Positions 1 through 43,106 of a DNA stretch of 43,106 nt are shown in pieces (position 1 is the first letter of the stretch; the number at the start of each line of letters is the position of its first letter). Made by a program: the position numbers and the translations under genes. The notes below the pieces were generated by a model. It worked only from the letters and a program-made list of their open reading frames with translations, ran no database searches and was not told the DNA's origin. Origin of the DNA: a virus; IMG/VR virus record IMGVR_UViG_3300036785_000714, positions 1-43,106 of that record, one strand, 5' to 3'.

Positions 1-60
1 ATGCAGAGGGGGGGTAGAATTTGCGAGACCCCTCCCCCCTACTGAAAAAAATTTTTTAAA
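1..60 (-). repeat. Left end: half copy of the 29-bp repeat inside a G/C-run hairpin
   Basis: Positions 14-27 match the promoter-like half of the 29-bp repeat found nine times elsewhere (closest to the copy at 17986-18014), but the TATAAT-like half is replaced by a run of seven G/C pairs. G 8-14 can pair with C 34-39, enclosing the half repeat. An A/T-only stretch (about 46-84) separates this from the last gene. If the molecule is circular or the two ends meet, the half repeat would lie just upstream of the first late gene at the right end. It may be a genome-end or terminator structure; the role is inferred. Confidence 0.4.
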
Positions 61-90
61 TTTTTATTTTTTAAAATCTTTTAACAAATT

Positions 91-333
91 TTAATTTTCT
101 TTAAAAACTTTTTTGTATTTTCCTGTAACATTTTCTCTAACAATTTCATCAATCGCAAACTCTATTGCAATCTCTTGATCAACTTCTGAAATCTCTGTTG
201 ACAAGACTGTCACATAGGCTAGCATGGATGGTGTGTTGTAGCCAGCCATTCCATCAAACACATACCACTCATCCCATTGTGTGAAAGGATCGAAAGGATT
301 GTCAACTGTTGTAAGCATCACACTCTGTGCCAT
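91..333 (-). CDS. Small conserved phage protein, function unknown
   Basis: 80-aa acidic protein, last gene of the leftward transcript. It begins 4 bases beyond the stop codon of the RNA-polymerase-like gene. AGGAG lies 8 bases before the ATG at 333; an in-frame TTG at 336 is the alternative start. The N-terminal part (VDNPFDPFTQWDEW) and the C-terminal part (IEFAIDEIVRENVTGKY) resemble a short family I remember next to DFDGD proteins in gut siphoviruses, so it may work with that gene. No domain, signal peptide or membrane segment is visible. No function is proposed. Confidence 0.75.
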   Translation of the reverse strand: MAQSVMLTTVDNPFDPFTQWDEWYVFDGMAGYNTPSMLAYVTVLSTEISEVDQEIAIEFAIDEIVRENVTGKYKKVFKEN

Positions 334-336
334 CAA

Positions 337-3009
337 TCATTCTCCTTTCAATGATCTCTCTAATGTAGTCAGTGATACACCCAACTGTGTTGCTATCTCT
401 GCTCTAGTGTAGCCAGCCTCACGCATGGACGCAGCCCTACGTGTCTTAGCAGGTGTCATTAGTAGTACCTGCTTGGGTGTAGCATACTCACGTACCTTCT
501 CTAGATCAGTGTTGGCTAGTATCTTAGTGAGCATACTGTCACTAATAGCACCCGCCTGAATAGCATCCCACTCATTAGCTTCTATCTTAACCTGGCTTTC
601 TTTCTTGCTAGCACCCATACGTATACGAGCCTTATCCAAAGACTGAAACTTAATCTTAGTTATTGTTGACTCTTCAAGGTTAGGATTGGCAGCACGCCTA
701 GCCTTGACCTCGGCATTCGCAATGACCTGGGCTTGTCTTTCGAGGGGCTTGTTTTTTTGGGCCACCTTTAATTTTGAGGCTAGGGTTTCAACTTGAGGGG
801 CGTATGTTTTTGCAGAGGAGGGAGAGCGAACAAGAGAGGGGGTCTGATACACAGACACACGTGCTCTGTTAGCCAACTCTTTCAAATCATTGGAATGATT
901 GGCATAGATAGTTTCCATACGGGTACCTGATGACAAGAGATGGGCATCATCTATACTAGCCAACCTCTCTAACTTTTGAAGCTTGTGCCTTGGCTCTTCG
1001 CCTGGTTTAGTAATCATCTTACCTGTATCTACCCAAACACGCTTCCCTGTCTTTGGATCGAAGGGCCCACCTTGTGAAGCAGGGCGGGCTTTCCTTTCAT
1101 TAATGTATTCTTTTTGGGTAGCCTTAGACAGTAGTGTGCTAGCACCTTTCTTAGCACCACCTTGATACTCAGCTTTCAATTGAGGTATACCATTCTCAAT
1201 TGCAGACCTACGATAATCAAGATGATGATTCTCAGCATCAATGACCACCATTGAATGGCGAATAGCTTGAGCTATCTTGCTTGGAGGTGCGCCTTGCACA
1301 GTCATGTCTGTAATCAGATTTGTGATGAGCCCCATTTCGTGCTCTTTACGATCAGGAGTAAGTTTAGGCATACCAGGATACGCCTTGTACAACGTCTGAG
1401 GATCAAACCCCTTCAATCCTTCAAGGGCTGGCTTACTTCCAATCTTTCCTTGGTTATTAGGAATTACCACAACCGTATCCCCATCAAAGTCAGCACCAGA
1501 CAATCTCTCGGCTACTAAATGATGGATACCTACAGCATCACGTGCTCTACCTAACAAACTTATAGCTTCTTTATTCTTATTGTTTACTGTCAATTCAGGA
1601 ATCTCAAATGGACCACCATGAGGGTAACGAATTAATGCTACACGTTCGCCATTGTTATAGTTTGGCGCATAGATTTCATCATGCTTCATTGATGGCACAG
1701 GAAGAATGGTATGCCACTGCTGACGACTTGACAACGATGCAGCTTCCATGTGCACCGCGGAAGAATCAGTGGCTTCAGCAAAAGCATTAAGAAGTTTCTT
1801 CTTAACCGTCGGATTAGTTAAAGACATAATGGAATCAAACTCATTAAGCCTCTGCCTGTATGTCTTCGCCAATTGCTCTAGAGCAAGTTTAGGACTTTGC
1901 TTAGAAAGAAGCTGGAGTGAAAGATCTTTGTTCCATGTCTCCCACTTTCCTTCTCCTCTAACAATGTTCATAGCAGAAATAACTGGAGAAGTTCGATCGT
2001 TTTCATTCTCACGAATTTGATCAACGATGGAACCAAAAGGAAGTTCCGGGTCATCCTGAAGCGGCTTCAAAGCATCTAGTTTATTTCCTGTACTACTCTT
2101 CTTAGTATTGAACTGAAGATCCACACCCTTGGGCATGTTGTCTTTATAAACTGCCATCCCTTTGATGAAGTGCCCATCTCCGATTTGCACACGAACTTGC
2201 GCATACATGTTCTTCCCAAGAGTGAGATCTTTAGCATTGCGACGCACGTATATCACGCCATCAGCTTTGCCTCCGCCATCTTCTTTATAGATAACCTGAA
2301 GCCGATTTGGATTGACAGGTATGGCATCTGTAACCTTCACATAATCTCTACCACCACTATGAGAAGACTCTTGAATTTGCCTGATCTTATCTCTGTTCTT
2401 GTAGACATCCCCCCTTGTTGTTCCAGGGGGGGCTAAAATTTTCATGTTCGTATCGAACTGCGTCCCGAGTTGCGGAAGCTTGACATTAGAGTGAACACGG
2501 TACCCCTCATCTTCAAGAATAGATACCGCGGTAGCAAGTTTTTCTTTACTGATGTTAAGACTAGCTTCTACACCTTCACCAACATCGATGTATCCTTTAT
2601 CAGCGACTTCACGACGAAGCATCTCGGCAGTAGTCTTAAGGATGTGAGCTTTATCTGCTGCTCCAGGTTTAAGAAGATTCCTAACAACCGATTCGTTGAG
2701 TCCACCCATCTCTATACCAATCGCAACATTTGACATCCCAGTGTCTTTAAGTTTTTGGGCCTGAACAACTCGGCCGTGCCTGACAGATGCATTTGCGATG
2801 GTTCTTGCTGAACGAAGTTGAGCCACTGTAAGACCGACTCCTTGGGCGATTTGGCTTTCCGTTAGACCTTGAGCTTTCATTTCTTCTACATAACCAAAGA
2901 AATCCTGACTCCTTTGTACCTCATTGTTTCCACTGCCCCAAGGATAGCGACCGGAACGCCGAAGAATTCCATAGTGCATTAAGTCTTTTTCATCAATAAC
3001 TACACTCAT
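337..3009 (-). CDS. DFDGD-motif protein, candidate single-subunit DPBB RNA polymerase
   Basis: 890 aa. Residues 507-511 are DFDGD in the context ERLSGADFDGDTVVVIPN, the metal-binding signature of the beta-prime double-psi beta-barrel of cellular RNA polymerases, also the hallmark of YonO-like single-chain phage polymerases. Just before it is GERVALIRYPHGG (455-467), at the place where other members have conserved basic residues. A separate region (about 240-305, with HFIKGMAVYKD) may be the second barrel. Helix-turn-helix-like segments occur near residues 45-115 and at the C-terminus (TRAEIATQLGVSLTTLERSL). The N-terminus holds HYGILRRSGRYPWGSG, recalling the HHG-GQKWGIR motif of two virion proteins here. 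AAAGGAGG lies 7 bases before the ATG, and the start overlaps the upstream nuclease stop as ATGA. Likely role: middle or late transcription from phage promoters. The motif is certain; activity is inferred. Confidence 0.7.
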   Translation of the reverse strand: MSVVIDEKDLMHYGILRRSGRYPWGSGNNEVQRSQDFFGYVEEMKAQGLTESQIAQGVGLTVAQLRSARTIANASVRHGRVVQAQKLKDTGMSNVAIGIEMGGLNESVVRNLLKPGAADKAHILKTTAEMLRREVADKGYIDVGEGVEASLNISKEKLATAVSILEDEGYRVHSNVKLPQLGTQFDTNMKILAPPGTTRGDVYKNRDKIRQIQESSHSGGRDYVKVTDAIPVNPNRLQVIYKEDGGGKADGVIYVRRNAKDLTLGKNMYAQVRVQIGDGHFIKGMAVYKDNMPKGVDLQFNTKKSSTGNKLDALKPLQDDPELPFGSIVDQIRENENDRTSPVISAMNIVRGEGKWETWNKDLSLQLLSKQSPKLALEQLAKTYRQRLNEFDSIMSLTNPTVKKKLLNAFAEATDSSAVHMEAASLSSRQQWHTILPVPSMKHDEIYAPNYNNGERVALIRYPHGGPFEIPELTVNNKNKEAISLLGRARDAVGIHHLVAERLSGADFDGDTVVVIPNNQGKIGSKPALEGLKGFDPQTLYKAYPGMPKLTPDRKEHEMGLITNLITDMTVQGAPPSKIAQAIRHSMVVIDAENHHLDYRRSAIENGIPQLKAEYQGGAKKGASTLLSKATQKEYINERKARPASQGGPFDPKTGKRVWVDTGKMITKPGEEPRHKLQKLERLASIDDAHLLSSGTRMETIYANHSNDLKELANRARVSVYQTPSLVRSPSSAKTYAPQVETLASKLKVAQKNKPLERQAQVIANAEVKARRAANPNLEESTITKIKFQSLDKARIRMGASKKESQVKIEANEWDAIQAGAISDSMLTKILANTDLEKVREYATPKQVLLMTPAKTRRAASMREAGYTRAEIATQLGVSLTTLERSLKGE

Positions 3010-3563
3010 TGATTGGCCTCCTTTATGGTCTCGATTTGCTTATCGAATTCGACTATGATATCCATAATACTGGCTGTTAATTCTGGTGGGGGTTCAAAAA
3101 TACGAATCTCATCTCTCTGATAGATACGAAGTTCAACTTCAATTTCAAATGGATCTATCATATACTCAAGACAAAACAACGCCGCATAAATCTCGAGCTG
3201 CTTCTCTGACGCTTGAATTATACCAGTTTTGAGGTCATGAATTCGAAGTTTGTTGCGTCTAAACGAAATAGTATCCGCTGTCCCAAAACAATTATCCGAA
3301 TAATAAAGAATTTGCTCACATGACATTTTGTATCCGATAGCATCATTCACATAAGTCGATAATGCTTGGTTTGATCTTGACAATTTCACCCCGAGACGGA
3401 TGGCTTCTCTAGCAAGATCGTGCAAATCCGAGCCTCTTCTAGCTGCCATAACGGTATGGTAACGAGCTTCTAATTTTTGGAAGTTGTAGTTCAACCAATG
3501 ATAGTTGCTCGGGCTTAAAAATGCATGTTTATCTCTTAAGTCCGAATGCAAATTGAAGATCAT
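3006..3563 (-). CDS. RecB/Cas4-like PD-(D/E)XK nuclease
   Basis: 185 aa from the chosen ATG. The catalytic core is visible: GTADTISF, then LRIHDLKTG (the D-x-K pair), then KQLEIYAALF, the Q-L-x-x-Y helix typical of the RecB, lambda exonuclease and Cas4 group. Members cleave DNA ends using Mg2+ and commonly serve in phage recombination or replication. The stop overlaps the RNA-polymerase-like gene start (ATGA), so the two are probably translationally coupled. The start is uncertain: the ATG at 3563 lies inside the end of the VRR-NUC gene and has a weak ribosome site. The reading frame stays open upstream, but that part looks like a shadow of VRR-NUC. No four-cysteine Fe-S cluster pattern is seen, which argues against true Cas4. 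Confidence 0.75.
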   Translation of the reverse strand: MIFNLHSDLRDKHAFLSPSNYHWLNYNFQKLEARYHTVMAARRGSDLHDLAREAIRLGVKLSRSNQALSTYVNDAIGYKMSCEQILYYSDNCFGTADTISFRRNKLRIHDLKTGIIQASEKQLEIYAALFCLEYMIDPFEIEVELRIYQRDEIRIFEPPPELTASIMDIIVEFDKQIETIKEANQ

Positions 3564-3834
3564 CAAGCACCATCTCTTCGATCTCGGGATAGACGATTGC
3601 ACAAAATGACATGGCGTTAAACAACCCGACATAATGCTGTTGATTCGGTTGAATCTGAGCGTTTGAAGAAACCTTACATTCCAACATTGCCCACCGATCA
3701 CCATACAAAATTAGAATGTCTGGTAGTCCTTGAAATTCTGCCGGATCGGGTTTTAGAATGAATGAAGATGGGAACAAAACTTTCAATTTTTTGATAAGTT
3801 TTCCCTGGTAGACCGCTTCATTTGGTGACACCAT
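3529..3834 (-). CDS. VRR-NUC domain endonuclease
   Basis: 101 aa, the normal size for a stand-alone phage VRR-NUC protein. The motif series is clear: E at residue 6 with YQGKLIKKL, then PAEFQGLPDILIL (catalytic D), then RWAMLECKVS (E-x-K), and a C-terminal IQPNQQHYVGLF helix. VRR-NUC enzymes are Holliday-junction or flap nucleases of the restriction-like fold, found in Fan1 and in phage replication modules. A 29-bp repeat lies 29 bases upstream, so the nuclease pair, the RNA-polymerase-like gene and the last gene could be one transcript. GGAGG is only one base from the ATG at 3834; the next codon, GTG, is better spaced and may be the true start. Confidence 0.82.
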   Translation of the reverse strand: MVSPNEAVYQGKLIKKLKVLFPSSFILKPDPAEFQGLPDILILYGDRWAMLECKVSSNAQIQPNQQHYVGLFNAMSFCAIVYPEIEEMVLDDLQFAFGLKR

Positions 3835-3862
3835 GCCTCCAAAATTTAAAGAGCGAGTTCTC

Positions 3863-3891
3863 CTTCATTACAATCCATGTATTTTTGCCGA
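3863..3891 (-). promoter_or_regulatory. 29-bp repeat, copy A
   Basis: Read on the minus strand it runs CTCGGC, an AT-rich spacer, TACATGGATT, TGTAAT, GAA. It lies between the stop of the CTHCGK gene and the VRR-NUC gene. The TGTAAT hexamer resembles a -10 box. Identity with the other copies continues across the whole 29 bp. Confidence 0.7.
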
Positions 3892-3903
3892 GGAATTACT
3901 CTT

Positions 3904-4290
3904 TCATGTTTTTACACCCTCACACTGCCTTCGAAACGTCTTTAACTCCGGATCATACCGGTACCAACAAACCAACTCCTCTGTGGCGCTTATGGCGAAG
4001 TCTGGTGGATTTTCGTCGACCGCAGTCATCTTCCCACAGTGAGTACATTCCCCTCCATCCATAAGAGTTTCAAGTAAACGGAAAATCGCACGCCACGGAT
4101 TCATCGCTCCAGTAGCTTCCCAAACATCATGACCCTTGTCCTGAAACTTGGCCCTGGCAATCCAGATGGGGGGGTCAAAAACATCATCGTCTTGTTCTTC
4201 GAAAAATCGAATTTCAAATTGTTTACCACCCATACGTCCAATCATTTCGACCGCTGCAGCAATTTTCTTATCCTTCGGGTTGGGTTTCAT
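3904..4290 (-). CDS. Conserved small phage protein with one CxxC knuckle
   Basis: 128 aa from the ATG preceded by AGGAGG at 4 bases; the frame extends further upstream, but that part overlaps the NUMOD4 gene and lacks a ribosome site. It starts KPNPKDKKIAAAVEMIGR, has GGECTHCGKMT near residue 80 and ends with VCWYRYDPELKTFRRQCEG. This pattern matches a protein family I remember from actinobacteriophage replication regions; it has no assigned function there. The single CxxC could be half of a zinc site or a redox pair. It overlaps the preceding gene by 23 bases. Confidence 0.8.
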   Translation of the reverse strand: MKPNPKDKKIAAAVEMIGRMGGKQFEIRFFEEQDDDVFDPPIWIARAKFQDKGHDVWEATGAMNPWRAIFRLLETLMDGGECTHCGKMTAVDENPPDFAISATEELVCWYRYDPELKTFRRQCEGVKT

Positions 4291-4857
4291 TTTTCCTCCT
4301 ATGATTTTGAAACTTAATGATTTCGAAATCTGGCCACGGTCCATAAATTTTGTCATGGCGATTATATGTGCATCTCCAAATTCGATCAAATAACATCCCT
4401 TCCGCCATTCCGGCTTCAATAACGGATTCATATATGACCCCTGTAGTTGTATTTATTACCGCAAGATTCTGAAAATGTAATGGTTGAGGTGTTTTCAATT
4501 GACGTGCATACTTCCAAGCAAGCCATCGAGGACGCCACACGATGTTCTCTAAGGCTAAATTTGCGGGATTGCCGTCTAGGACCATAGGAGTGTCCCAGAG
4601 GGCGTAAGGACGCGAAATAAAGGCCTCTGAGAGGATTTTAAGTACAGTTTTGGTCCTACGGACACCAAAATCATCAAATAATAAGATTTTTGGGACTCCT
4701 TCCATCGTTTTACTTGTTTTCATCGGCTTATTTTGACGATTGTTCCAAATTCGCCCAAAACTGCTGATTTGGTAGTTTGAAAACCCGGGAATCGGCTTCC
4801 AAACCTCTTCAAGATTTAAGCTTTCCCGAGAATTTGGATCATATCTAATTTTCCTCA
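4268..4857 (-). CDS. NUMOD4-type HNH-like protein, histidine apparently lost
   Basis: 196 aa, with GGAGG 5 bases before the ATG. The N-terminal EEVWKPIPGFSNYQISSFGRI is a NUMOD4 DNA-binding motif, normally followed by an HNH nuclease in homing endonucleases. The matching second half, MVLDGNPANLALENIVWRP, keeps the DGN-x-x-N-x-x-x-x-N-x-x-W frame, but the expected histidine before DGN is not there. The nuclease may be inactive and act as a DNA-binding protein, or use a different residue. The C-terminal half (VINTTTGVIYESVIEAGMAEG) looks like a NUMOD1-type helical DNA-recognition region. It stands alone after a 252-bp non-coding AT-rich region. Confidence 0.65.
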
Positions 4858-5109
4858 TTTTTACCTCCAAATCCAAAAAGTGTCAGATGTCAGAAAAAAC
4901 GGCCTTCAGTTACTATATAGAAAATCGTATATTATTACACTTTGGTGTGAGTAATATATATATAATACATACTTAATTAATAATAGTAATATATGACATT
5001 TGACACTTATATGACTTTTTACAATGAAATACCTGATCAGAGTATTCGTCCAAAAACCGCTAAAATTCGCTTTTTATGCCACTTTGTGCCAGGGTGTCAG
5101 ATATTTCGA
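4858..5109 (-). other. AT-rich non-coding region, possible origin or promoter region
   Basis: No gene fits here. The middle is almost pure A/T and includes a 13-bp inverted repeat at 4928-4958 (4-base TTTG loop, one bulged G). TGTCAGAT occurs near both edges (4881-4888 and 5095-5102), and partial forms occur around 4994-5006. No copy of the 29-bp repeat is present. AT-rich DNA with direct repeats and a large hairpin between two replication-region genes suggests a replication origin or a strong promoter. This is inference. Confidence 0.4.
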
Positions 5110-6282
5110 TTATTCATCCTCAAACTCCTCAATCGTTTTGGACCATCTTTTTTCGTTAAAATTGCGCTTTTCTTGCAGAGCTCTCTTGATTTCTCGATCG
5201 ATTTTCAAATCTGACACTAAAATGTAGTAATAAAGTGATGTAAATAAGGTGTTTAGACGGTCAATTCGGCCCTGTGCTTGCACAAAATTCTTGTAAGAAT
5301 ACGTCAAAGAGTACAAAACCATGGCATCCGTAGAGGTACAATTCCAAGCCTCCGCCCCGGCGATATATTGGACTAAATACACCCACTTATGTCCTTCAGG
5401 AGGGGGGTCTTTTTTGTGGCCGTTGAATTCGAATACGTCTGTATCCTTCTGCAAAGCCCGAAGAATATCCAGCTCATAGTTGAAATTGTAGAAAATAATC
5501 AATTTCGGGTGACATTTCAGCAATTCTCGGACCATTTCCAACCTCGAGGGGTCTGAATTGGCCACTCTACGCATCAACCGGAACAGCTCAGCAGCATCCT
5601 TAATCGGACGATCCTCCCAAGGATTCCAGCGTTTCTTGTATACCATTCTGTATAAGTCCTTGTCATGACCCATAGGCAGGTAATTCAGATACCTCTCTGT
5701 GTGTTTCATGTAAGGCATCTCGACAAGGAGCTCGTTACGCATCAGCTCGAGCTTTCGTTCGTTCAGATACATCCGAACCCTAGGGTATTTCACCCAAGGC
5801 TCGTATAGAACATGTTGCCTTTTGAAGTGTGTTATGTTACTGTAAAACCCGTTCGCTACGAACACCGGAGCATAGTCCAGCCACGTATCCCCTGGTGTAG
5901 CGGTCAACAACACCCAATGATTCCCCCGGGCTATTTTTATGAAGCTCTTTACCCAAGCCCCGTTCGAAACCAACCTTTGCTCGTCGAAGATGAAGAAAGC
6001 ATCCTTGACCTCGGTATACTTATAGACATTATTCCAAGAATCAATGGTGATCAGACCGGCCACGCTTATACTGGTCCCTATCCCAAAACGTATCGCCTCT
6101 TTCTCCCAGTCGAGACTATCACGTTTCTTAGCTGTAGTGATGACATAAATCGGGCGGGGGGCTTCTTTTTGTATGTAGTACCCCAGGACCGTGGCGCTCT
6201 TGCCCACGCCAACCCCTCCCCACAAAATCTTCCCACTATCGAGTAACTCTATCGCCTCGAGTTGGTGGGGCATCAATTCCAT
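5110..6282 (-). CDS. SF2 (Snf2/DEAD-like) DNA helicase
   Basis: 390 aa starting at MELMPHQ, with GGAGG 7 bases upstream. Motif I is WGGVGVGKSA (residues 21-30), motif II FIFDEQR, motif III LLTATPGD, and motif VI AQGRIDRLNT close to the C-terminus. The Q-like motif MPHQLEAIELL precedes Walker A, as in Snf2-type enzymes. Size and motif spacing match the compact helicases of phage replication modules that unwind or remodel forks using ATP. It follows the structured-RNA region, and its 3' side is the AT-rich 252-bp region. The frame is open for 23 more codons upstream without a ribosome site. Confidence 0.88.
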   Translation of the reverse strand: MELMPHQLEAIELLDSGKILWGGVGVGKSATVLGYYIQKEAPRPIYVITTAKKRDSLDWEKEAIRFGIGTSISVAGLITIDSWNNVYKYTEVKDAFFIFDEQRLVSNGAWVKSFIKIARGNHWVLLTATPGDTWLDYAPVFVANGFYSNITHFKRQHVLYEPWVKYPRVRMYLNERKLELMRNELLVEMPYMKHTERYLNYLPMGHDKDLYRMVYKKRWNPWEDRPIKDAAELFRLMRRVANSDPSRLEMVRELLKCHPKLIIFYNFNYELDILRALQKDTDVFEFNGHKKDPPPEGHKWVYLVQYIAGAEAWNCTSTDAMVLYSLTYSYKNFVQAQGRIDRLNTLFTSLYYYILVSDLKIDREIKRALQEKRNFNEKRWSKTIEEFEDE

Positions 6283-6318
6283 ATCATCACCTCCTTCAAA
6301 AAAATAATGAGCGTCAAA

Positions 6319-6382
6319 GGGGATGGGCGAAATATAGTAGAACCGCAACACTAGCGGCCATTACTATACTCAACCCATCCCC
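6319..6382 (-). ncRNA. Long three-tier hairpin upstream of the helicase gene
   Basis: The 64 nt can fold end to end: a 9-bp stem (6319-6327 with 6374-6382), an internal loop, a 7-bp stem (6333-6339 with 6362-6368), another internal loop, a 4-bp stem (6343-6346 with 6354-6357) and a 7-nt loop. The base is 36 nt from the helicase start codon, so it sits in the helicase leader. It has no T-tract on the minus-strand side, so it is not a standard terminator. It may be an RNA processing or control element. Confidence 0.5.
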
Positions 6383-6530
6383 GTCACGTGGCTTGCCGAG
6401 CCCACAAGCGAACTCGAATCGAGAATGGGGCTTGCGATTACCCATCTCACCTACGCCGGTTTTTTGTTTAACTAAACCGCACAGGTGTGTTAGCCTGACG
6501 GCGTTCTGTGTGACCTTCACAGTCATGTAG

Positions 6531-6593
6531 CGGGCTCCCTGGATGGAATCGAACCCCCAGCCGGTGTAAATTGGCATACACCTTCATCTCCCG
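6531..6593 (-). ncRNA. Structured RNA element E1 of a three-member family
   Basis: Shares with the elements at 7560 and 7639 a closing stem on GGG/CCC, an AGATGAAGG strand after the 5' stem, a GG...CC hairpin (here 6563-6568 with 6577-6582), a GGC strand and a GGAGCCC 3' end. A T-arm-like stretch (GGGGGTTCGATTCC on the minus strand) hints at a tRNA relative, but no full cloverleaf could be drawn. Further minus-5' sequence (6594-6647) can extend the pairing: 6641-6647 with 6529-6535 make 7 bp, and 6622-6626 with 6633-6637 make a 5-bp hairpin. The rest of 6283-6656 has no gene I trust; around 6391-6470 there is another folded, T-arm-like stretch that I could not resolve. Confidence 0.4.
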
Positions 6594-6656
6594 AAACCGC
6601 ACTAGGCCTAAGATCTATTTAACGTCGCCTAGTCGACGCCACCCGCTGCCATAAAA

Positions 6657-7025
6657 TCAGTATGAACCTCTCATGAGTTCGTTGATTCGACGTCTTATCG
6701 GCTCCAAATGCCTTGGTTCCGAACCGAGCATCCAGATCAGCTCATCTGCGATTCTTGTACAAAGTTCTTTCACAATACGATCCGATAGATCCCTGGCGTG
6801 CTCAGAGTCAAAAATGCCGGACGGTGGACTTGTCCAACACATCGATGCTTCTCCGACCCATTCTTGAATTACTGAACGAAGATCGGGCGGAATCGTGTCC
6901 GGCTCGTGGATAATCGTCATGGCGTCTCCACTGGGCATCTCAGCCACAAGACTGGAATCGTTATCATAATGACGTCGTGGAGTTTCGTTACTTGTGCGCG
7001 GTCCTGATGGTCCTGATGCTGGCAT
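6657..7025 (-). CDS. Conserved hypothetical phage protein
   Basis: 122 aa, with AAGGAG 7 bases before the ATG. The first 30 residues are low-complexity and polar; the rest looks helical. The central part (EWVGEASMCWTSPPSGIFDSEHA) recalls a short conserved protein found in actinophage replication regions, for which I know no function. No membrane segment or metal site is present. It is the last protein gene before the structured-RNA stretch upstream of the helicase. Confidence 0.75.
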   Translation of the reverse strand: MPASGPSGPRTSNETPRRHYDNDSSLVAEMPSGDAMTIIHEPDTIPPDLRSVIQEWVGEASMCWTSPPSGIFDSEHARDLSDRIVKELCTRIADELIWMLGSEPRHLEPIRRRINELMRGSY

Positions 7026-7036
7026 TATTTGTCTCC

Positions 7037-7237
7037 TTAATGATTCTTACTAGATCCCATCAACCTGTAATTCTTTTTGTATAAGTTGCGAACTAAAAAC
7101 ATCACCTCGTCAAATTCGGCATGACGTTTATTTTCAATACCCAAATTTCTCATCAACCAAAGGTAGTCCTTCTTACGTTTGCGAGGAACTTTCATGGTCT
7201 CCAAGATTTCCTTTAGACGTTCTTCGTCTGAATCCAC
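7037..7237 (-). CDS. Small basic hypothetical protein
   Basis: 66 aa, helical and charged, with a basic PRKRKKDYLWLMRNLG segment that could bind nucleic acid. The start is GTG with AGGA 6 bases upstream. It overlaps the end of the preceding small gene by 25 bases, typical of tightly packed phage genes. No family recognised. Confidence 0.55.
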   Translation of the reverse strand: MDSDEERLKEILETMKVPRKRKKDYLWLMRNLGIENKRHAEFDEVMFLVRNLYKKNYRLMGSSKNH

Positions 7238-7392
7238 GGACTTCCTCTCTTTTCAGCCAATTCAATAAGCGCTCGATCCGAGTCAGCGACTTCCTCGAGG
7301 AACCAATGGACTTCGTCCTCAGCCAAATTCACCGCCCGTATTTCTTTGACTTCTCCCCAGGTTCCTGTTTTTGCGTCGATGTAGATCAGCAC
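7213..7392 (-). CDS. Small conserved protein (IYIDAKTGTWG type)
   Basis: 59 aa, GTG start with AAAGGA 6 bases upstream. The beginning IYIDAKTGTWGEVKEIRAV and the following acidic helix (LAEDEVHWFLEEVADSD) resemble a very small conserved gene I remember from many actinophages. Function unknown. It overlaps its downstream neighbour by 25 bases and starts a few bases after the upstream zinc-ribbon stop codon. Confidence 0.65.
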   Translation of the reverse strand: MLIYIDAKTGTWGEVKEIRAVNLAEDEVHWFLEEVADSDRALIELAEKRGSPWIQTKNV

Positions 7393-7395
7393 TCA

Positions 7396-7536
7396 TTATC
7401 CTTTCCTCTCAGGAACAAATCTTGAACACCCGCATTTAAGACACGGCGGACTAGTAGAAACTTTTTGAGGGTCACAAGTTGAATGATCTATGTAAATATC
7501 TCCACATCTGCATACAACGTCATCCTTTGTTTCCAT
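7396..7536 (-). CDS. Zinc-ribbon miniprotein
   Basis: 46 aa. Cysteines are arranged as CRC near the start and CLKCGC near the end, with one more in between (STCDP), enough for a one-zinc ribbon. AAAGG lies 5 bases before the ATG. It ends where the next small gene begins and follows two structured RNA elements in the same transcript. Such miniproteins often bind nucleic acid or a host partner; no specific function can be given. Confidence 0.65.
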   Translation of the reverse strand: METKDDVVCRCGDIYIDHSTCDPQKVSTSPPCLKCGCSRFVPERKG

Positions 7537-7559
7537 AAATACCTTTCTAAGCGATCAGG

Positions 7560-7631
7560 TGCGGGCTACCTCCTGCAACCGTACACAATAGGCGCGAAGC
7601 CGGATGGCGTGAGCATCCTTCATCTCCCGCA
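7560..7631 (-). ncRNA. Structured RNA element E2
   Basis: 72 nt closed by a 6-bp stem (7560-7565 with 7626-7631, TGCGGG/CCCGCA). Inside are a perfect 5-bp hairpin with a 7-nt loop (7602-7606 with 7614-7618) and a 3-bp hairpin at 7591-7601. The minus strand reads GCGGGAGATGAAGG at its 5' side, as in E1. A 16-codon reading frame with a start next to GAAGG runs through it, so a leader peptide is an alternative. It ends about 24 nt before the zinc-ribbon gene. Confidence 0.45.
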
Positions 7632-7638
7632 TGAAAAA

Positions 7639-7721
7639 TTGTGGGCTCCCCGATACCTATGGCTGGAGCATCGGCCGGTAAGAGGCGTCCAGGATGAGAC
7701 CTCCCCCTTTATCTCCCACAA
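7639..7721 (-). ncRNA. Structured RNA element E3
   Basis: 83 nt closed by a perfect 7-bp stem (7639-7645 with 7715-7721, TTGTGGG/CCCACAA). Compared with E2 one C-G pair is replaced by T-A and the stem still pairs, which is compensatory change. Inner pairings include CCGAT/ATCGG (7650-7654 with 7669-7673). The minus strand starts GTGGGAGATAAAGG. It begins about 30 nt after the TATAAT-like box of repeat copy B, so it may be the start of the transcript. Confidence 0.45.
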
Positions 7722-7748
7722 AAATTGAATGGACGTATTTCGTCTCTC

Positions 7749-7777
7749 TTCATTATAGTCCGTGTAAAACGTGCGAG
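7749..7777 (-). promoter_or_regulatory. 29-bp repeat, copy B
   Basis: Minus strand: CTCGCACGTTTTACACGGAC, then TATAAT, then GAAG. The hexamer is a perfect -10 consensus. This copy has ACG where others have ATG, which breaks the possible leader-peptide start. It begins next to the stop of the 58-aa gene and points at the E3/E2 RNAs. Confidence 0.72.
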
Positions 7778-7778
7778 G

Positions 7779-7955
7779 CTATTCATCGAGTAATTCTTCG
7801 CAAAGACATGCGCAGTACACCTGTTTTATTTCAGACCACTTCATAACTTCTTGTGGAAACATGACCATTTTACATTCATCATGAAGCCCGAGATCACAAG
7901 TTGTACATATCCAAGTCGAGATACGGCTATCACCGTTGGGGGTGCTCAAATACAT
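7779..7955 (-). CDS. Cysteine-rich zinc-binding miniprotein
   Basis: 58 aa. WICTTCDLGLHDEC and VYCACLCEELL supply six cysteines in paired arrangement, consistent with one zinc site. The ATG is preceded by GAAAGGCGG. It overlaps the end of the preceding zinc-ribbon gene by 26 bases and is followed at once by repeat copy B. No named family recognised. It is one of three consecutive small cysteine-rich proteins in this stretch. Confidence 0.6.
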   Translation of the reverse strand: MYLSTPNGDSRISTWICTTCDLGLHDECKMVMFPQEVMKWSEIKQVYCACLCEELLDE

Positions 7956-8166
7956 TCCGCCTTTCAGGAACGACCTCGTCCCGATACCTTCGTTGTGAGC
8001 CTATGCAGTAAATTTCAGAGCCGGGGGTATTTCCGGTATCAGCACGACAAGCAAGACCAGAATCACACACTGGACAAATCATCACACAATCATCCCAATC
8101 AGCTCCACATGTTCCACAATGGGGGCCCAGCTTTGTGTGGTCCAGTTGATTACTTTCTATTTCCAA
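7930..8166 (-). CDS. Small protein with CxxC zinc knuckles
   Basis: 78 aa from a TTG start that has GAGAGG 6 bases upstream; the same frame is open to another TTG at 8190. CGTCGADWDDCV and ICPVCDSGLAC give paired cysteines near the N-terminus, a zinc-ribbon layout, followed by a basic tail (QRRYRDEVVPERRN). It overlaps both neighbours. The start is uncertain and the function unknown; binding to DNA or RNA is plausible. Confidence 0.6.
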   Translation of the reverse strand: MEIESNQLDHTKLGPHCGTCGADWDDCVMICPVCDSGLACRADTGNTPGSEIYCIGSQRRYRDEVVPERRNVFEHPQR

Positions 8167-8527
8167 TTTCCACCTCTCCTTCTTCCTCAACCTTCGTTGT
8201 CTTCAACCACTCATCGATGTTTTGCTCTTCCCCATTGATCTCGATCAACATATCGTTGACATCCGACGTACATGGAACGAATTGATTAAGGAAGGTGTTT
8301 CTCGTCATGCAGCGAATTCGTCTATCTTCGCCCATGACAGTGACCCAGAAACCAATATGCGCCCTAAAGATGTTTGGGATGATTCTCCGATTGACTGAAA
8401 TATATGGAATGCCTCTTTCGTTCTCACGAAGCTCACCGATCATTTCTGCGATCTCGCCCATATTTTCTTTGGTGATTTCAAGCGCTTGAACTTTGAATGG
8501 CTTCCTTGCAAACACAGCATATTCCAT
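8150..8527 (-). CDS. Conserved phage protein (ARKPFKVQALEIT type)
   Basis: 125 aa, with CAGGAG 7 bases before the ATG. The N-terminus EYAVFARKPFKVQALEIT and the middle FRAHIGFWVTVMGEDRRIRC, then NTFLNQFVP, match a family I recall in actinophage replication regions. It appears to be a small beta-rich domain; there the genes are left unannotated. The C-terminus is acidic. It overlaps the next gene by 17 bases. No catalytic motif is visible. Confidence 0.75.
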   Translation of the reverse strand: MEYAVFARKPFKVQALEITKENMGEIAEMIGELRENERGIPYISVNRRIIPNIFRAHIGFWVTVMGEDRRIRCMTRNTFLNQFVPCTSDVNDMLIEINGEEQNIDEWLKTTKVEEEGEVEIGNRK

Positions 8528-8554
8528 TTATATACTCCTGTTTTTAGGGATTGT

Positions 8555-8662
8555 TTACGCAGGCTGCGTTGCCATATATGACAGACAACCTATCACTACA
8601 AGCCAAGCTAGGATTCTGTCCCAACGCCAGCATCTTATGGGGCGAATCTTTGGTTCTCTCAT
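8555..8662 (-). CDS. 35-aa single-pass membrane peptide
   Basis: Begins with ATGA overlapping the stop of the ssDNA-binding-like gene, so translation is coupled. The N-terminal half is basic (REPKIRPIRCWRWDR) and the C-terminal half hydrophobic (ILAWLVVIGCLSYMA), an N-in membrane anchor. The frame is open upstream but runs through the neighbour without a ribosome site. No function can be given. Confidence 0.5.
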   Translation of the reverse strand: MREPKIRPIRCWRWDRILAWLVVIGCLSYMATQPA

Positions 8663-9123
8663 TCGTCTATCTCTGGTGCTGCATACTTGCGCTCGAGTTC
8701 GTCTTCTCGAATGGTAACGAACATCGATTGCAGATATGCGTTTATGCCGGTTTTCCCATTGACACTCCACTCATATGCCCGGCCGATCAAATCGCATGTT
8801 TGGATATCCGCCCAGTCCAAAACAGATACGGTCTCCTCAGTCAAAGTCGTTCGACCAGCAGATGTAATCATGATGATCCGAGGTGGACGAATATCAAACT
8901 TTACTTTCACCTGAATGAATGGAGTTGGTTCGTCGCCTTCCTCCCTAGGTTTGAAATACTTGACAAACCACCCGACGTTCGCCATCTCTTCAGCATCTTT
9001 GTTATCGAGAACAACGAGGAAGGTTCGAACTCCTACTTGCCCGAACCTATCCTCGGCACCACTGAAGTTTCTGTATACAAGTCGAGCGTTTTCAACCATG
9101 AAGGTGTCTCCATTTTGAAGCAT
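8659..9123 (-). CDS. Probable ssDNA-binding protein (OB-fold-like)
   Basis: 154 aa. The pattern NARLVYRNFSG, then VRTFLVVLDNKDAEEM, GWFVKYFKPR, PFIQVKVKFDIRPPRI, and INAYLQSMFVTI corresponds to a phage family that I remember as predicted single-stranded DNA-binding protein. The acidic C-terminus (PEIDE) fits SSB-type proteins. AAAGGA lies 6 bases before the ATG. It follows the polymerase fusion with an 11-base gap, as expected for a replication partner. The call is from family memory and position, not from a decisive motif. Confidence 0.55.
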   Translation of the reverse strand: MLQNGDTFMVENARLVYRNFSGAEDRFGQVGVRTFLVVLDNKDAEEMANVGWFVKYFKPREEGDEPTPFIQVKVKFDIRPPRIIMITSAGRTTLTEETVSVLDWADIQTCDLIGRAYEWSVNGKTGINAYLQSMFVTIREDELERKYAAPEIDE

Positions 9124-9134
9124 CTTTCATCCTT

Positions 9135-12100
9135 TCAATTGACATCCTTCGGTAAGCCGCCACTCTTTTCAATGGCCTCGAGGGCTTTATCCTTCAAGGC
9201 ATCGAAATATGACATGTCGATTTCCAATTCATTGTTTTCTCTTTTAGTAGCAGCGACCTCCCTAAGCATCCAAGAATATCCCTTTGTCGATGCGACAGCA
9301 TACTTTTGATCGTCCTTAACCCGCCACAAAGTTCCTCCATCGGACATAACCGGGACGAAACTTCCTGTGCGTCCCACATGTACCATTTCTTTGATGTCTC
9401 CGGTTCCTGAGAAATCGAGATACATGTGCCCTTGCACGACGTTCCTAGACTCACAGAAGTCTTTGAACTCAAGTTCTTCGTGAGAGAATAAGCTTTTCAT
9501 CACATATGGATGTTGGAACTGAGCTCCAACGGCCGTCCATTTATCTCCGCTTCGGGCAACGTAGACAGCGTCGTTGACCAAGCAGAACCAATCGTATTTC
9601 GGCTCTTCTTCGAAGTCGTATCCATACTCTTTACCAAAGGTAATGATGAAGTCGATAATTTTCTGAGTGGCATTCGGTATCTTAATTGAGTCTGTCTTAA
9701 TATGGATCACCGAGAAGCCGCGATTTTGTACTTCATGCTTCAAATCGATCATGAAAAGCGCACCACGTTTAGCTACGATATTGTCCTTATTACGTCGATC
9801 CCGAAACGGGTTGTCAAATCGTGCACTAGTAAGTCCGTAGACAATGTTGATGACAATCTTAAGAGCGTAGGATAGGATCTCAGAATCCTTATCGTCTCCC
9901 AGAAACTGTCGGAGCTTACCGTCAAAGAGCTCCCTGGCAGTATCGTACTCCTTATGCTTGATTGCCAAACGCGCTTCCTTGAGCGCACTGAAGTTCTTGG
10001 TGTAAGGTCCAAAAAGATTAAGGCACTCGATACTCGTCGGATGCATACTCGCAATGTCCAAAACCGACACGTTCTCGTAGGTGCCAGGCTCGGCATACAC
10101 ATAACCACCTTCACCAGTGATTTCTCCACGATACGTGCTCTCCTTTCCGTCAAAATTATACCCCGGGAATTTTTCCCCAAGATTTGTATAGACAAAGGAG
10201 GCCTGAGGGCTTCGTTCTTTTCCAAATATAATTCTGGCTGCATGTGTTTGTGTTGTGTGATTGACTGACAACCCCGACAAAGTTGACAGAATTTGTCTAG
10301 CGACAAAGTCTTGCTTTCTACTCTCGAAGACTTTCTCTGTTGCTTCTACATCATTGACACAATATGCCTCAACCATAGGCCATAGTTTTTCCGGCACGGG
10401 TTGATCCCACGGAAGATCAAGTTCGACATGAGGAATATCCAAGTCGATCATGAACTGCTTCAGTCCCTTCTTTTCGGAGCTAAAGTCATAAATATCCGTG
10501 TATGAAATGTTGTAGGCCTCGCCAATGAAAGCATCTCTGTTATTTCCACCAAGGATGATCTTCTGACTCAATGCATACAGATCGGCCAAAGAATATCCGA
10601 GATACCGGGCATACAGGATATGGTTGTCGTATCGACGGTTGTTGAAACCAACCAATTTCATTTTGAACAACGGCTCAACTTCAGAATCCGTTGGATTGAT
10701 CATGCGTGAAACTTGTTGATCTCCTTGAGCCTTCCAACATATGAGCAGAAGATTTGGGTAGACCTCAACATCGAAAAATACGATCTTGCCCTCTTCATCA
10801 CCGACCTCAGGCATCGTGCTTTTCCCGATGAACTTCATCTTCTGCACCAGAGCAAGACAAGCTGGAGCCTGATTGGTACTCTTGGCTGCGAAAGTTAGAA
10901 TTACTGATCGCATATCAAGAACGTCATAAGCTAACCCAGACTCATATGCTTCCTCGAGGATGGTGTAGATGAAATCCACAGAAGGTTTTGTCCCTGGGTG
11001 GATCTCCTTTCTGAGATTTCTGTCGATGAGATCTCGTAATCCTTTTTCACTTTGAATACTTTTTGTAGATATCACCGACTTCTCCTTTTTGGGCAGCCAA
11101 CTACCACTTATGGTTGTGATGTTAAGATCATTACAAGTGGTCAGTTTCCTTCTGAGTGAGCTGTCCCCAGTAAAGGTTTTGACCTCGATCCCGACACCAT
11201 AAACGGAACCAACTTCTGTCACGTCACCATCATACAAATAATGAAGGTGAATTCCTTTACCACTCTGGCTTACTTCAGCATAGGTGGGGGGTAATATTGA
11301 GGCTTGTCGGATGTTTTCGTCGAGATCCTTGTCTCCACTTTCTCCCACCAGATCGAAATCGATGACGATATGCGTTTCCGGCACTTTGACAAAATGTAGT
11401 TGATGACTATCCAAGTCGCCAAGCGTCGAAAGAACGTTGGCCCATTTTTTGCTGGGCTTACCGTTATCACCAGCGTACTGCGCAGCTCTTCCGCTATACT
11501 GTCGATCAAAGACCGAAGGCTGATCACAGAGGTCAAGGGTATAAACGCTGTCCGGCCTAAGTGGAAGTTCAGTGAAGGGGACAATCCTTTCAAGGTGTCT
11601 AAATCCAGAATATATGTTTCGAAGGTATTTGCCATGAATGTTCTTCCTCTCATCGAAGTTTACAAAGTAATTTTTTAGCTCTTCGCGAAGTTTGTACTGA
11701 GGAAGGCGTGCTTCGATGCCGGTTTCAGAACAGTATTCTTTGTATAGAGCCCATGCTTTGACTAACGTTATTGAATCTTCTTCTTTGAACTGATCAAAGT
11801 AATAGTCTACAAAGTTGTAAAACACATCTGTTTGCAGCATCATCGTCTTTGGGCGATATGCGTCATAGAAATTCTTGCCCATGCTTTTGAATATAGACAA
11901 ACAGTGTTCAGCTATAGCCCCCAACTCAAAATCAATCTGATCCATGAGAAGGTAATATGTCTGGGTATCAATTGTTCTTCTTGTTGGGGTTACATCTATC
12001 AACCTTCTGATAATTCCAGATTTTGCATCCGTGATCCTGACAGCAATGTTCGTCCCCATGAACAAGAACGCCGAGGACCTAATCGAGTATTGTGCTTGGA

Positions 12101-12881
12101 ACTTCTCATTGACAAGAATATCCTCATGAGACACAATCGAATTCAGCTTTGTGTTGTCATAGATTCTTGACAGGTCTCCATCATGTTGAATACCTACGAG
12201 GGGATTGTTCTTGAACGCAGCCGAAGCAAAAGCATTGTTATTACTGGCAAGCTCTCTTGCATCGAACAACGATGTATACCCATGAAAGAGTTTCTGAATC
12301 ACGTTAAGGATGGTTGACTTCCCACTAGCCGGTGGACCATAGAAGACAAGAAACTTCTGGATGAATCTTGATTGTCCAGAAACTACTGCTCCTATGCCCC
12401 ATTCAATCTTTTGACGCTCCTCATCGTCATATAGAGTCCCCACAATTGAATCCCAAGCATCATGATTACCATACTCTAAAGAATATGGAAGTCTGATACT
12501 AGAGTAGTCTTTCTTGGAGGCGGGGGCATTTTCAAATATAAGCTTCTCATTCAAAGGTCTGAAGTTGTTACCACAGTTGCGAAGGTATCTTTGGAATTCA
12601 TCCCAAAGCTTAGAGTTATTCGAGCTGAGTTTAGCAGAAGTGTATTCCTTTCCATTATCTGCTAAGCCCCGTCTAGCTGCTTCTCTCTCGAGGTCCTCGT
12701 CTACAAGTCTTTGAACATCGTAAATATCTGTTGACCAAATCCCACGTGCTTCATCCCATATAGCATAAAATCCTTTCCCTCTGACCATTAGATCGTCTGA
12801 TCGACCAACAATCCAATCAGGGCGCAATTGAAAGGTGCCGTCTTTCTTTGCCACGACAACTATGTTGTAGAAATCCAACAT
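9135..12881 (-). CDS. Giant replication fusion: SF3 helicase, AEP primase, family B DNA polymerase
   Basis: 1,248 aa in three blocks. (1) SF3/D5-type helicase: Walker A GPPASGKST (182-190), sensor FLFMGTN (272-278), arginine finger GIIRRLI (289-295). (2) Primase of the archaeo-eukaryotic (PrimPol) type: HIVIDFDL (504-511), SGKGIHLHYLYDG (540-552) and GIEVKTF (564-570). (3) Family B polymerase: exonuclease FFDVEVYPN (702-710), VGFNNRRYDNH (744-754), YCVNDVEAT (840-848); polymerase motif A DIASMHPTS (942-950), motif B KIVINIVYG (1008-1016), motif C IKTDSIKI (1061-1068), where KTD replaces the usual DTD. One chain may unwind, prime and copy. The usual order primase-helicase is reversed. AAAGG lies 4-5 bases before the ATG. 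Confidence 0.88.
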   Translation of the reverse strand: MLDFYNIVVVAKKDGTFQLRPDWIVGRSDDLMVRGKGFYAIWDEARGIWSTDIYDVQRLVDEDLEREAARRGLADNGKEYTSAKLSSNNSKLWDEFQRYLRNCGNNFRPLNEKLIFENAPASKKDYSSIRLPYSLEYGNHDAWDSIVGTLYDDEERQKIEWGIGAVVSGQSRFIQKFLVFYGPPASGKSTILNVIQKLFHGYTSLFDARELASNNNAFASAAFKNNPLVGIQHDGDLSRIYDNTKLNSIVSHEDILVNEKFQAQYSIRSSAFLFMGTNIAVRITDAKSGIIRRLIDVTPTRRTIDTQTYYLLMDQIDFELGAIAEHCLSIFKSMGKNFYDAYRPKTMMLQTDVFYNFVDYYFDQFKEEDSITLVKAWALYKEYCSETGIEARLPQYKLREELKNYFVNFDERKNIHGKYLRNIYSGFRHLERIVPFTELPLRPDSVYTLDLCDQPSVFDRQYSGRAAQYAGDNGKPSKKWANVLSTLGDLDSHQLHFVKVPETHIVIDFDLVGESGDKDLDENIRQASILPPTYAEVSQSGKGIHLHYLYDGDVTEVGSVYGVGIEVKTFTGDSSLRRKLTTCNDLNITTISGSWLPKKEKSVISTKSIQSEKGLRDLIDRNLRKEIHPGTKPSVDFIYTILEEAYESGLAYDVLDMRSVILTFAAKSTNQAPACLALVQKMKFIGKSTMPEVGDEEGKIVFFDVEVYPNLLLICWKAQGDQQVSRMINPTDSEVEPLFKMKLVGFNNRRYDNHILYARYLGYSLADLYALSQKIILGGNNRDAFIGEAYNISYTDIYDFSSEKKGLKQFMIDLDIPHVELDLPWDQPVPEKLWPMVEAYCVNDVEATEKVFESRKQDFVARQILSTLSGLSVNHTTQTHAARIIFGKERSPQASFVYTNLGEKFPGYNFDGKESTYRGEITGEGGYVYAEPGTYENVSVLDIASMHPTSIECLNLFGPYTKNFSALKEARLAIKHKEYDTARELFDGKLRQFLGDDKDSEILSYALKIVINIVYGLTSARFDNPFRDRRNKDNIVAKRGALFMIDLKHEVQNRGFSVIHIKTDSIKIPNATQKIIDFIITFGKEYGYDFEEEPKYDWFCLVNDAVYVARSGDKWTAVGAQFQHPYVMKSLFSHEELEFKDFCESRNVVQGHMYLDFSGTGDIKEMVHVGRTGSFVPVMSDGGTLWRVKDDQKYAVASTKGYSWMLREVAATKRENNELEIDMSYFDALKDKALEAIEKSGGLPKDVN

Positions 12882-12890
12882 CTCCCCTTT

Positions 12891-13409
12891 CTATGCTATT
12901 TGTTGTTCATCAATATACTCAAAGAATTGATACCAAATCTCCGTTTCTCTTTGGTTTTTCTTAGGCGTGATCAAAGGGAACAAACCACCGTTTCCTTGTA
13001 TGTCGTATTGCCTCCAAATGAATGTGTATAGGATCTCATCAATCTCACGAATATCATCCATGGACACCCTGGTGAATTCATTCAACCTTAAGTTCTCCAA
13101 GAATATCCAAAACCACTTCTTGACGCTAAATTCAGTTTGAAACTCAGCACGCTTGGCAAAAGATATGAGCAACTCAAGCATGGAACATGGCTGAGTCATC
13201 CAAATCTCTTCTCGCTCATGATCTGTTTCACGCAAGAAATCAAATCTTAATTCAAGCCCATCTTCTGCTCTATGCCCATCTGCAGGTAAAACCCAAACAA
13301 ATTCAGTCCTATGCAATATAATGAGAAGATCACTATATGTCGGGGACCGTGGTTCTAAAACCTTCGCACAGAGCCAGTTGAAATATTCATGTTCAATCGG
13401 CTCTCTCAT
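12891..13409 (-). CDS. Conserved phage protein upstream of the polymerase
   Basis: 172 aa, acidic and helical. Segments such as EYFNWLCAKV, LHRTEFVWVLPADGHRAEDG, RAEFQTEF and EIWYQFFEYI recur in a family I remember from gut siphoviruses next to replication genes, with no assigned role. It lies 9 bases ahead of the polymerase fusion, suggesting a replication accessory, but that is inference from position. The bases before the start resemble the end of the 29-bp repeat (ATGGATTGAAATGA); here they also encode the last residues of the upstream gene. Confidence 0.78.
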   Translation of the reverse strand: MREPIEHEYFNWLCAKVLEPRSPTYSDLLIILHRTEFVWVLPADGHRAEDGLELRFDFLRETDHEREEIWMTQPCSMLELLISFAKRAEFQTEFSVKKWFWIFLENLRLNEFTRVSMDDIREIDEILYTFIWRQYDIQGNGGLFPLITPKKNQRETEIWYQFFEYIDEQQIA

Positions 13410-13410
13410 T

Positions 13411-14157
13411 TCAATCCATCCTAAATTTTGGAACGTGATGTTGAGAATGTCTTATTTCTTTGTCGGCCAGGTCTTCTGCATCAAGCGCTAAAACTTCGAT
13501 TGCAAAATGGCCTGAGTCACGAATGATTTCATACTCACAACTTCTATCATCGTTTCGAACGTAGAATGTATTTCTGTCATGAGATCCATGTCCAAATAAC
13601 AGAGGGCCTGTAACATTCAAATAATTGTAAACAGGCGTCTGCTCTTCGTCACACATGATGTCGTCACCTTCGAAATATGTCAACGAAAGCTGTGAGTAAT
13701 CCTTTTCGTTCTCGTAGAACTCATCCTTGTGCAGAATATAGGGTTTATCCTCCGTCCTTTCAGATTGTTCCTTTTCCATGTCCCATTCATCATCACTTCC
13801 AGCAAATATAACTCGTTGAACTGCATTCTCGTCTTCAACAACTACTTGCGGTTGTCCGTCAAAACCTACACTAGACACGATGATCGGATTTTCTCCATCT
13901 GCACGAACTTCTTCGATAATAACTTTTTGCTGAGCAATGAACTCTTTAACTTCCTCTGGGTCGAAGCTCACACCAGCTGCTCGTTTAAGTACCTTACTTC
14001 CTCTCTCTCTTCTCCTTTCTGCCTCGATTTCCCTTTCCACATGGCGGCCGAACATAAATCCGATTACCAACCCAGCCCCGAGAGAAACGACTCCCGCTAG
14101 AGCTGGCTTTGTAACCGGATGCGCGAATATGCTTCGCATGTTTAAATTTAATTCCAT
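13411..14157 (-). CDS. Membrane-anchored phage protein, DUF6353-like C-terminal domain
   Basis: 248 aa. One transmembrane helix near the N-terminus (about residues 17-36, GVVSLGAGLVIGFMFG), then a basic, coiled-coil-like stretch (EREIEAERRRERGSK), then a soluble domain with YILHKDEFYENEKDYSQLSLTY and LFGHGSHDRNTFYVRND. I recall this domain from a family of unknown function in siphoviruses (DUF6353 group). It is one of three consecutive related membrane-anchored proteins. GGGG lies about 6 bases before the ATG. Role unknown; position between membrane cassettes and replication genes is shared in related phages. Confidence 0.72.
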   Translation of the reverse strand: MELNLNMRSIFAHPVTKPALAGVVSLGAGLVIGFMFGRHVEREIEAERRRERGSKVLKRAAGVSFDPEEVKEFIAQQKVIIEEVRADGENPIIVSSVGFDGQPQVVVEDENAVQRVIFAGSDDEWDMEKEQSERTEDKPYILHKDEFYENEKDYSQLSLTYFEGDDIMCDEEQTPVYNYLNVTGPLLFGHGSHDRNTFYVRNDDRSCEYEIIRDSGHFAIEVLALDAEDLADKEIRHSQHHVPKFRMD

Positions 14158-14170
14158 AATCCACCCCTTT

Positions 14171-15076
14171 CTATTGGGTTTCTTTTCTCCCGATCAGGTG
14201 ATAGACAACGCCATCGACGTTGAAATCGAGAAGAAGAGTGTGCACATGAGCCCGGCCGCCATTCGTTTGGTAAACTTCACGAATTCCGAAATCGACGTAC
14301 CCATCTCCATCCCCGTTCTTTGCCCAGCCGACAACAGAACCTTCTTTAGTCCGTTCTATTCCAAGGTCATCGTAAGCATCATTCAGGAAATAGTGCCCTC
14401 TTGAATGCAACATATGCTTGGCATGGGCCTCGGCAGCTCTGACAAACATGAGATTGATGTCCGCACTCTCACGCCAATTAGGATTATCCGAGTCAAAGAA
14501 TCGAGCATAGACAGAAACCATCTCATCACAAGGAGGATTCAACGCATGAGTGTTGGCTCCTGAAGTCTCTTCAAGCTCAGGAAGCCTGGAATATAACTCT
14601 AATTCTTTGTCTTCTCCGATTTCCTTACGAACCCTCTCACGATAGTCATCAAGGGCTTTCAATGCACCCACCAACGTAACAGTAAGCGCTGTGTTACGCC
14701 GGACCAGTTGAACGTGCGACCCCGTCAGAGCAAATATGGAAAGTCCTCCAACCACAATGGCCGGTCCATACAGCTTTACCAGCTTGAGGGCGCTCTTCCC
14801 ATAAACAAATGAGAGATCGCCGATGTGATCATGCTCAGTGTAGCTGGTTCCAACCTTTTCTGCTGTACTCTTTCGATTGTTTTCAAGCTGGTTGACGGCT
14901 TCCAGATCTCCTTTGATCTCATCGACGGTCTCTTCCAACTTCAAGGTTGCTCGGCAAGCAAGAACACCTGCGCCAATTGCCCCAACCACCCCAACGGCAA
15001 AGAAAATATGGGGGGAGTTCTTTTTAGCTTGCAGTACGCTCCTGCCTATAATTGTTGTAAGCTTGTCAAGCTTCAT
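14171..15076 (-). CDS. DUF6353-like membrane protein, larger paralogue
   Basis: 301 aa. Two hydrophobic helices: one after NSPHIFFAVGVVGAIG (about 20-42) and one near 112-130 (YGPAIVVGGLSIFALTG). Between and after them are charged helices. The C-terminal domain begins near residue 195 (NPPCDEMVSVYARFFDSDNPNWRE) and ends with a beta-rich part. AAAGG lies 7 bases before the ATG. It shares layout with the 244-aa protein at 16469. It may insert in the host membrane during infection, for example to protect against other phages or to anchor replication; no evidence decides this. Confidence 0.72.
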   Translation of the reverse strand: MKLDKLTTIIGRSVLQAKKNSPHIFFAVGVVGAIGAGVLACRATLKLEETVDEIKGDLEAVNQLENNRKSTAEKVGTSYTEHDHIGDLSFVYGKSALKLVKLYGPAIVVGGLSIFALTGSHVQLVRRNTALTVTLVGALKALDDYRERVRKEIGEDKELELYSRLPELEETSGANTHALNPPCDEMVSVYARFFDSDNPNWRESADINLMFVRAAEAHAKHMLHSRGHYFLNDAYDDLGIERTKEGSVVGWAKNGDGDGYVDFGIREVYQTNGGRAHVHTLLLDFNVDGVVYHLIGRKETQ

Positions 15077-15091
15077 GAATATGCCTTTCTA

Positions 15092-15721
15092 TTATTGCAT
15101 CGGTTCGGCTTGCGGGAGATTAAGTAGAAACCCTTCTCTGACTTGTTGGATTCTTGCATCGTCCAAATTTATCCAGCCCCATCTGTTATCTACAGGCGTA
15201 TGCGGTTGTCCGATCATCTCCAACAAATCAGCCACAGAAACAACCTCATATTTCTCAATGATGTCATTCAATTGATATAGGGCGTTTTCTGCTTCTACAC
15301 GGGTACTCAGAATATACTTGTCCCGATTATGTTGTAGACTTCGAGCATCAATTGAAGTCCTTTCATATGAACGAGACAATACCGGTGTGGCATATGATCG
15401 ACTCACAGGGGTGTTGTATATAACCTTCTGAGGAGCATCCGATCCAAGATTTCGACGGCGGATAGCAGATTCCCCGTATATCATCCGCTCAATCCCTTTG
15501 GTTGATGCGTCAAAGAACATATTTTTAAGTCCTGGCAAAATGACTTCAAATATGACATAGTGATTGACGCTCTTAAAGTCTGCCTCTATGAAGAGCTCTC
15601 GGAATTTTCTTCCAAGCGGCTTTGGTTGGACGACAACTTCTCCCGTAACCACACGCTGAACTTCTTTTTTTGGAGACTGAATCTCCTTACTTTTTCTCGA
15701 GTTCGCGGCGTAATCTTCCAT
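15092..15721 (-). CDS. Conserved phage protein, function unknown
   Basis: 209 aa. The basic N-terminus is followed by VNHYVIFEVILPGLKNMFFDASTKGIERMIYG, an amphipathic helical region, then a low-complexity Ser/Arg/Tyr linker (residues 95-130), then a compact C-terminal domain with ALYQLNDIIEKYEVVSVADLLEM and NRWGWINL. I have seen this three-part layout in gut siphoviruses without any assigned function. The ATG overlaps the preceding stop codon as TAATG, with GGAG 5 bases upstream. Confidence 0.75.
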   Translation of the reverse strand: MEDYAANSRKSKEIQSPKKEVQRVVTGEVVVQPKPLGRKFRELFIEADFKSVNHYVIFEVILPGLKNMFFDASTKGIERMIYGESAIRRRNLGSDAPQKVIYNTPVSRSYATPVLSRSYERTSIDARSLQHNRDKYILSTRVEAENALYQLNDIIEKYEVVSVADLLEMIGQPHTPVDNRWGWINLDDARIQQVREGFLLNLPQAEPMQ

Positions 15722-16173
15722 TATGTCTCCGTTGATAGAGCAGCTGTCTTTTCCGTTGCTAGAGCAGCTTCCTTTTCCTTGTCATAACTCTCTTGGAAAG
15801 TACCCTGTAGATCCTTAGGAAATATCCCAACCATGAACTTAGCTGCAATCTCATCGTCTGTGACAAGTTCCATAAACAATGCAGAATATGCAGCTGTCTG
15901 TGAAAATTCCTCTCGAATCTGATCGTTTTTGATGAATCGTTTTCCGTCGTCAGATTTTTTACCGTATGCCAACAATATGATTTCCTTGAATAGTTTGACC
16001 ATCTCTTTCTGATCTTTTGCTTCGGTGATTCTTTCGATGACCCGCCCAAAACTTTCACCATGTTCTACATTGAGTTCAATCAATTCTGGTTGGGATAGAT
16101 TGAAGTAGAAAATATCGCTAGTTTCATTCCCTTCGAAATCCTCGTATTTGATTTCTCGCTTGAGCACTCTCAT
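15721..16173 (-). CDS. Conserved phage protein, tail-chaperone-like family, uncertain
   Basis: 150 aa from ATG 16173. It starts KREIKYEDFEGNETSDIFYFNLSQ, with PELIELNVEHGESFG and LAYGKKSDDGKRFIKN later; this family is common in siphoviruses, sometimes compared with tail assembly chaperones, but here it sits in the early/membrane region, far from the tape measure. The ribosome site AAAAGGA touches the ATG; a GTG two codons further in is spaced better, and a more upstream ATG (16209) has no site. The C-terminal 20 residues are an Ala/Glu/Thr-rich tail. Confidence 0.7.
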   Translation of the reverse strand: MRVLKREIKYEDFEGNETSDIFYFNLSQPELIELNVEHGESFGRVIERITEAKDQKEMVKLFKEIILLAYGKKSDDGKRFIKNDQIREEFSQTAAYSALFMELVTDDEIAAKFMVGIFPKDLQGTFQESYDKEKEAALATEKTAALSTET

Positions 16174-16240
16174 TCCTTTTCTCTGGTTGGATGGAAAAAC
16201 AGAATCCATGCTTTCGCACAGACTCTGTTTCTGAGAAACT

Positions 16241-16417
16241 TCAGTTTATTTCAATTGTTTCGATAACAGGCTCAACGATCTTGCAGATGTGACTGTCGTA
16301 AAACCCGCCCATCGCTGCTCCGGCAAGCACTCCCACTACTGCGACAGCGGCTGCCTTCCCAATTTGATGGCCGAGCGGACGAACATTATCCGCAACAAGC
16401 TTGATTGTCATCTTCAT
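16241..16417 (-). CDS. Small membrane protein with glycine-rich helix
   Basis: 58 aa, with AAGGA 6 bases before the ATG. The helix IGKAAAVAVVGVLAGAAMGGFY (about residues 19-40) is a clear membrane segment rich in small residues. The N-terminus is basic and the C-terminus acidic (VEPVIETIEIN). First gene after repeat copy C. Function unknown. Confidence 0.65.
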   Translation of the reverse strand: MKMTIKLVADNVRPLGHQIGKAAAVAVVGVLAGAAMGGFYDSHICKIVEPVIETIEIN

Positions 16418-16439
16418 ATCAATTCCTTCCTTAGTATCT

Positions 16440-16468
16440 CTCATTATAATCCATGTATAGTTTGCGAA
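16440..16468 (-). promoter_or_regulatory. 29-bp repeat, copy C
   Basis: Minus strand: TTCGCAAACTATACATGGAT, then TATAAT, then GAG. Perfect -10-like hexamer. It begins within 3 bases of the stop of the 244-aa gene and ends 22 bases before the small membrane protein ATG, so it can drive the transcript that leads into the replication genes. Confidence 0.72.
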
Positions 16469-17203
16469 TCAGCTACACAAAGGACTCACATAGTTGTAGT
16501 CAAACGCGATACATGGCTCTCCATCTTCTGAGAGAACCGTGGAATACCTTATCTCGAGTAATCTTGGAGAAGCCCAACCAACATTTGGAGATTGCGAAGT
16601 AGATCTCAGCCCGATCAGGTCATATAACTCATCCAGAGGCACATACAACTCGTTATTGACCCTGGAATTGATGATATTCTCGGATCTTCTGAGTTTTTCT
16701 ATGTCACTTCTGAAATATCGTCCTGTGTATAGCTCACAACACAGAATATGACCAGAACCTGTTATGATCACCTCTTGAGGCTTCGGCGGATTCTTAGTTA
16801 CATACTCCTCCGCGATCTCATCCCGGACCTTCTGTTCCTTCCCTTTCCCAAACTGTTCGGCAACCTTCTCTCGATACTCGGAGAACGCTTTGTCCGTTAT
16901 GGAATATGCCGCAACAGCCGCAAGTGCTCTCTTGTTAGTAGCTCTGGACGCGCACAGAATGCATCCAACTGTCGCAGTACCAGATATAACCGCTGGCACA
17001 TAGAACTTCCACACCTTTGCGGCTAGTTCCTTCTTAGGAAGCTCCTCTTCTTCCTTTATAAGAACTTCTGCTGCTTTGAATGACCCTCGAGCTACCAAAT
17101 ATGACGTTACAATAACCCCTCCAATACCAAGCGCAGTGAATATGGCTGGTGAATTCGCCTTGACTGTTTTGACCGCGTTTGTAAATATGGATTGTACGTC
17201 CAT
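16469..17203 (-). CDS. DUF6353-like membrane protein
   Basis: 244 aa. Hydrophobic helices near residues 19-40 (SPAIFTALGIGGVIVTSYLVA) and 68-84 (FYVPAVISGTATVGCIL), a third weaker one around 93-103, then a soluble domain with KPQEVIITGSGHILCCELYTGRYF and a C-terminal beta-rich part. The N-terminal layout is the same as in the 301-aa paralogue (VKANSPAIF versus AKKNSPHIF), showing common origin. The ATG overlaps the stop of the 47-aa gene (TAATG). Function unknown. Confidence 0.75.
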   Translation of the reverse strand: MDVQSIFTNAVKTVKANSPAIFTALGIGGVIVTSYLVARGSFKAAEVLIKEEEELPKKELAAKVWKFYVPAVISGTATVGCILCASRATNKRALAAVAAYSITDKAFSEYREKVAEQFGKGKEQKVRDEIAEEYVTKNPPKPQEVIITGSGHILCCELYTGRYFRSDIEKLRRSENIINSRVNNELYVPLDELYDLIGLRSTSQSPNVGWASPRLLEIRYSTVLSEDGEPCIAFDYNYVSPLCS

Positions 17204-17346
17204 TATCGTCTTCTCATCTCCCTAACAAAGATATAGACGAGCCAAAGCCCGCATGTGAGGAATATCATGATGACATCTCCCAGAAAATTGAAAAATCCGT
17301 ACTTCTTTCGAACATGAACCTTGAATGTATCCACATCAATTCTCAT
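17203..17346 (-). CDS. 47-aa membrane protein
   Basis: The sequence RKKYGFFNFLGDVIMIFLTCGLWLVYIFVREMRRR is a basic-hydrophobic-basic single-pass or hairpin segment of a type I have seen repeatedly in siphovirus accessory regions. GAGGA lies 6 bases before the ATG. The start overlaps the upstream gene by 11 bases and the stop overlaps the downstream ATG. Possibly an exclusion-type protein; that is speculation. Confidence 0.65.
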   Translation of the reverse strand: MRIDVDTFKVHVRKKYGFFNFLGDVIMIFLTCGLWLVYIFVREMRRR

Positions 17347-17581
17347 ATAGTTTCCTCGGTTCTGGAATCCTCATACTCATCTTCACTTTTTTTGGTCCAC
17401 GTATGGCAAGATCGGTTATAGCACCTGTAATTTCTGGCTTAGCCCAACCTCTCTTTTCCAAATCCATAACCATTATCACCGCTTTGTAGACGCGATAGCT
17501 TCCAAATGCCCACAAAGCTGCTGGAACGGTGGCACTCACTGCAAGTGCTGCGACACTCGTTGCTGTTATTGCTTTCTTCAT
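17336..17581 (-). CDS. Small membrane protein
   Basis: 81 aa. After a lysine-containing start comes a long hydrophobic stretch (ATSVAALAVSATVPAALWAF, about residues 6-27), then a soluble basic part ending with MRIPEPRKLYEN. It could also be read as a secreted protein with a signal peptide (cleavage after an Ala pair), but a membrane anchor is more likely. AGGA lies about 5 bases before the ATG. First gene after repeat copy D, separated from it by a structured leader. Confidence 0.7.
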   Translation of the reverse strand: MKKAITATSVAALAVSATVPAALWAFGSYRVYKAVIMVMDLEKRGWAKPEITGAITDLAIRGPKKVKMSMRIPEPRKLYEN

Positions 17582-17715
17582 CTCTTCCTCTCATAAAAAA
17601 AATATAGCATGTTGAAGAGCATGGGTTCATGGCCCAACGCAAACCATGATTTAGCAGTATTGCTCCTGCACCAGGTGGGTGGGTCTTTCACCCACGCATT
17701 CGTGTCTCACCTCTC
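17582..17715 (-). promoter_or_regulatory. Structured mRNA leader ending in a T8 tract
   Basis: 134 bases between repeat copy D and the 81-aa gene with no gene. A perfect 7-bp hairpin with a 7-nt loop lies at 17675-17695 (GTGGGTG/CACCCAC). Further 3' on the minus strand, TCATGG/CCATGA pairing overlaps GAGCA/TGCTC pairing, followed by eight T residues (17595-17602) just before the ribosome site. Hairpins plus T tract ahead of the gene look like an attenuator or leader control element. Inference only. Confidence 0.4.
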
Positions 17716-17744
17716 TTCATTACAATCCATGTAAAACGTGCGAG
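17716..17744 (-). promoter_or_regulatory. 29-bp repeat, copy D
   Basis: Minus strand: CTCGCACGTTTTACATGGAT, then TGTAAT, then GAA. The first 15 bases equal copy B. It directly follows the T-tract of the terminator at 17747-17778. Confidence 0.75.
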
Positions 17745-17746
17745 GA

Positions 17747-17778
17747 GAGAAAACCAAAGTCCTTGTAGCTGACTTTGG
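17747..17778 (-). terminator. Intrinsic terminator after the 58-aa membrane gene
   Basis: 8-bp stem CCAAAGTC/GACTTTGG (17754-17761 with 17771-17778), 9-nt loop, followed on the minus strand by TTTTCTCT. It is 8 bases after the gene stop at 17787 and flush with repeat D. Confidence 0.75.
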
Positions 17779-17786
17779 CTTTGGAA

Positions 17787-17963
17787 CTACTTCTTGTTCC
17801 GCACTCTGTAGTTGACTTGACGGACATAGGCCCGACGACTCCTCACAGAGCTCATCGAGTCGGCTACCTTGGCAACAGCTGTTGCTGCCACGGCACCGAT
17901 CGCGACGACCTGCATGGGGTTCTCGTCCCAAGCCTTCTTGATCCGTGTCTTCCAATTCTCCAT
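17787..17963 (-). CDS. Small membrane protein
   Basis: 58 aa, with AAGGAG 5 bases before the ATG. N-terminal amphipathic ENWKTRIKKAWDENP, then PMQVVAIGAVAATAVAKVA (about residues 16-34) as membrane helix, then a strongly basic tail (RSRRAYVRQVNYRVRNKK). It stands as a single gene between repeat copy E and a terminator, i.e. its own transcription unit. Function unknown. Confidence 0.68.
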   Translation of the reverse strand: MENWKTRIKKAWDENPMQVVAIGAVAATAVAKVADSMSSVRSRRAYVRQVNYRVRNKK

Positions 17964-17985
17964 TGTGACTCCTTCAATTAGTTCT

Positions 17986-18014
17986 TCCATAATAATCCAT
18001 GTAGAATATGCGAG
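17986..18014 (-). promoter_or_regulatory. 29-bp repeat, copy E
   Basis: Minus strand: CTCGCATATTCTACATGGAT, then TATTAT, then GGA. One of the more diverged copies, but spacing is unchanged. It directly follows the terminator at 18016-18047. Confidence 0.7.
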
Positions 18015-18015
18015 C

Positions 18016-18047
18016 GAAAAGCTAAATCCCTGTATTAGGGACTTAGC
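18016..18047 (-). terminator. Intrinsic terminator after the 69-aa membrane gene
   Basis: 11-bp stem with one G-T pair (18021-18031 with 18037-18047, GCTAAATCCCT/AGGGACTTAGC), 5-nt loop, then TTTTCG on the minus strand. It lies 9 bases after the gene stop. Stem sequence resembles the terminators at 18580 and 18907. Confidence 0.78.
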
Positions 18048-18055
18048 CTTTTGAA

Positions 18056-18265
18056 CTATTCGGTAATTGTGGTTGCCTCTTCAAGAAGGACCACTCCGAC
18101 GGGCGAAAGGCCATTGTCCTTCGTGACCAACTTGGTAAGGCCAACGATCCCAACTGCCATCGTGATGACGCCAGCAGCGAACGTAAGCCCACTCTTGTGG
18201 TCGCGAATGAATCGCTTGACCCTCGACTCGTCGGTCGAGTTCTTCTTGCTTGTGGTGGTTTCCAT
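18056..18265 (-). CDS. Small membrane protein
   Basis: 69 aa, with AAGGAG 5 bases before the ATG. Polar, charged N-terminus (residues 1-27), then SGLTFAAGVITMAVGIVGLTKLV (about 28-50) as membrane helix, then a short tail. It stands alone between repeat copy F and a terminator. Function unknown; a single-gene unit of moron type. Confidence 0.68.
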   Translation of the reverse strand: METTTSKKNSTDESRVKRFIRDHKSGLTFAAGVITMAVGIVGLTKLVTKDNGLSPVGVVLLEEATTITE

Positions 18266-18283
18266 TTCTTCTCCTTAATTGTT

Positions 18284-18312
18284 CTCGTTATAGTACATGT
18301 ATTTTATGCGAG
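18284..18312 (-). promoter_or_regulatory. 29-bp repeat, copy F
   Basis: Minus strand: CTCGCATAAAATACATGTAC, then TATAAC, then GAG. It ends 18 bases before the ATG of the 69-aa gene. Most diverged copy in the 3' half (GTAC instead of GGAT). Confidence 0.68.
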
Positions 18313-18318
18313 AAGAAG

Positions 18319-18552
18319 TCAGTCTTCAAGCTCTAATAATGCTGTATTGAGTAACCCTCTTGATCGATACTTTGGTATTTCACCGTTTGAAAAGAACATC
18401 GGATACGAATATCCCTTATCTGGATCTGAGTTGTCACAAAATCCAATAACAACCCAATCGATTAGAAGATCATTTTCATCATGATCCTCATTACTCGTTA
18501 AAACACGATTCAATGCTTCTTCGATAATTGCTGATGCTTCTTGTCCTGTCAT
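18319..18552 (-). CDS. Soluble conserved phage protein (DUF7213-like)
   Basis: 77 aa from an ATG with AAGGA 4 bases upstream. It starts TGQEASAIIEEALNRVL, then NDLLIDWVVIGFCDNSDPDKGYSYPMFF, ending with a YRSRGLLNTALLEL helix. This three-part pattern matches a short actinophage family I recall as DUF7213, of unknown function. It is the only soluble protein among these small units. No own repeat precedes it: it lies just behind a terminator, so expression would need read-through from the upstream unit or another promoter. Confidence 0.68.
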   Translation of the reverse strand: MTGQEASAIIEEALNRVLTSNEDHDENDLLIDWVVIGFCDNSDPDKGYSYPMFFSNGEIPKYRSRGLLNTALLELED

Positions 18553-18570
18553 GTATCCTTCTTTGATCGG

Positions 18571-18604
18571 ATTAAAAAACCTAAACCCTTGTCGGGGGCT
18601 TAGG
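18571..18604 (-). terminator. Intrinsic terminator after the 79-aa membrane gene
   Basis: 9-bp stem (18580-18588 with 18596-18604, CCTAAACCC/GGGCTTAGG, one G-T pair), 7-nt loop, followed by six T on the minus strand (18574-18579). It lies 7 bases after the gene stop and is the best T-tract of the set. Confidence 0.82.
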
Positions 18605-18611
18605 CTTTGAA

Positions 18612-18851
18612 TCAACCTTCTCTGGTAACGATGTCCCAGAAATTTGCAGTGGCGATGTTCTTCTGGAGGTCGGCGTTAAGGCCGGTCAACTCCTCGAGGT
18701 ACCTGTCCATTCCGATGGCGAATGCTTCTTTGTCCTCAGCCAACTTGGCTTCGAATCTCTCATTCGACTTCAGAATTTCATTTACTACGAGGTATGTTGC
18801 GACCGCAACTCCTCCCCCAATAAGAATCGCTTTTGTTGTAATTCCAAACAT
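18612..18851 (-). CDS. Small membrane protein with coiled tail
   Basis: 79 aa from the ATG with AAGGAG 4 bases upstream. TTKAILIGGGVAVATYLVV (about residues 5-23) is the membrane helix, followed by a charged helical tail (NERFEAKLAEDKEAFAIGMDRYLEEL) that could form a coiled coil. The frame is open upstream into repeat G (giving MDCNEENNLRR), which I treat as untranslated. A single-gene unit between repeat G and a terminator. Function unknown. Confidence 0.68.
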   Translation of the reverse strand: MFGITTKAILIGGGVAVATYLVVNEILKSNERFEAKLAEDKEAFAIGMDRYLEELTGLNADLQKNIATANFWDIVTREG

Positions 18852-18872
18852 GATTCTCCTTAGATTGTTTTC

Positions 18873-18901
18873 TTCATTACAATCCATGTAAATTATGCGA
18901 G
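18873..18901 (-). promoter_or_regulatory. 29-bp repeat, copy G
   Basis: Minus strand: CTCGCATAATTTACATGGAT, then TGTAAT, then GAA. Identical to copy H over all 29 positions. It starts at the last base of the T-tract of the terminator at 18902-18930, so terminator and repeat form one fused spacer. Confidence 0.78.
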
Positions 18902-18930
18902 AAAAAGCTAAGCCCTTGTAGGGGCTTAGC
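18902..18930 (-). terminator. Intrinsic terminator after the 42-aa gene
   Basis: Perfect 9-bp GC-rich stem (18907-18915 with 18922-18930, GCTAAGCCC/GGGCTTAGC), 6-nt loop, five T on the minus strand. It lies 4 bases after the gene stop. Confidence 0.85.
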
Positions 18931-18934
18931 CTTC

Positions 18935-19063
18935 TTATTCTCCTAGCTTCCGGTTGATGATGATTGATACAGATCCATCTTCATGGATAACGATCTTCTG
19001 GTCCTTGCGAAGTGCATTCGCAACGGTCAGAGCGTTTTTCCAGTTCTTGATGTATGTACGCAT
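18935..19063 (-). CDS. Very small soluble protein
   Basis: 42 aa with GGAGG 6 bases before the ATG. A helix (RTYIKNWKNALTVANALRKDQ) is followed by a beta hairpin-like KIVIHEDGSVSIIINRK. It is framed by repeat copy H and a strong terminator, which supports it being a real gene despite its size. The frame is open upstream through repeat H, but without a ribosome site. Function unknown. Confidence 0.62.
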   Translation of the reverse strand: MRTYIKNWKNALTVANALRKDQKIVIHEDGSVSIIINRKLGE

Positions 19064-19087
19064 TCTATTCCTCCAAAAATTAGTTCT

Positions 19088-19116
19088 TTCATTACAATCC
19101 ATGTAAATTATGCGAG
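19088..19116 (-). promoter_or_regulatory. 29-bp repeat, copy H
   Basis: Same 29 bp as copy G. It ends 24 bases before the ATG of the 42-aa gene. Upstream on the minus strand a T5 tract follows pairable GGCC blocks (19133-19136 with 19151-19154), a possible weak terminator. Confidence 0.76.
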
Positions 19117-19335
19117 ATTTTGCATGAAAAACGGCCCAAATCACAGGAAAGGCCTCTGTGAGGCTGTCTAATCGATTTGAGCAAATATCGGGCACATTGG
19201 TACCTAGAAATTATTTGGAGGGCTCAGAACGAATCCTAGAGGGGTGTTTTTTCAAAATGTTTACAGAAAAATTTCCCCGGGGGTTTTTTGGGATTGAAAA
19301 AAATAAATCCATATTGGAAAAACGAAAATATGAAA
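19117..19335 (-). other. Non-coding stretch between two accessory units
   Basis: No gene with a ribosome site is visible on either strand. Near 19126-19164 several hairpins exclude one another (TCACAG/CTGTGA, GCCTC/GAGGC, GGCC/GGCC), followed on the minus strand by GTTTTT. Around 19277-19284 is a CCCCGGGG palindrome flanked by A/T runs. It could hold a terminator and relics of a lost gene. Confidence 0.35.
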
Positions 19336-19364
19336 CTGTGTAAGCTTCTCAAACTCTTACACAG
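19336..19364 (-). terminator. Terminator-like hairpin after the 97-aa gene
   Basis: Perfect 9-bp stem CTGTGTAAG/CTTACACAG (19336-19344 with 19356-19364), 11-nt loop, then TTTCATATTTTCGTTTTT on the minus strand. The T-tract is interrupted. It lies 37 bases after the gene stop. Confidence 0.65.
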
Positions 19365-19401
19365 CTTCACATTCTCGAATACAGACTTTTACCTGTCTCG
19401 A

Positions 19402-19695
19402 CTATCTCGGTTGAATCGTCCGATTCAAAACCTTGGTGGTCAAAACGTGCTTCTGTTCATATATCAGGATCATGATCAATCCCGCCAGATTACCCGCAAT
19501 GAGGGCTATTGTATCTCGGCTTATACGCGGCGCACGTGATCTCACGCGAACCTCGCTAAGCTTCTCCAAATATCCCACCATCTGTGAATACTCCTGCGAA
19601 TTGACTCCAATCTTTGACATGTTCTCCAGAACCGCATTCATCTCATCCTCAAGATTTGATGTCTGACTTCTCTCAAAGAGAAAGTATCTTAACAT
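19402..19695 (-). CDS. Conserved membrane-anchored phage protein
   Basis: 97 aa, with AAAGGA 4 bases before the ATG. It begins LRYFLFERSQTSNLEDEMNAVLENM, a helical soluble part (residues 1-55), then SRDTIALIAGNLAGLIMILIYEQ (about 59-81) as a membrane helix and a basic tail. I recall this family from gut and actinobacterial siphoviruses near the tail/replication border; no function is known. First small unit after the tail genes, between repeat I and a terminator-like hairpin. Confidence 0.78.
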   Translation of the reverse strand: MLRYFLFERSQTSNLEDEMNAVLENMSKIGVNSQEYSQMVGYLEKLSEVRVRSRAPRISRDTIALIAGNLAGLIMILIYEQKHVLTTKVLNRTIQPR

Positions 19696-19712
19696 GGCAT
19701 CCTTTCTGTTCT

Positions 19713-19741
19713 CTCATTAAAGTCCATGTATAGTTTGCGAT
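19713..19741 (-). promoter_or_regulatory. 29-bp repeat, copy I
   Basis: Minus strand: ATCGCAAACTATACATGGAC, then TTTAAT, then GAG. It overlaps the last codons and stop of the 104-aa gene (stop at 19717-19719), so it is preserved although it lies in coding sequence. It ends 18 bases before the next ATG. Confidence 0.7.
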
Positions 19742-20031
19742 TCTTCCTCAGGTTCGATTACGACTTTGAAGGAGACAATTTTCATATTGATGATCTCTCC
19801 GGGATCTTGATTCAATTCTAAGGATATGATCTTCTTTCCATCCACAGATGTGACTACAATATCCCCGTCGTAATGTGTTGGTGGTATCCAAAACCACAAA
19901 CCGAAGAATATAGCCAAAACAAACAAAACACCACTTATTTCGACGATATTGGAAAAACCCAAGTTATATGCAACAATAATATACAAAAATGCCAAAGCTA
20001 GAACAGAAACGTGAATTATGCGTCTATTCAT
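19717..20031 (-). CDS. Two-helix membrane protein
   Basis: 104 aa, GAGGA 4-5 bases before the ATG. Two hydrophobic helices (about residues 6-24, HVSVLALAFLYIIVAYNL, and 28-50, IVEISGVLFVLAIFFGLWFW) are followed by a beta-rich soluble domain (GDIVVTSVDGKKIISLELNQDPGE). It follows the hub gene by 11 bases with no repeat in between, so it belongs to the tail transcript, and its end contains repeat I. Function unknown. Confidence 0.7.
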   Translation of the reverse strand: MNRRIIHVSVLALAFLYIIVAYNLGFSNIVEISGVLFVLAIFFGLWFWIPPTHYDGDIVVTSVDGKKIISLELNQDPGEIINMKIVSFKVVIEPEEESQTIHGL

Positions 20032-20042
20032 GATATCCTCTT

Positions 20043-21194
20043 CTATGGTCCTGGATCTGGTCCCCCTCCGCCTCCCGAACTTCCATAATCATCAACAATT
20101 AGTGTCGGATATCCATTTTCGCCATTTTCGTCTTCCATTTCGACATATTCAGATACACGCATACGAGTAGTTTCGTTATATTGTCCATATATGCTGATTA
20201 AGTCCCCAACTTCGTAATCTTCACGATATGTGGCAGTAAGACCCTCTTTTGATGGTTCCGCTTTTGTCAAAATAACTGGATTTTGGGAACTAAGTACCTC
20301 TTTGCCTCTCTGGGTCAATGCCGCGACTATAGCATTTATGGTTGTTTCATCCGAAGGCTGGTTTTGGTATTCACCATCAATATCTTTGGCTTCTATCCAC
20401 ATCCATCGTCGTTTAGCACCTATTTCTGTAGGATATACCACAACTTCAAACCATTTCCCGGATACGAGAGCAGCATTCTTATCTGTCTTGTTACTCCACA
20501 GATAATCTCCACCAATTATGTCACCTGCAGAGTATGAGAGCATTACTTGCTTGCTTCTATCAACTCCTGAGTATATGATAATGTACGGCTTATTCGCGCT
20601 TCCGTTCTGAGAGCTAGGATAAGGACGAATTGCTTTTATCCCAAGATCATCAATTTTAGCCATTTCTTCCATGGCTCCATACAAAGGACCTCTTTTGACG
20701 GTTCTTTCAACTGGAAGATTAGGTCCTGTTCCATCCCAATAACAATAAATGTTTGGAATATTGTTATCAGGATTATATGGATCGTTTACAGCATGTTCGT
20801 CAAACATGAATTTGATTTGCTGTCCAACCTTCATGGCATTTAAGCCGTACTCGTCCCAAGACACTTTAGGAAAACCCGGTTGAGACGATCCTACAACTCT
20901 ACAATCGAAAAATGTTTCGTATCCTCTTCCTGTAACTGTAAGAGTTGGATCTTCACCTTCATTATCGACAATTTCATGATTTTCAACATGCATTAGAATC
21001 GGGCTGTTTACTTGTGATACTAAAGCTCCAATCGGAAGTCTTTTTTGAATATCACCCGTCGCAGAAGCAGTAAATGTAAATTCACTTGAAGAAGCGTATC
21101 GTTCGATCCACATCTTTGTATCAAGTCCATTAATAATATCACCATATTGAATCACTGTTGAGTTTGCTGGATCATTGAATACGATAATATCCAT
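20043..21194 (-). CDS. Tail hub protein, Gp37-like
   Basis: 383 aa from ATG 21194 (TAATG overlap with the distal tail gene). It starts DIIVFNDPANSTVIQYGDIINGLDTKMWIERY; the motif GRGYETFFDCRVV and the C-terminal YREDYEVGDLISIYGQYNE agree with the siphovirus Gp37-like / tail-associated hub family that follows the distal tail protein. It should form the trimeric hub at the tail tip under the tape measure. The extreme C-terminus is a glycine/proline linker (SSGGGGGPDPGP). No lytic domain is seen. Confidence 0.82.
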   Translation of the reverse strand: MDIIVFNDPANSTVIQYGDIINGLDTKMWIERYASSSEFTFTASATGDIQKRLPIGALVSQVNSPILMHVENHEIVDNEGEDPTLTVTGRGYETFFDCRVVGSSQPGFPKVSWDEYGLNAMKVGQQIKFMFDEHAVNDPYNPDNNIPNIYCYWDGTGPNLPVERTVKRGPLYGAMEEMAKIDDLGIKAIRPYPSSQNGSANKPYIIIYSGVDRSKQVMLSYSAGDIIGGDYLWSNKTDKNAALVSGKWFEVVVYPTEIGAKRRWMWIEAKDIDGEYQNQPSDETTINAIVAALTQRGKEVLSSQNPVILTKAEPSKEGLTATYREDYEVGDLISIYGQYNETTRMRVSEYVEMEDENGENGYPTLIVDDYGSSGGGGGPDPGP

Positions 21195-22027
21195 TACACC
21201 CCCCAGTACATTTGGTAATAAGAAATCGATTTCCAAGAAATGTTAATGTCATTAAACTTGAAAACATTGTACCCAGGAAATATGATTGGCCAAGAAGAAC
21301 CAGGTCTTATAGCATCGGCTATAAGAATCTTATTACTACCTCGAAGAATATAAACTTCTTTTGGGTCTTCGCTAGATACGTGTAACACATCGTTTAAAAC
21401 ATATCCACCAGATGGAGTAACATTGAAATACCACTCACCATCAGGATCACTGATAACCACTCCTGGTAAATTTGAAGTTCGAATAGTAACTTCATATGTA
21501 AATCCATGTGGAGCAGTTGATCTTGTGTCGGATATAATCGTGTATTCCGTACTTAAGTCTGTAATATCGACATTTATAGGGTTAGGTGCTTTCAATAGAG
21601 CATTCTTACAGAATATAGTAAGAGTTACTTCCTGCGTCCTGGCAAAGTGAGGAGCTTCAATTTTGGATATGAATCCAGAAAGCGTAGCAACAACTTCAGA
21701 GCCATTCTTGAAATATAAATCAACTTCTCCAGCTCTTGATGAAGAAATCGCTTTATAGATGGCGTCCCTCAAGTCGGAATGAGATTCTCCTTCTCCTTGA
21801 CGAGGATTCAGACTTATCAGAAAGACTACATTACGATTTTGAGTATATAGAGTGTAGTATTTCGAAGCCTGACCGATCCCGACATGTGGTTGAGCTAATA
21901 TCTCTTCTGCATCAAGACCGGTAATCTCTTTGATGTTGAATGCATTGCGTCTCGTCGGATCACGAAAGCTAAGGACCATGATGTCGCTGGAGTTTCTTAC
22001 ATGAATTTCTACAGATGTCAATTTCAT
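21194..22027 (-). CDS. Distal tail protein (Dit-like)
   Basis: 277 aa, expected size for a distal tail protein. N-terminal beta-domain, then RTQEVTLTIFCKNALLKAPNP, the typical Dit phrase before the galectin-like C-terminal domain (GVVISDPDGEWYFNVTPSGGYVLND ... GSNKILIADAIRPGSSWPIIFPGYNVF). Position directly after the tape measure and before the hub fits. It should form the hexameric ring joining the tube to the tail tip. It overlaps the tape measure stop by 4 bases (ATGA). Confidence 0.85.
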   Translation of the reverse strand: MKLTSVEIHVRNSSDIMVLSFRDPTRRNAFNIKEITGLDAEEILAQPHVGIGQASKYYTLYTQNRNVVFLISLNPRQGEGESHSDLRDAIYKAISSSRAGEVDLYFKNGSEVVATLSGFISKIEAPHFARTQEVTLTIFCKNALLKAPNPINVDITDLSTEYTIISDTRSTAPHGFTYEVTIRTSNLPGVVISDPDGEWYFNVTPSGGYVLNDVLHVSSEDPKEVYILRGSNKILIADAIRPGSSWPIIFPGYNVFKFNDINISWKSISYYQMYWGV

Positions 22028-25000
22028 GAGATCTTCAACTCCTCCTTGGCCAACTTGATCTGACTCTTCGTATTCCGGTAAATATCATTCGTCGTCAAGG
22101 CTGTTGGAGCATTGATTGTCTGCTCAAAGTTAACTTGAGCTGGTGCGGGTGGTGTAGAAGTAGCTGCTACTTGGGCCGCAAGAGTTGCTGCAGATATAGC
22201 ATTGGCTTGCTGGAAAGAAGCATTTGGAACGACAGATCCAGATCCAACGTATCCCGAAATATCTTTCGCAGCCTTCTGGACATTGGTCAGATCGACAACA
22301 GGTGTAATGACTGGATTCAAGCTCTCAAGATCAGCAAGCATACTAGGAACTTTATTCAAACTATCTTGAATAGCAGTAACTGCACTAGTTGCCAAACCTT
22401 CTGCACTGCTAGCAACAGAAGTATCATTATTCAAAGCTATGGCCATACCTTCGGCCATCCATCCACCAAGTTCCATAAATGCCTTTGATGGGCTATCGGC
22501 GCCAACAGCACTCTTAGCATGTGCCAAAGCCTTACTAGCCAGATTAGCAGCACCTTCAGCAACCTTTTCAACTTTCGAAGCCATCCCTAAAGTCACACCG
22601 TCAGCAATAGCCAATCCAAGTTCTTTAGCATCCTCTCGAATTTTTGGTGCATGAGTTCTAATTGCTGTAGTCAAACCTTCCAAGAATTGCTCGAGTACCT
22701 TAGCTGCAGCCTCTGCAAGCTTTAGTGCATTCTTTCCCAAACCTTCAATAAACGAAATGATAACAGCAACACCGGCTGAGACAATATCTTCTGATTTTTG
22801 ACCAATTCCAGTAATAACTGCAATAATCAAATTTGCACCCGCGGTGATAATTTCTCCGAGATGCTTTGAAAGGGAATTGAGGAACGTCACAATAAGGCTT
22901 GCGACGGCGGTTACAATTTGATCCAAGCTGGCTGCAATACCATTGACAAGACTGACAATAAGTTGTACACCAGCCGCAATGATGTAAAGAAGGTTGTTCT
23001 GAATAGCTTGAACAAACGTCACAATAATTGTGGTAACCGCATTTACAACCTCGATAATGTTGCTTGTTATACCAAACAAGAATTGAATAAGTAATTGGAA
23101 ACCAGCATCTATGATTTGAGAATATGAACCAATCAGAGTCTCAAGGAATGACGTAATCAGATTTACTGCAGCTTCACCAATCAGAGGAATGTTGTCAGCT
23201 ATGCCGTTGATAAAGTTTGTTATGATTTCAACACCGACTGTGACAAACTCGCCAACATGATCAGATATGCCTTGCAGGAAAGCAAGGATCATCTCATTGG
23301 CTGTTTCAATGATCTTCGGGAAGTCCTCTCGAATGATCTTGAAGACCTCATCAAGAAGCACTCTAATAAGCTTACCAAGTTTCGGTATGAACTTGATTAG
23401 CTCGTCAGCAAGCGTATCAAGAACTTTCCCCAACATCTTGATAAGATCTGGAAGTCCTGCTAAGAAGTTCTTGACGAAGTTGACGGCGAACAGAGCAAGG
23501 TCAGCAGCCAGTTTTGGTAGAGCTTGCCCGATAATATCGAGCGCTTTGACAATGGCCAGAGCTCCTACAACTCCAGAAGCAGCCATAACTTGGAAAGCTG
23601 TCGCCGCAAGAAATGCTCCTGCTCCGAACAGCATAAATCCAGCTCCAATTACGATAAGAGCAGCTCCAAGAGCCAACATTGCTGGAGTAATCTCTGCCAG
23701 AGCTATAGATGCAACAGCGAGAACCGCCAATACCCCTACCAAAGCCAGCAAAGCAGTTACAATCTGCGCAATGCTCAATTTTCCGAGCGTAACGAGCACT
23801 TTTGCCAGAATATCCATTGCTTTAGCAACGACAATCATGGCTGCGGCGCCAAGAATAGCTCCCTGCATGGCATTAACAGCCACTACAAGAATAAGAAGCA
23901 TCGCAGCGAAGCTGATAAGTCCCTTAGCCAATGTTGCAAGACTGAGACTACCCATCATCTTGACTGCACCAGCCATTACTCCAAGCGCCACACTAAGAAC
24001 AAGAATTCCTGCCGCTGTAATAGGCAAACTTAGAGGCATTGCTTGCATAGCTACGGCAATAATTATCAATCCGCCAGCTATACCGACCATTCCTTTGGCC
24101 ATTTCGCCCCACGACATGCCTGCAAATGCTGATACAGCCTTTTGCAATATCGTAAGACCAACAGCAATCTCGATGAAACCCAATCCAGATATAACACTAG
24201 ACGCAGGCATAACCGTCAATGCGGCTGCCACCAAAGCAACCCCAATACCAACCCCGACGAGCCCCTTGGCCATGTCTCCCCAGGACATGTCAGCAAACGT
24301 TTTTACTGCATGACTGAGAATAAGAAGACCAACAGACATCGCAAGTAAACCAGCACCCGCCGCGATAAGCTTGACTGGATTTGCAGATATGATTTCCGTG
24401 GCGATTACAAGAATTCCAAGAGCAACAGCAATGCCTATAAGACCTTGCGCAAGTTGCTTTGGACTGAGCCGACTGAGAACAGCTATTGCGATTGACAGAA
24501 TATCAATGGCAGCAGCAATGCCTATCAATGCTCCACTAACAAGAAGCAACTTAGCTCCGCCGGAAGTGGATGTGATCCTGTTCAATATCTCCAATGTTCC
24601 GGCAAGCTCACCAAAGCCAACTGCCATAGCAGTCAAGGCCTTTGTCAGAGCGACAGAATCGATCAAAGATAGGACAACAACAGCAGCAGTAAGAAGAGCA
24701 ATCGCCTGAGCGATCTTCATAAGTGCTTCTGACTTGATCTTCATCTGAAATGATTGAAGCGTCTTTGTGAGCTCAGTGAAAATTCCATTCACCTTACCCA
24801 TAAGCCCGCCGGTAAGATCCAGTTTCAATCCATGCTTAAAGAACTTTTGAAGCATTACAACGATTCCGCCAAGAAGACCGACATTCAGAACGTCGATAGC
24901 CGAGTTGAAGTCTGTGGAATTCATTGCTTTGGCAATGTTCTGGCCAAGATTAGAGAAGAACGTAGAAATGTAATTCCCCACCTTGTCCAAAGCATTCATG

Positions 25001-26607
25001 ATCCAATCGAATGCGGAACCCATACCCTTGAAGACGCCTTGAACTCTTTTGGCACCACTTTCAATAGACTTGAATCTGTCAGATACATTGTCTTTACCAA
25101 ATGACATACTGAAGAAGCTGCCTATGGCCTTCCCGATCTTCTTGATCCAGTTAATCGCACTGGCGATGGCATCTCCGAGACCAGCGAAGAAAGCATGGAG
25201 ACGCCCACCATCAACAAGAAAAGTCTTGAGCTTCGTAAGCGCATCTCCAACACCCGCCCCGAAGGAAAGGAATCCTTTTGATGCTGGAAATAGGGCCGCA
25301 AGCAAGTCCCCAAAGACTAGAGCAAGACCTTTAATAATTTCCCATCCGATTGATAAGACTGAGAAGAATCCAGAAAAGATGCTCTTAAGCTTGTTTGCCG
25401 TATCTGCTCCCATTTTGAGGTGCTCTGAAAACTTCTTGAATGCTTCAGAGATTGAGAGAAGTGTTGAAGTAGCTTTTGGAGGAAAAATGTTTGTGAAAGC
25501 ATCCTTGGCAATACCAGCAATTTGCTGAATGAGTTTGAAGATGTTCATGAATCCAGCAGCAAAATTAGGCATCGACTTCGTCAGATTAGTGAAGTCAATA
25601 CCCTTGATCATATTGATCAAGTTGCCTGTAGCGATTCCCTTCATCTTAAGGAAGGCATCGATGAGGGGTTGGAGGGCAGCCGTCACGCTGTCTATAGCAG
25701 GTGTAAGAGCATTGAATAGGTCTCGTTGTTGCTCTCGCTCTGGGCCGAACCAGGCGGCGCCAAGCCTTGACATGGCTGCATGAAGGTTGGCTAGTGAACC
25801 GGTATAGGTCTCGTTGGCCTGAGTAGCGTGGGCGCCGAAAGCTTGGTCCATGGCAGCGGCAAAGGTCTTATAGTCAAGCGTCCCTGCCGTCGCCATCTGG
25901 TGGATTTCGCTCTCGGTCTTACCCATTTGCTTACCCAAGGCTGCAGCTGCATTCAAGCCTCGAGTAGCAAACTGCTGAAGGTCAATGTTCGTAATTCTTC
26001 CTGAAGCCGCTGACGTAGTGAACAGATACGCCATGTCGCTAAAGGAAGAACCAGTCATAGCCGCTGTGCCAGCAATGCCACGAAGAGACTGTGTCATGTC
26101 TTTTCCGGCGCCAATACCAGAAGCAGCAAACTGAGCAGCTGCCTTCGCAGCTTCGTCCAATCCGTAAGCTGTTCCCTTCACAGCTCCAAGTGCACTCGCC
26201 ATAGCCTGGTCTACATCAACACCTAGGCCTCTGAACTGGAACTTTGCCTGCTCGATGTTGTTGGCTCTAGTTTTACCACCGGTAATGATAGGTTCAAAGA
26301 TGTCTTTCCTGGCCCAATTTTCTACGAACTTCATTGCTGAAGTGGTTAGATTTTGGATGACCGTAAATCCAATAGCCCCAAGTGCACTAAATCTACTAGC
26401 AATCTTTTGAACCCCAGCTGCCATTCCAGAAAGATCTACTTTTGAAGCAGCCGTGCCAACATCCTCGAGACCCTTAGAAGCCCCTTTGAATTCAAGTTTT
26501 GCATTCAACTTGTCCAGGCTTGAGATGGTGGCGGCAACATTCTTTTCGAAATTTGCATTGTCAAACCTAATCGATACTATTCGATTGTCAACACTATTAG
26601 CCACCAC
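22024..26607 (-). CDS. Tape measure protein
   Basis: 1,527 aa, the longest gene. The N-terminal third carries the tape-measure domain (KFQFRGLGVDVDQA, GTAYGLDEAAKAAAQFAASG, GMTGSSFSDMAYLF-like segment and GTLDYKTFAAAMDQAFG). The middle has long alanine/leucine/isoleucine-rich hydrophobic helices (about 640-1080), which may form the membrane channel during ejection. Residues about 1130-1370 hold repeats of roughly 36 residues of the form N-x-I-x-x-I-x-x-F-x-x-x-I-x-x-N. The C-terminus is less ordered. Length sets a long tail by the usual rule. The start is GTG (a second GTG follows), overlapping the previous gene by 11 bases. Confidence 0.93.
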   Translation of the reverse strand: MVANSVDNRIVSIRFDNANFEKNVAATISSLDKLNAKLEFKGASKGLEDVGTAASKVDLSGMAAGVQKIASRFSALGAIGFTVIQNLTTSAMKFVENWARKDIFEPIITGGKTRANNIEQAKFQFRGLGVDVDQAMASALGAVKGTAYGLDEAAKAAAQFAASGIGAGKDMTQSLRGIAGTAAMTGSSFSDMAYLFTTSAASGRITNIDLQQFATRGLNAAAALGKQMGKTESEIHQMATAGTLDYKTFAAAMDQAFGAHATQANETYTGSLANLHAAMSRLGAAWFGPEREQQRDLFNALTPAIDSVTAALQPLIDAFLKMKGIATGNLINMIKGIDFTNLTKSMPNFAAGFMNIFKLIQQIAGIAKDAFTNIFPPKATSTLLSISEAFKKFSEHLKMGADTANKLKSIFSGFFSVLSIGWEIIKGLALVFGDLLAALFPASKGFLSFGAGVGDALTKLKTFLVDGGRLHAFFAGLGDAIASAINWIKKIGKAIGSFFSMSFGKDNVSDRFKSIESGAKRVQGVFKGMGSAFDWIMNALDKVGNYISTFFSNLGQNIAKAMNSTDFNSAIDVLNVGLLGGIVVMLQKFFKHGLKLDLTGGLMGKVNGIFTELTKTLQSFQMKIKSEALMKIAQAIALLTAAVVVLSLIDSVALTKALTAMAVGFGELAGTLEILNRITSTSGGAKLLLVSGALIGIAAAIDILSIAIAVLSRLSPKQLAQGLIGIAVALGILVIATEIISANPVKLIAAGAGLLAMSVGLLILSHAVKTFADMSWGDMAKGLVGVGIGVALVAAALTVMPASSVISGLGFIEIAVGLTILQKAVSAFAGMSWGEMAKGMVGIAGGLIIIAVAMQAMPLSLPITAAGILVLSVALGVMAGAVKMMGSLSLATLAKGLISFAAMLLILVVAVNAMQGAILGAAAMIVVAKAMDILAKVLVTLGKLSIAQIVTALLALVGVLAVLAVASIALAEITPAMLALGAALIVIGAGFMLFGAGAFLAATAFQVMAASGVVGALAIVKALDIIGQALPKLAADLALFAVNFVKNFLAGLPDLIKMLGKVLDTLADELIKFIPKLGKLIRVLLDEVFKIIREDFPKIIETANEMILAFLQGISDHVGEFVTVGVEIITNFINGIADNIPLIGEAAVNLITSFLETLIGSYSQIIDAGFQLLIQFLFGITSNIIEVVNAVTTIIVTFVQAIQNNLLYIIAAGVQLIVSLVNGIAASLDQIVTAVASLIVTFLNSLSKHLGEIITAGANLIIAVITGIGQKSEDIVSAGVAVIISFIEGLGKNALKLAEAAAKVLEQFLEGLTTAIRTHAPKIREDAKELGLAIADGVTLGMASKVEKVAEGAANLASKALAHAKSAVGADSPSKAFMELGGWMAEGMAIALNNDTSVASSAEGLATSAVTAIQDSLNKVPSMLADLESLNPVITPVVDLTNVQKAAKDISGYVGSGSVVPNASFQQANAISAATLAAQVAATSTPPAPAQVNFEQTINAPTALTTNDIYRNTKSQIKLAKEELKIS

Positions 26608-26977
26608 TCACCTTCTTTCCTATCTCGGTTGAAATAAAATCAAATACTCGACTCATAGCCGGATTGATAAAGTCTCGTCCTTGAACGTATCCACCCGTTC
26701 CAGTGCCGTGTCCATACTGAATAAGAATAACTACTTGCACACCGCTCTCTATGTCGGTGTTATACCAGTTAATAGAAGGGCCCCAGTGATCGCTCGTAAT
26801 CTCATAATTCCAGGAATGCTGCGCAAGACCGGTTCTAACAGGAGTGGCGGCCATTAAAGCAGCAAGCCCAAGACGACCATAGTGATCAAGGTCTGAAAAT
26901 ACTTTTTTGGTATCCAATGACTTCAAATATTCCTGTGTTTGTTTATAATCACCTGTAGCCTTTATGTCTATTGGCAT
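26597..26977 (-). CDS. HK97 gp10-like tail-joining protein
   Basis: 126 aa. AATPVRTGLAQHSWNYEI is the family signature (P-x-x-TG), followed by NWYNTDIESGVQVVILIQYGHGTGTGGYVQGRDFINPA. Proteins with this fold join or complete the tail (HK97 gp10 type). The position just before the tape measure, after the collar-domain protein, is unusual because gp10-like genes normally come before the tail-tube gene. AAGG lies about 5 bases before the ATG. Confidence 0.78.
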   Translation of the reverse strand: MPIDIKATGDYKQTQEYLKSLDTKKVFSDLDHYGRLGLAALMAATPVRTGLAQHSWNYEITSDHWGPSINWYNTDIESGVQVVILIQYGHGTGTGGYVQGRDFINPAMSRVFDFISTEIGKKVSGG

Positions 26978-26986
26978 GACGCCTTC

Positions 26987-27703
26987 TTAGTATCGAATAA
27001 TACACCTCATGACCACGAACTTTGGAAGGTTCGCCCCAATGCCGCTTGATCCCGCCGGGGTAGCGTCTCGACCAAGTACGTGAGTGTGATTTCCGTTTTG
27101 GTTCAACGAAGTCCAAGTAATTCCCTCACCAGGATCTGTTGTGGTATGAAGCGTACTGGCTGGGGATTTAACTCCGATTGCCAACCCAAAGTCATTATTA
27201 ACCGAGTGACTATGTTGACCAGCGGTATTAATGGAGTGAACATGATCGTGAGTATGAGATACAACGATGGCATCATCACTACCACCTTTGCTCCCGATTG
27301 GAATACCACCTGTACTCATTCCACGAACAAATCTGTCCGATAGATCAGGAACATTGAAGTGTGTTCCGTCGACAGCTCCATAATTAATGTTGATAGCATC
27401 GAAAAGCGCTTGGTAATTCGTTCTGAGATAACTTGCTCCGTCACAAAGAAGCCAACCATCTGGTACCGTTTGACCAGCAAAGGTTGAAACCGTCCCAACA
27501 GGACAAAGAAGCTCCATTAAACCAGTAGTATCTGTACCTCCTGGTCCTGGAGGTCCTTGCGGTCCACGAACATCACCAGCATCAATTTCAACACCATCTC
27601 GACGAATAAGAATAAGATTGTCGTTTCGAACTTCGCCATCAACAACAGTCTCGTTTTCAATGGTCTTCATTTTTTCTGCTGTAAATCCAGTTACTGTGGC
27701 CAT
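26987..27703 (-). CDS. Tail collar-domain protein with short collagen-like insert
   Basis: 238 aa, AAAGGAG 4 bases before the ATG. After an N-terminal beta part comes RGPQGPPGPGG (about 45-56), then the phage collar domain: PVGTVSTFAGQTVPDGWLLCDG, the YG--DGTHFNVPDLSDRFVRG core, a His-rich metal-binding stretch (SHTHDHVHS, QHSHSVN, NHTHV) and a C-terminal VVMRCIIRY strand. Such domains occur in short tail fibres and collar proteins. The place between tube-like and tape-measure genes suggests a tail decoration or tip fibre. Confidence 0.82.
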   Translation of the reverse strand: MATVTGFTAEKMKTIENETVVDGEVRNDNLILIRRDGVEIDAGDVRGPQGPPGPGGTDTTGLMELLCPVGTVSTFAGQTVPDGWLLCDGASYLRTNYQALFDAININYGAVDGTHFNVPDLSDRFVRGMSTGGIPIGSKGGSDDAIVVSHTHDHVHSINTAGQHSHSVNNDFGLAIGVKSPASTLHTTTDPGEGITWTSLNQNGNHTHVLGRDATPAGSSGIGANLPKFVVMRCIIRY

Positions 27704-27712
27704 GGTTCTCCT

Positions 27713-28684
27713 TTAACCCTCGAGAGTGTCTGAAATTCGATAAATATCAGGGCCGATATAGATTGCATTTGCGTTTTGAATCTCAAACAAACCATCGGCA
27801 TCAGATGTGATAAGAACACCGTGATCCGTCGATGCAGTCCAAGTGCCATCTCCACCATCAATAATCTTAATGCTTGGGGCATCTAGAATATCATTTGTAT
27901 TGGCAATCAAAAATGTTACATCATCGAGATATATGGCATTGACATTGACAATTTCAAAATATCCATCTTCTTGAATATTAATGAAACCATCTCTGAGTGA
28001 AGTTGCCGTCCAAGTACCATCACCATTGTCAACAATCTTAACTCGATACCATTCGTCCAATTTATCTGCCAAATCATCCATTGGAAGAAGACCGGGTTCT
28101 GAAACTGAAGAGCCATAAAGGATTTCTTCAATATCTTCAAGAAGAAATGGATCAATGTTGCCAGAATCAACAATTATGTGCGCCGTTGGATGAAAACCAC
28201 TAATTTCCTCTGGAATTGCTGTGAGATTCCATTCAAATCCAGTAAGAGTACCATCTCCTGACATTGTGGTTGATGTTCTATCCGATGGAATGGCTGTTAT
28301 GTTGTAAATCAAATGAATCTTATACTGTGCTGAAGGCCCTTCAAGATCATTTCCAACTTGAATTCTATAACATAAACTAAATTGCTTCGGCCTTTGATCT
28401 CCTAGGTATACACCACGCCTCAAAGGAGCCAAGCCTTCAATCTCAACAAATTCCTCTGGATACGTTACAGCCGTCAACGTCGCAGCGAAACTTCCAAGGG
28501 AAACCAAATCGTTAATTTTCTTTCCATCATAGTAAATGGATTCAATTTCTCTATCAAAGATCTCTACAATCGAGACAAGACCATTCCATGGAACCGCTGA
28601 ACCATCTGGAAGATACAGAACGCCTCTGTCCAAACCAGTTTCATAGGTTCTTTCTCCTGTTTTATCCCATTCCAGAACAGGCAT
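27713..28684 (-). CDS. Second tail-tube-like protein with duplicated C-terminal domain
   Basis: 323 aa. The first 190 residues are clearly related to the 289-aa tail protein at 29253 (WDKTGERTYETGLDRGVLYLPD versus WDELGHRYYETGVDQGVLYMPD; EEILYGSS versus EQILYGGE). The C-terminal part holds two copies of a roughly 50-residue unit, each with I-x-D-G/N-GDGTWTA, followed by FEI-N-NAIY. This copy may form a tube cap, or a decorated minority subunit, with the repeats displayed outside. AAAGGAGG precedes the ATG by 3 bases. Confidence 0.75.
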   Translation of the reverse strand: MPVLEWDKTGERTYETGLDRGVLYLPDGSAVPWNGLVSIVEIFDREIESIYYDGKKINDLVSLGSFAATLTAVTYPEEFVEIEGLAPLRRGVYLGDQRPKQFSLCYRIQVGNDLEGPSAQYKIHLIYNITAIPSDRTSTTMSGDGTLTGFEWNLTAIPEEISGFHPTAHIIVDSGNIDPFLLEDIEEILYGSSVSEPGLLPMDDLADKLDEWYRVKIVDNGDGTWTATSLRDGFINIQEDGYFEIVNVNAIYLDDVTFLIANTNDILDAPSIKIIDGGDGTWTASTDHGVLITSDADGLFEIQNANAIYIGPDIYRISDTLEG

Positions 28685-28696
28685 GATCCTCCTTTA

Positions 28697-29239
28697 CTAT
28701 CCCTTAGTGCCCAATTCAGCTCTTCTCTTAGCATTCAATGCAGCATTCCTCTGCGCTAGCTCGCTTCGAGACATCTTCTCTGGTTTGGAGTTCTTTATGT
28801 TACAAATTCTAATTAAAGAGAACAACCGATTTAAATGCCAATGCTGACACTCAAAAGGAATATTAAAAGCAACCATCCAATAGTAAATCAGCTCTGACGT
28901 GATAACCTCCCCCGGACCCCGACGTTCCGGCATCATACCAAACGTTGTAGCAGATTGAGAAGAATCAATGTACTCTTGAATTTTCTCGATTGCCGCAGTT
29001 GGTAATCTGTATAAAACGTCGGGGTCCGTGTCATCCGATACAATCATCGCTTTCAAGTACCCTAAGATTTCTTCTGGAGTTTTCTTCTCAGAGGACAAAA
29101 ACGGTTTTTTGTATTCTGACTCCCATTTTGACAGTGAAATCAAAGAATGCTCAAACTCGATAACAGAATCATTGACTGTTTGAAAAGTGTTTGTTTCTTC
29201 GTCGAATAGTTCATCTTCAGCAATGACAAGTCTAAGCAT
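28697..29239 (-). CDS. Tail assembly chaperone-like protein
   Basis: 180 aa. EDELFDEETNTFQTVNDSVIEFEHSLISLSKWESEYKKPFL is the typical opening of the siphovirus family that lies between tail tube and tape measure, functioning as tape-measure chaperone (like lambda gpG). No programmed frameshift product is visible downstream, since another tail gene follows. The ribosome site is weak (TTGGGATTG). C-terminal part is basic (RSELAQRNAALNAKRRAEL). Confidence 0.72.
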   Translation of the reverse strand: MLRLVIAEDELFDEETNTFQTVNDSVIEFEHSLISLSKWESEYKKPFLSSEKKTPEEILGYLKAMIVSDDTDPDVLYRLPTAAIEKIQEYIDSSQSATTFGMMPERRGPGEVITSELIYYWMVAFNIPFECQHWHLNRLFSLIRICNIKNSKPEKMSRSELAQRNAALNAKRRAELGTKG

Positions 29240-29252
29240 TCGTCAATCCCAA

Positions 29253-30122
29253 CTAAGTAATGGTGAAGTACCAGTCGGTGTCGGTTCCCGACTCGATGAC
29301 ATAGCCAGGCTCCGGACGACAAGTCACAAGAGTGTTCACTGTAAGTACAGTGTCCCCTGGAGGAGCCTCTTCGGAACCGATGTAATACTTCAGTCCAGCA
29401 ACCACCGGAATGGTCAAGGTGTTCGTGGCGCCATCGAACCCTGGCTGTTGCGGTACAACGATTTGGACACCGCTTTGGAACAGGGTGATGACATCATCTG
29501 GATGTGGCAACATCGGATTAACGCCTTCACCACCGTAGAGGATCTGCTCGAGGGCTGACAAGTCAGCTGCTGGAACATCCGATGAGTTTACGGTAAGGAG
29601 AGATGTTGGCCTCATACCAGTCACAGCAACCGGATTGGTTGCAACACTCCAACTGAAAGCAATCGCCGCTGGAGAGTCATTGATAGTCTGATATGCCTTC
29701 TCTGACGGGCTGGCTGTGCACCCGTAAAGAAGATGCAACTTGTAACCGTACGACTCTCCTTCAATGTCATTCCCGTACCTTGACCGGTAAGAAAGCCCGA
29801 ACATCTTTCGAGGCTGTTGACCGATCGCAACACCAGGAACAGGAACAGCAAGTCCATCATACTGATTGAACTCATCAGGATACGTGAACGCCTCGACAGT
29901 TGCAGCGAACTCCTCCGCTGAGTACAAGTTCAGGTATTTGATGTTGTCTGCATACTGAGCATTCGGCTCAGCACCTGAAGGCGATTCGGTAACCGCCGTA
30001 AGTCCATTCCAGGCAACACCATCAACGTACTCACCCTTTGAATCGGGCATGTACAAAACTCCTTGGTCAACACCGGTCTCATAGTAACGGTGACCAAGTT
30101 CATCCCACACAAGCTTTGCCAT
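29253..30122 (-). CDS. Major tail tube protein
   Basis: 289 aa, AAGGAG 6 bases before the ATG. Core tube domain at about 1-200 (YETGVDQGVLYMPDSKGEY, AEEFAATVEAFTYPDEF, FGLSYRSRYGNDIEGESYGYKLHLLYG), then LEQILYGGEG and an Ig-like C-terminal extension (FDGATNTLTIPVVAGLKYYIG). It follows the tail terminator gene and precedes the chaperone, the normal place for the main tube subunit. It is paralogous to the next tail protein at 27713, which has other C-terminal domains. Confidence 0.87.
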   Translation of the reverse strand: MAKLVWDELGHRYYETGVDQGVLYMPDSKGEYVDGVAWNGLTAVTESPSGAEPNAQYADNIKYLNLYSAEEFAATVEAFTYPDEFNQYDGLAVPVPGVAIGQQPRKMFGLSYRSRYGNDIEGESYGYKLHLLYGCTASPSEKAYQTINDSPAAIAFSWSVATNPVAVTGMRPTSLLTVNSSDVPAADLSALEQILYGGEGVNPMLPHPDDVITLFQSGVQIVVPQQPGFDGATNTLTIPVVAGLKYYIGSEEAPPGDTVLTVNTLVTCRPEPGYVIESGTDTDWYFTIT

Positions 30123-30134
30123 CTTTTTCTCCTT

Positions 30135-30440
30135 CTAAAAGAAAAGGTTGTAAATGTCGTGGTTTAAATTATCGGCCGTGAAAAAACGTTCAAATGAACA
30201 AAGAGGAAGTGCGGAAACTTTATCAGGGATATCACTATCTGGATCTGCGTCAATTATAGTAACCTGATACCGTTTCCTTCGTTTGTACGGCTCATTGTCC
30301 GCAAACTCTGTTCTCGCATGATCACGCCTGTAAACAATACATGGATATTCGATTTGCTTACTTGAAGGTGGCTGAAAATATACATTTGTTGACCCAAGCA
30401 AGCCCACCAATAGAGTTTGTAAGTCAAGCCGTGGGGCCAT
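30135..30440 (-). CDS. Tail terminator-like neck protein
   Basis: 101 aa from ATG 30440 with GGGAG 8 bases upstream (a GTG 3 codons earlier is possible). APRLDLQTLLVGLLGSTNVYFQPP, YPCIVYRRDHARTEFADN, RYQVTIIDADPDSDIPDKV and FTADNLNHDIYNLFF match a common siphovirus family that I recall at the head-tail joining position just before the tail tube gene. It should cap the tail and dock to the neck. Overlaps the previous gene by 17 bases. Confidence 0.78.
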   Translation of the reverse strand: MAPRLDLQTLLVGLLGSTNVYFQPPSSKQIEYPCIVYRRDHARTEFADNEPYKRRKRYQVTIIDADPDSDIPDKVSALPLCSFERFFTADNLNHDIYNLFF

Positions 30441-30753
30441 TGTAAACACTCCCTATCTGCATGATGAGACGAGGGCTCTGAACCTGAATTGTGGTGACAG
30501 TCCAGAGACCCCCGTTCCATCGCACATACTTAATGTTCAAGAAGTTTTCAACAAGGTATTTGTCGGCTACAACACTAATAGAATTGGATATGACGACATC
30601 TTCGTTAACCTTTTCGTGACCGTCAACTCTTCTAGAATCCCGGACAACGTCGCCTTGATAGGTGTATTCCATTATTGTATCCACCCAAACGCCAGATCCT
30701 GGTGGAGTTTCTGTGGTTTCACCATATCCAATTTCTCCATAAAATCTGGCCAT
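30424..30753 (-). CDS. Head closure (connector) protein
   Basis: 109 aa, AAGGAG 5 bases before the ATG. ARFYGEIGYGETTETPPGSGVWVD, then TYQGDVVRDSRRVDG and the C-terminal RWNGGLWTVTTIQVQSPRLIMQIG form a small beta-barrel that I recognise as the stopper/closure family located between capsid and tail terminator in siphoviruses. It should lie at the portal exit. No odd features. Confidence 0.78.
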   Translation of the reverse strand: MARFYGEIGYGETTETPPGSGVWVDTIMEYTYQGDVVRDSRRVDGHEKVNEDVVISNSISVVADKYLVENFLNIKYVRWNGGLWTVTTIQVQSPRLIMQIGSVYNGPTA

Positions 30754-30766
30754 CAAAACTCCTTAG

Positions 30767-32734
30767 TTATTCAGACTTTTCTTTAGAAGTCCCCTTGCTT
30801 GAAGCACTTTCAACCCCGGTTCCGCCTGCGTCTGGGAGAGATCCGTGAACTGGCGGAACGCTCTGTCGGGCGTTAGGAGGCTCAGGGACGATGGCGTGAA
30901 CAGTTCCGGATGGCGGAGCAACAAACACCCCTTGCTTGACAACCAGAGCCGACTTCAGCTTCACCAACGCTCCAGAACAGCGACCCTCGATCAGGTACTT
31001 GTACTGGTTGTAGTCGATGTCAAAGTCGTCAAACAGATTGACCTCTCCACCCTTGTCAGAACCGACGACATAGTCGTTCATGTTGACGATGACAGCCAAT
31101 GGCGGGTTGGCACCAGGATCGAAGACATCGACTGGAATGATCGAGGAAACACGAATCTCTGAGGCGAACTGGTCCAGAGAAGTGTAGATACGTCGACCCA
31201 ACGTGTCCTTCAGCAACATGACCTGAGCGATGAACTGCTCACTCGTGTACATGGCTGGAGTTCCGGTTCCACGATATAGCGCACGATACTGCACGATAGC
31301 GTCGACGACATCCTGAACTCCACCAGTAGCAAAGTCAGCCAGGACCTCGATTGTGAAAAGCGGGTCGTCAGTAGCGATCGGACGAATACGGTCCTCAAGG
31401 ATCTTGTCTGGGCTCGTAACGTTTCGTCCATCACCGATAAGAATTGCTCGGGCGATCTCCTCGTCGAGCATAACCCGCATCTCGCTCTTCATCCATGCCA
31501 CGACATCGAAGTCAGTGATGTCAATGATGTCATCACGATCGAGTTGCTGCTTCTTGTAGATGGTTTGCGGCATGGTCTCTCGCCTGGAAGTCGAGAAGAA
31601 CTGCTCGAGCTTCACGTCCCCAGTAATGTAACCCTTTGCGCGGGCGTCATCGTACGTGAGGTCTGCGAAGTGAGTCTTCACCCGACTGAACGGCGACTTG
31701 CGAGCACCACCAAGAACAGTATTCACCCACTCGGTTCGACGAGTATAGAACTCGGGAGCCGAAGTGAGAGCCTGAGCCTCAGGGAACAGAGTGTCGATCT
31801 GATTGATACCATGCGCAATGGCGTAGTTCTCTGTAGCCTGCTTCAAAGAACCACATTTGGTAGCATCAGCGACGATTCCCTTCATGTCTTCGTGAGAAAG
31901 AACAGTTCCACCTTTCTGGTCCTTGTCGTCGCCTTCGAAGATGTTGTGCTTCATTTGATTACCTTTCTCAGTGTCGGGAAGTTCTCCATCTTTTTGACCA
32001 AGAGCTTCGCCAAGCAAGTGGTGAAGCACCTTCTGTTGCTTTTCGTCCATTGACTCGTAGATTCCAGTCAAAACTTCATCGCCAGCAATGGCTGATTGCG
32101 CAGCAGCAGCCCCAGCATTGTCTCCTCCTGAACCTTGCTCGAGTGCGACCCCAACCAGGTAATGAAGGACCTCTTGTTGCTTCGGAGACATCGAGTCATA
32201 GACATCTTGCACTGTTTCTCCGCTGTCGCCAGAAGAATCACCTGAAGAATCAGTAGGAGCACCGCCCCCATCTGCGTGCTCAAAAGAGAGCCCGGTGTAG
32301 ATAATGGCCTCATCGTCGAGAATAGTCTCTTCGTCATCTGAGTGACGAATTGTGACGTTTTCAATGATGGCGCCAGGATTTGCACCGGATAGAACAAGGC
32401 TAACCTCACGAATAGCTCCGTGAAGCACCTTCTTTGAGCGCTCAATGAGGTCATTCGCCCAAATAGACATCATGGTGATGTCTTTGTGCTGAATCAACCC
32501 ATGAGTATGCACTGCCTTTGGCGATTCATTGAAGAACCCGTAAGCATAAACACCTTCGTCTCGGGTTTCAAGGATCGCATGGCCGAGCACATTCTCTGGA
32601 TCACTGTGACCGTGCTGCCAAACGAGCGGAACCTTCGTGCTGTTCTGATGCTTGAACGCATCGGGCATGATGGTCCGTCCATCAGAGCATTTGAGTCCAG
32701 CCTTAGTGGCCCAGCCACTGAAATCTGCTTCCAT
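30767..32734 (-). CDS. Prohead protease fused to major capsid protein
   Basis: 655 aa from MEAD (an ATG three codons earlier touches the ribosome site, so MEAD at 9 bases is favoured). Residues 1-130: HK97-type (S78-like) prohead protease with VPLVWQHGH (catalytic His) and IREVSLVLSGANPGA (catalytic Ser). Residues about 150-255: acidic, Ser/Gly-rich linker with a duplicated helix (YDSMSPKQQEVLHYLVGVAL and YESMDEKQQKVLHHLLGEAL), likely the scaffolding delta region. From about 260 (KHNIFEGDD): HK97-fold major capsid protein to residue ~610, then a Pro/Ser-rich tail. One polypeptide supplies protease, scaffold and shell, presumably separated by self-cleavage. Confidence 0.9.
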   Translation of the reverse strand: MEADFSGWATKAGLKCSDGRTIMPDAFKHQNSTKVPLVWQHGHSDPENVLGHAILETRDEGVYAYGFFNESPKAVHTHGLIQHKDITMMSIWANDLIERSKKVLHGAIREVSLVLSGANPGAIIENVTIRHSDDEETILDDEAIIYTGLSFEHADGGGAPTDSSGDSSGDSGETVQDVYDSMSPKQQEVLHYLVGVALEQGSGGDNAGAAAAQSAIAGDEVLTGIYESMDEKQQKVLHHLLGEALGQKDGELPDTEKGNQMKHNIFEGDDKDQKGGTVLSHEDMKGIVADATKCGSLKQATENYAIAHGINQIDTLFPEAQALTSAPEFYTRRTEWVNTVLGGARKSPFSRVKTHFADLTYDDARAKGYITGDVKLEQFFSTSRRETMPQTIYKKQQLDRDDIIDITDFDVVAWMKSEMRVMLDEEIARAILIGDGRNVTSPDKILEDRIRPIATDDPLFTIEVLADFATGGVQDVVDAIVQYRALYRGTGTPAMYTSEQFIAQVMLLKDTLGRRIYTSLDQFASEIRVSSIIPVDVFDPGANPPLAVIVNMNDYVVGSDKGGEVNLFDDFDIDYNQYKYLIEGRCSGALVKLKSALVVKQGVFVAPPSGTVHAIVPEPPNARQSVPPVHGSLPDAGGTGVESASSKGTSKEKSE

Positions 32735-32754
32735 TTTGACCATTCCTTTCTAAG

Positions 32755-33996
32755 CTAAGCCACCGGAACATTTCCATTCGGTGTTTGTGGAACTGGAACT
32801 GGAACTGGAGCTTGAGTTGGCATGTTACTATTTCTAAGCTGATCGGCCTTAGGATCAGGATAAGGCTCAAACCCAATAATACCTCTAATCTCGTTACCAG
32901 TTAGGATTTCATTACGAGTGAACTTATCTGCAAGTTCAGCTATGCTTGCAACCGGGACAAATCTAAACGGATCAGTAAAGGATTGAATTCTTTCTGAGTT
33001 TTCTGTCCGCCTAGGCCCTATGAATGCTATCTGCATCGCCTCCATTACTGCGTCCACGATAGGTTCGACGGTTCTGGCATTGTAATTGAGCATGGACTTC
33101 TCATCGGCGGTGCCGTTCATAACATCTTCGGTAAGTCCAAGTTGGCTATAGAGCATTGCAGTGAGGTATTCCACTTGGGCTAGAAGATTGTTCTCGGCAG
33201 GACGGTTGAGCTGTGTGATCTTTTCGGTACCATCAGTATAAGCAATACCATACTTACTACCTCGCAACTGAAACTCAATGTCCTCACGACGTTTCTCTGC
33301 TTGTTCTTTTCTTGCTTCCGACTTGATGACATAGGGTAATTGGATAATCAAGTCAAGCTTCCCTGAACCAGACTGTTCATCAACTGCATCAAGAAGACTC
33401 AGTTTACCGATAAGTCTTTGAAGAGTTGAATTAGGTTCATTCATTACCGAATACAAAGGATTCTCAATAATAGCTACGAAACGTTTTTCAAGTGTAACAT
33501 CTTCACGTTTCCCTGTTGCTTCATTGTACACACTCACCTTTACGTGCTTTGGGTGCCATGAAACAACATGACCAACACGCATTGAATAAATGTCTACTGT
33601 TTCATTTGTAGCAGGATTTACTATAGTATCGACTGGTACGATTACAGCAACTCCTTTATCAAACAAAGTTAATGCAACGTCTTGTCTAAAAGCTCTAGGA
33701 CCTTGATCTAGGTTTGGAGCAAAATTCAAGCATCCATTAAACGCACTATTTATGTCTTCTTTATACCGCTTGAGATCATCGATCCTAACGTGACGATAAG
33801 TAACAGCTGCAATGTCAATACTAAGTCTAGCATAGATGGAAGCAATAATTGAACGCTCGTTGCTGTATCTGAAATATGGACGGGATGGAGAAATCCCCCC
33901 ATAATAAACTTCAGAAGTACCGAGACCTAGCTCGTATTGATCTTTATTACCAACGAATACGTTCCAAGCCTTTCTTATTCTGTCAAATCTTGGCAA
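32755..33996 (-). CDS. Portal protein (HK97 type)
   Basis: 413 aa, ordinary for this family. The N-terminus has RPYFRYSNERSIIASIYARLSIDIAAV; the clip and wing regions include KLDLIIQLPYVIKSEARKEQAEKRREDIEFQLRGSKYG-type helices and NLLAQVEYLTAMLYSQLGLTEDVMNGTADEKSM, the tunnel-helix region of HK97 portals. The C-terminus is a Pro/Val/Gln-rich tail. The start is TTG with AAAGGAGG 8 bases upstream; no ATG is near. Between terminase and capsid, as expected for the dodecameric DNA gate. Confidence 0.9.
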   Translation of the reverse strand: MPRFDRIRKAWNVFVGNKDQYELGLGTSEVYYGGISPSRPYFRYSNERSIIASIYARLSIDIAAVTYRHVRIDDLKRYKEDINSAFNGCLNFAPNLDQGPRAFRQDVALTLFDKGVAVIVPVDTIVNPATNETVDIYSMRVGHVVSWHPKHVKVSVYNEATGKREDVTLEKRFVAIIENPLYSVMNEPNSTLQRLIGKLSLLDAVDEQSGSGKLDLIIQLPYVIKSEARKEQAEKRREDIEFQLRGSKYGIAYTDGTEKITQLNRPAENNLLAQVEYLTAMLYSQLGLTEDVMNGTADEKSMLNYNARTVEPIVDAVMEAMQIAFIGPRRTENSERIQSFTDPFRFVPVASIAELADKFTRNEILTGNEIRGIIGFEPYPDPKADQLRNSNMPTQAPVPVPVPQTPNGNVPVA

Positions 33997-34013
33997 GATT
34001 ATCGCCTCCTTTC

Positions 34014-35747
34014 TTACTCGAATGCTTCTTTATTAGCTTTATATGCTATATATGCGTCCATAAGAGCAGAAACGTTATCTATTTTTTCTTCGGCTCGTTT
34101 CTTTAAGAGTTTTCTGTTCCCATTCGTATCCTCTAAAGTAACTGCATTTGACATTGCGAAAGACATTAACGCTTGATCAAATATCAATGCTCTTTGCTCA
34201 GAAAGGATCTTTAATTCCCCCAGAGGAACGGATTCGGTTTTAGCACCTTGAATAACCTTCTCAATCCCAAATGGTCCGTTCTCCATTTCCCATCTCGTCA
34301 CAAATTCTTTAGCATTGTATGGGTCAAAGCCGAGACAGCGAACATCATACTCAGATGTAGTTATGAAACGATCTAAATCATCATAAACGTCCATCATCTC
34401 GAGTACAGTGCCGTTCATAATATGAAGACTATCTTCACGAATAAACTCTTCGTATTTTATCCGCATTGCGGCGGGAAGCTTTAATAGGGTGAGTTCTGTA
34501 ATATAGCTTCTAGTCTTAATTCCATATCCACCATTCGACAACGGAAACAAGAATGTAAATGCGCAGAAGTCATCCCCTTGCGAAAGGTCTGCGCCTAAGG
34601 CGCATGGAGTTGCCCAAAAGTCTGTTGTACGATGAGGAAGAGTTTCTTCGTATGTAAAGAAATATGTGTAACCCTCCATAGGAATCCCGAAACGCTTTGC
34701 CAGAATATCGTTTCGAGAAGCAGGAGCCTTTTCAGCTCGTTCTACATCTAGATGATAGACATCATAAGTTACAGTCTTTCCTAAATTAGGATTTGCTTTG
34801 ATCCACATAACTGGATCGGCAACTTCATCAATGTCATCTAACTTATAATGCCAAATCGAAATATGCGGAGCTTGGTATTCTCCTTTAAGAATAGTTGCCA
34901 ACTCCATCTTGATCGTATCACCAGATCCATTACGAACGGTTCCTTCGGAACTTATAGCAAGAATCAAATAATCATCCATCTTTGATGCGCCCTGCTCAAT
35001 TGCACCAACGACATCTTCTCGAATATCACCAGACAACCATTCGTCAATGGTCGAGATCTTTGGTCTTAACCCTTGAAGTTTGTTGATTGTCATCGGACGA
35101 ATCTCAAGCAAAGAACCAGTAAGAAAATTCTCTATACCTTTCTTTGTAGATGCCAGCTTTTGTCGGAAAGCATTTGGTCCTGTCGTATTTCTAATTGACC
35201 CCTCAGTGAGAAACTTGAATAGAGGACCTCTTGCTCGAGTTATTGCTGTACGAAAAGGAGATAGAACCTCTTCGGCTTGTTTCATTGTTGGAGCTGTTGT
35301 GATTTGGTGAGTTGTCGAGATGTCAACGTTTAGAAAATATGCATGAATACACGCAGCATACATTGACTTGGCTGCACCTCGAGCTACAATCAAATATTGC
35401 TTTGTAGTTAGGCGCTTCTTAATCAATTTCGAAACAAACCCACCAGTTTTTGGGTCATATACAGTTCTTTCTATGAAGAAATACCATCCAAATATCTGTT
35501 CGGCCCAGAGTTTAAATGTATCCAGTAAATGTAAGTCACTACCATCAGTTAGGGTCAATTCCCATTCACAATATTGAATAAATCCTTTAACGGCATCCGA
35601 ATCATAATATATGTCTGGATCATAGATAAGAGCATCAATTCGATTCATTTCTAATGAAATTTCACGATTTACAATGATTTCTCCATCAAGAACAGCTTCA
35701 CGAAAGAGGCCGTAATAATATGGTACGTCTGTATTAGATAATACCAT
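34014..35747 (-). CDS. terL: Terminase large subunit
   Basis: 577 aa, typical length. ATPase: LIVARGAAKSMYAA (Walker A-like, K in GAAKS), ISTIDEWL (Walker B plus catalytic E), AISSEGT (coupling motif). Nuclease of RNase H type: ALGADLSQGDDFCAF (first D), LGFDPYNAKEF (second D), KIDNVSALMDAYIA (third D). This enzyme pumps DNA into the prohead and cuts it. AAAGGAG precedes the ATG by 4 bases. An HNH nuclease gene nearby (36980) is commonly paired with terminases of cos-packaging phages, which hints at cohesive ends. Confidence 0.95.
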   Translation of the reverse strand: MVLSNTDVPYYYGLFREAVLDGEIIVNREISLEMNRIDALIYDPDIYYDSDAVKGFIQYCEWELTLTDGSDLHLLDTFKLWAEQIFGWYFFIERTVYDPKTGGFVSKLIKKRLTTKQYLIVARGAAKSMYAACIHAYFLNVDISTTHQITTAPTMKQAEEVLSPFRTAITRARGPLFKFLTEGSIRNTTGPNAFRQKLASTKKGIENFLTGSLLEIRPMTINKLQGLRPKISTIDEWLSGDIREDVVGAIEQGASKMDDYLILAISSEGTVRNGSGDTIKMELATILKGEYQAPHISIWHYKLDDIDEVADPVMWIKANPNLGKTVTYDVYHLDVERAEKAPASRNDILAKRFGIPMEGYTYFFTYEETLPHRTTDFWATPCALGADLSQGDDFCAFTFLFPLSNGGYGIKTRSYITELTLLKLPAAMRIKYEEFIREDSLHIMNGTVLEMMDVYDDLDRFITTSEYDVRCLGFDPYNAKEFVTRWEMENGPFGIEKVIQGAKTESVPLGELKILSEQRALIFDQALMSFAMSNAVTLEDTNGNRKLLKKRAEEKIDNVSALMDAYIAYKANKEAFE

Positions 35748-35771
35748 ATGGCTCCTTTCGATTAACTACTA

Positions 35772-36203
35772 TTAAAACTTAGATTTCGCAAGCTTTTTCA
35801 CAGCAACATAGCCATAATTAGCCAGAACAAATCCTGCTACTGAAGCACCAACCGCAGCTTTGGTGTTTGTCGCTGATTTACTAGTTGGGATAATGTCCTG
35901 GTAGTGAAGCTCCTTAAGCCTTGTCAATGTGGCGCGAGTAGTTCTATGCCCACTCTCAACCAATTGATTAGCATTAGTTATTCTTTTAGCTTTTCTTGCC
36001 GCGCCACCTTTAAATCCCCCACCTTTGACCAAGTCAATTGGACCAGTAGAACGCCCAGCTCTAATCTTTTGCATTCTAGTTGCTTTGCCGGTTCCAACTT
36101 GTCGAAAATTCTCAGCACGTCGTTTCTTCCGAATACCCCACTTTTGACCCCTGATGCCATGGTGCTCAAGGAAATCATCTACAAGTACATCGTTTGTCAC
36201 CAT
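35772..36203 (-). CDS. HHGIRGQKWGIR-motif virion-region protein 1
   Basis: 143 aa, AAAGG 6 bases before the ATG. Near the N-terminus is VDDFLEHHGIRGQKWGIRKKRR, a motif widespread in phage head-region proteins. The middle is strongly basic (RKAKRITNANQLVESGHRTTRA), and the C-terminus has a hydrophobic helix (AVGASVAGFVLANYGYVAV) and a lysine-rich end. Possible internal head or DNA-contacting protein; no function is proven. A shorter-related protein with the same motif precedes it. Confidence 0.7.
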   Translation of the reverse strand: MVTNDVLVDDFLEHHGIRGQKWGIRKKRRAENFRQVGTGKATRMQKIRAGRSTGPIDLVKGGGFKGGAARKAKRITNANQLVESGHRTTRATLTRLKELHYQDIIPTSKSATNTKAAVGASVAGFVLANYGYVAVKKLAKSKF

Positions 36204-36213
36204 GTCACCCCTT

Positions 36214-36591
36214 TCATTTGAATAAAGCCAATTGTTTTATCGGTTTCTTTCCAATAATTCTCGCTCCAGTTCTAATAGCGGCCTGACCAGCTGGACCCTT
36301 AGCAAGATTGTATAGTGCTGCCGCGCCAACAGTAGTAGCAACAGCCCCCTTAACATACCTTTTCCCCAAAGCAACTGTATCTGGATGTAATCTGTGATAC
36401 TGCTGCTCAAGATTACTTCGAGCGTTCAAGGCTTTAAGTTCTTCATTCGTCATCGTCGAAATATGCTTGTTCTTAAGTTGAGAAGCTTTCTTGTACTCTC
36501 TGGACACAATACGCGCAGGACGTGCTCGACGAATACCCCACTTTTGACCTTTTACACCATGGTGCTCAAGGAATTCTTCCAGATCTGGCAT
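36214..36591 (-). CDS. HHGVKGQKWGIR-motif virion-region protein 2
   Basis: 125 aa from ATG 36591 with GGAGG 6 bases upstream. It starts PDLEEFLEHHGVKGQKWGIRR, followed by basic helices with KNKHISTMTNEELKALNARSNLEQQYHRLHP, and ends in a hydrophobic stretch (YVKGAVATTVGAAALYNLA) plus basic tail. It shares plan with the next gene (motif, basic middle, C-terminal hydrophobic helix), indicating duplication. The TNEELKALNARSNLEQQY segment is widely seen in capsid-region proteins with this motif. Confidence 0.7.
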   Translation of the reverse strand: MPDLEEFLEHHGVKGQKWGIRRARPARIVSREYKKASQLKNKHISTMTNEELKALNARSNLEQQYHRLHPDTVALGKRYVKGAVATTVGAAALYNLAKGPAGQAAIRTGARIIGKKPIKQLALFK

Positions 36592-36970
36592 TAACCACCT
36601 CCTCTCCAGCTGGCATAACCTCATTATCACAGTCGAAGTATTCGACATAGTAAAGCATACGATGCTCATGTTCTTGAATTTGCTTGTTCATCGCTTCAAC
36701 CAAGTAAGACAAAGTCGGTGGGTCAAACAAGATTCGTGTCTTGAGGTAAATATAAGTCCGGACAAAGCTCAATTGCCTTTGTGGGAGACCAATATCACTC
36801 CACACCGCTGTATCATCCTCAATACTGAAACCATCGATAGGTCCGAGACCAAGTTGATTGACTATGGCGAATGCTGAATTAATATGCGTGATGACATCAA
36901 GATCAAATACCGTGTACTCAGCACTAATACCCAAGATCTTCTTCGTGCTGATTAGAATGCTCTCTTCCAT
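36566..36970 (-). CDS. Head-tail connector (gp6-like)
   Basis: 134 aa, AAGGAGG 4 bases before the ATG. ILISTKKILGISAEYTVFDLDVITHINSAFAIVNQLGLGP is the opening of a common siphovirus connector/adaptor family, followed by DIGLPQRQLSFVRTYIYLKTRILFDPPTLSYLVEAM. This protein usually forms a ring beneath the portal. Here it lies upstream of the terminase rather than behind the capsid gene, an order I remember from some gut phages. Confidence 0.72.
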   Translation of the reverse strand: MEESILISTKKILGISAEYTVFDLDVITHINSAFAIVNQLGLGPIDGFSIEDDTAVWSDIGLPQRQLSFVRTYIYLKTRILFDPPTLSYLVEAMNKQIQEHEHRMLYYVEYFDCDNEVMPAGEEVVNARSGRIP

Positions 36971-36979
36971 AATACCTCC

Positions 36980-37390
36980 TTACCAAAGCTTGGTATCTTC
37001 AGGTCGTCGCTCCATAACTACTTTGGGAGTCAACTTAGGTACACCAAAATGTATTTTATTGTGAGTGTTATGACTGGTTAGTATTAAATATTCCGGGTCT
37101 AAAACCCAGGATTCCTTATGACTAATGTTTTCCACACTCATTGGATTAATGTGGTGAACAAGTGGGTTAATAAATATCTCGAACCCGACGACCCCGAGGT
37201 CGCATCCTTGATCTCTGATGATTATGTGCTGACGGATCTCCTCCCACTCTCTTGAAGAATAAAACCTTTGATTCATGTAACGATCAAATCCAAATGTTGA
37301 ACGTCCTACTCCACCACTAAGTTTTAAATATTCAAATCGCTCATCAAACGTATCGTATTGAATAAGTTCGGAGTAGGTTCTTACTTTCAT
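36980..37390 (-). CDS. HNH endonuclease
   Basis: 136 aa. RQHIIIRDQGCDLGVVG then NPLVHHINPMS (the catalytic HH) and LDPEYLILTSHNTHNKIHFG (N and last H) give a complete HNH site, though the zinc cysteine pair is reduced to a single Cys. HNH proteins beside terminases take part in cos cleavage in HK97-like phages; homing activity is the alternative. Weak ribosome site; translation may be coupled with the overlapping upstream gene. Confidence 0.87.
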   Translation of the reverse strand: MKVRTYSELIQYDTFDERFEYLKLSGGVGRSTFGFDRYMNQRFYSSREWEEIRQHIIIRDQGCDLGVVGFEIFINPLVHHINPMSVENISHKESWVLDPEYLILTSHNTHNKIHFGVPKLTPKVVMERRPEDTKLW

Positions 37391-37547
37391 TTAATTGCCA
37401 ATCTCTATGATGACGTTTAACACATCGTGTATGTGCACATCTACCCGCCTTGTGTAAAGTGGTTGACGAGCCAAAATTCGGTGAGTATAAAAAAAACATC
37501 ACGCCAATAAGTATTCCAATGATCCAAGCATTACGGCGTTTTGTCAT
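37344..37547 (-). CDS. Small membrane protein with Cys/His-rich tail
   Basis: 67 aa from an ATG with GGAGG 5 bases upstream. After KRR comes a membrane helix (NAWIIGILIGVMFFLYSP, about 5-22), then GRCAHTRCVKRHHRDW, a possible metal site, and a basic end (NLLRTYSIRYV). It overlaps the holin-like gene before it by 17 bases and the HNH gene after it by 47 bases. Placement at the end of the lysis cassette makes a spanin or lysis accessory thinkable, but nothing specific shows it. Confidence 0.62.
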   Translation of the reverse strand: MTKRRNAWIIGILIGVMFFLYSPNFGSSTTLHKAGRCAHTRCVKRHHRDWQLNESKNLLRTYSIRYV

Positions 37548-37722
37548 CCTTGCCTCCGTTAACCGGTAATGACACAATGAGAATAGCTAATCCCACAACA
37601 ACACCGACGGTTCCTAATAATTCATCAGTTAAAGATTTATTTTGAATTAGTACAAGAATCGAGAGAACAAGCACTACTACACCAAGAATGATTAAGTAGA
37701 TCTCTCGCTTGTATCGGTTCAC
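37531..37722 (-). CDS. Holin-like two-helix membrane protein
   Basis: 63 aa; GTG start overlapping the stop of the previous membrane gene (GTGA). Two hydrophobic helices (EIYLIILGVVVLVLSILVLI and LLGTVGVVVGLAILIVSL) with a short polar turn, and a charged C-terminus (NGGKDDKTP), the layout of small holins. Two consecutive holin-like genes after an amidase are common in actinophages; one may act as antiholin. Confidence 0.7.
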   Translation of the reverse strand: MNRYKREIYLIILGVVVLVLSILVLIQNKSLTDELLGTVGVVVGLAILIVSLPVNGGKDDKTP

Positions 37723-37901
37723 GGCGATCTGACGAGATACTTTGCCGCCCACACAAGTCCAAGACCAGCCGAAATCAATGCGCCGATGACATAAAGAGCC
37801 CAAGAATATGGAGTTGTCTGAAAGGCCGCAATGAAACCAATCACTGCAGAAGTTGCCACACACAAAAAAGCAATCCCTGTAAGGATCTCGGCCCGCGTCA
37901 T
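37719..37901 (-). CDS. Holin-like membrane protein
   Basis: 60 aa. Two strong hydrophobic helices (AEILTGIAFLCVATSAVIGFIAAF and SWALYVIGALISAGLGLVWAA) and a short basic C-terminus. Start ATG overlaps the amidase stop (ATGA); the stop overlaps the next GTG start, so three lysis genes are translationally coupled. Probable holin allowing the amidase to reach the wall, or partner of the next protein. Confidence 0.72.
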   Translation of the reverse strand: MTRAEILTGIAFLCVATSAVIGFIAAFQTTPYSWALYVIGALISAGLGLVWAAKYLVRSP

Positions 37902-38770
37902 GCTGGCATCTTTCTACGATCCCACCCTGACTCACCCTTTACCGCTCGGCAGATCCAAACCATTGAATCCTCATCCAAACAGGTAACCACCGCCATGTCA
38001 GTCTTGTCGATTGTGGCTTGGCTAGGAGCAGCAATCTCCACGATCTTCTTTCCTGTGTTGACTACTCCATCTGTACCACCTGGTCCCATAAGACATTCAT
38101 CATGCCATTTGACACCATCGTGACTCCACTTGTGCCACACATTGCCAAACACCTTTGACAGACTGAAAATATGGTTCTGTCCCTCAAAGTAAAACGTCGG
38201 TGCAATAAGCGCCATGTCAAGTTCCTCCGGTTTCGGTTTAGGTGGTTCTGGTTCTGGGGCAGCACCTCCTTGTGCCATACGAATAACTTCATCCATTGGG
38301 AATCCTGGACCGCAATCCCAGTGATCATTCCCAGCAAAGCCCAGCTCAGAGTGCTGAGTAACTCCAGAATGTCCAGCTGCAGCTTGTGATTCGTTTAATG
38401 CAACAAGTGGAATCCCGAATCGAGCAGCTTCTTCTGCAACCCAAGCAGCAGCATTCTCAAGCATGACCGGGTGACGATGCCATTCATCTAAAGACCACTC
38501 TGCAAAGGCACACAGTTCAGTCTGTATAGAATATGGATTAGCATTTCCAGCTGTCCAAGCCTTGAGATCATGTGATACGTATTCCCCGATCGCACCAGGT
38601 GTGTCATCAATTCCTGTATGACTCGATACTCCAGCATTTGGATTGGCAAAAAAGTTTCCAAGGGATTGATACGTCAATGCACCCTCTGCCGTGTGAAGCA
38701 CAATCAATCTTACTCCACTACCTCGGCTTGAGTAATTCGGAGATCCAATCCAGTCACGTCGAAGTGCCAT
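37898..38770 (-). CDS. Endolysin, N-acetylmuramoyl-L-alanine amidase
   Basis: 290 aa from ATG 38770 with GAGGAGG 6 bases upstream. Amidase_2 domain (about 1-170): IVLHTAEGALTYQSLGNFFANP (first zinc His), GVSSHTGID, GHSGVTQHSELG (second His) and NDHWDCGPGFP (Cys/Asp-side ligand region). After a Pro/Glu linker (PEPEPPKPKPEE) is a C-terminal beta domain (residues ~190-290), a putative wall-binding part. The amidase type closely resembles those I remember from actinobacterial phages. No signal peptide, so export depends on the holins. Confidence 0.92.
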   Translation of the reverse strand: MALRRDWIGSPNYSSRGSGVRLIVLHTAEGALTYQSLGNFFANPNAGVSSHTGIDDTPGAIGEYVSHDLKAWTAGNANPYSIQTELCAFAEWSLDEWHRHPVMLENAAAWVAEEAARFGIPLVALNESQAAAGHSGVTQHSELGFAGNDHWDCGPGFPMDEVIRMAQGGAAPEPEPPKPKPEELDMALIAPTFYFEGQNHIFSLSKVFGNVWHKWSHDGVKWHDECLMGPGGTDGVVNTGKKIVEIAAPSQATIDKTDMAVVTCLDEDSMVWICRAVKGESGWDRRKMPA

Positions 38771-39002
38771 AGATGTCCTCCTCTTCATCTACATCTCTGA
38801 CCATTTGCCGCCATGTCGAGACGTTTTCCCCAGTCCAATCGCCAACAATGTCGACCAGTTCTTGACGCTGATCGCGAGTTAGCTTACGAAGCTTCTCTCG
38901 ATTTGGAAGAATTCCAGTTTCAGGATCTTCTTCTGGCTCTTCTTCAGGCTCTGGTACTGGATGAGGCTCATGAGAAAACAGATCACGAATTCGGTGCTTC
39001 AT
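38754..39002 (-). CDS. Acidic small protein before the endolysin
   Basis: 82 aa, GGAGG 6 bases before the ATG. The first half is Pro/Glu-rich low complexity (PVPEPEEEPEEDPETG); the second half (LTRDQRQELVDIVGDWTGENVSTWRQMVRDV) is helical. It overlaps the amidase start by 17 bases. The helical part resembles short phage proteins near lysis genes that I cannot name. Function unknown. Confidence 0.6.
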   Translation of the reverse strand: MKHRIRDLFSHEPHPVPEPEEEPEEDPETGILPNREKLRKLTRDQRQELVDIVGDWTGENVSTWRQMVRDVDEEEDIYGTST

Positions 39003-39123
39003 CCTTTTCCTCCTCTGGAGAGGGCTCGGGTTCCTTGACTGCTTCCTGGTCGAAAAGCTGAGGCTCCCTTACTTCACCGACCTGAGGCCCCTCCTCAACT
39101 GTCTCATTTTCCTCGTTTTCCAT
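38983..39123 (-). CDS. Very acidic 46-aa protein
   Basis: Glu-rich throughout (ENEENETVEEGPQVGEV, PEPSPEEEKDEAPNS), no hydrophobic segment. AGAGGA lies about 6 bases before the ATG. It lies between the collagen-like fibre gene and the 82-aa gene and overlaps the latter by 20 bases. Its close packing supports a real gene, but composition is too simple for a family call. Confidence 0.5.
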   Translation of the reverse strand: MENEENETVEEGPQVGEVREPQLFDQEAVKEPEPSPEEEKDEAPNS

Positions 39124-39135
39124 TTTGATTCCTCT

Positions 39136-40257
39136 CTATCCAGTTGTTACAAGATGAATGCTTGCATATGATCTCGCTGAACCAGCTTGGGTTTGAACAG
39201 TAGTAGATCCGTTCTGCCGAGCAGCAATAGTAATCGTCTCACCAGCAAGCACTGGAACAAGTGCTTGAACAATTATTCCTTGCCCAGCACCAGTATTATT
39301 AAGATACATATGTGGACCACGGACATAAGTTTGATTGTTTTTATCTATTTCAATCCAACAAGTAGTTGCAGCAGCAGTGGCCCAACCATTCGTTGCTTTT
39401 ACATCATAATACCCATCAACTGGAGCAGTAAATACACCAGAAGGTATATCCCAAGAACCTAATGGATCAAAATCAGCAACATCATATGTAAGAGGTGTTA
39501 CTACAGCATTAGGAACTGGCTGAGCAATGCTAGACCAAACTCTTGAAAAACAAACATCAGTAGCTCGTTTCCAAAGCGATCCGTTCTTTGAGATCCAGGT
39601 CATCCCACTCGAATCGACAAAACTGTCAATTCCTCCTGTATTCGGAGGAGCTTGTGGTGGGAAATATGGCTCGCCTTGCGGCCCCTGTGGGCCGGGTGGA
39701 CCTTCTGGGCCGGGTACCGTAGAATCAGCTCCTGGAGGACCTGGTGCACCATCAGCACCCGGAGGACCAGGGACAGTCGAATCGGCACCTGGATCTCCTT
39801 GCGGTCCAGGTGGACCGGGATCTCCTTGAGGACCGGGGTCTCCTTTGTTCCCCTTTGGCCCTTGTGCTCCGGTTGCACCCGCGTTTCCTTTAGGACCTTG
39901 AGGGCCTGTTTCTCCTGGTGGTCCTACTGGCCCTGGAACAGTTGAATCAGCACCTTGCGGACCTGGTGGACCAGTATCTCCTGGAGGACCTACTGGACCC
40001 TGAACAGTTGAATCAGCACCTTGCGGTCCTTGAGGGCCAGGCGGTCCAGTATCCCCCGGAGGACCAGGTGGTCCTGGCACAGTCGAATTGGCGCCTTGGG
40101 GCCCAGGTGGACCTGCCGGACCTACATCTCCAGGTGGTCCAGGTGGTCCTGCTGACCCAGGCAATGTCTCTGTGATGTCAACACTTACAACTGGTGTGGA
40201 CTCATCAACGACGATAACAGTTTCATCGGGCGCACTAACATAGATAACATCAGTCAT
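39136..40257 (-). CDS. Collagen-like tail fibre with C1q/TNF-like head
   Basis: 373 aa. Short beta-strand N-terminus (1-33), then an almost continuous Gly-X-Y tract (about 34-200) interrupted by repeated ADSTVPGP units, then a C-terminal globular domain (about 215-373): [21 protein letters not shown] and [22 protein letters not shown] are diagnostic-looking strands of a C1q/TNF jelly roll, ending with SYASIHLV. A trimeric stalk with a trimeric receptor-binding head is expected. It overlaps the preceding gene by ATGA. Repeats make length variation likely. Confidence 0.85.
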
Positions 40258-40607
40258 CGGCGACCCACTTTCTGAGAGTCAGTCACATCTGCTGTCACTA
40301 CCACATTCCCTGAGAGCACTGTGAATACGCGACCATCCAAATATGTCAATTGCAGATCCCACACACCCTTGTTCTTAGATCCTGCACTCCATGCGTCAAC
40401 ATCTATTTTAACCGTGACAACATTGTCCGATACTGAACAAACTAACTCAATAACTGATAATCCAGCAGGAGCCTCACGAATCTCAGCCTTTGCAATCACA
40501 CCGGTAAGATCGACCGGTACAGTTTGTTCCGGATCTTGCCACAAGGAGAAATCCCATGCATAGGTATCTCCTCGATAAAGGTTTAGGTCAAACTTACCGG
40601 GGCGCAT
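40254..40607 (-). CDS. Beta-sandwich fibre-region protein (BppU-N-like)
   Basis: 117 aa. Starts [18 protein letters not shown], then [17 protein letters not shown], ending [19 protein letters not shown]. The same arrangement (DLLLYAGDGGDFQV ... GWLFSAQIRKS ... LLQGDVVCTQDVT) occurs in the 122-aa gene at 42318, so each collagen-like fibre is preceded, directly or nearly, by such a protein. The fold resembles the N-terminal domain of baseplate upper proteins, which tethers fibres. TAATG overlap with the gene before. Confidence 0.68.
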
Positions 40608-40942
40608 TAGATTGGGGTTCCGTCTTCAGTAAAGAACAATGAAGTGACAAGCGGCCAATTAGCTTGTGTCAACGAGAGCAAGTCTGCGTCGGTGACCAAG
40701 GATGAATCGATCTCACCATTTGGCATAGTGGCTTTGTCGGCGATTCCAGGACCAGCCGCGGCAAGCTGAACAAAGTTGTCCCAACCGGTCATGTTTCGAA
40801 GGATGGCATTTGCCATCGCAATTGAATCTGGTCCTTGCTCAGGCAGATTTAGAAAAAATTGTGCTTGTTCAACAAGTACAGATCGATTACGCTGTTGGAA
40901 ACCGAAATCCGACTCCAACTTTGCTTGGGCTTCATAACTCAT
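40607..40942 (-). CDS. Tail-region protein of the actinophage AAAPGIADKA type
   Basis: 111 aa. Helical N-terminus (QAKLESDFGFQQRNRSVLVEQAQFFL), then FVQLAAAGPGIADKA and VTDADLLSLTQANWPLVTSLFF. This pattern is one I recall from tail-fibre regions of actinobacterial phages, without assigned function. It lies between two fibre genes, so an assembly factor or fibre component is plausible. Supports the host guess. Confidence 0.7.
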   Translation of the reverse strand: MSYEAQAKLESDFGFQQRNRSVLVEQAQFFLNLPEQGPDSIAMANAILRNMTGWDNFVQLAAAGPGIADKATMPNGEIDSSLVTDADLLSLTQANWPLVTSLFFTEDGTPI

Positions 40943-40950
40943 AGTCTCTC

Positions 40951-42321
40951 CTAGGGTGTGTTAAAGTTCGGGCCTAAATCTTCAACCGTGATATGGCAAG
41001 TATTAGGTGGGACAGTCATTTTTAATGCACCACCGCAATTTAATGCTACTTGCCAATAATGACTTCCTCCGTCACCATCTTCAAGCCACTGACGAGAACC
41101 TATAATCCACCAGTTTTGTGGGACATTATATTGAATTGCAAGCATTGAAATATTAGCGCCATCCCGAAAAATATTAAAGCCTGCATTGCTTGTAACTGTA
41201 GAACTATTATAGCCTTGAACATTGAAACTTATTCTATAACGATGCCCAACTTGAGTAACAATATTAGTATATCCACCAGTTCCTGACCCAAAAACAATAG
41301 CTCCATTTCCCCCATTTGTGAGCTGTGCTGCTGGGCCAATCTGTGCTCTTAAAATTTTCGGGTAAATTGCGTCAGTAGGAGCATCAGCGCCAGCCGGACC
41401 TTGAGGGCCTTGAGGACCTTGCGGGCCCGTCGAACCTGGTGGACCTTGAGCGCCCGTATTTCCAGGAATACCAGGATCGCCTTTATCGCCTTTATCCCCT
41501 TTAGGTCCTTGCGGGCCTGTTGCGCCAGGTATTCCTTGAATACCTTCTGGGCCAGGTATTCCTTGAGGCCCTGTAGATCCAGTAGCACCAGGTGTACCCG
41601 GAGGACCAGGCACAGTCGAGTCTGCTCCAGGAGGACCTTGCGAACCGGCAGCCCCTGTATCACCTTTAGCGCCCTTCGCGCCCGGTGCACCATCTGCTCC
41701 AGGAGGACCTTGAGCTCCATCTGTACCTGGAGCGCCAGGAGGACCAGGAGGACCTTGAATGTTTCCGGCATTCACCCAAATACCGTTTACATCATCCCAA
41801 ACCCAAAGGTCCCCAGTGTCTTCAGTTATCCAACCATCACCAGGTGTCCCAGTCGGCGGAAGCGATCCTGCATCTGGGACAGAACCTTTGATGTTGACGC
41901 CAGTTCCATCAGCGCCAGCCGGACCTTGAGGGCCCGTCGCACCTGGTGGACCAGCTGCACCTGCTGGACCTTGAGGGCCAGGGACAGTTGAATCTTCTCC
42001 AGGATCACCTTGAGAACCCTGAGACCCAGCAGGACCCTGAGCCCCCTGAGGACCCGGAGTTCCTTGAGCACCTTGAGGGCCTGGGTCACCTTTTACACCC
42101 TGAGATCCTTGAGCACCTGGAGGCCCCGTTAAACCAGGAGGACCAGGGACAGTCGAGTCGGCACCTTGTGGACCGGGTGGGCCTTGTGGGCCGGTTGCTC
42201 CCTGGAAAGCTTCTCCACTCAGGATGACAACACTGGCTTGAGTGACACTAGTCACAATTGCTCGAGCACCCAGGAAGGCACCTTCTTCTATTCCACGAAG
42301 AACTACCGTTACCCGCTTCAC
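40951..42321 (-). CDS. Long collagen-like tail fibre
   Basis: 456 aa. GTG start overlapping the stop before it (GTGA). N-terminal beta part (1-38), then about 270 residues of Gly-X-Y, broken by an insert (KGSVPDAGSLPPTGTPGDGW ... DLWVWDDVNGIWVNAG, a structure often seen in phage tail fibres), and again containing ADSTVPGP units as in the other fibre. The C-terminal about 130 residues form a globular head with VGHRYRISFNVQGYNSSTV and WQVALNCGGALKMTVPPNTCHITVED, unlike the C1q head of its sister. Probably host-range determinant. Confidence 0.82.
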   Translation of the reverse strand: MKRVTVVLRGIEEGAFLGARAIVTSVTQASVVILSGEAFQGATGPQGPPGPQGADSTVPGPPGLTGPPGAQGSQGVKGDPGPQGAQGTPGPQGAQGPAGSQGSQGDPGEDSTVPGPQGPAGAAGPPGATGPQGPAGADGTGVNIKGSVPDAGSLPPTGTPGDGWITEDTGDLWVWDDVNGIWVNAGNIQGPPGPPGAPGTDGAQGPPGADGAPGAKGAKGDTGAAGSQGPPGADSTVPGPPGTPGATGSTGPQGIPGPEGIQGIPGATGPQGPKGDKGDKGDPGIPGNTGAQGPPGSTGPQGPQGPQGPAGADAPTDAIYPKILRAQIGPAAQLTNGGNGAIVFGSGTGGYTNIVTQVGHRYRISFNVQGYNSSTVTSNAGFNIFRDGANISMLAIQYNVPQNWWIIGSRQWLEDGDGGSHYWQVALNCGGALKMTVPPNTCHITVEDLGPNFNTP

Positions 42322-42686
42322 TTAGTCACATCCTGAGTGCACACCACATCGCCTTGAAGAAGTGTCGTCGGGTCGCTTCTATCTGGAGTGATCGTTTGAA
42401 GATCCCAGACCCACTCAGTATTCCATTGGTCATTCGCCAAGTCTCGAGTAACCTCTTTTGGGATCATTATCGTGATGATTCCATTCGAAGCATCGCCCAT
42501 GTTTATAGTAAGAGTGCGATGTTCTGGTGAAGTACGAGACTTTCTTATCTGAGCAGAAAATAACCAACCAAAAACATCAATTGGTACGTTCTGTGTATCC
42601 ACGAAACATACTTGAAAATCTCCACCATCACCCGCATAAAGGAGGAGATCGAGCGAATCCGGAGTCATATCGATGGTTTCAGGCAT
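42318..42686 (-). CDS. Beta-sandwich fibre-region protein (BppU-N-like)
   Basis: 122 aa, AAAGGAG 7 bases before the ATG. IDMTPDSLDLLLYAGDGGDFQVCFVD, GWLFSAQIRKSRTSPEHRTLTI and EWVWDLQTITPDRSDPTTLLQGDVVCTQDVT match in layout the 117-aa protein at 40254. Likely an attachment domain for the long fibre that follows, with which it is translationally coupled. Family name is by resemblance only. Confidence 0.66.
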   Translation of the reverse strand: MPETIDMTPDSLDLLLYAGDGGDFQVCFVDTQNVPIDVFGWLFSAQIRKSRTSPEHRTLTINMGDASNGIITIMIPKEVTRDLANDQWNTEWVWDLQTITPDRSDPTTLLQGDVVCTQDVTK

Positions 42687-42707
42687 CCTATCTCTCCTTT
42701 ATTTTGA

Positions 42708-43040
42708 CTAAAAATCGTCGTCGGACTCCTCAACAATCCGACCGGAATATTCCCTCATTGCTAGCAGTGCAGACTCATAAAGCTCCTCGATACGCTTTGC
42801 TGAAGCAAGTTGATCAACTTTAGCACTTAAAAGCAAGTTCTCGTTCTGGATACGTTCTTGCTCGAGCTTTTCTCTGGTGGAACCGAGCTTTAAAAAATGT
42901 GTAATCACTTGAGAGGAGGCTGAGCCCTCCTTGATCTGTCTTTCTGCCAGATCCATCGCCGAGGAAATAAGCTGATTCTCTCTTCCTACGTCTGTTGTAG
43001 CCGGTTTCGTAGGTCTCCCGGAAGATTTTCTCGGACTCAT
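42708..43040 (-). CDS. Small terminase-like protein
   Basis: 110 aa from ATG 43040 (AGGAGG at 3 bases; a start 11 codons upstream at 43073 is open but less likely). SGRPTKPATTDVGRENQLISSAMDLAERQIKEGSASSQV is followed by a coiled helix (TREKLEQERIQNENLLLSAKVDQLASAKRIEELYESAL) and an acidic tail. I recall this as the small conserved protein at the start of siphovirus late operons, considered a small terminase or terminase-associated factor. No large terminase follows directly: fibre and lysis genes are in between. Confidence 0.62.
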   Translation of the reverse strand: MSPRKSSGRPTKPATTDVGRENQLISSAMDLAERQIKEGSASSQVITHFLKLGSTREKLEQERIQNENLLLSAKVDQLASAKRIEELYESALLAMREYSGRIVEESDDDF

Positions 43041-43106
43041 TTCCCTCCTTTCGGGGCGCAAAAGTGAAAACATCTCTCAAAAAGTTCCACCGGGGCATTT
43101 TTTGGG

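Follow-up and report, generated by a model that had tools for sequence, protein, structure and literature searches.

A predicted array of accessory cassettes sharing a promoter-like repeat in phages that encode a two-barrel RNA polymerase

INTRODUCTION

Composite promoter-terminator motifs known as PeSLs have been described in T4-like phages (Arbiol 2010; Comeau 2014, cited in PMC4503421). As cited there, a repeated early promoter joined to a stem-loop lies between small genes and is held to mediate modular shuffling. In the Gordonia cluster DJ phages Vardy and Conley, an intergenic motif of 50 bp or 43 bp occurs in five copies per phage and was read as a sigma-70 promoter (PMC9671010, PMC10868162); neither paper links it to other clusters, a polymerase, unit turnover, or RNA. 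Arrays of small membrane-protein genes have also been reported in Arthrobacter AM/AU phages and in the Rhodococcus phages Pepy6/Poco6. These represent the same gene array as the one analyzed here, and the available part of that report describes no promoter motif or cassette structure for them (PMC5513430). Finally, gp64/gp96 of phage P23-45 and YonO are two-barrel phage RNA polymerases (PMC10770324, PMC5467207). In P23-45, the start sites share a conserved motif that tracks the polymerase (PMC10770324), while the promoter sequence recognized by YonO is still to be determined according to the paper describing it (PMC5467207). The repeat itself is known from two Gordonia DJ phages, and promoter-terminator shuffling cassettes are known from T4-like phages; what we add is the breadth of the motif, its link to a polymerase, indels that match single units, and an RNA cargo.

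RESULTS AND DISCUSSION

Organization of the array

The window is a viral DNA of 43,106 nucleotides (IMG/VR record IMGVR_UViG_3300036785_000714, positions 1 to 43,106). A 31-bp promoter-like repeat with the motif TCGCA-N5-TACAyG-N3-TATAATGA is present in nine copies, all on the minus strand, toward which every gene of the array is also oriented (Table 1). Matches to the repeat were absent from 100 dinucleotide shuffles, and a position weight matrix (PWM) with a threshold of >12 bits retrieved the nine sites on the coding strand and none on the opposite strand.

Table 1. Features of the array and associated genes in the window, in order of decreasing coordinate
Feature	Position	Strand	Remarks
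Promoter repeat 1 (unit 1)	19714-19744	-	PWM 26.2 bits; AGAATCGCAAACTATACATGGACTTTAATGA
Unit 1 gene, 97 aa	19402-19695	-	hydrophobic stretch; phrog_5818
Terminator of unit 1 (hairpin near 19336)	19331-19369	-	14-bp stem, then T-rich tract; just after first gene
Promoter repeat 2	19089-19119	-	PWM 32.6 bits
Unit 2 gene, 42 aa	18935-19063	-	no homologue in array of relative G001
Terminator of unit 2, abuts repeat 3	18905-18932	-	AGGCTAAGCCCCTACAAGGGCTTAGCTT
Promoter repeat 3	18874-18904	-	PWM 34.0 bits
Unit 3 gene, 79 aa	18612-18851	-	one hydrophobic stretch; no homologue in G001 array
Terminator of unit 3	18577-18607	-	hairpin scoring
77-aa soluble gene without own repeat	18319-18552	-	weak DUF7213 / phrog_4307; no homologue in G001 array
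Promoter repeat 4	18285-18315	-	PWM 33.3 bits
Unit 4 gene, 69 aa	18056-18265	-	hydrophobic stretch; GC 0.54
Terminator of unit 4, abuts repeat 5	18020-18048	-	hairpin scoring
Promoter repeat 5	17987-18017	-	PWM 24.9 bits
Unit 5 gene, 58 aa	17787-17963	-	phrog_18827; GC 0.56; 65% identical in G001
Terminator of unit 5, abuts repeat 6	17752-17780	-	hairpin scoring
Promoter repeat 6	17717-17747	-	PWM 31.4 bits
Unit 6: predicted structured RNA with pseudoknot	17600-17717	-	covariation; no Rfam 15 match
81-aa gene behind structured RNA, without own repeat	17336-17581	-	
47-aa membrane-type gene	17203-17346	-	94% identical in G001
DUF6353 membrane protein	16469-17203	-	phrog_2152
Promoter repeat 7	16441-16471	-	PWM 31.7 bits
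58-aa gene of unit 7	16241-16417	-	
Terminator-like hairpin behind 58-aa gene of unit 7	16198-16229	-	hairpin scoring
Single-strand annealing protein, candidate recombinase	8659-9123	-	phrog_4787, E 1.2e-56
Promoter repeat 8, right arm	7750-7780	-	PWM 38.7 bits
Promoter repeat 9	3865-3895	-	PWM 22.0 bits; upstream of genes leading into exonuclease and RNA polymerase
Two-barrel RNA polymerase (phrog_4291)	337-3009	-	invariant SGADFDGD; probable HTH segments near both ends

The original prediction viewed the region as a string of moron-like units, each made of a repeat, a single small gene, and a terminator. This description fits only in part: the 77-aa gene follows a terminator without a repeat, and the unit behind repeat 6 begins with a structured RNA. 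Promoter, gene, and terminator signals are all present in units 1, 2, 4, and 5, the other units being incomplete; several have no recognizable terminator. The products were also thought to be mostly small membrane proteins, and a hydrophobic stretch was indeed found in four of the six small proteins encoded between 17787 and 19695, but not in those of 42 and 77 residues.

All four predicted intrinsic terminators were recovered by hairpin analysis, as was a fifth hairpin, located after the first gene and found at the same place in most relatives. In annotation tables, the position of the first gene likewise holds a gene of similar size in relatives. The T-tracts, previously described as long, are in fact short (about 4 to 7 T). 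Three terminators directly adjoin the next repeat, forming fused spacers of 59 to 64 bp (17717-17780, 17987-18048, and 18874-18932), in agreement with the anticipated length of about 60 bp. Across 16 genomes, a terminator ends at most 60 nt upstream of 39 of 156 promoters, compared to 3.6 expected. We thus consider it likely, from sequence alone and in the absence of transcription data, that the region is a cassette array with a shared promoter class, short cargo, and an often fused terminator; promoter activity and separate transcripts remain inferences.

A structured RNA as cassette cargo

The first element behind repeat 6 is predicted to fold into a pseudoknotted RNA, with compensatory changes in 20 of its 23 pairs. 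Searches against Rfam 15 returned no match at E values up to 5 for the window sequence and up to 1 for four relatives. Judging from its covariation, this element is a previously unreported structured RNA that takes the place of a protein as cassette cargo. Rfam hits obtained between 15 and 21 kb of the window were rejected as chance-level matches, and ARAGORN detected no tRNA in the window.

Conservation of the motif with a two-barrel RNA polymerase

Since a nucleotide search of phages with the window gave only a single distant gene hit, relatives were reached through the polymerase. The 16 relatives examined in detail come from Streptomyces, Gordonia, Arthrobacter, Rhodococcus, Curtobacterium, Microbacterium, and Lactococcus, together with a Faecalibacterium phage. 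The motif was present in 16 of 16, on the coding strand only and with essentially no match in shuffles, yet only weakly in the Faecalibacterium phage; Clostridia MAG prophages carry it as well. Conley, which is among the relatives analyzed, has 13 sites, of which 8 fall in the interval from locus 18741 to 25567 to which the published copies are assigned. In 13 contigs chosen solely for carrying the two-barrel RNA polymerase of this lineage, the motif was found in every case, and all 84 matches lay on the coding strand. Among contigs that match the motif exactly and are at least 39 kb long, every one carried the polymerase, compared to 7 of 40 in a control set drawn from IMG/VR hits to a short core pattern, which are mostly chance hits. 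A scan of bacterial and archaeal genomes totaling 257 Gb gave 10 exact matches, several of them in MAGs that also carry the polymerase. A universal motif copy beside the polymerase gene was expected but not found, with an above-threshold site at most 2.5 kb upstream in 20 of 64 loci. Co-occurrence of motif and polymerase could merely mark common descent.

The DxDGD catalytic motif of the polymerase takes the form ADFDGD, invariant in 12 homologues, and Foldseek matched the predicted fold to QDE-1 (5.7e-10) and P74 gp62 (6.3e-7). Given the low global TM-score, these are domain-level matches only, and a sequence-profile search of the PDB returned HTH-like and designed-protein pieces without finding the polymerase fold. 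By catalytic motif and modeled fold, the requirements for the two-barrel (DPBB) superfamily are nevertheless met. The enzyme thereby falls in the same superfamily as those of P23-45 and YonO but differs from them in belonging to another clade with probable built-in HTH segments, in the TATAAT-like end of the associated motif, and in that its activity is inferred.

Which polymerase reads the repeat

The end of the motif matches the TATAAT −10 element at 5.55 of 6 positions on average, as in a canonical sigma-A/sigma-70 site. The remaining features of such a site, a −35 or an extended −10, are not met, as a TTGACA-like −35 accompanies 22 of 156 repeats (29 expected) and an extended −10 TGn only 2 of 156 promoters. 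Lacking a −35 box, the motif is not an ordinary host promoter. Moreover, phages whose hosts belong to different genera and phyla retain TCGCA-N5-TACA, which points to a phage-encoded factor as the most likely reader. The best candidate is the phage's own two-barrel RNA polymerase, an inferred and unproven identity to which we give about even chances. The fuller proposal is more tentative and falls somewhat short of that: the repeat would be the dedicated promoter of an HTH-containing clade of two-barrel phage RNA polymerases, spanning phages of Actinobacteria to Clostridia and Lactococcus, and would form with its fused terminator a self-insulating insertion socket carrying proteins and a new structured RNA family. 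Initiation by this polymerase is itself inferred.

It is possible, although less than probable, that host sigma-A RNA polymerase uses the TATAAT −10 while TCGCA and TACAyG are binding blocks for a phage activator or repressor controlling when these genes are expressed, leaving the cassette logic unchanged. The near-perfect −10 would be usable with such an activator, the authors of the Vardy and Conley reports took the motif for a sigma-70 promoter, and in the window a repeat precedes the polymerase-leading operon, whose first expression would otherwise require the polymerase itself. Against host recognition stand the missing −35 and extended −10, the retention of TCGCA-N5-TACA across host genera and phyla, and the failure to identify a universally shared activator. 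We regard it as unlikely that the repeats act as operator sites for a phage repressor, comparable to SP-beta repeats or mycobacteriophage stoperators, and only happen to lie at promoters. Many short, asymmetric intergenic sites at a fixed place beside TATAAT would suit operators, but all are coding-oriented and overlap the −10, and no integrase or repressor was found among the window genes scanned, which did not cover every ORF.

Gain and loss of single cassettes

Turnover was examined in near-identical isolates, considering distinct indels of at least 240 bp. In seven of eight, both edges lay within −66 to +38 nt of a promoter start, at the promoter/terminator spacer. Two indels have precisely the length of the spacing from one promoter to the next, namely those separating Tanis from Gravy (323 bp) and Popy from HazuAndZazu (an acetyltransferase cassette of 394 bp); the indel between Rima and Jaylociraptor comes close (342 versus a spacing of 338). 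Several junctions share 36 to 70 bp of sequence. Overall, 19 of 36 breakpoints were near promoters (5.9 expected), and many of the others border length-neutral diverged blocks. Between the window and its nearest relative, G001, whole cassettes differ between conserved genes. These observations bear out the expectation that genes are gained or lost as units by recombination at the spacers, and support the notion of a modular insertion platform for accessory genes.

In the model we propose, the 31-bp repeat serves as the phage-class promoter of each unit and precedes one short cargo; in many units, an intrinsic terminator joined to the promoter that follows completes the cassette. The cargo is either a structured RNA or a small protein, frequently of the membrane type. 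Because the spacers recur, recombination between them could add, remove, or swap a single cargo, presumably without disturbing neighboring units. The phage annealing protein may plausibly drive this exchange, although its role is inferred. The first unit is kept while later ones turn over.

Junctions at gene boundaries are common in mosaic phages. Ordinary mosaicism under selection for intact genes, with spacers marking junctions merely as gaps, could explain such positions as well as the length-neutral swaps seen away from repeats; we find it improbable, though not negligible, given that some indels equal the promoter spacing exactly, that junctions lie within the conserved core or the fused terminator, and that large indels cluster at promoters. 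Insertion by a dedicated mobile element or site-specific recombinase with hotspots at the repeats would agree with cargo changing exactly there but is very improbable, as no recombinase or target-site duplication was seen and the junctions in the present sample are spread over terminator, core, and leader rather than fixed at one base and contain shared sequence of an ordinary kind, a pattern expected of homologous recombination.

Relationship to described systems

Like PeSLs, the array combines a repeated promoter with a fused stem-loop terminator, at the frequency given above, and its cassette genes appear to be shuffled, as inferred from unit-exact indels at spacers and not from crosses. 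It differs by occurring in a siphophage lineage that is unrelated and encodes an RNA polymerase of its own, by a conserved motif without a −35, by evidence that consists of unit-exact indels between near-identical isolates, and by including RNA cargo. A host-type early promoter in a T4-like phage, as in PeSLs, is not what we find. Given the other phage lineage and the lack of a −35, the array operates in the manner of a PeSL without belonging to that class. With the DJ motif, it has in common the genome region, TATAAT, terminators, and membrane-protein genes.

If correct, this interpretation provides a visible rule for accessory gene gain and loss in a widespread phage lineage, one expression-ready unit at a time and at recurring promoter-terminator spacers. 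It also singles out a specific candidate for the promoter that a family of two-barrel phage RNA polymerases would recognize. A region of hypothetical genes would become a map of likely transcription units, whose cargo, including RNAs and tRNAs, could be spotted in numerous phage genomes. The structured RNA, which covaries strongly, is a further addition, although its function is not known.

The label of moron applies in part. As in phage morons, units are inserted between genes adjacent in relatives, and several have sequence signals of a promoter and terminator of their own; such insertion is seen for the window versus G001, Tanis/Gravy, Popy/HazuAndZazu, and others. However, some units consist of two genes or an RNA, the terminator is sometimes unrecognizable, and the array is serial, with one shared promoter class and an often ordinary GC content. 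Unit GC ranges from 0.37 to 0.56 around a genome value of 0.447, and that of the Popy acetyltransferase is 0.50 versus 0.60.

Architecture of the small-gene array

The 43-kb IMG/VR virus record carries its main genes all on the minus strand, in the order terminase, portal, capsid protease, tape measure, minor tail genes and a stretch of small genes, followed by DNA primase/polymerase, annealing protein, helicase, exonuclease and, at 337-3009, a terminal 890-aa RNA polymerase of family phrog_4291. This order recurs in phages of Gordonia (cluster DJ), Arthrobacter, Streptomyces, Rhodococcus, Curtobacterium and Microbacterium, whose RNA polymerases are about 46-55% identical to that of the window; Lactococcus and Faecalibacterium phages share it as more distant relatives. 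A 31-bp promoter-like repeat occurs nine times on the minus strand of the window, but not on the plus strand or in shuffled sequence. The original prediction was of a string of one-gene units; the string is real, but some of its links depart from the pattern of a single repeat, protein gene and terminator. The four terminators and fifth hairpin that it placed behind single small genes were again predicted at the same positions, and in three cases the terminator is indeed fused to the next repeat, with spacers of 59-64 bp.

Repeat-headed units in the window
Unit	Repeat	Cargo	Predicted terminator or hairpin	Strand
1	19714-19744	97-aa gene	hairpin 19331-19369	-
2	19089-19119	42-aa gene	terminator 18905-18932	-
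3	18874-18904	79-aa gene; then 77-aa gene without repeat	terminator 18577-18607 (after 79-aa gene)	-
4	18285-18315	69-aa gene	terminator 18020-18048	-
5	17987-18017	58-aa gene	terminator 17752-17780	-
6	17717-17747	structured RNA, then genes of 81, 47 and 244 aa		-
7	16441-16471 and onward			-

A palindrome-like AAATTTCCCCGGGGG / AATTCCCCGGGGG element lies in non-coding DNA (19250-19300), 3' of the first unit's terminator and immediately ahead of the second promoter; its position is matched in G001 (the nearest relative), Damascus, contig89 and Gordon. Near the array is a phrog_2152 (DUF6353) paralogue pair of 244 aa (16469-17203, minus strand) and 301 aa (14171-15076, minus strand). Elsewhere, long collagen-like Gly-X-Y repeats are encoded by two genes close to the structural end (373 and 456 aa; 39136-40257 and 40951-42321, minus strand), a 50-bp direct repeat with 86% identical copies 400 bp apart (36130-36179 and 36530-36579) is probably a partial gene duplication, and a Pistol ribozyme (RF02679) was detected at 6585-6638 on the minus strand (41.3 bits; gathering score 34.5).

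Distribution of the repeat

A weight matrix that started from strict matches and was then refined on the window together with 16 relatives gave the consensus cTCGCAnaAWWTACAyGgcCTATAATGA. In 15 of the 16 relatives it identified between 6 and 14 sites for each genome or partial genome; in Faecalibacterium phage FP_oengus the sites numbered one to two and were weak. All sites in relatives were on the coding strand, with none on the other and almost none in shuffles, and the series starts directly behind the last minor tail or holin gene. Since the matrix was trained on the same genomes that it scored, the weight falls on this strand asymmetry and on independent tests. All 13 long contigs picked solely for encoding the polymerase contained the motif (84 coding-strand copies, none opposite). 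Among the matches listed, 34 of 44 IMG/VR contigs with the exact motif encoded the polymerase, including every listed contig of at least 39 kb; for contigs with only the short core pattern the figure was 7 of 40, and at all seven loci the matrix also scored a site above threshold. The exact motif gave only 10 matches in 257 Gb of bacterial and archaeal genomes, and four of the 10 genomes encoded the polymerase. Loci with 6-7 sites each in Oscillospiraceae, Ruminococcus and Blautia MAGs are presumably prophages. Lactococcus phage P078 has another sequence in place of the TCGCA block but retains TACAT-N4-TATAATGA. Judged from sequence alone, the repeat is a lineage-wide promoter-like element.

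Gain and loss of units

Comparisons were made between pairs of near-identical isolates. The difference between Tanis and Gravy is 323 bp, precisely the distance from one promoter to another, and a 394-bp acetyltransferase cassette present in Popy but not in HazuAndZazu also equals the promoter spacing, its junction falling within the 31-bp core. Between Rima and Jaylociraptor the difference is 342 bp (promoter spacing 338), with the junction in a predicted terminator; two units, of 299 and 322 bp, distinguish Jaylociraptor from Meibysrarus, and additional stretches of 242 and 402 bp distinguish Popy from Jaylociraptor. For seven of the eight distinct indels of at least 240 bp, both edges lay -66 to +38 nt from a promoter start, the exception being one of 411 bp. 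When all breakpoints were counted, including those of length-neutral diverged blocks, 19 of 36 were near a promoter (5.9 expected), and several replacements had a single edge there (Tanis/Roney, Jaylociraptor/TieDye, HazuAndZazu/Popy). In G001, whose flanking tail genes are 74-80% identical to those of the window, cassettes of 73 and 47 aa take the place of the 42-, 79- and 77-aa genes, between neighbors that are 37-94% identical. In these comparisons, genes were mostly gained and lost as units at the spacers, as had been anticipated. Judged from sequence comparison, the evidence for such exchange at promoters is strong but not exhaustive, because few events were sampled, some of the pairs depend on one another, and the tally leaves out indels at repeat-free gaps elsewhere in the genomes. 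Several events share 36-70 bp at the junction, which would fit annealing-type recombination, possibly involving the phage-encoded annealing protein.

A structured RNA as cargo

No plausible coding start was found for about 135 nt behind the sixth repeat. Homologues of this segment exist in Tanis, Conley and IMG/VR contigs, and each of the 23 sequences inspected has a promoter repeat 10-26 nt upstream. With 27 members, one of them weak, a covariance model and alignment gave 97.3% paired cells, compared with 77% in shuffles and 33-49% with slid partners, and compensatory changes in 20 of 23 pairs. A four-pair pseudoknot includes one pair that is GC in 13 sequences and UA in 10, without exception. 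These pairing figures are flattered, as the alignment was fitted to the structure; the initial MAFFT alignment already had compensatory changes in 10 of 18 predicted pairs. No Rfam 15 family matched. Since the RNA is a separate unit between two promoters in Tanis and precedes a gene in the window, it could act either in trans or as a leader. A second, weak copy (22 bits; 11162-11277 of contig L185) adjoins the strong one and is perhaps a diverged tandem copy. In ReqiPoco6, a tRNA-Ala immediately behind a repeat (L116, 14600-14711) forms a further RNA-carrying unit.

Relation to known systems

Earlier reports describe the repeat in two DJ phages, where it is a 43-50-bp motif that contains TATAAT and lies close to terminators and genes for membrane proteins (PMC9671010, PMC10868162). 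Gene arrays of Arthrobacter AM/AU and Rhodococcus phages have been noted (PMC5513430), and promoter-stem-loop cassettes of T4-like phages are held to mediate shuffling (cited in PMC4503421). The cassette principle is therefore already known, as are parts of the present example. Within the open literature, four aspects appear to be new: the breadth across host phyla, the link to a single polymerase clade, indels that match units exactly, and the structured RNA.

Candidate reader of the repeat

The TATAAT at the repeat end matches at a mean of 5.55 of 6 positions; at these sites, TTGACA-like -35 hexamers were not above chance and no extended -10 was found. The polymerase carries an invariant SGADFDGD, the two-barrel catalytic signature, and its predicted structure (mean pLDDT 78.5, moderate confidence) shows domain-level matches to QDE-1 and to the phage polymerases of P23-45 and P74. 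Its ends resemble helix-turn-helix (HTH) segments; the similarity of the C-terminal one to sigma-70 region 4 and resolvase HTH is below threshold. Among relatives of P23-45, a conserved start-site motif tracks the presence of the polymerase (PMC10770324); by analogy, the phage polymerase is the best candidate reader of the repeat. Against that, co-occurrence of motif and polymerase is explained equally well by common descent, and reading by the host polymerase with an activator remains possible. The homologue of this polymerase in Rhodococcus phage ReqiPoco6 (L116, 46741-49461) is labeled a structural protein in its record, citing Lactococcus phage 1706 gp75; this unverified annotation is a hint that would fit a virion-carried polymerase.
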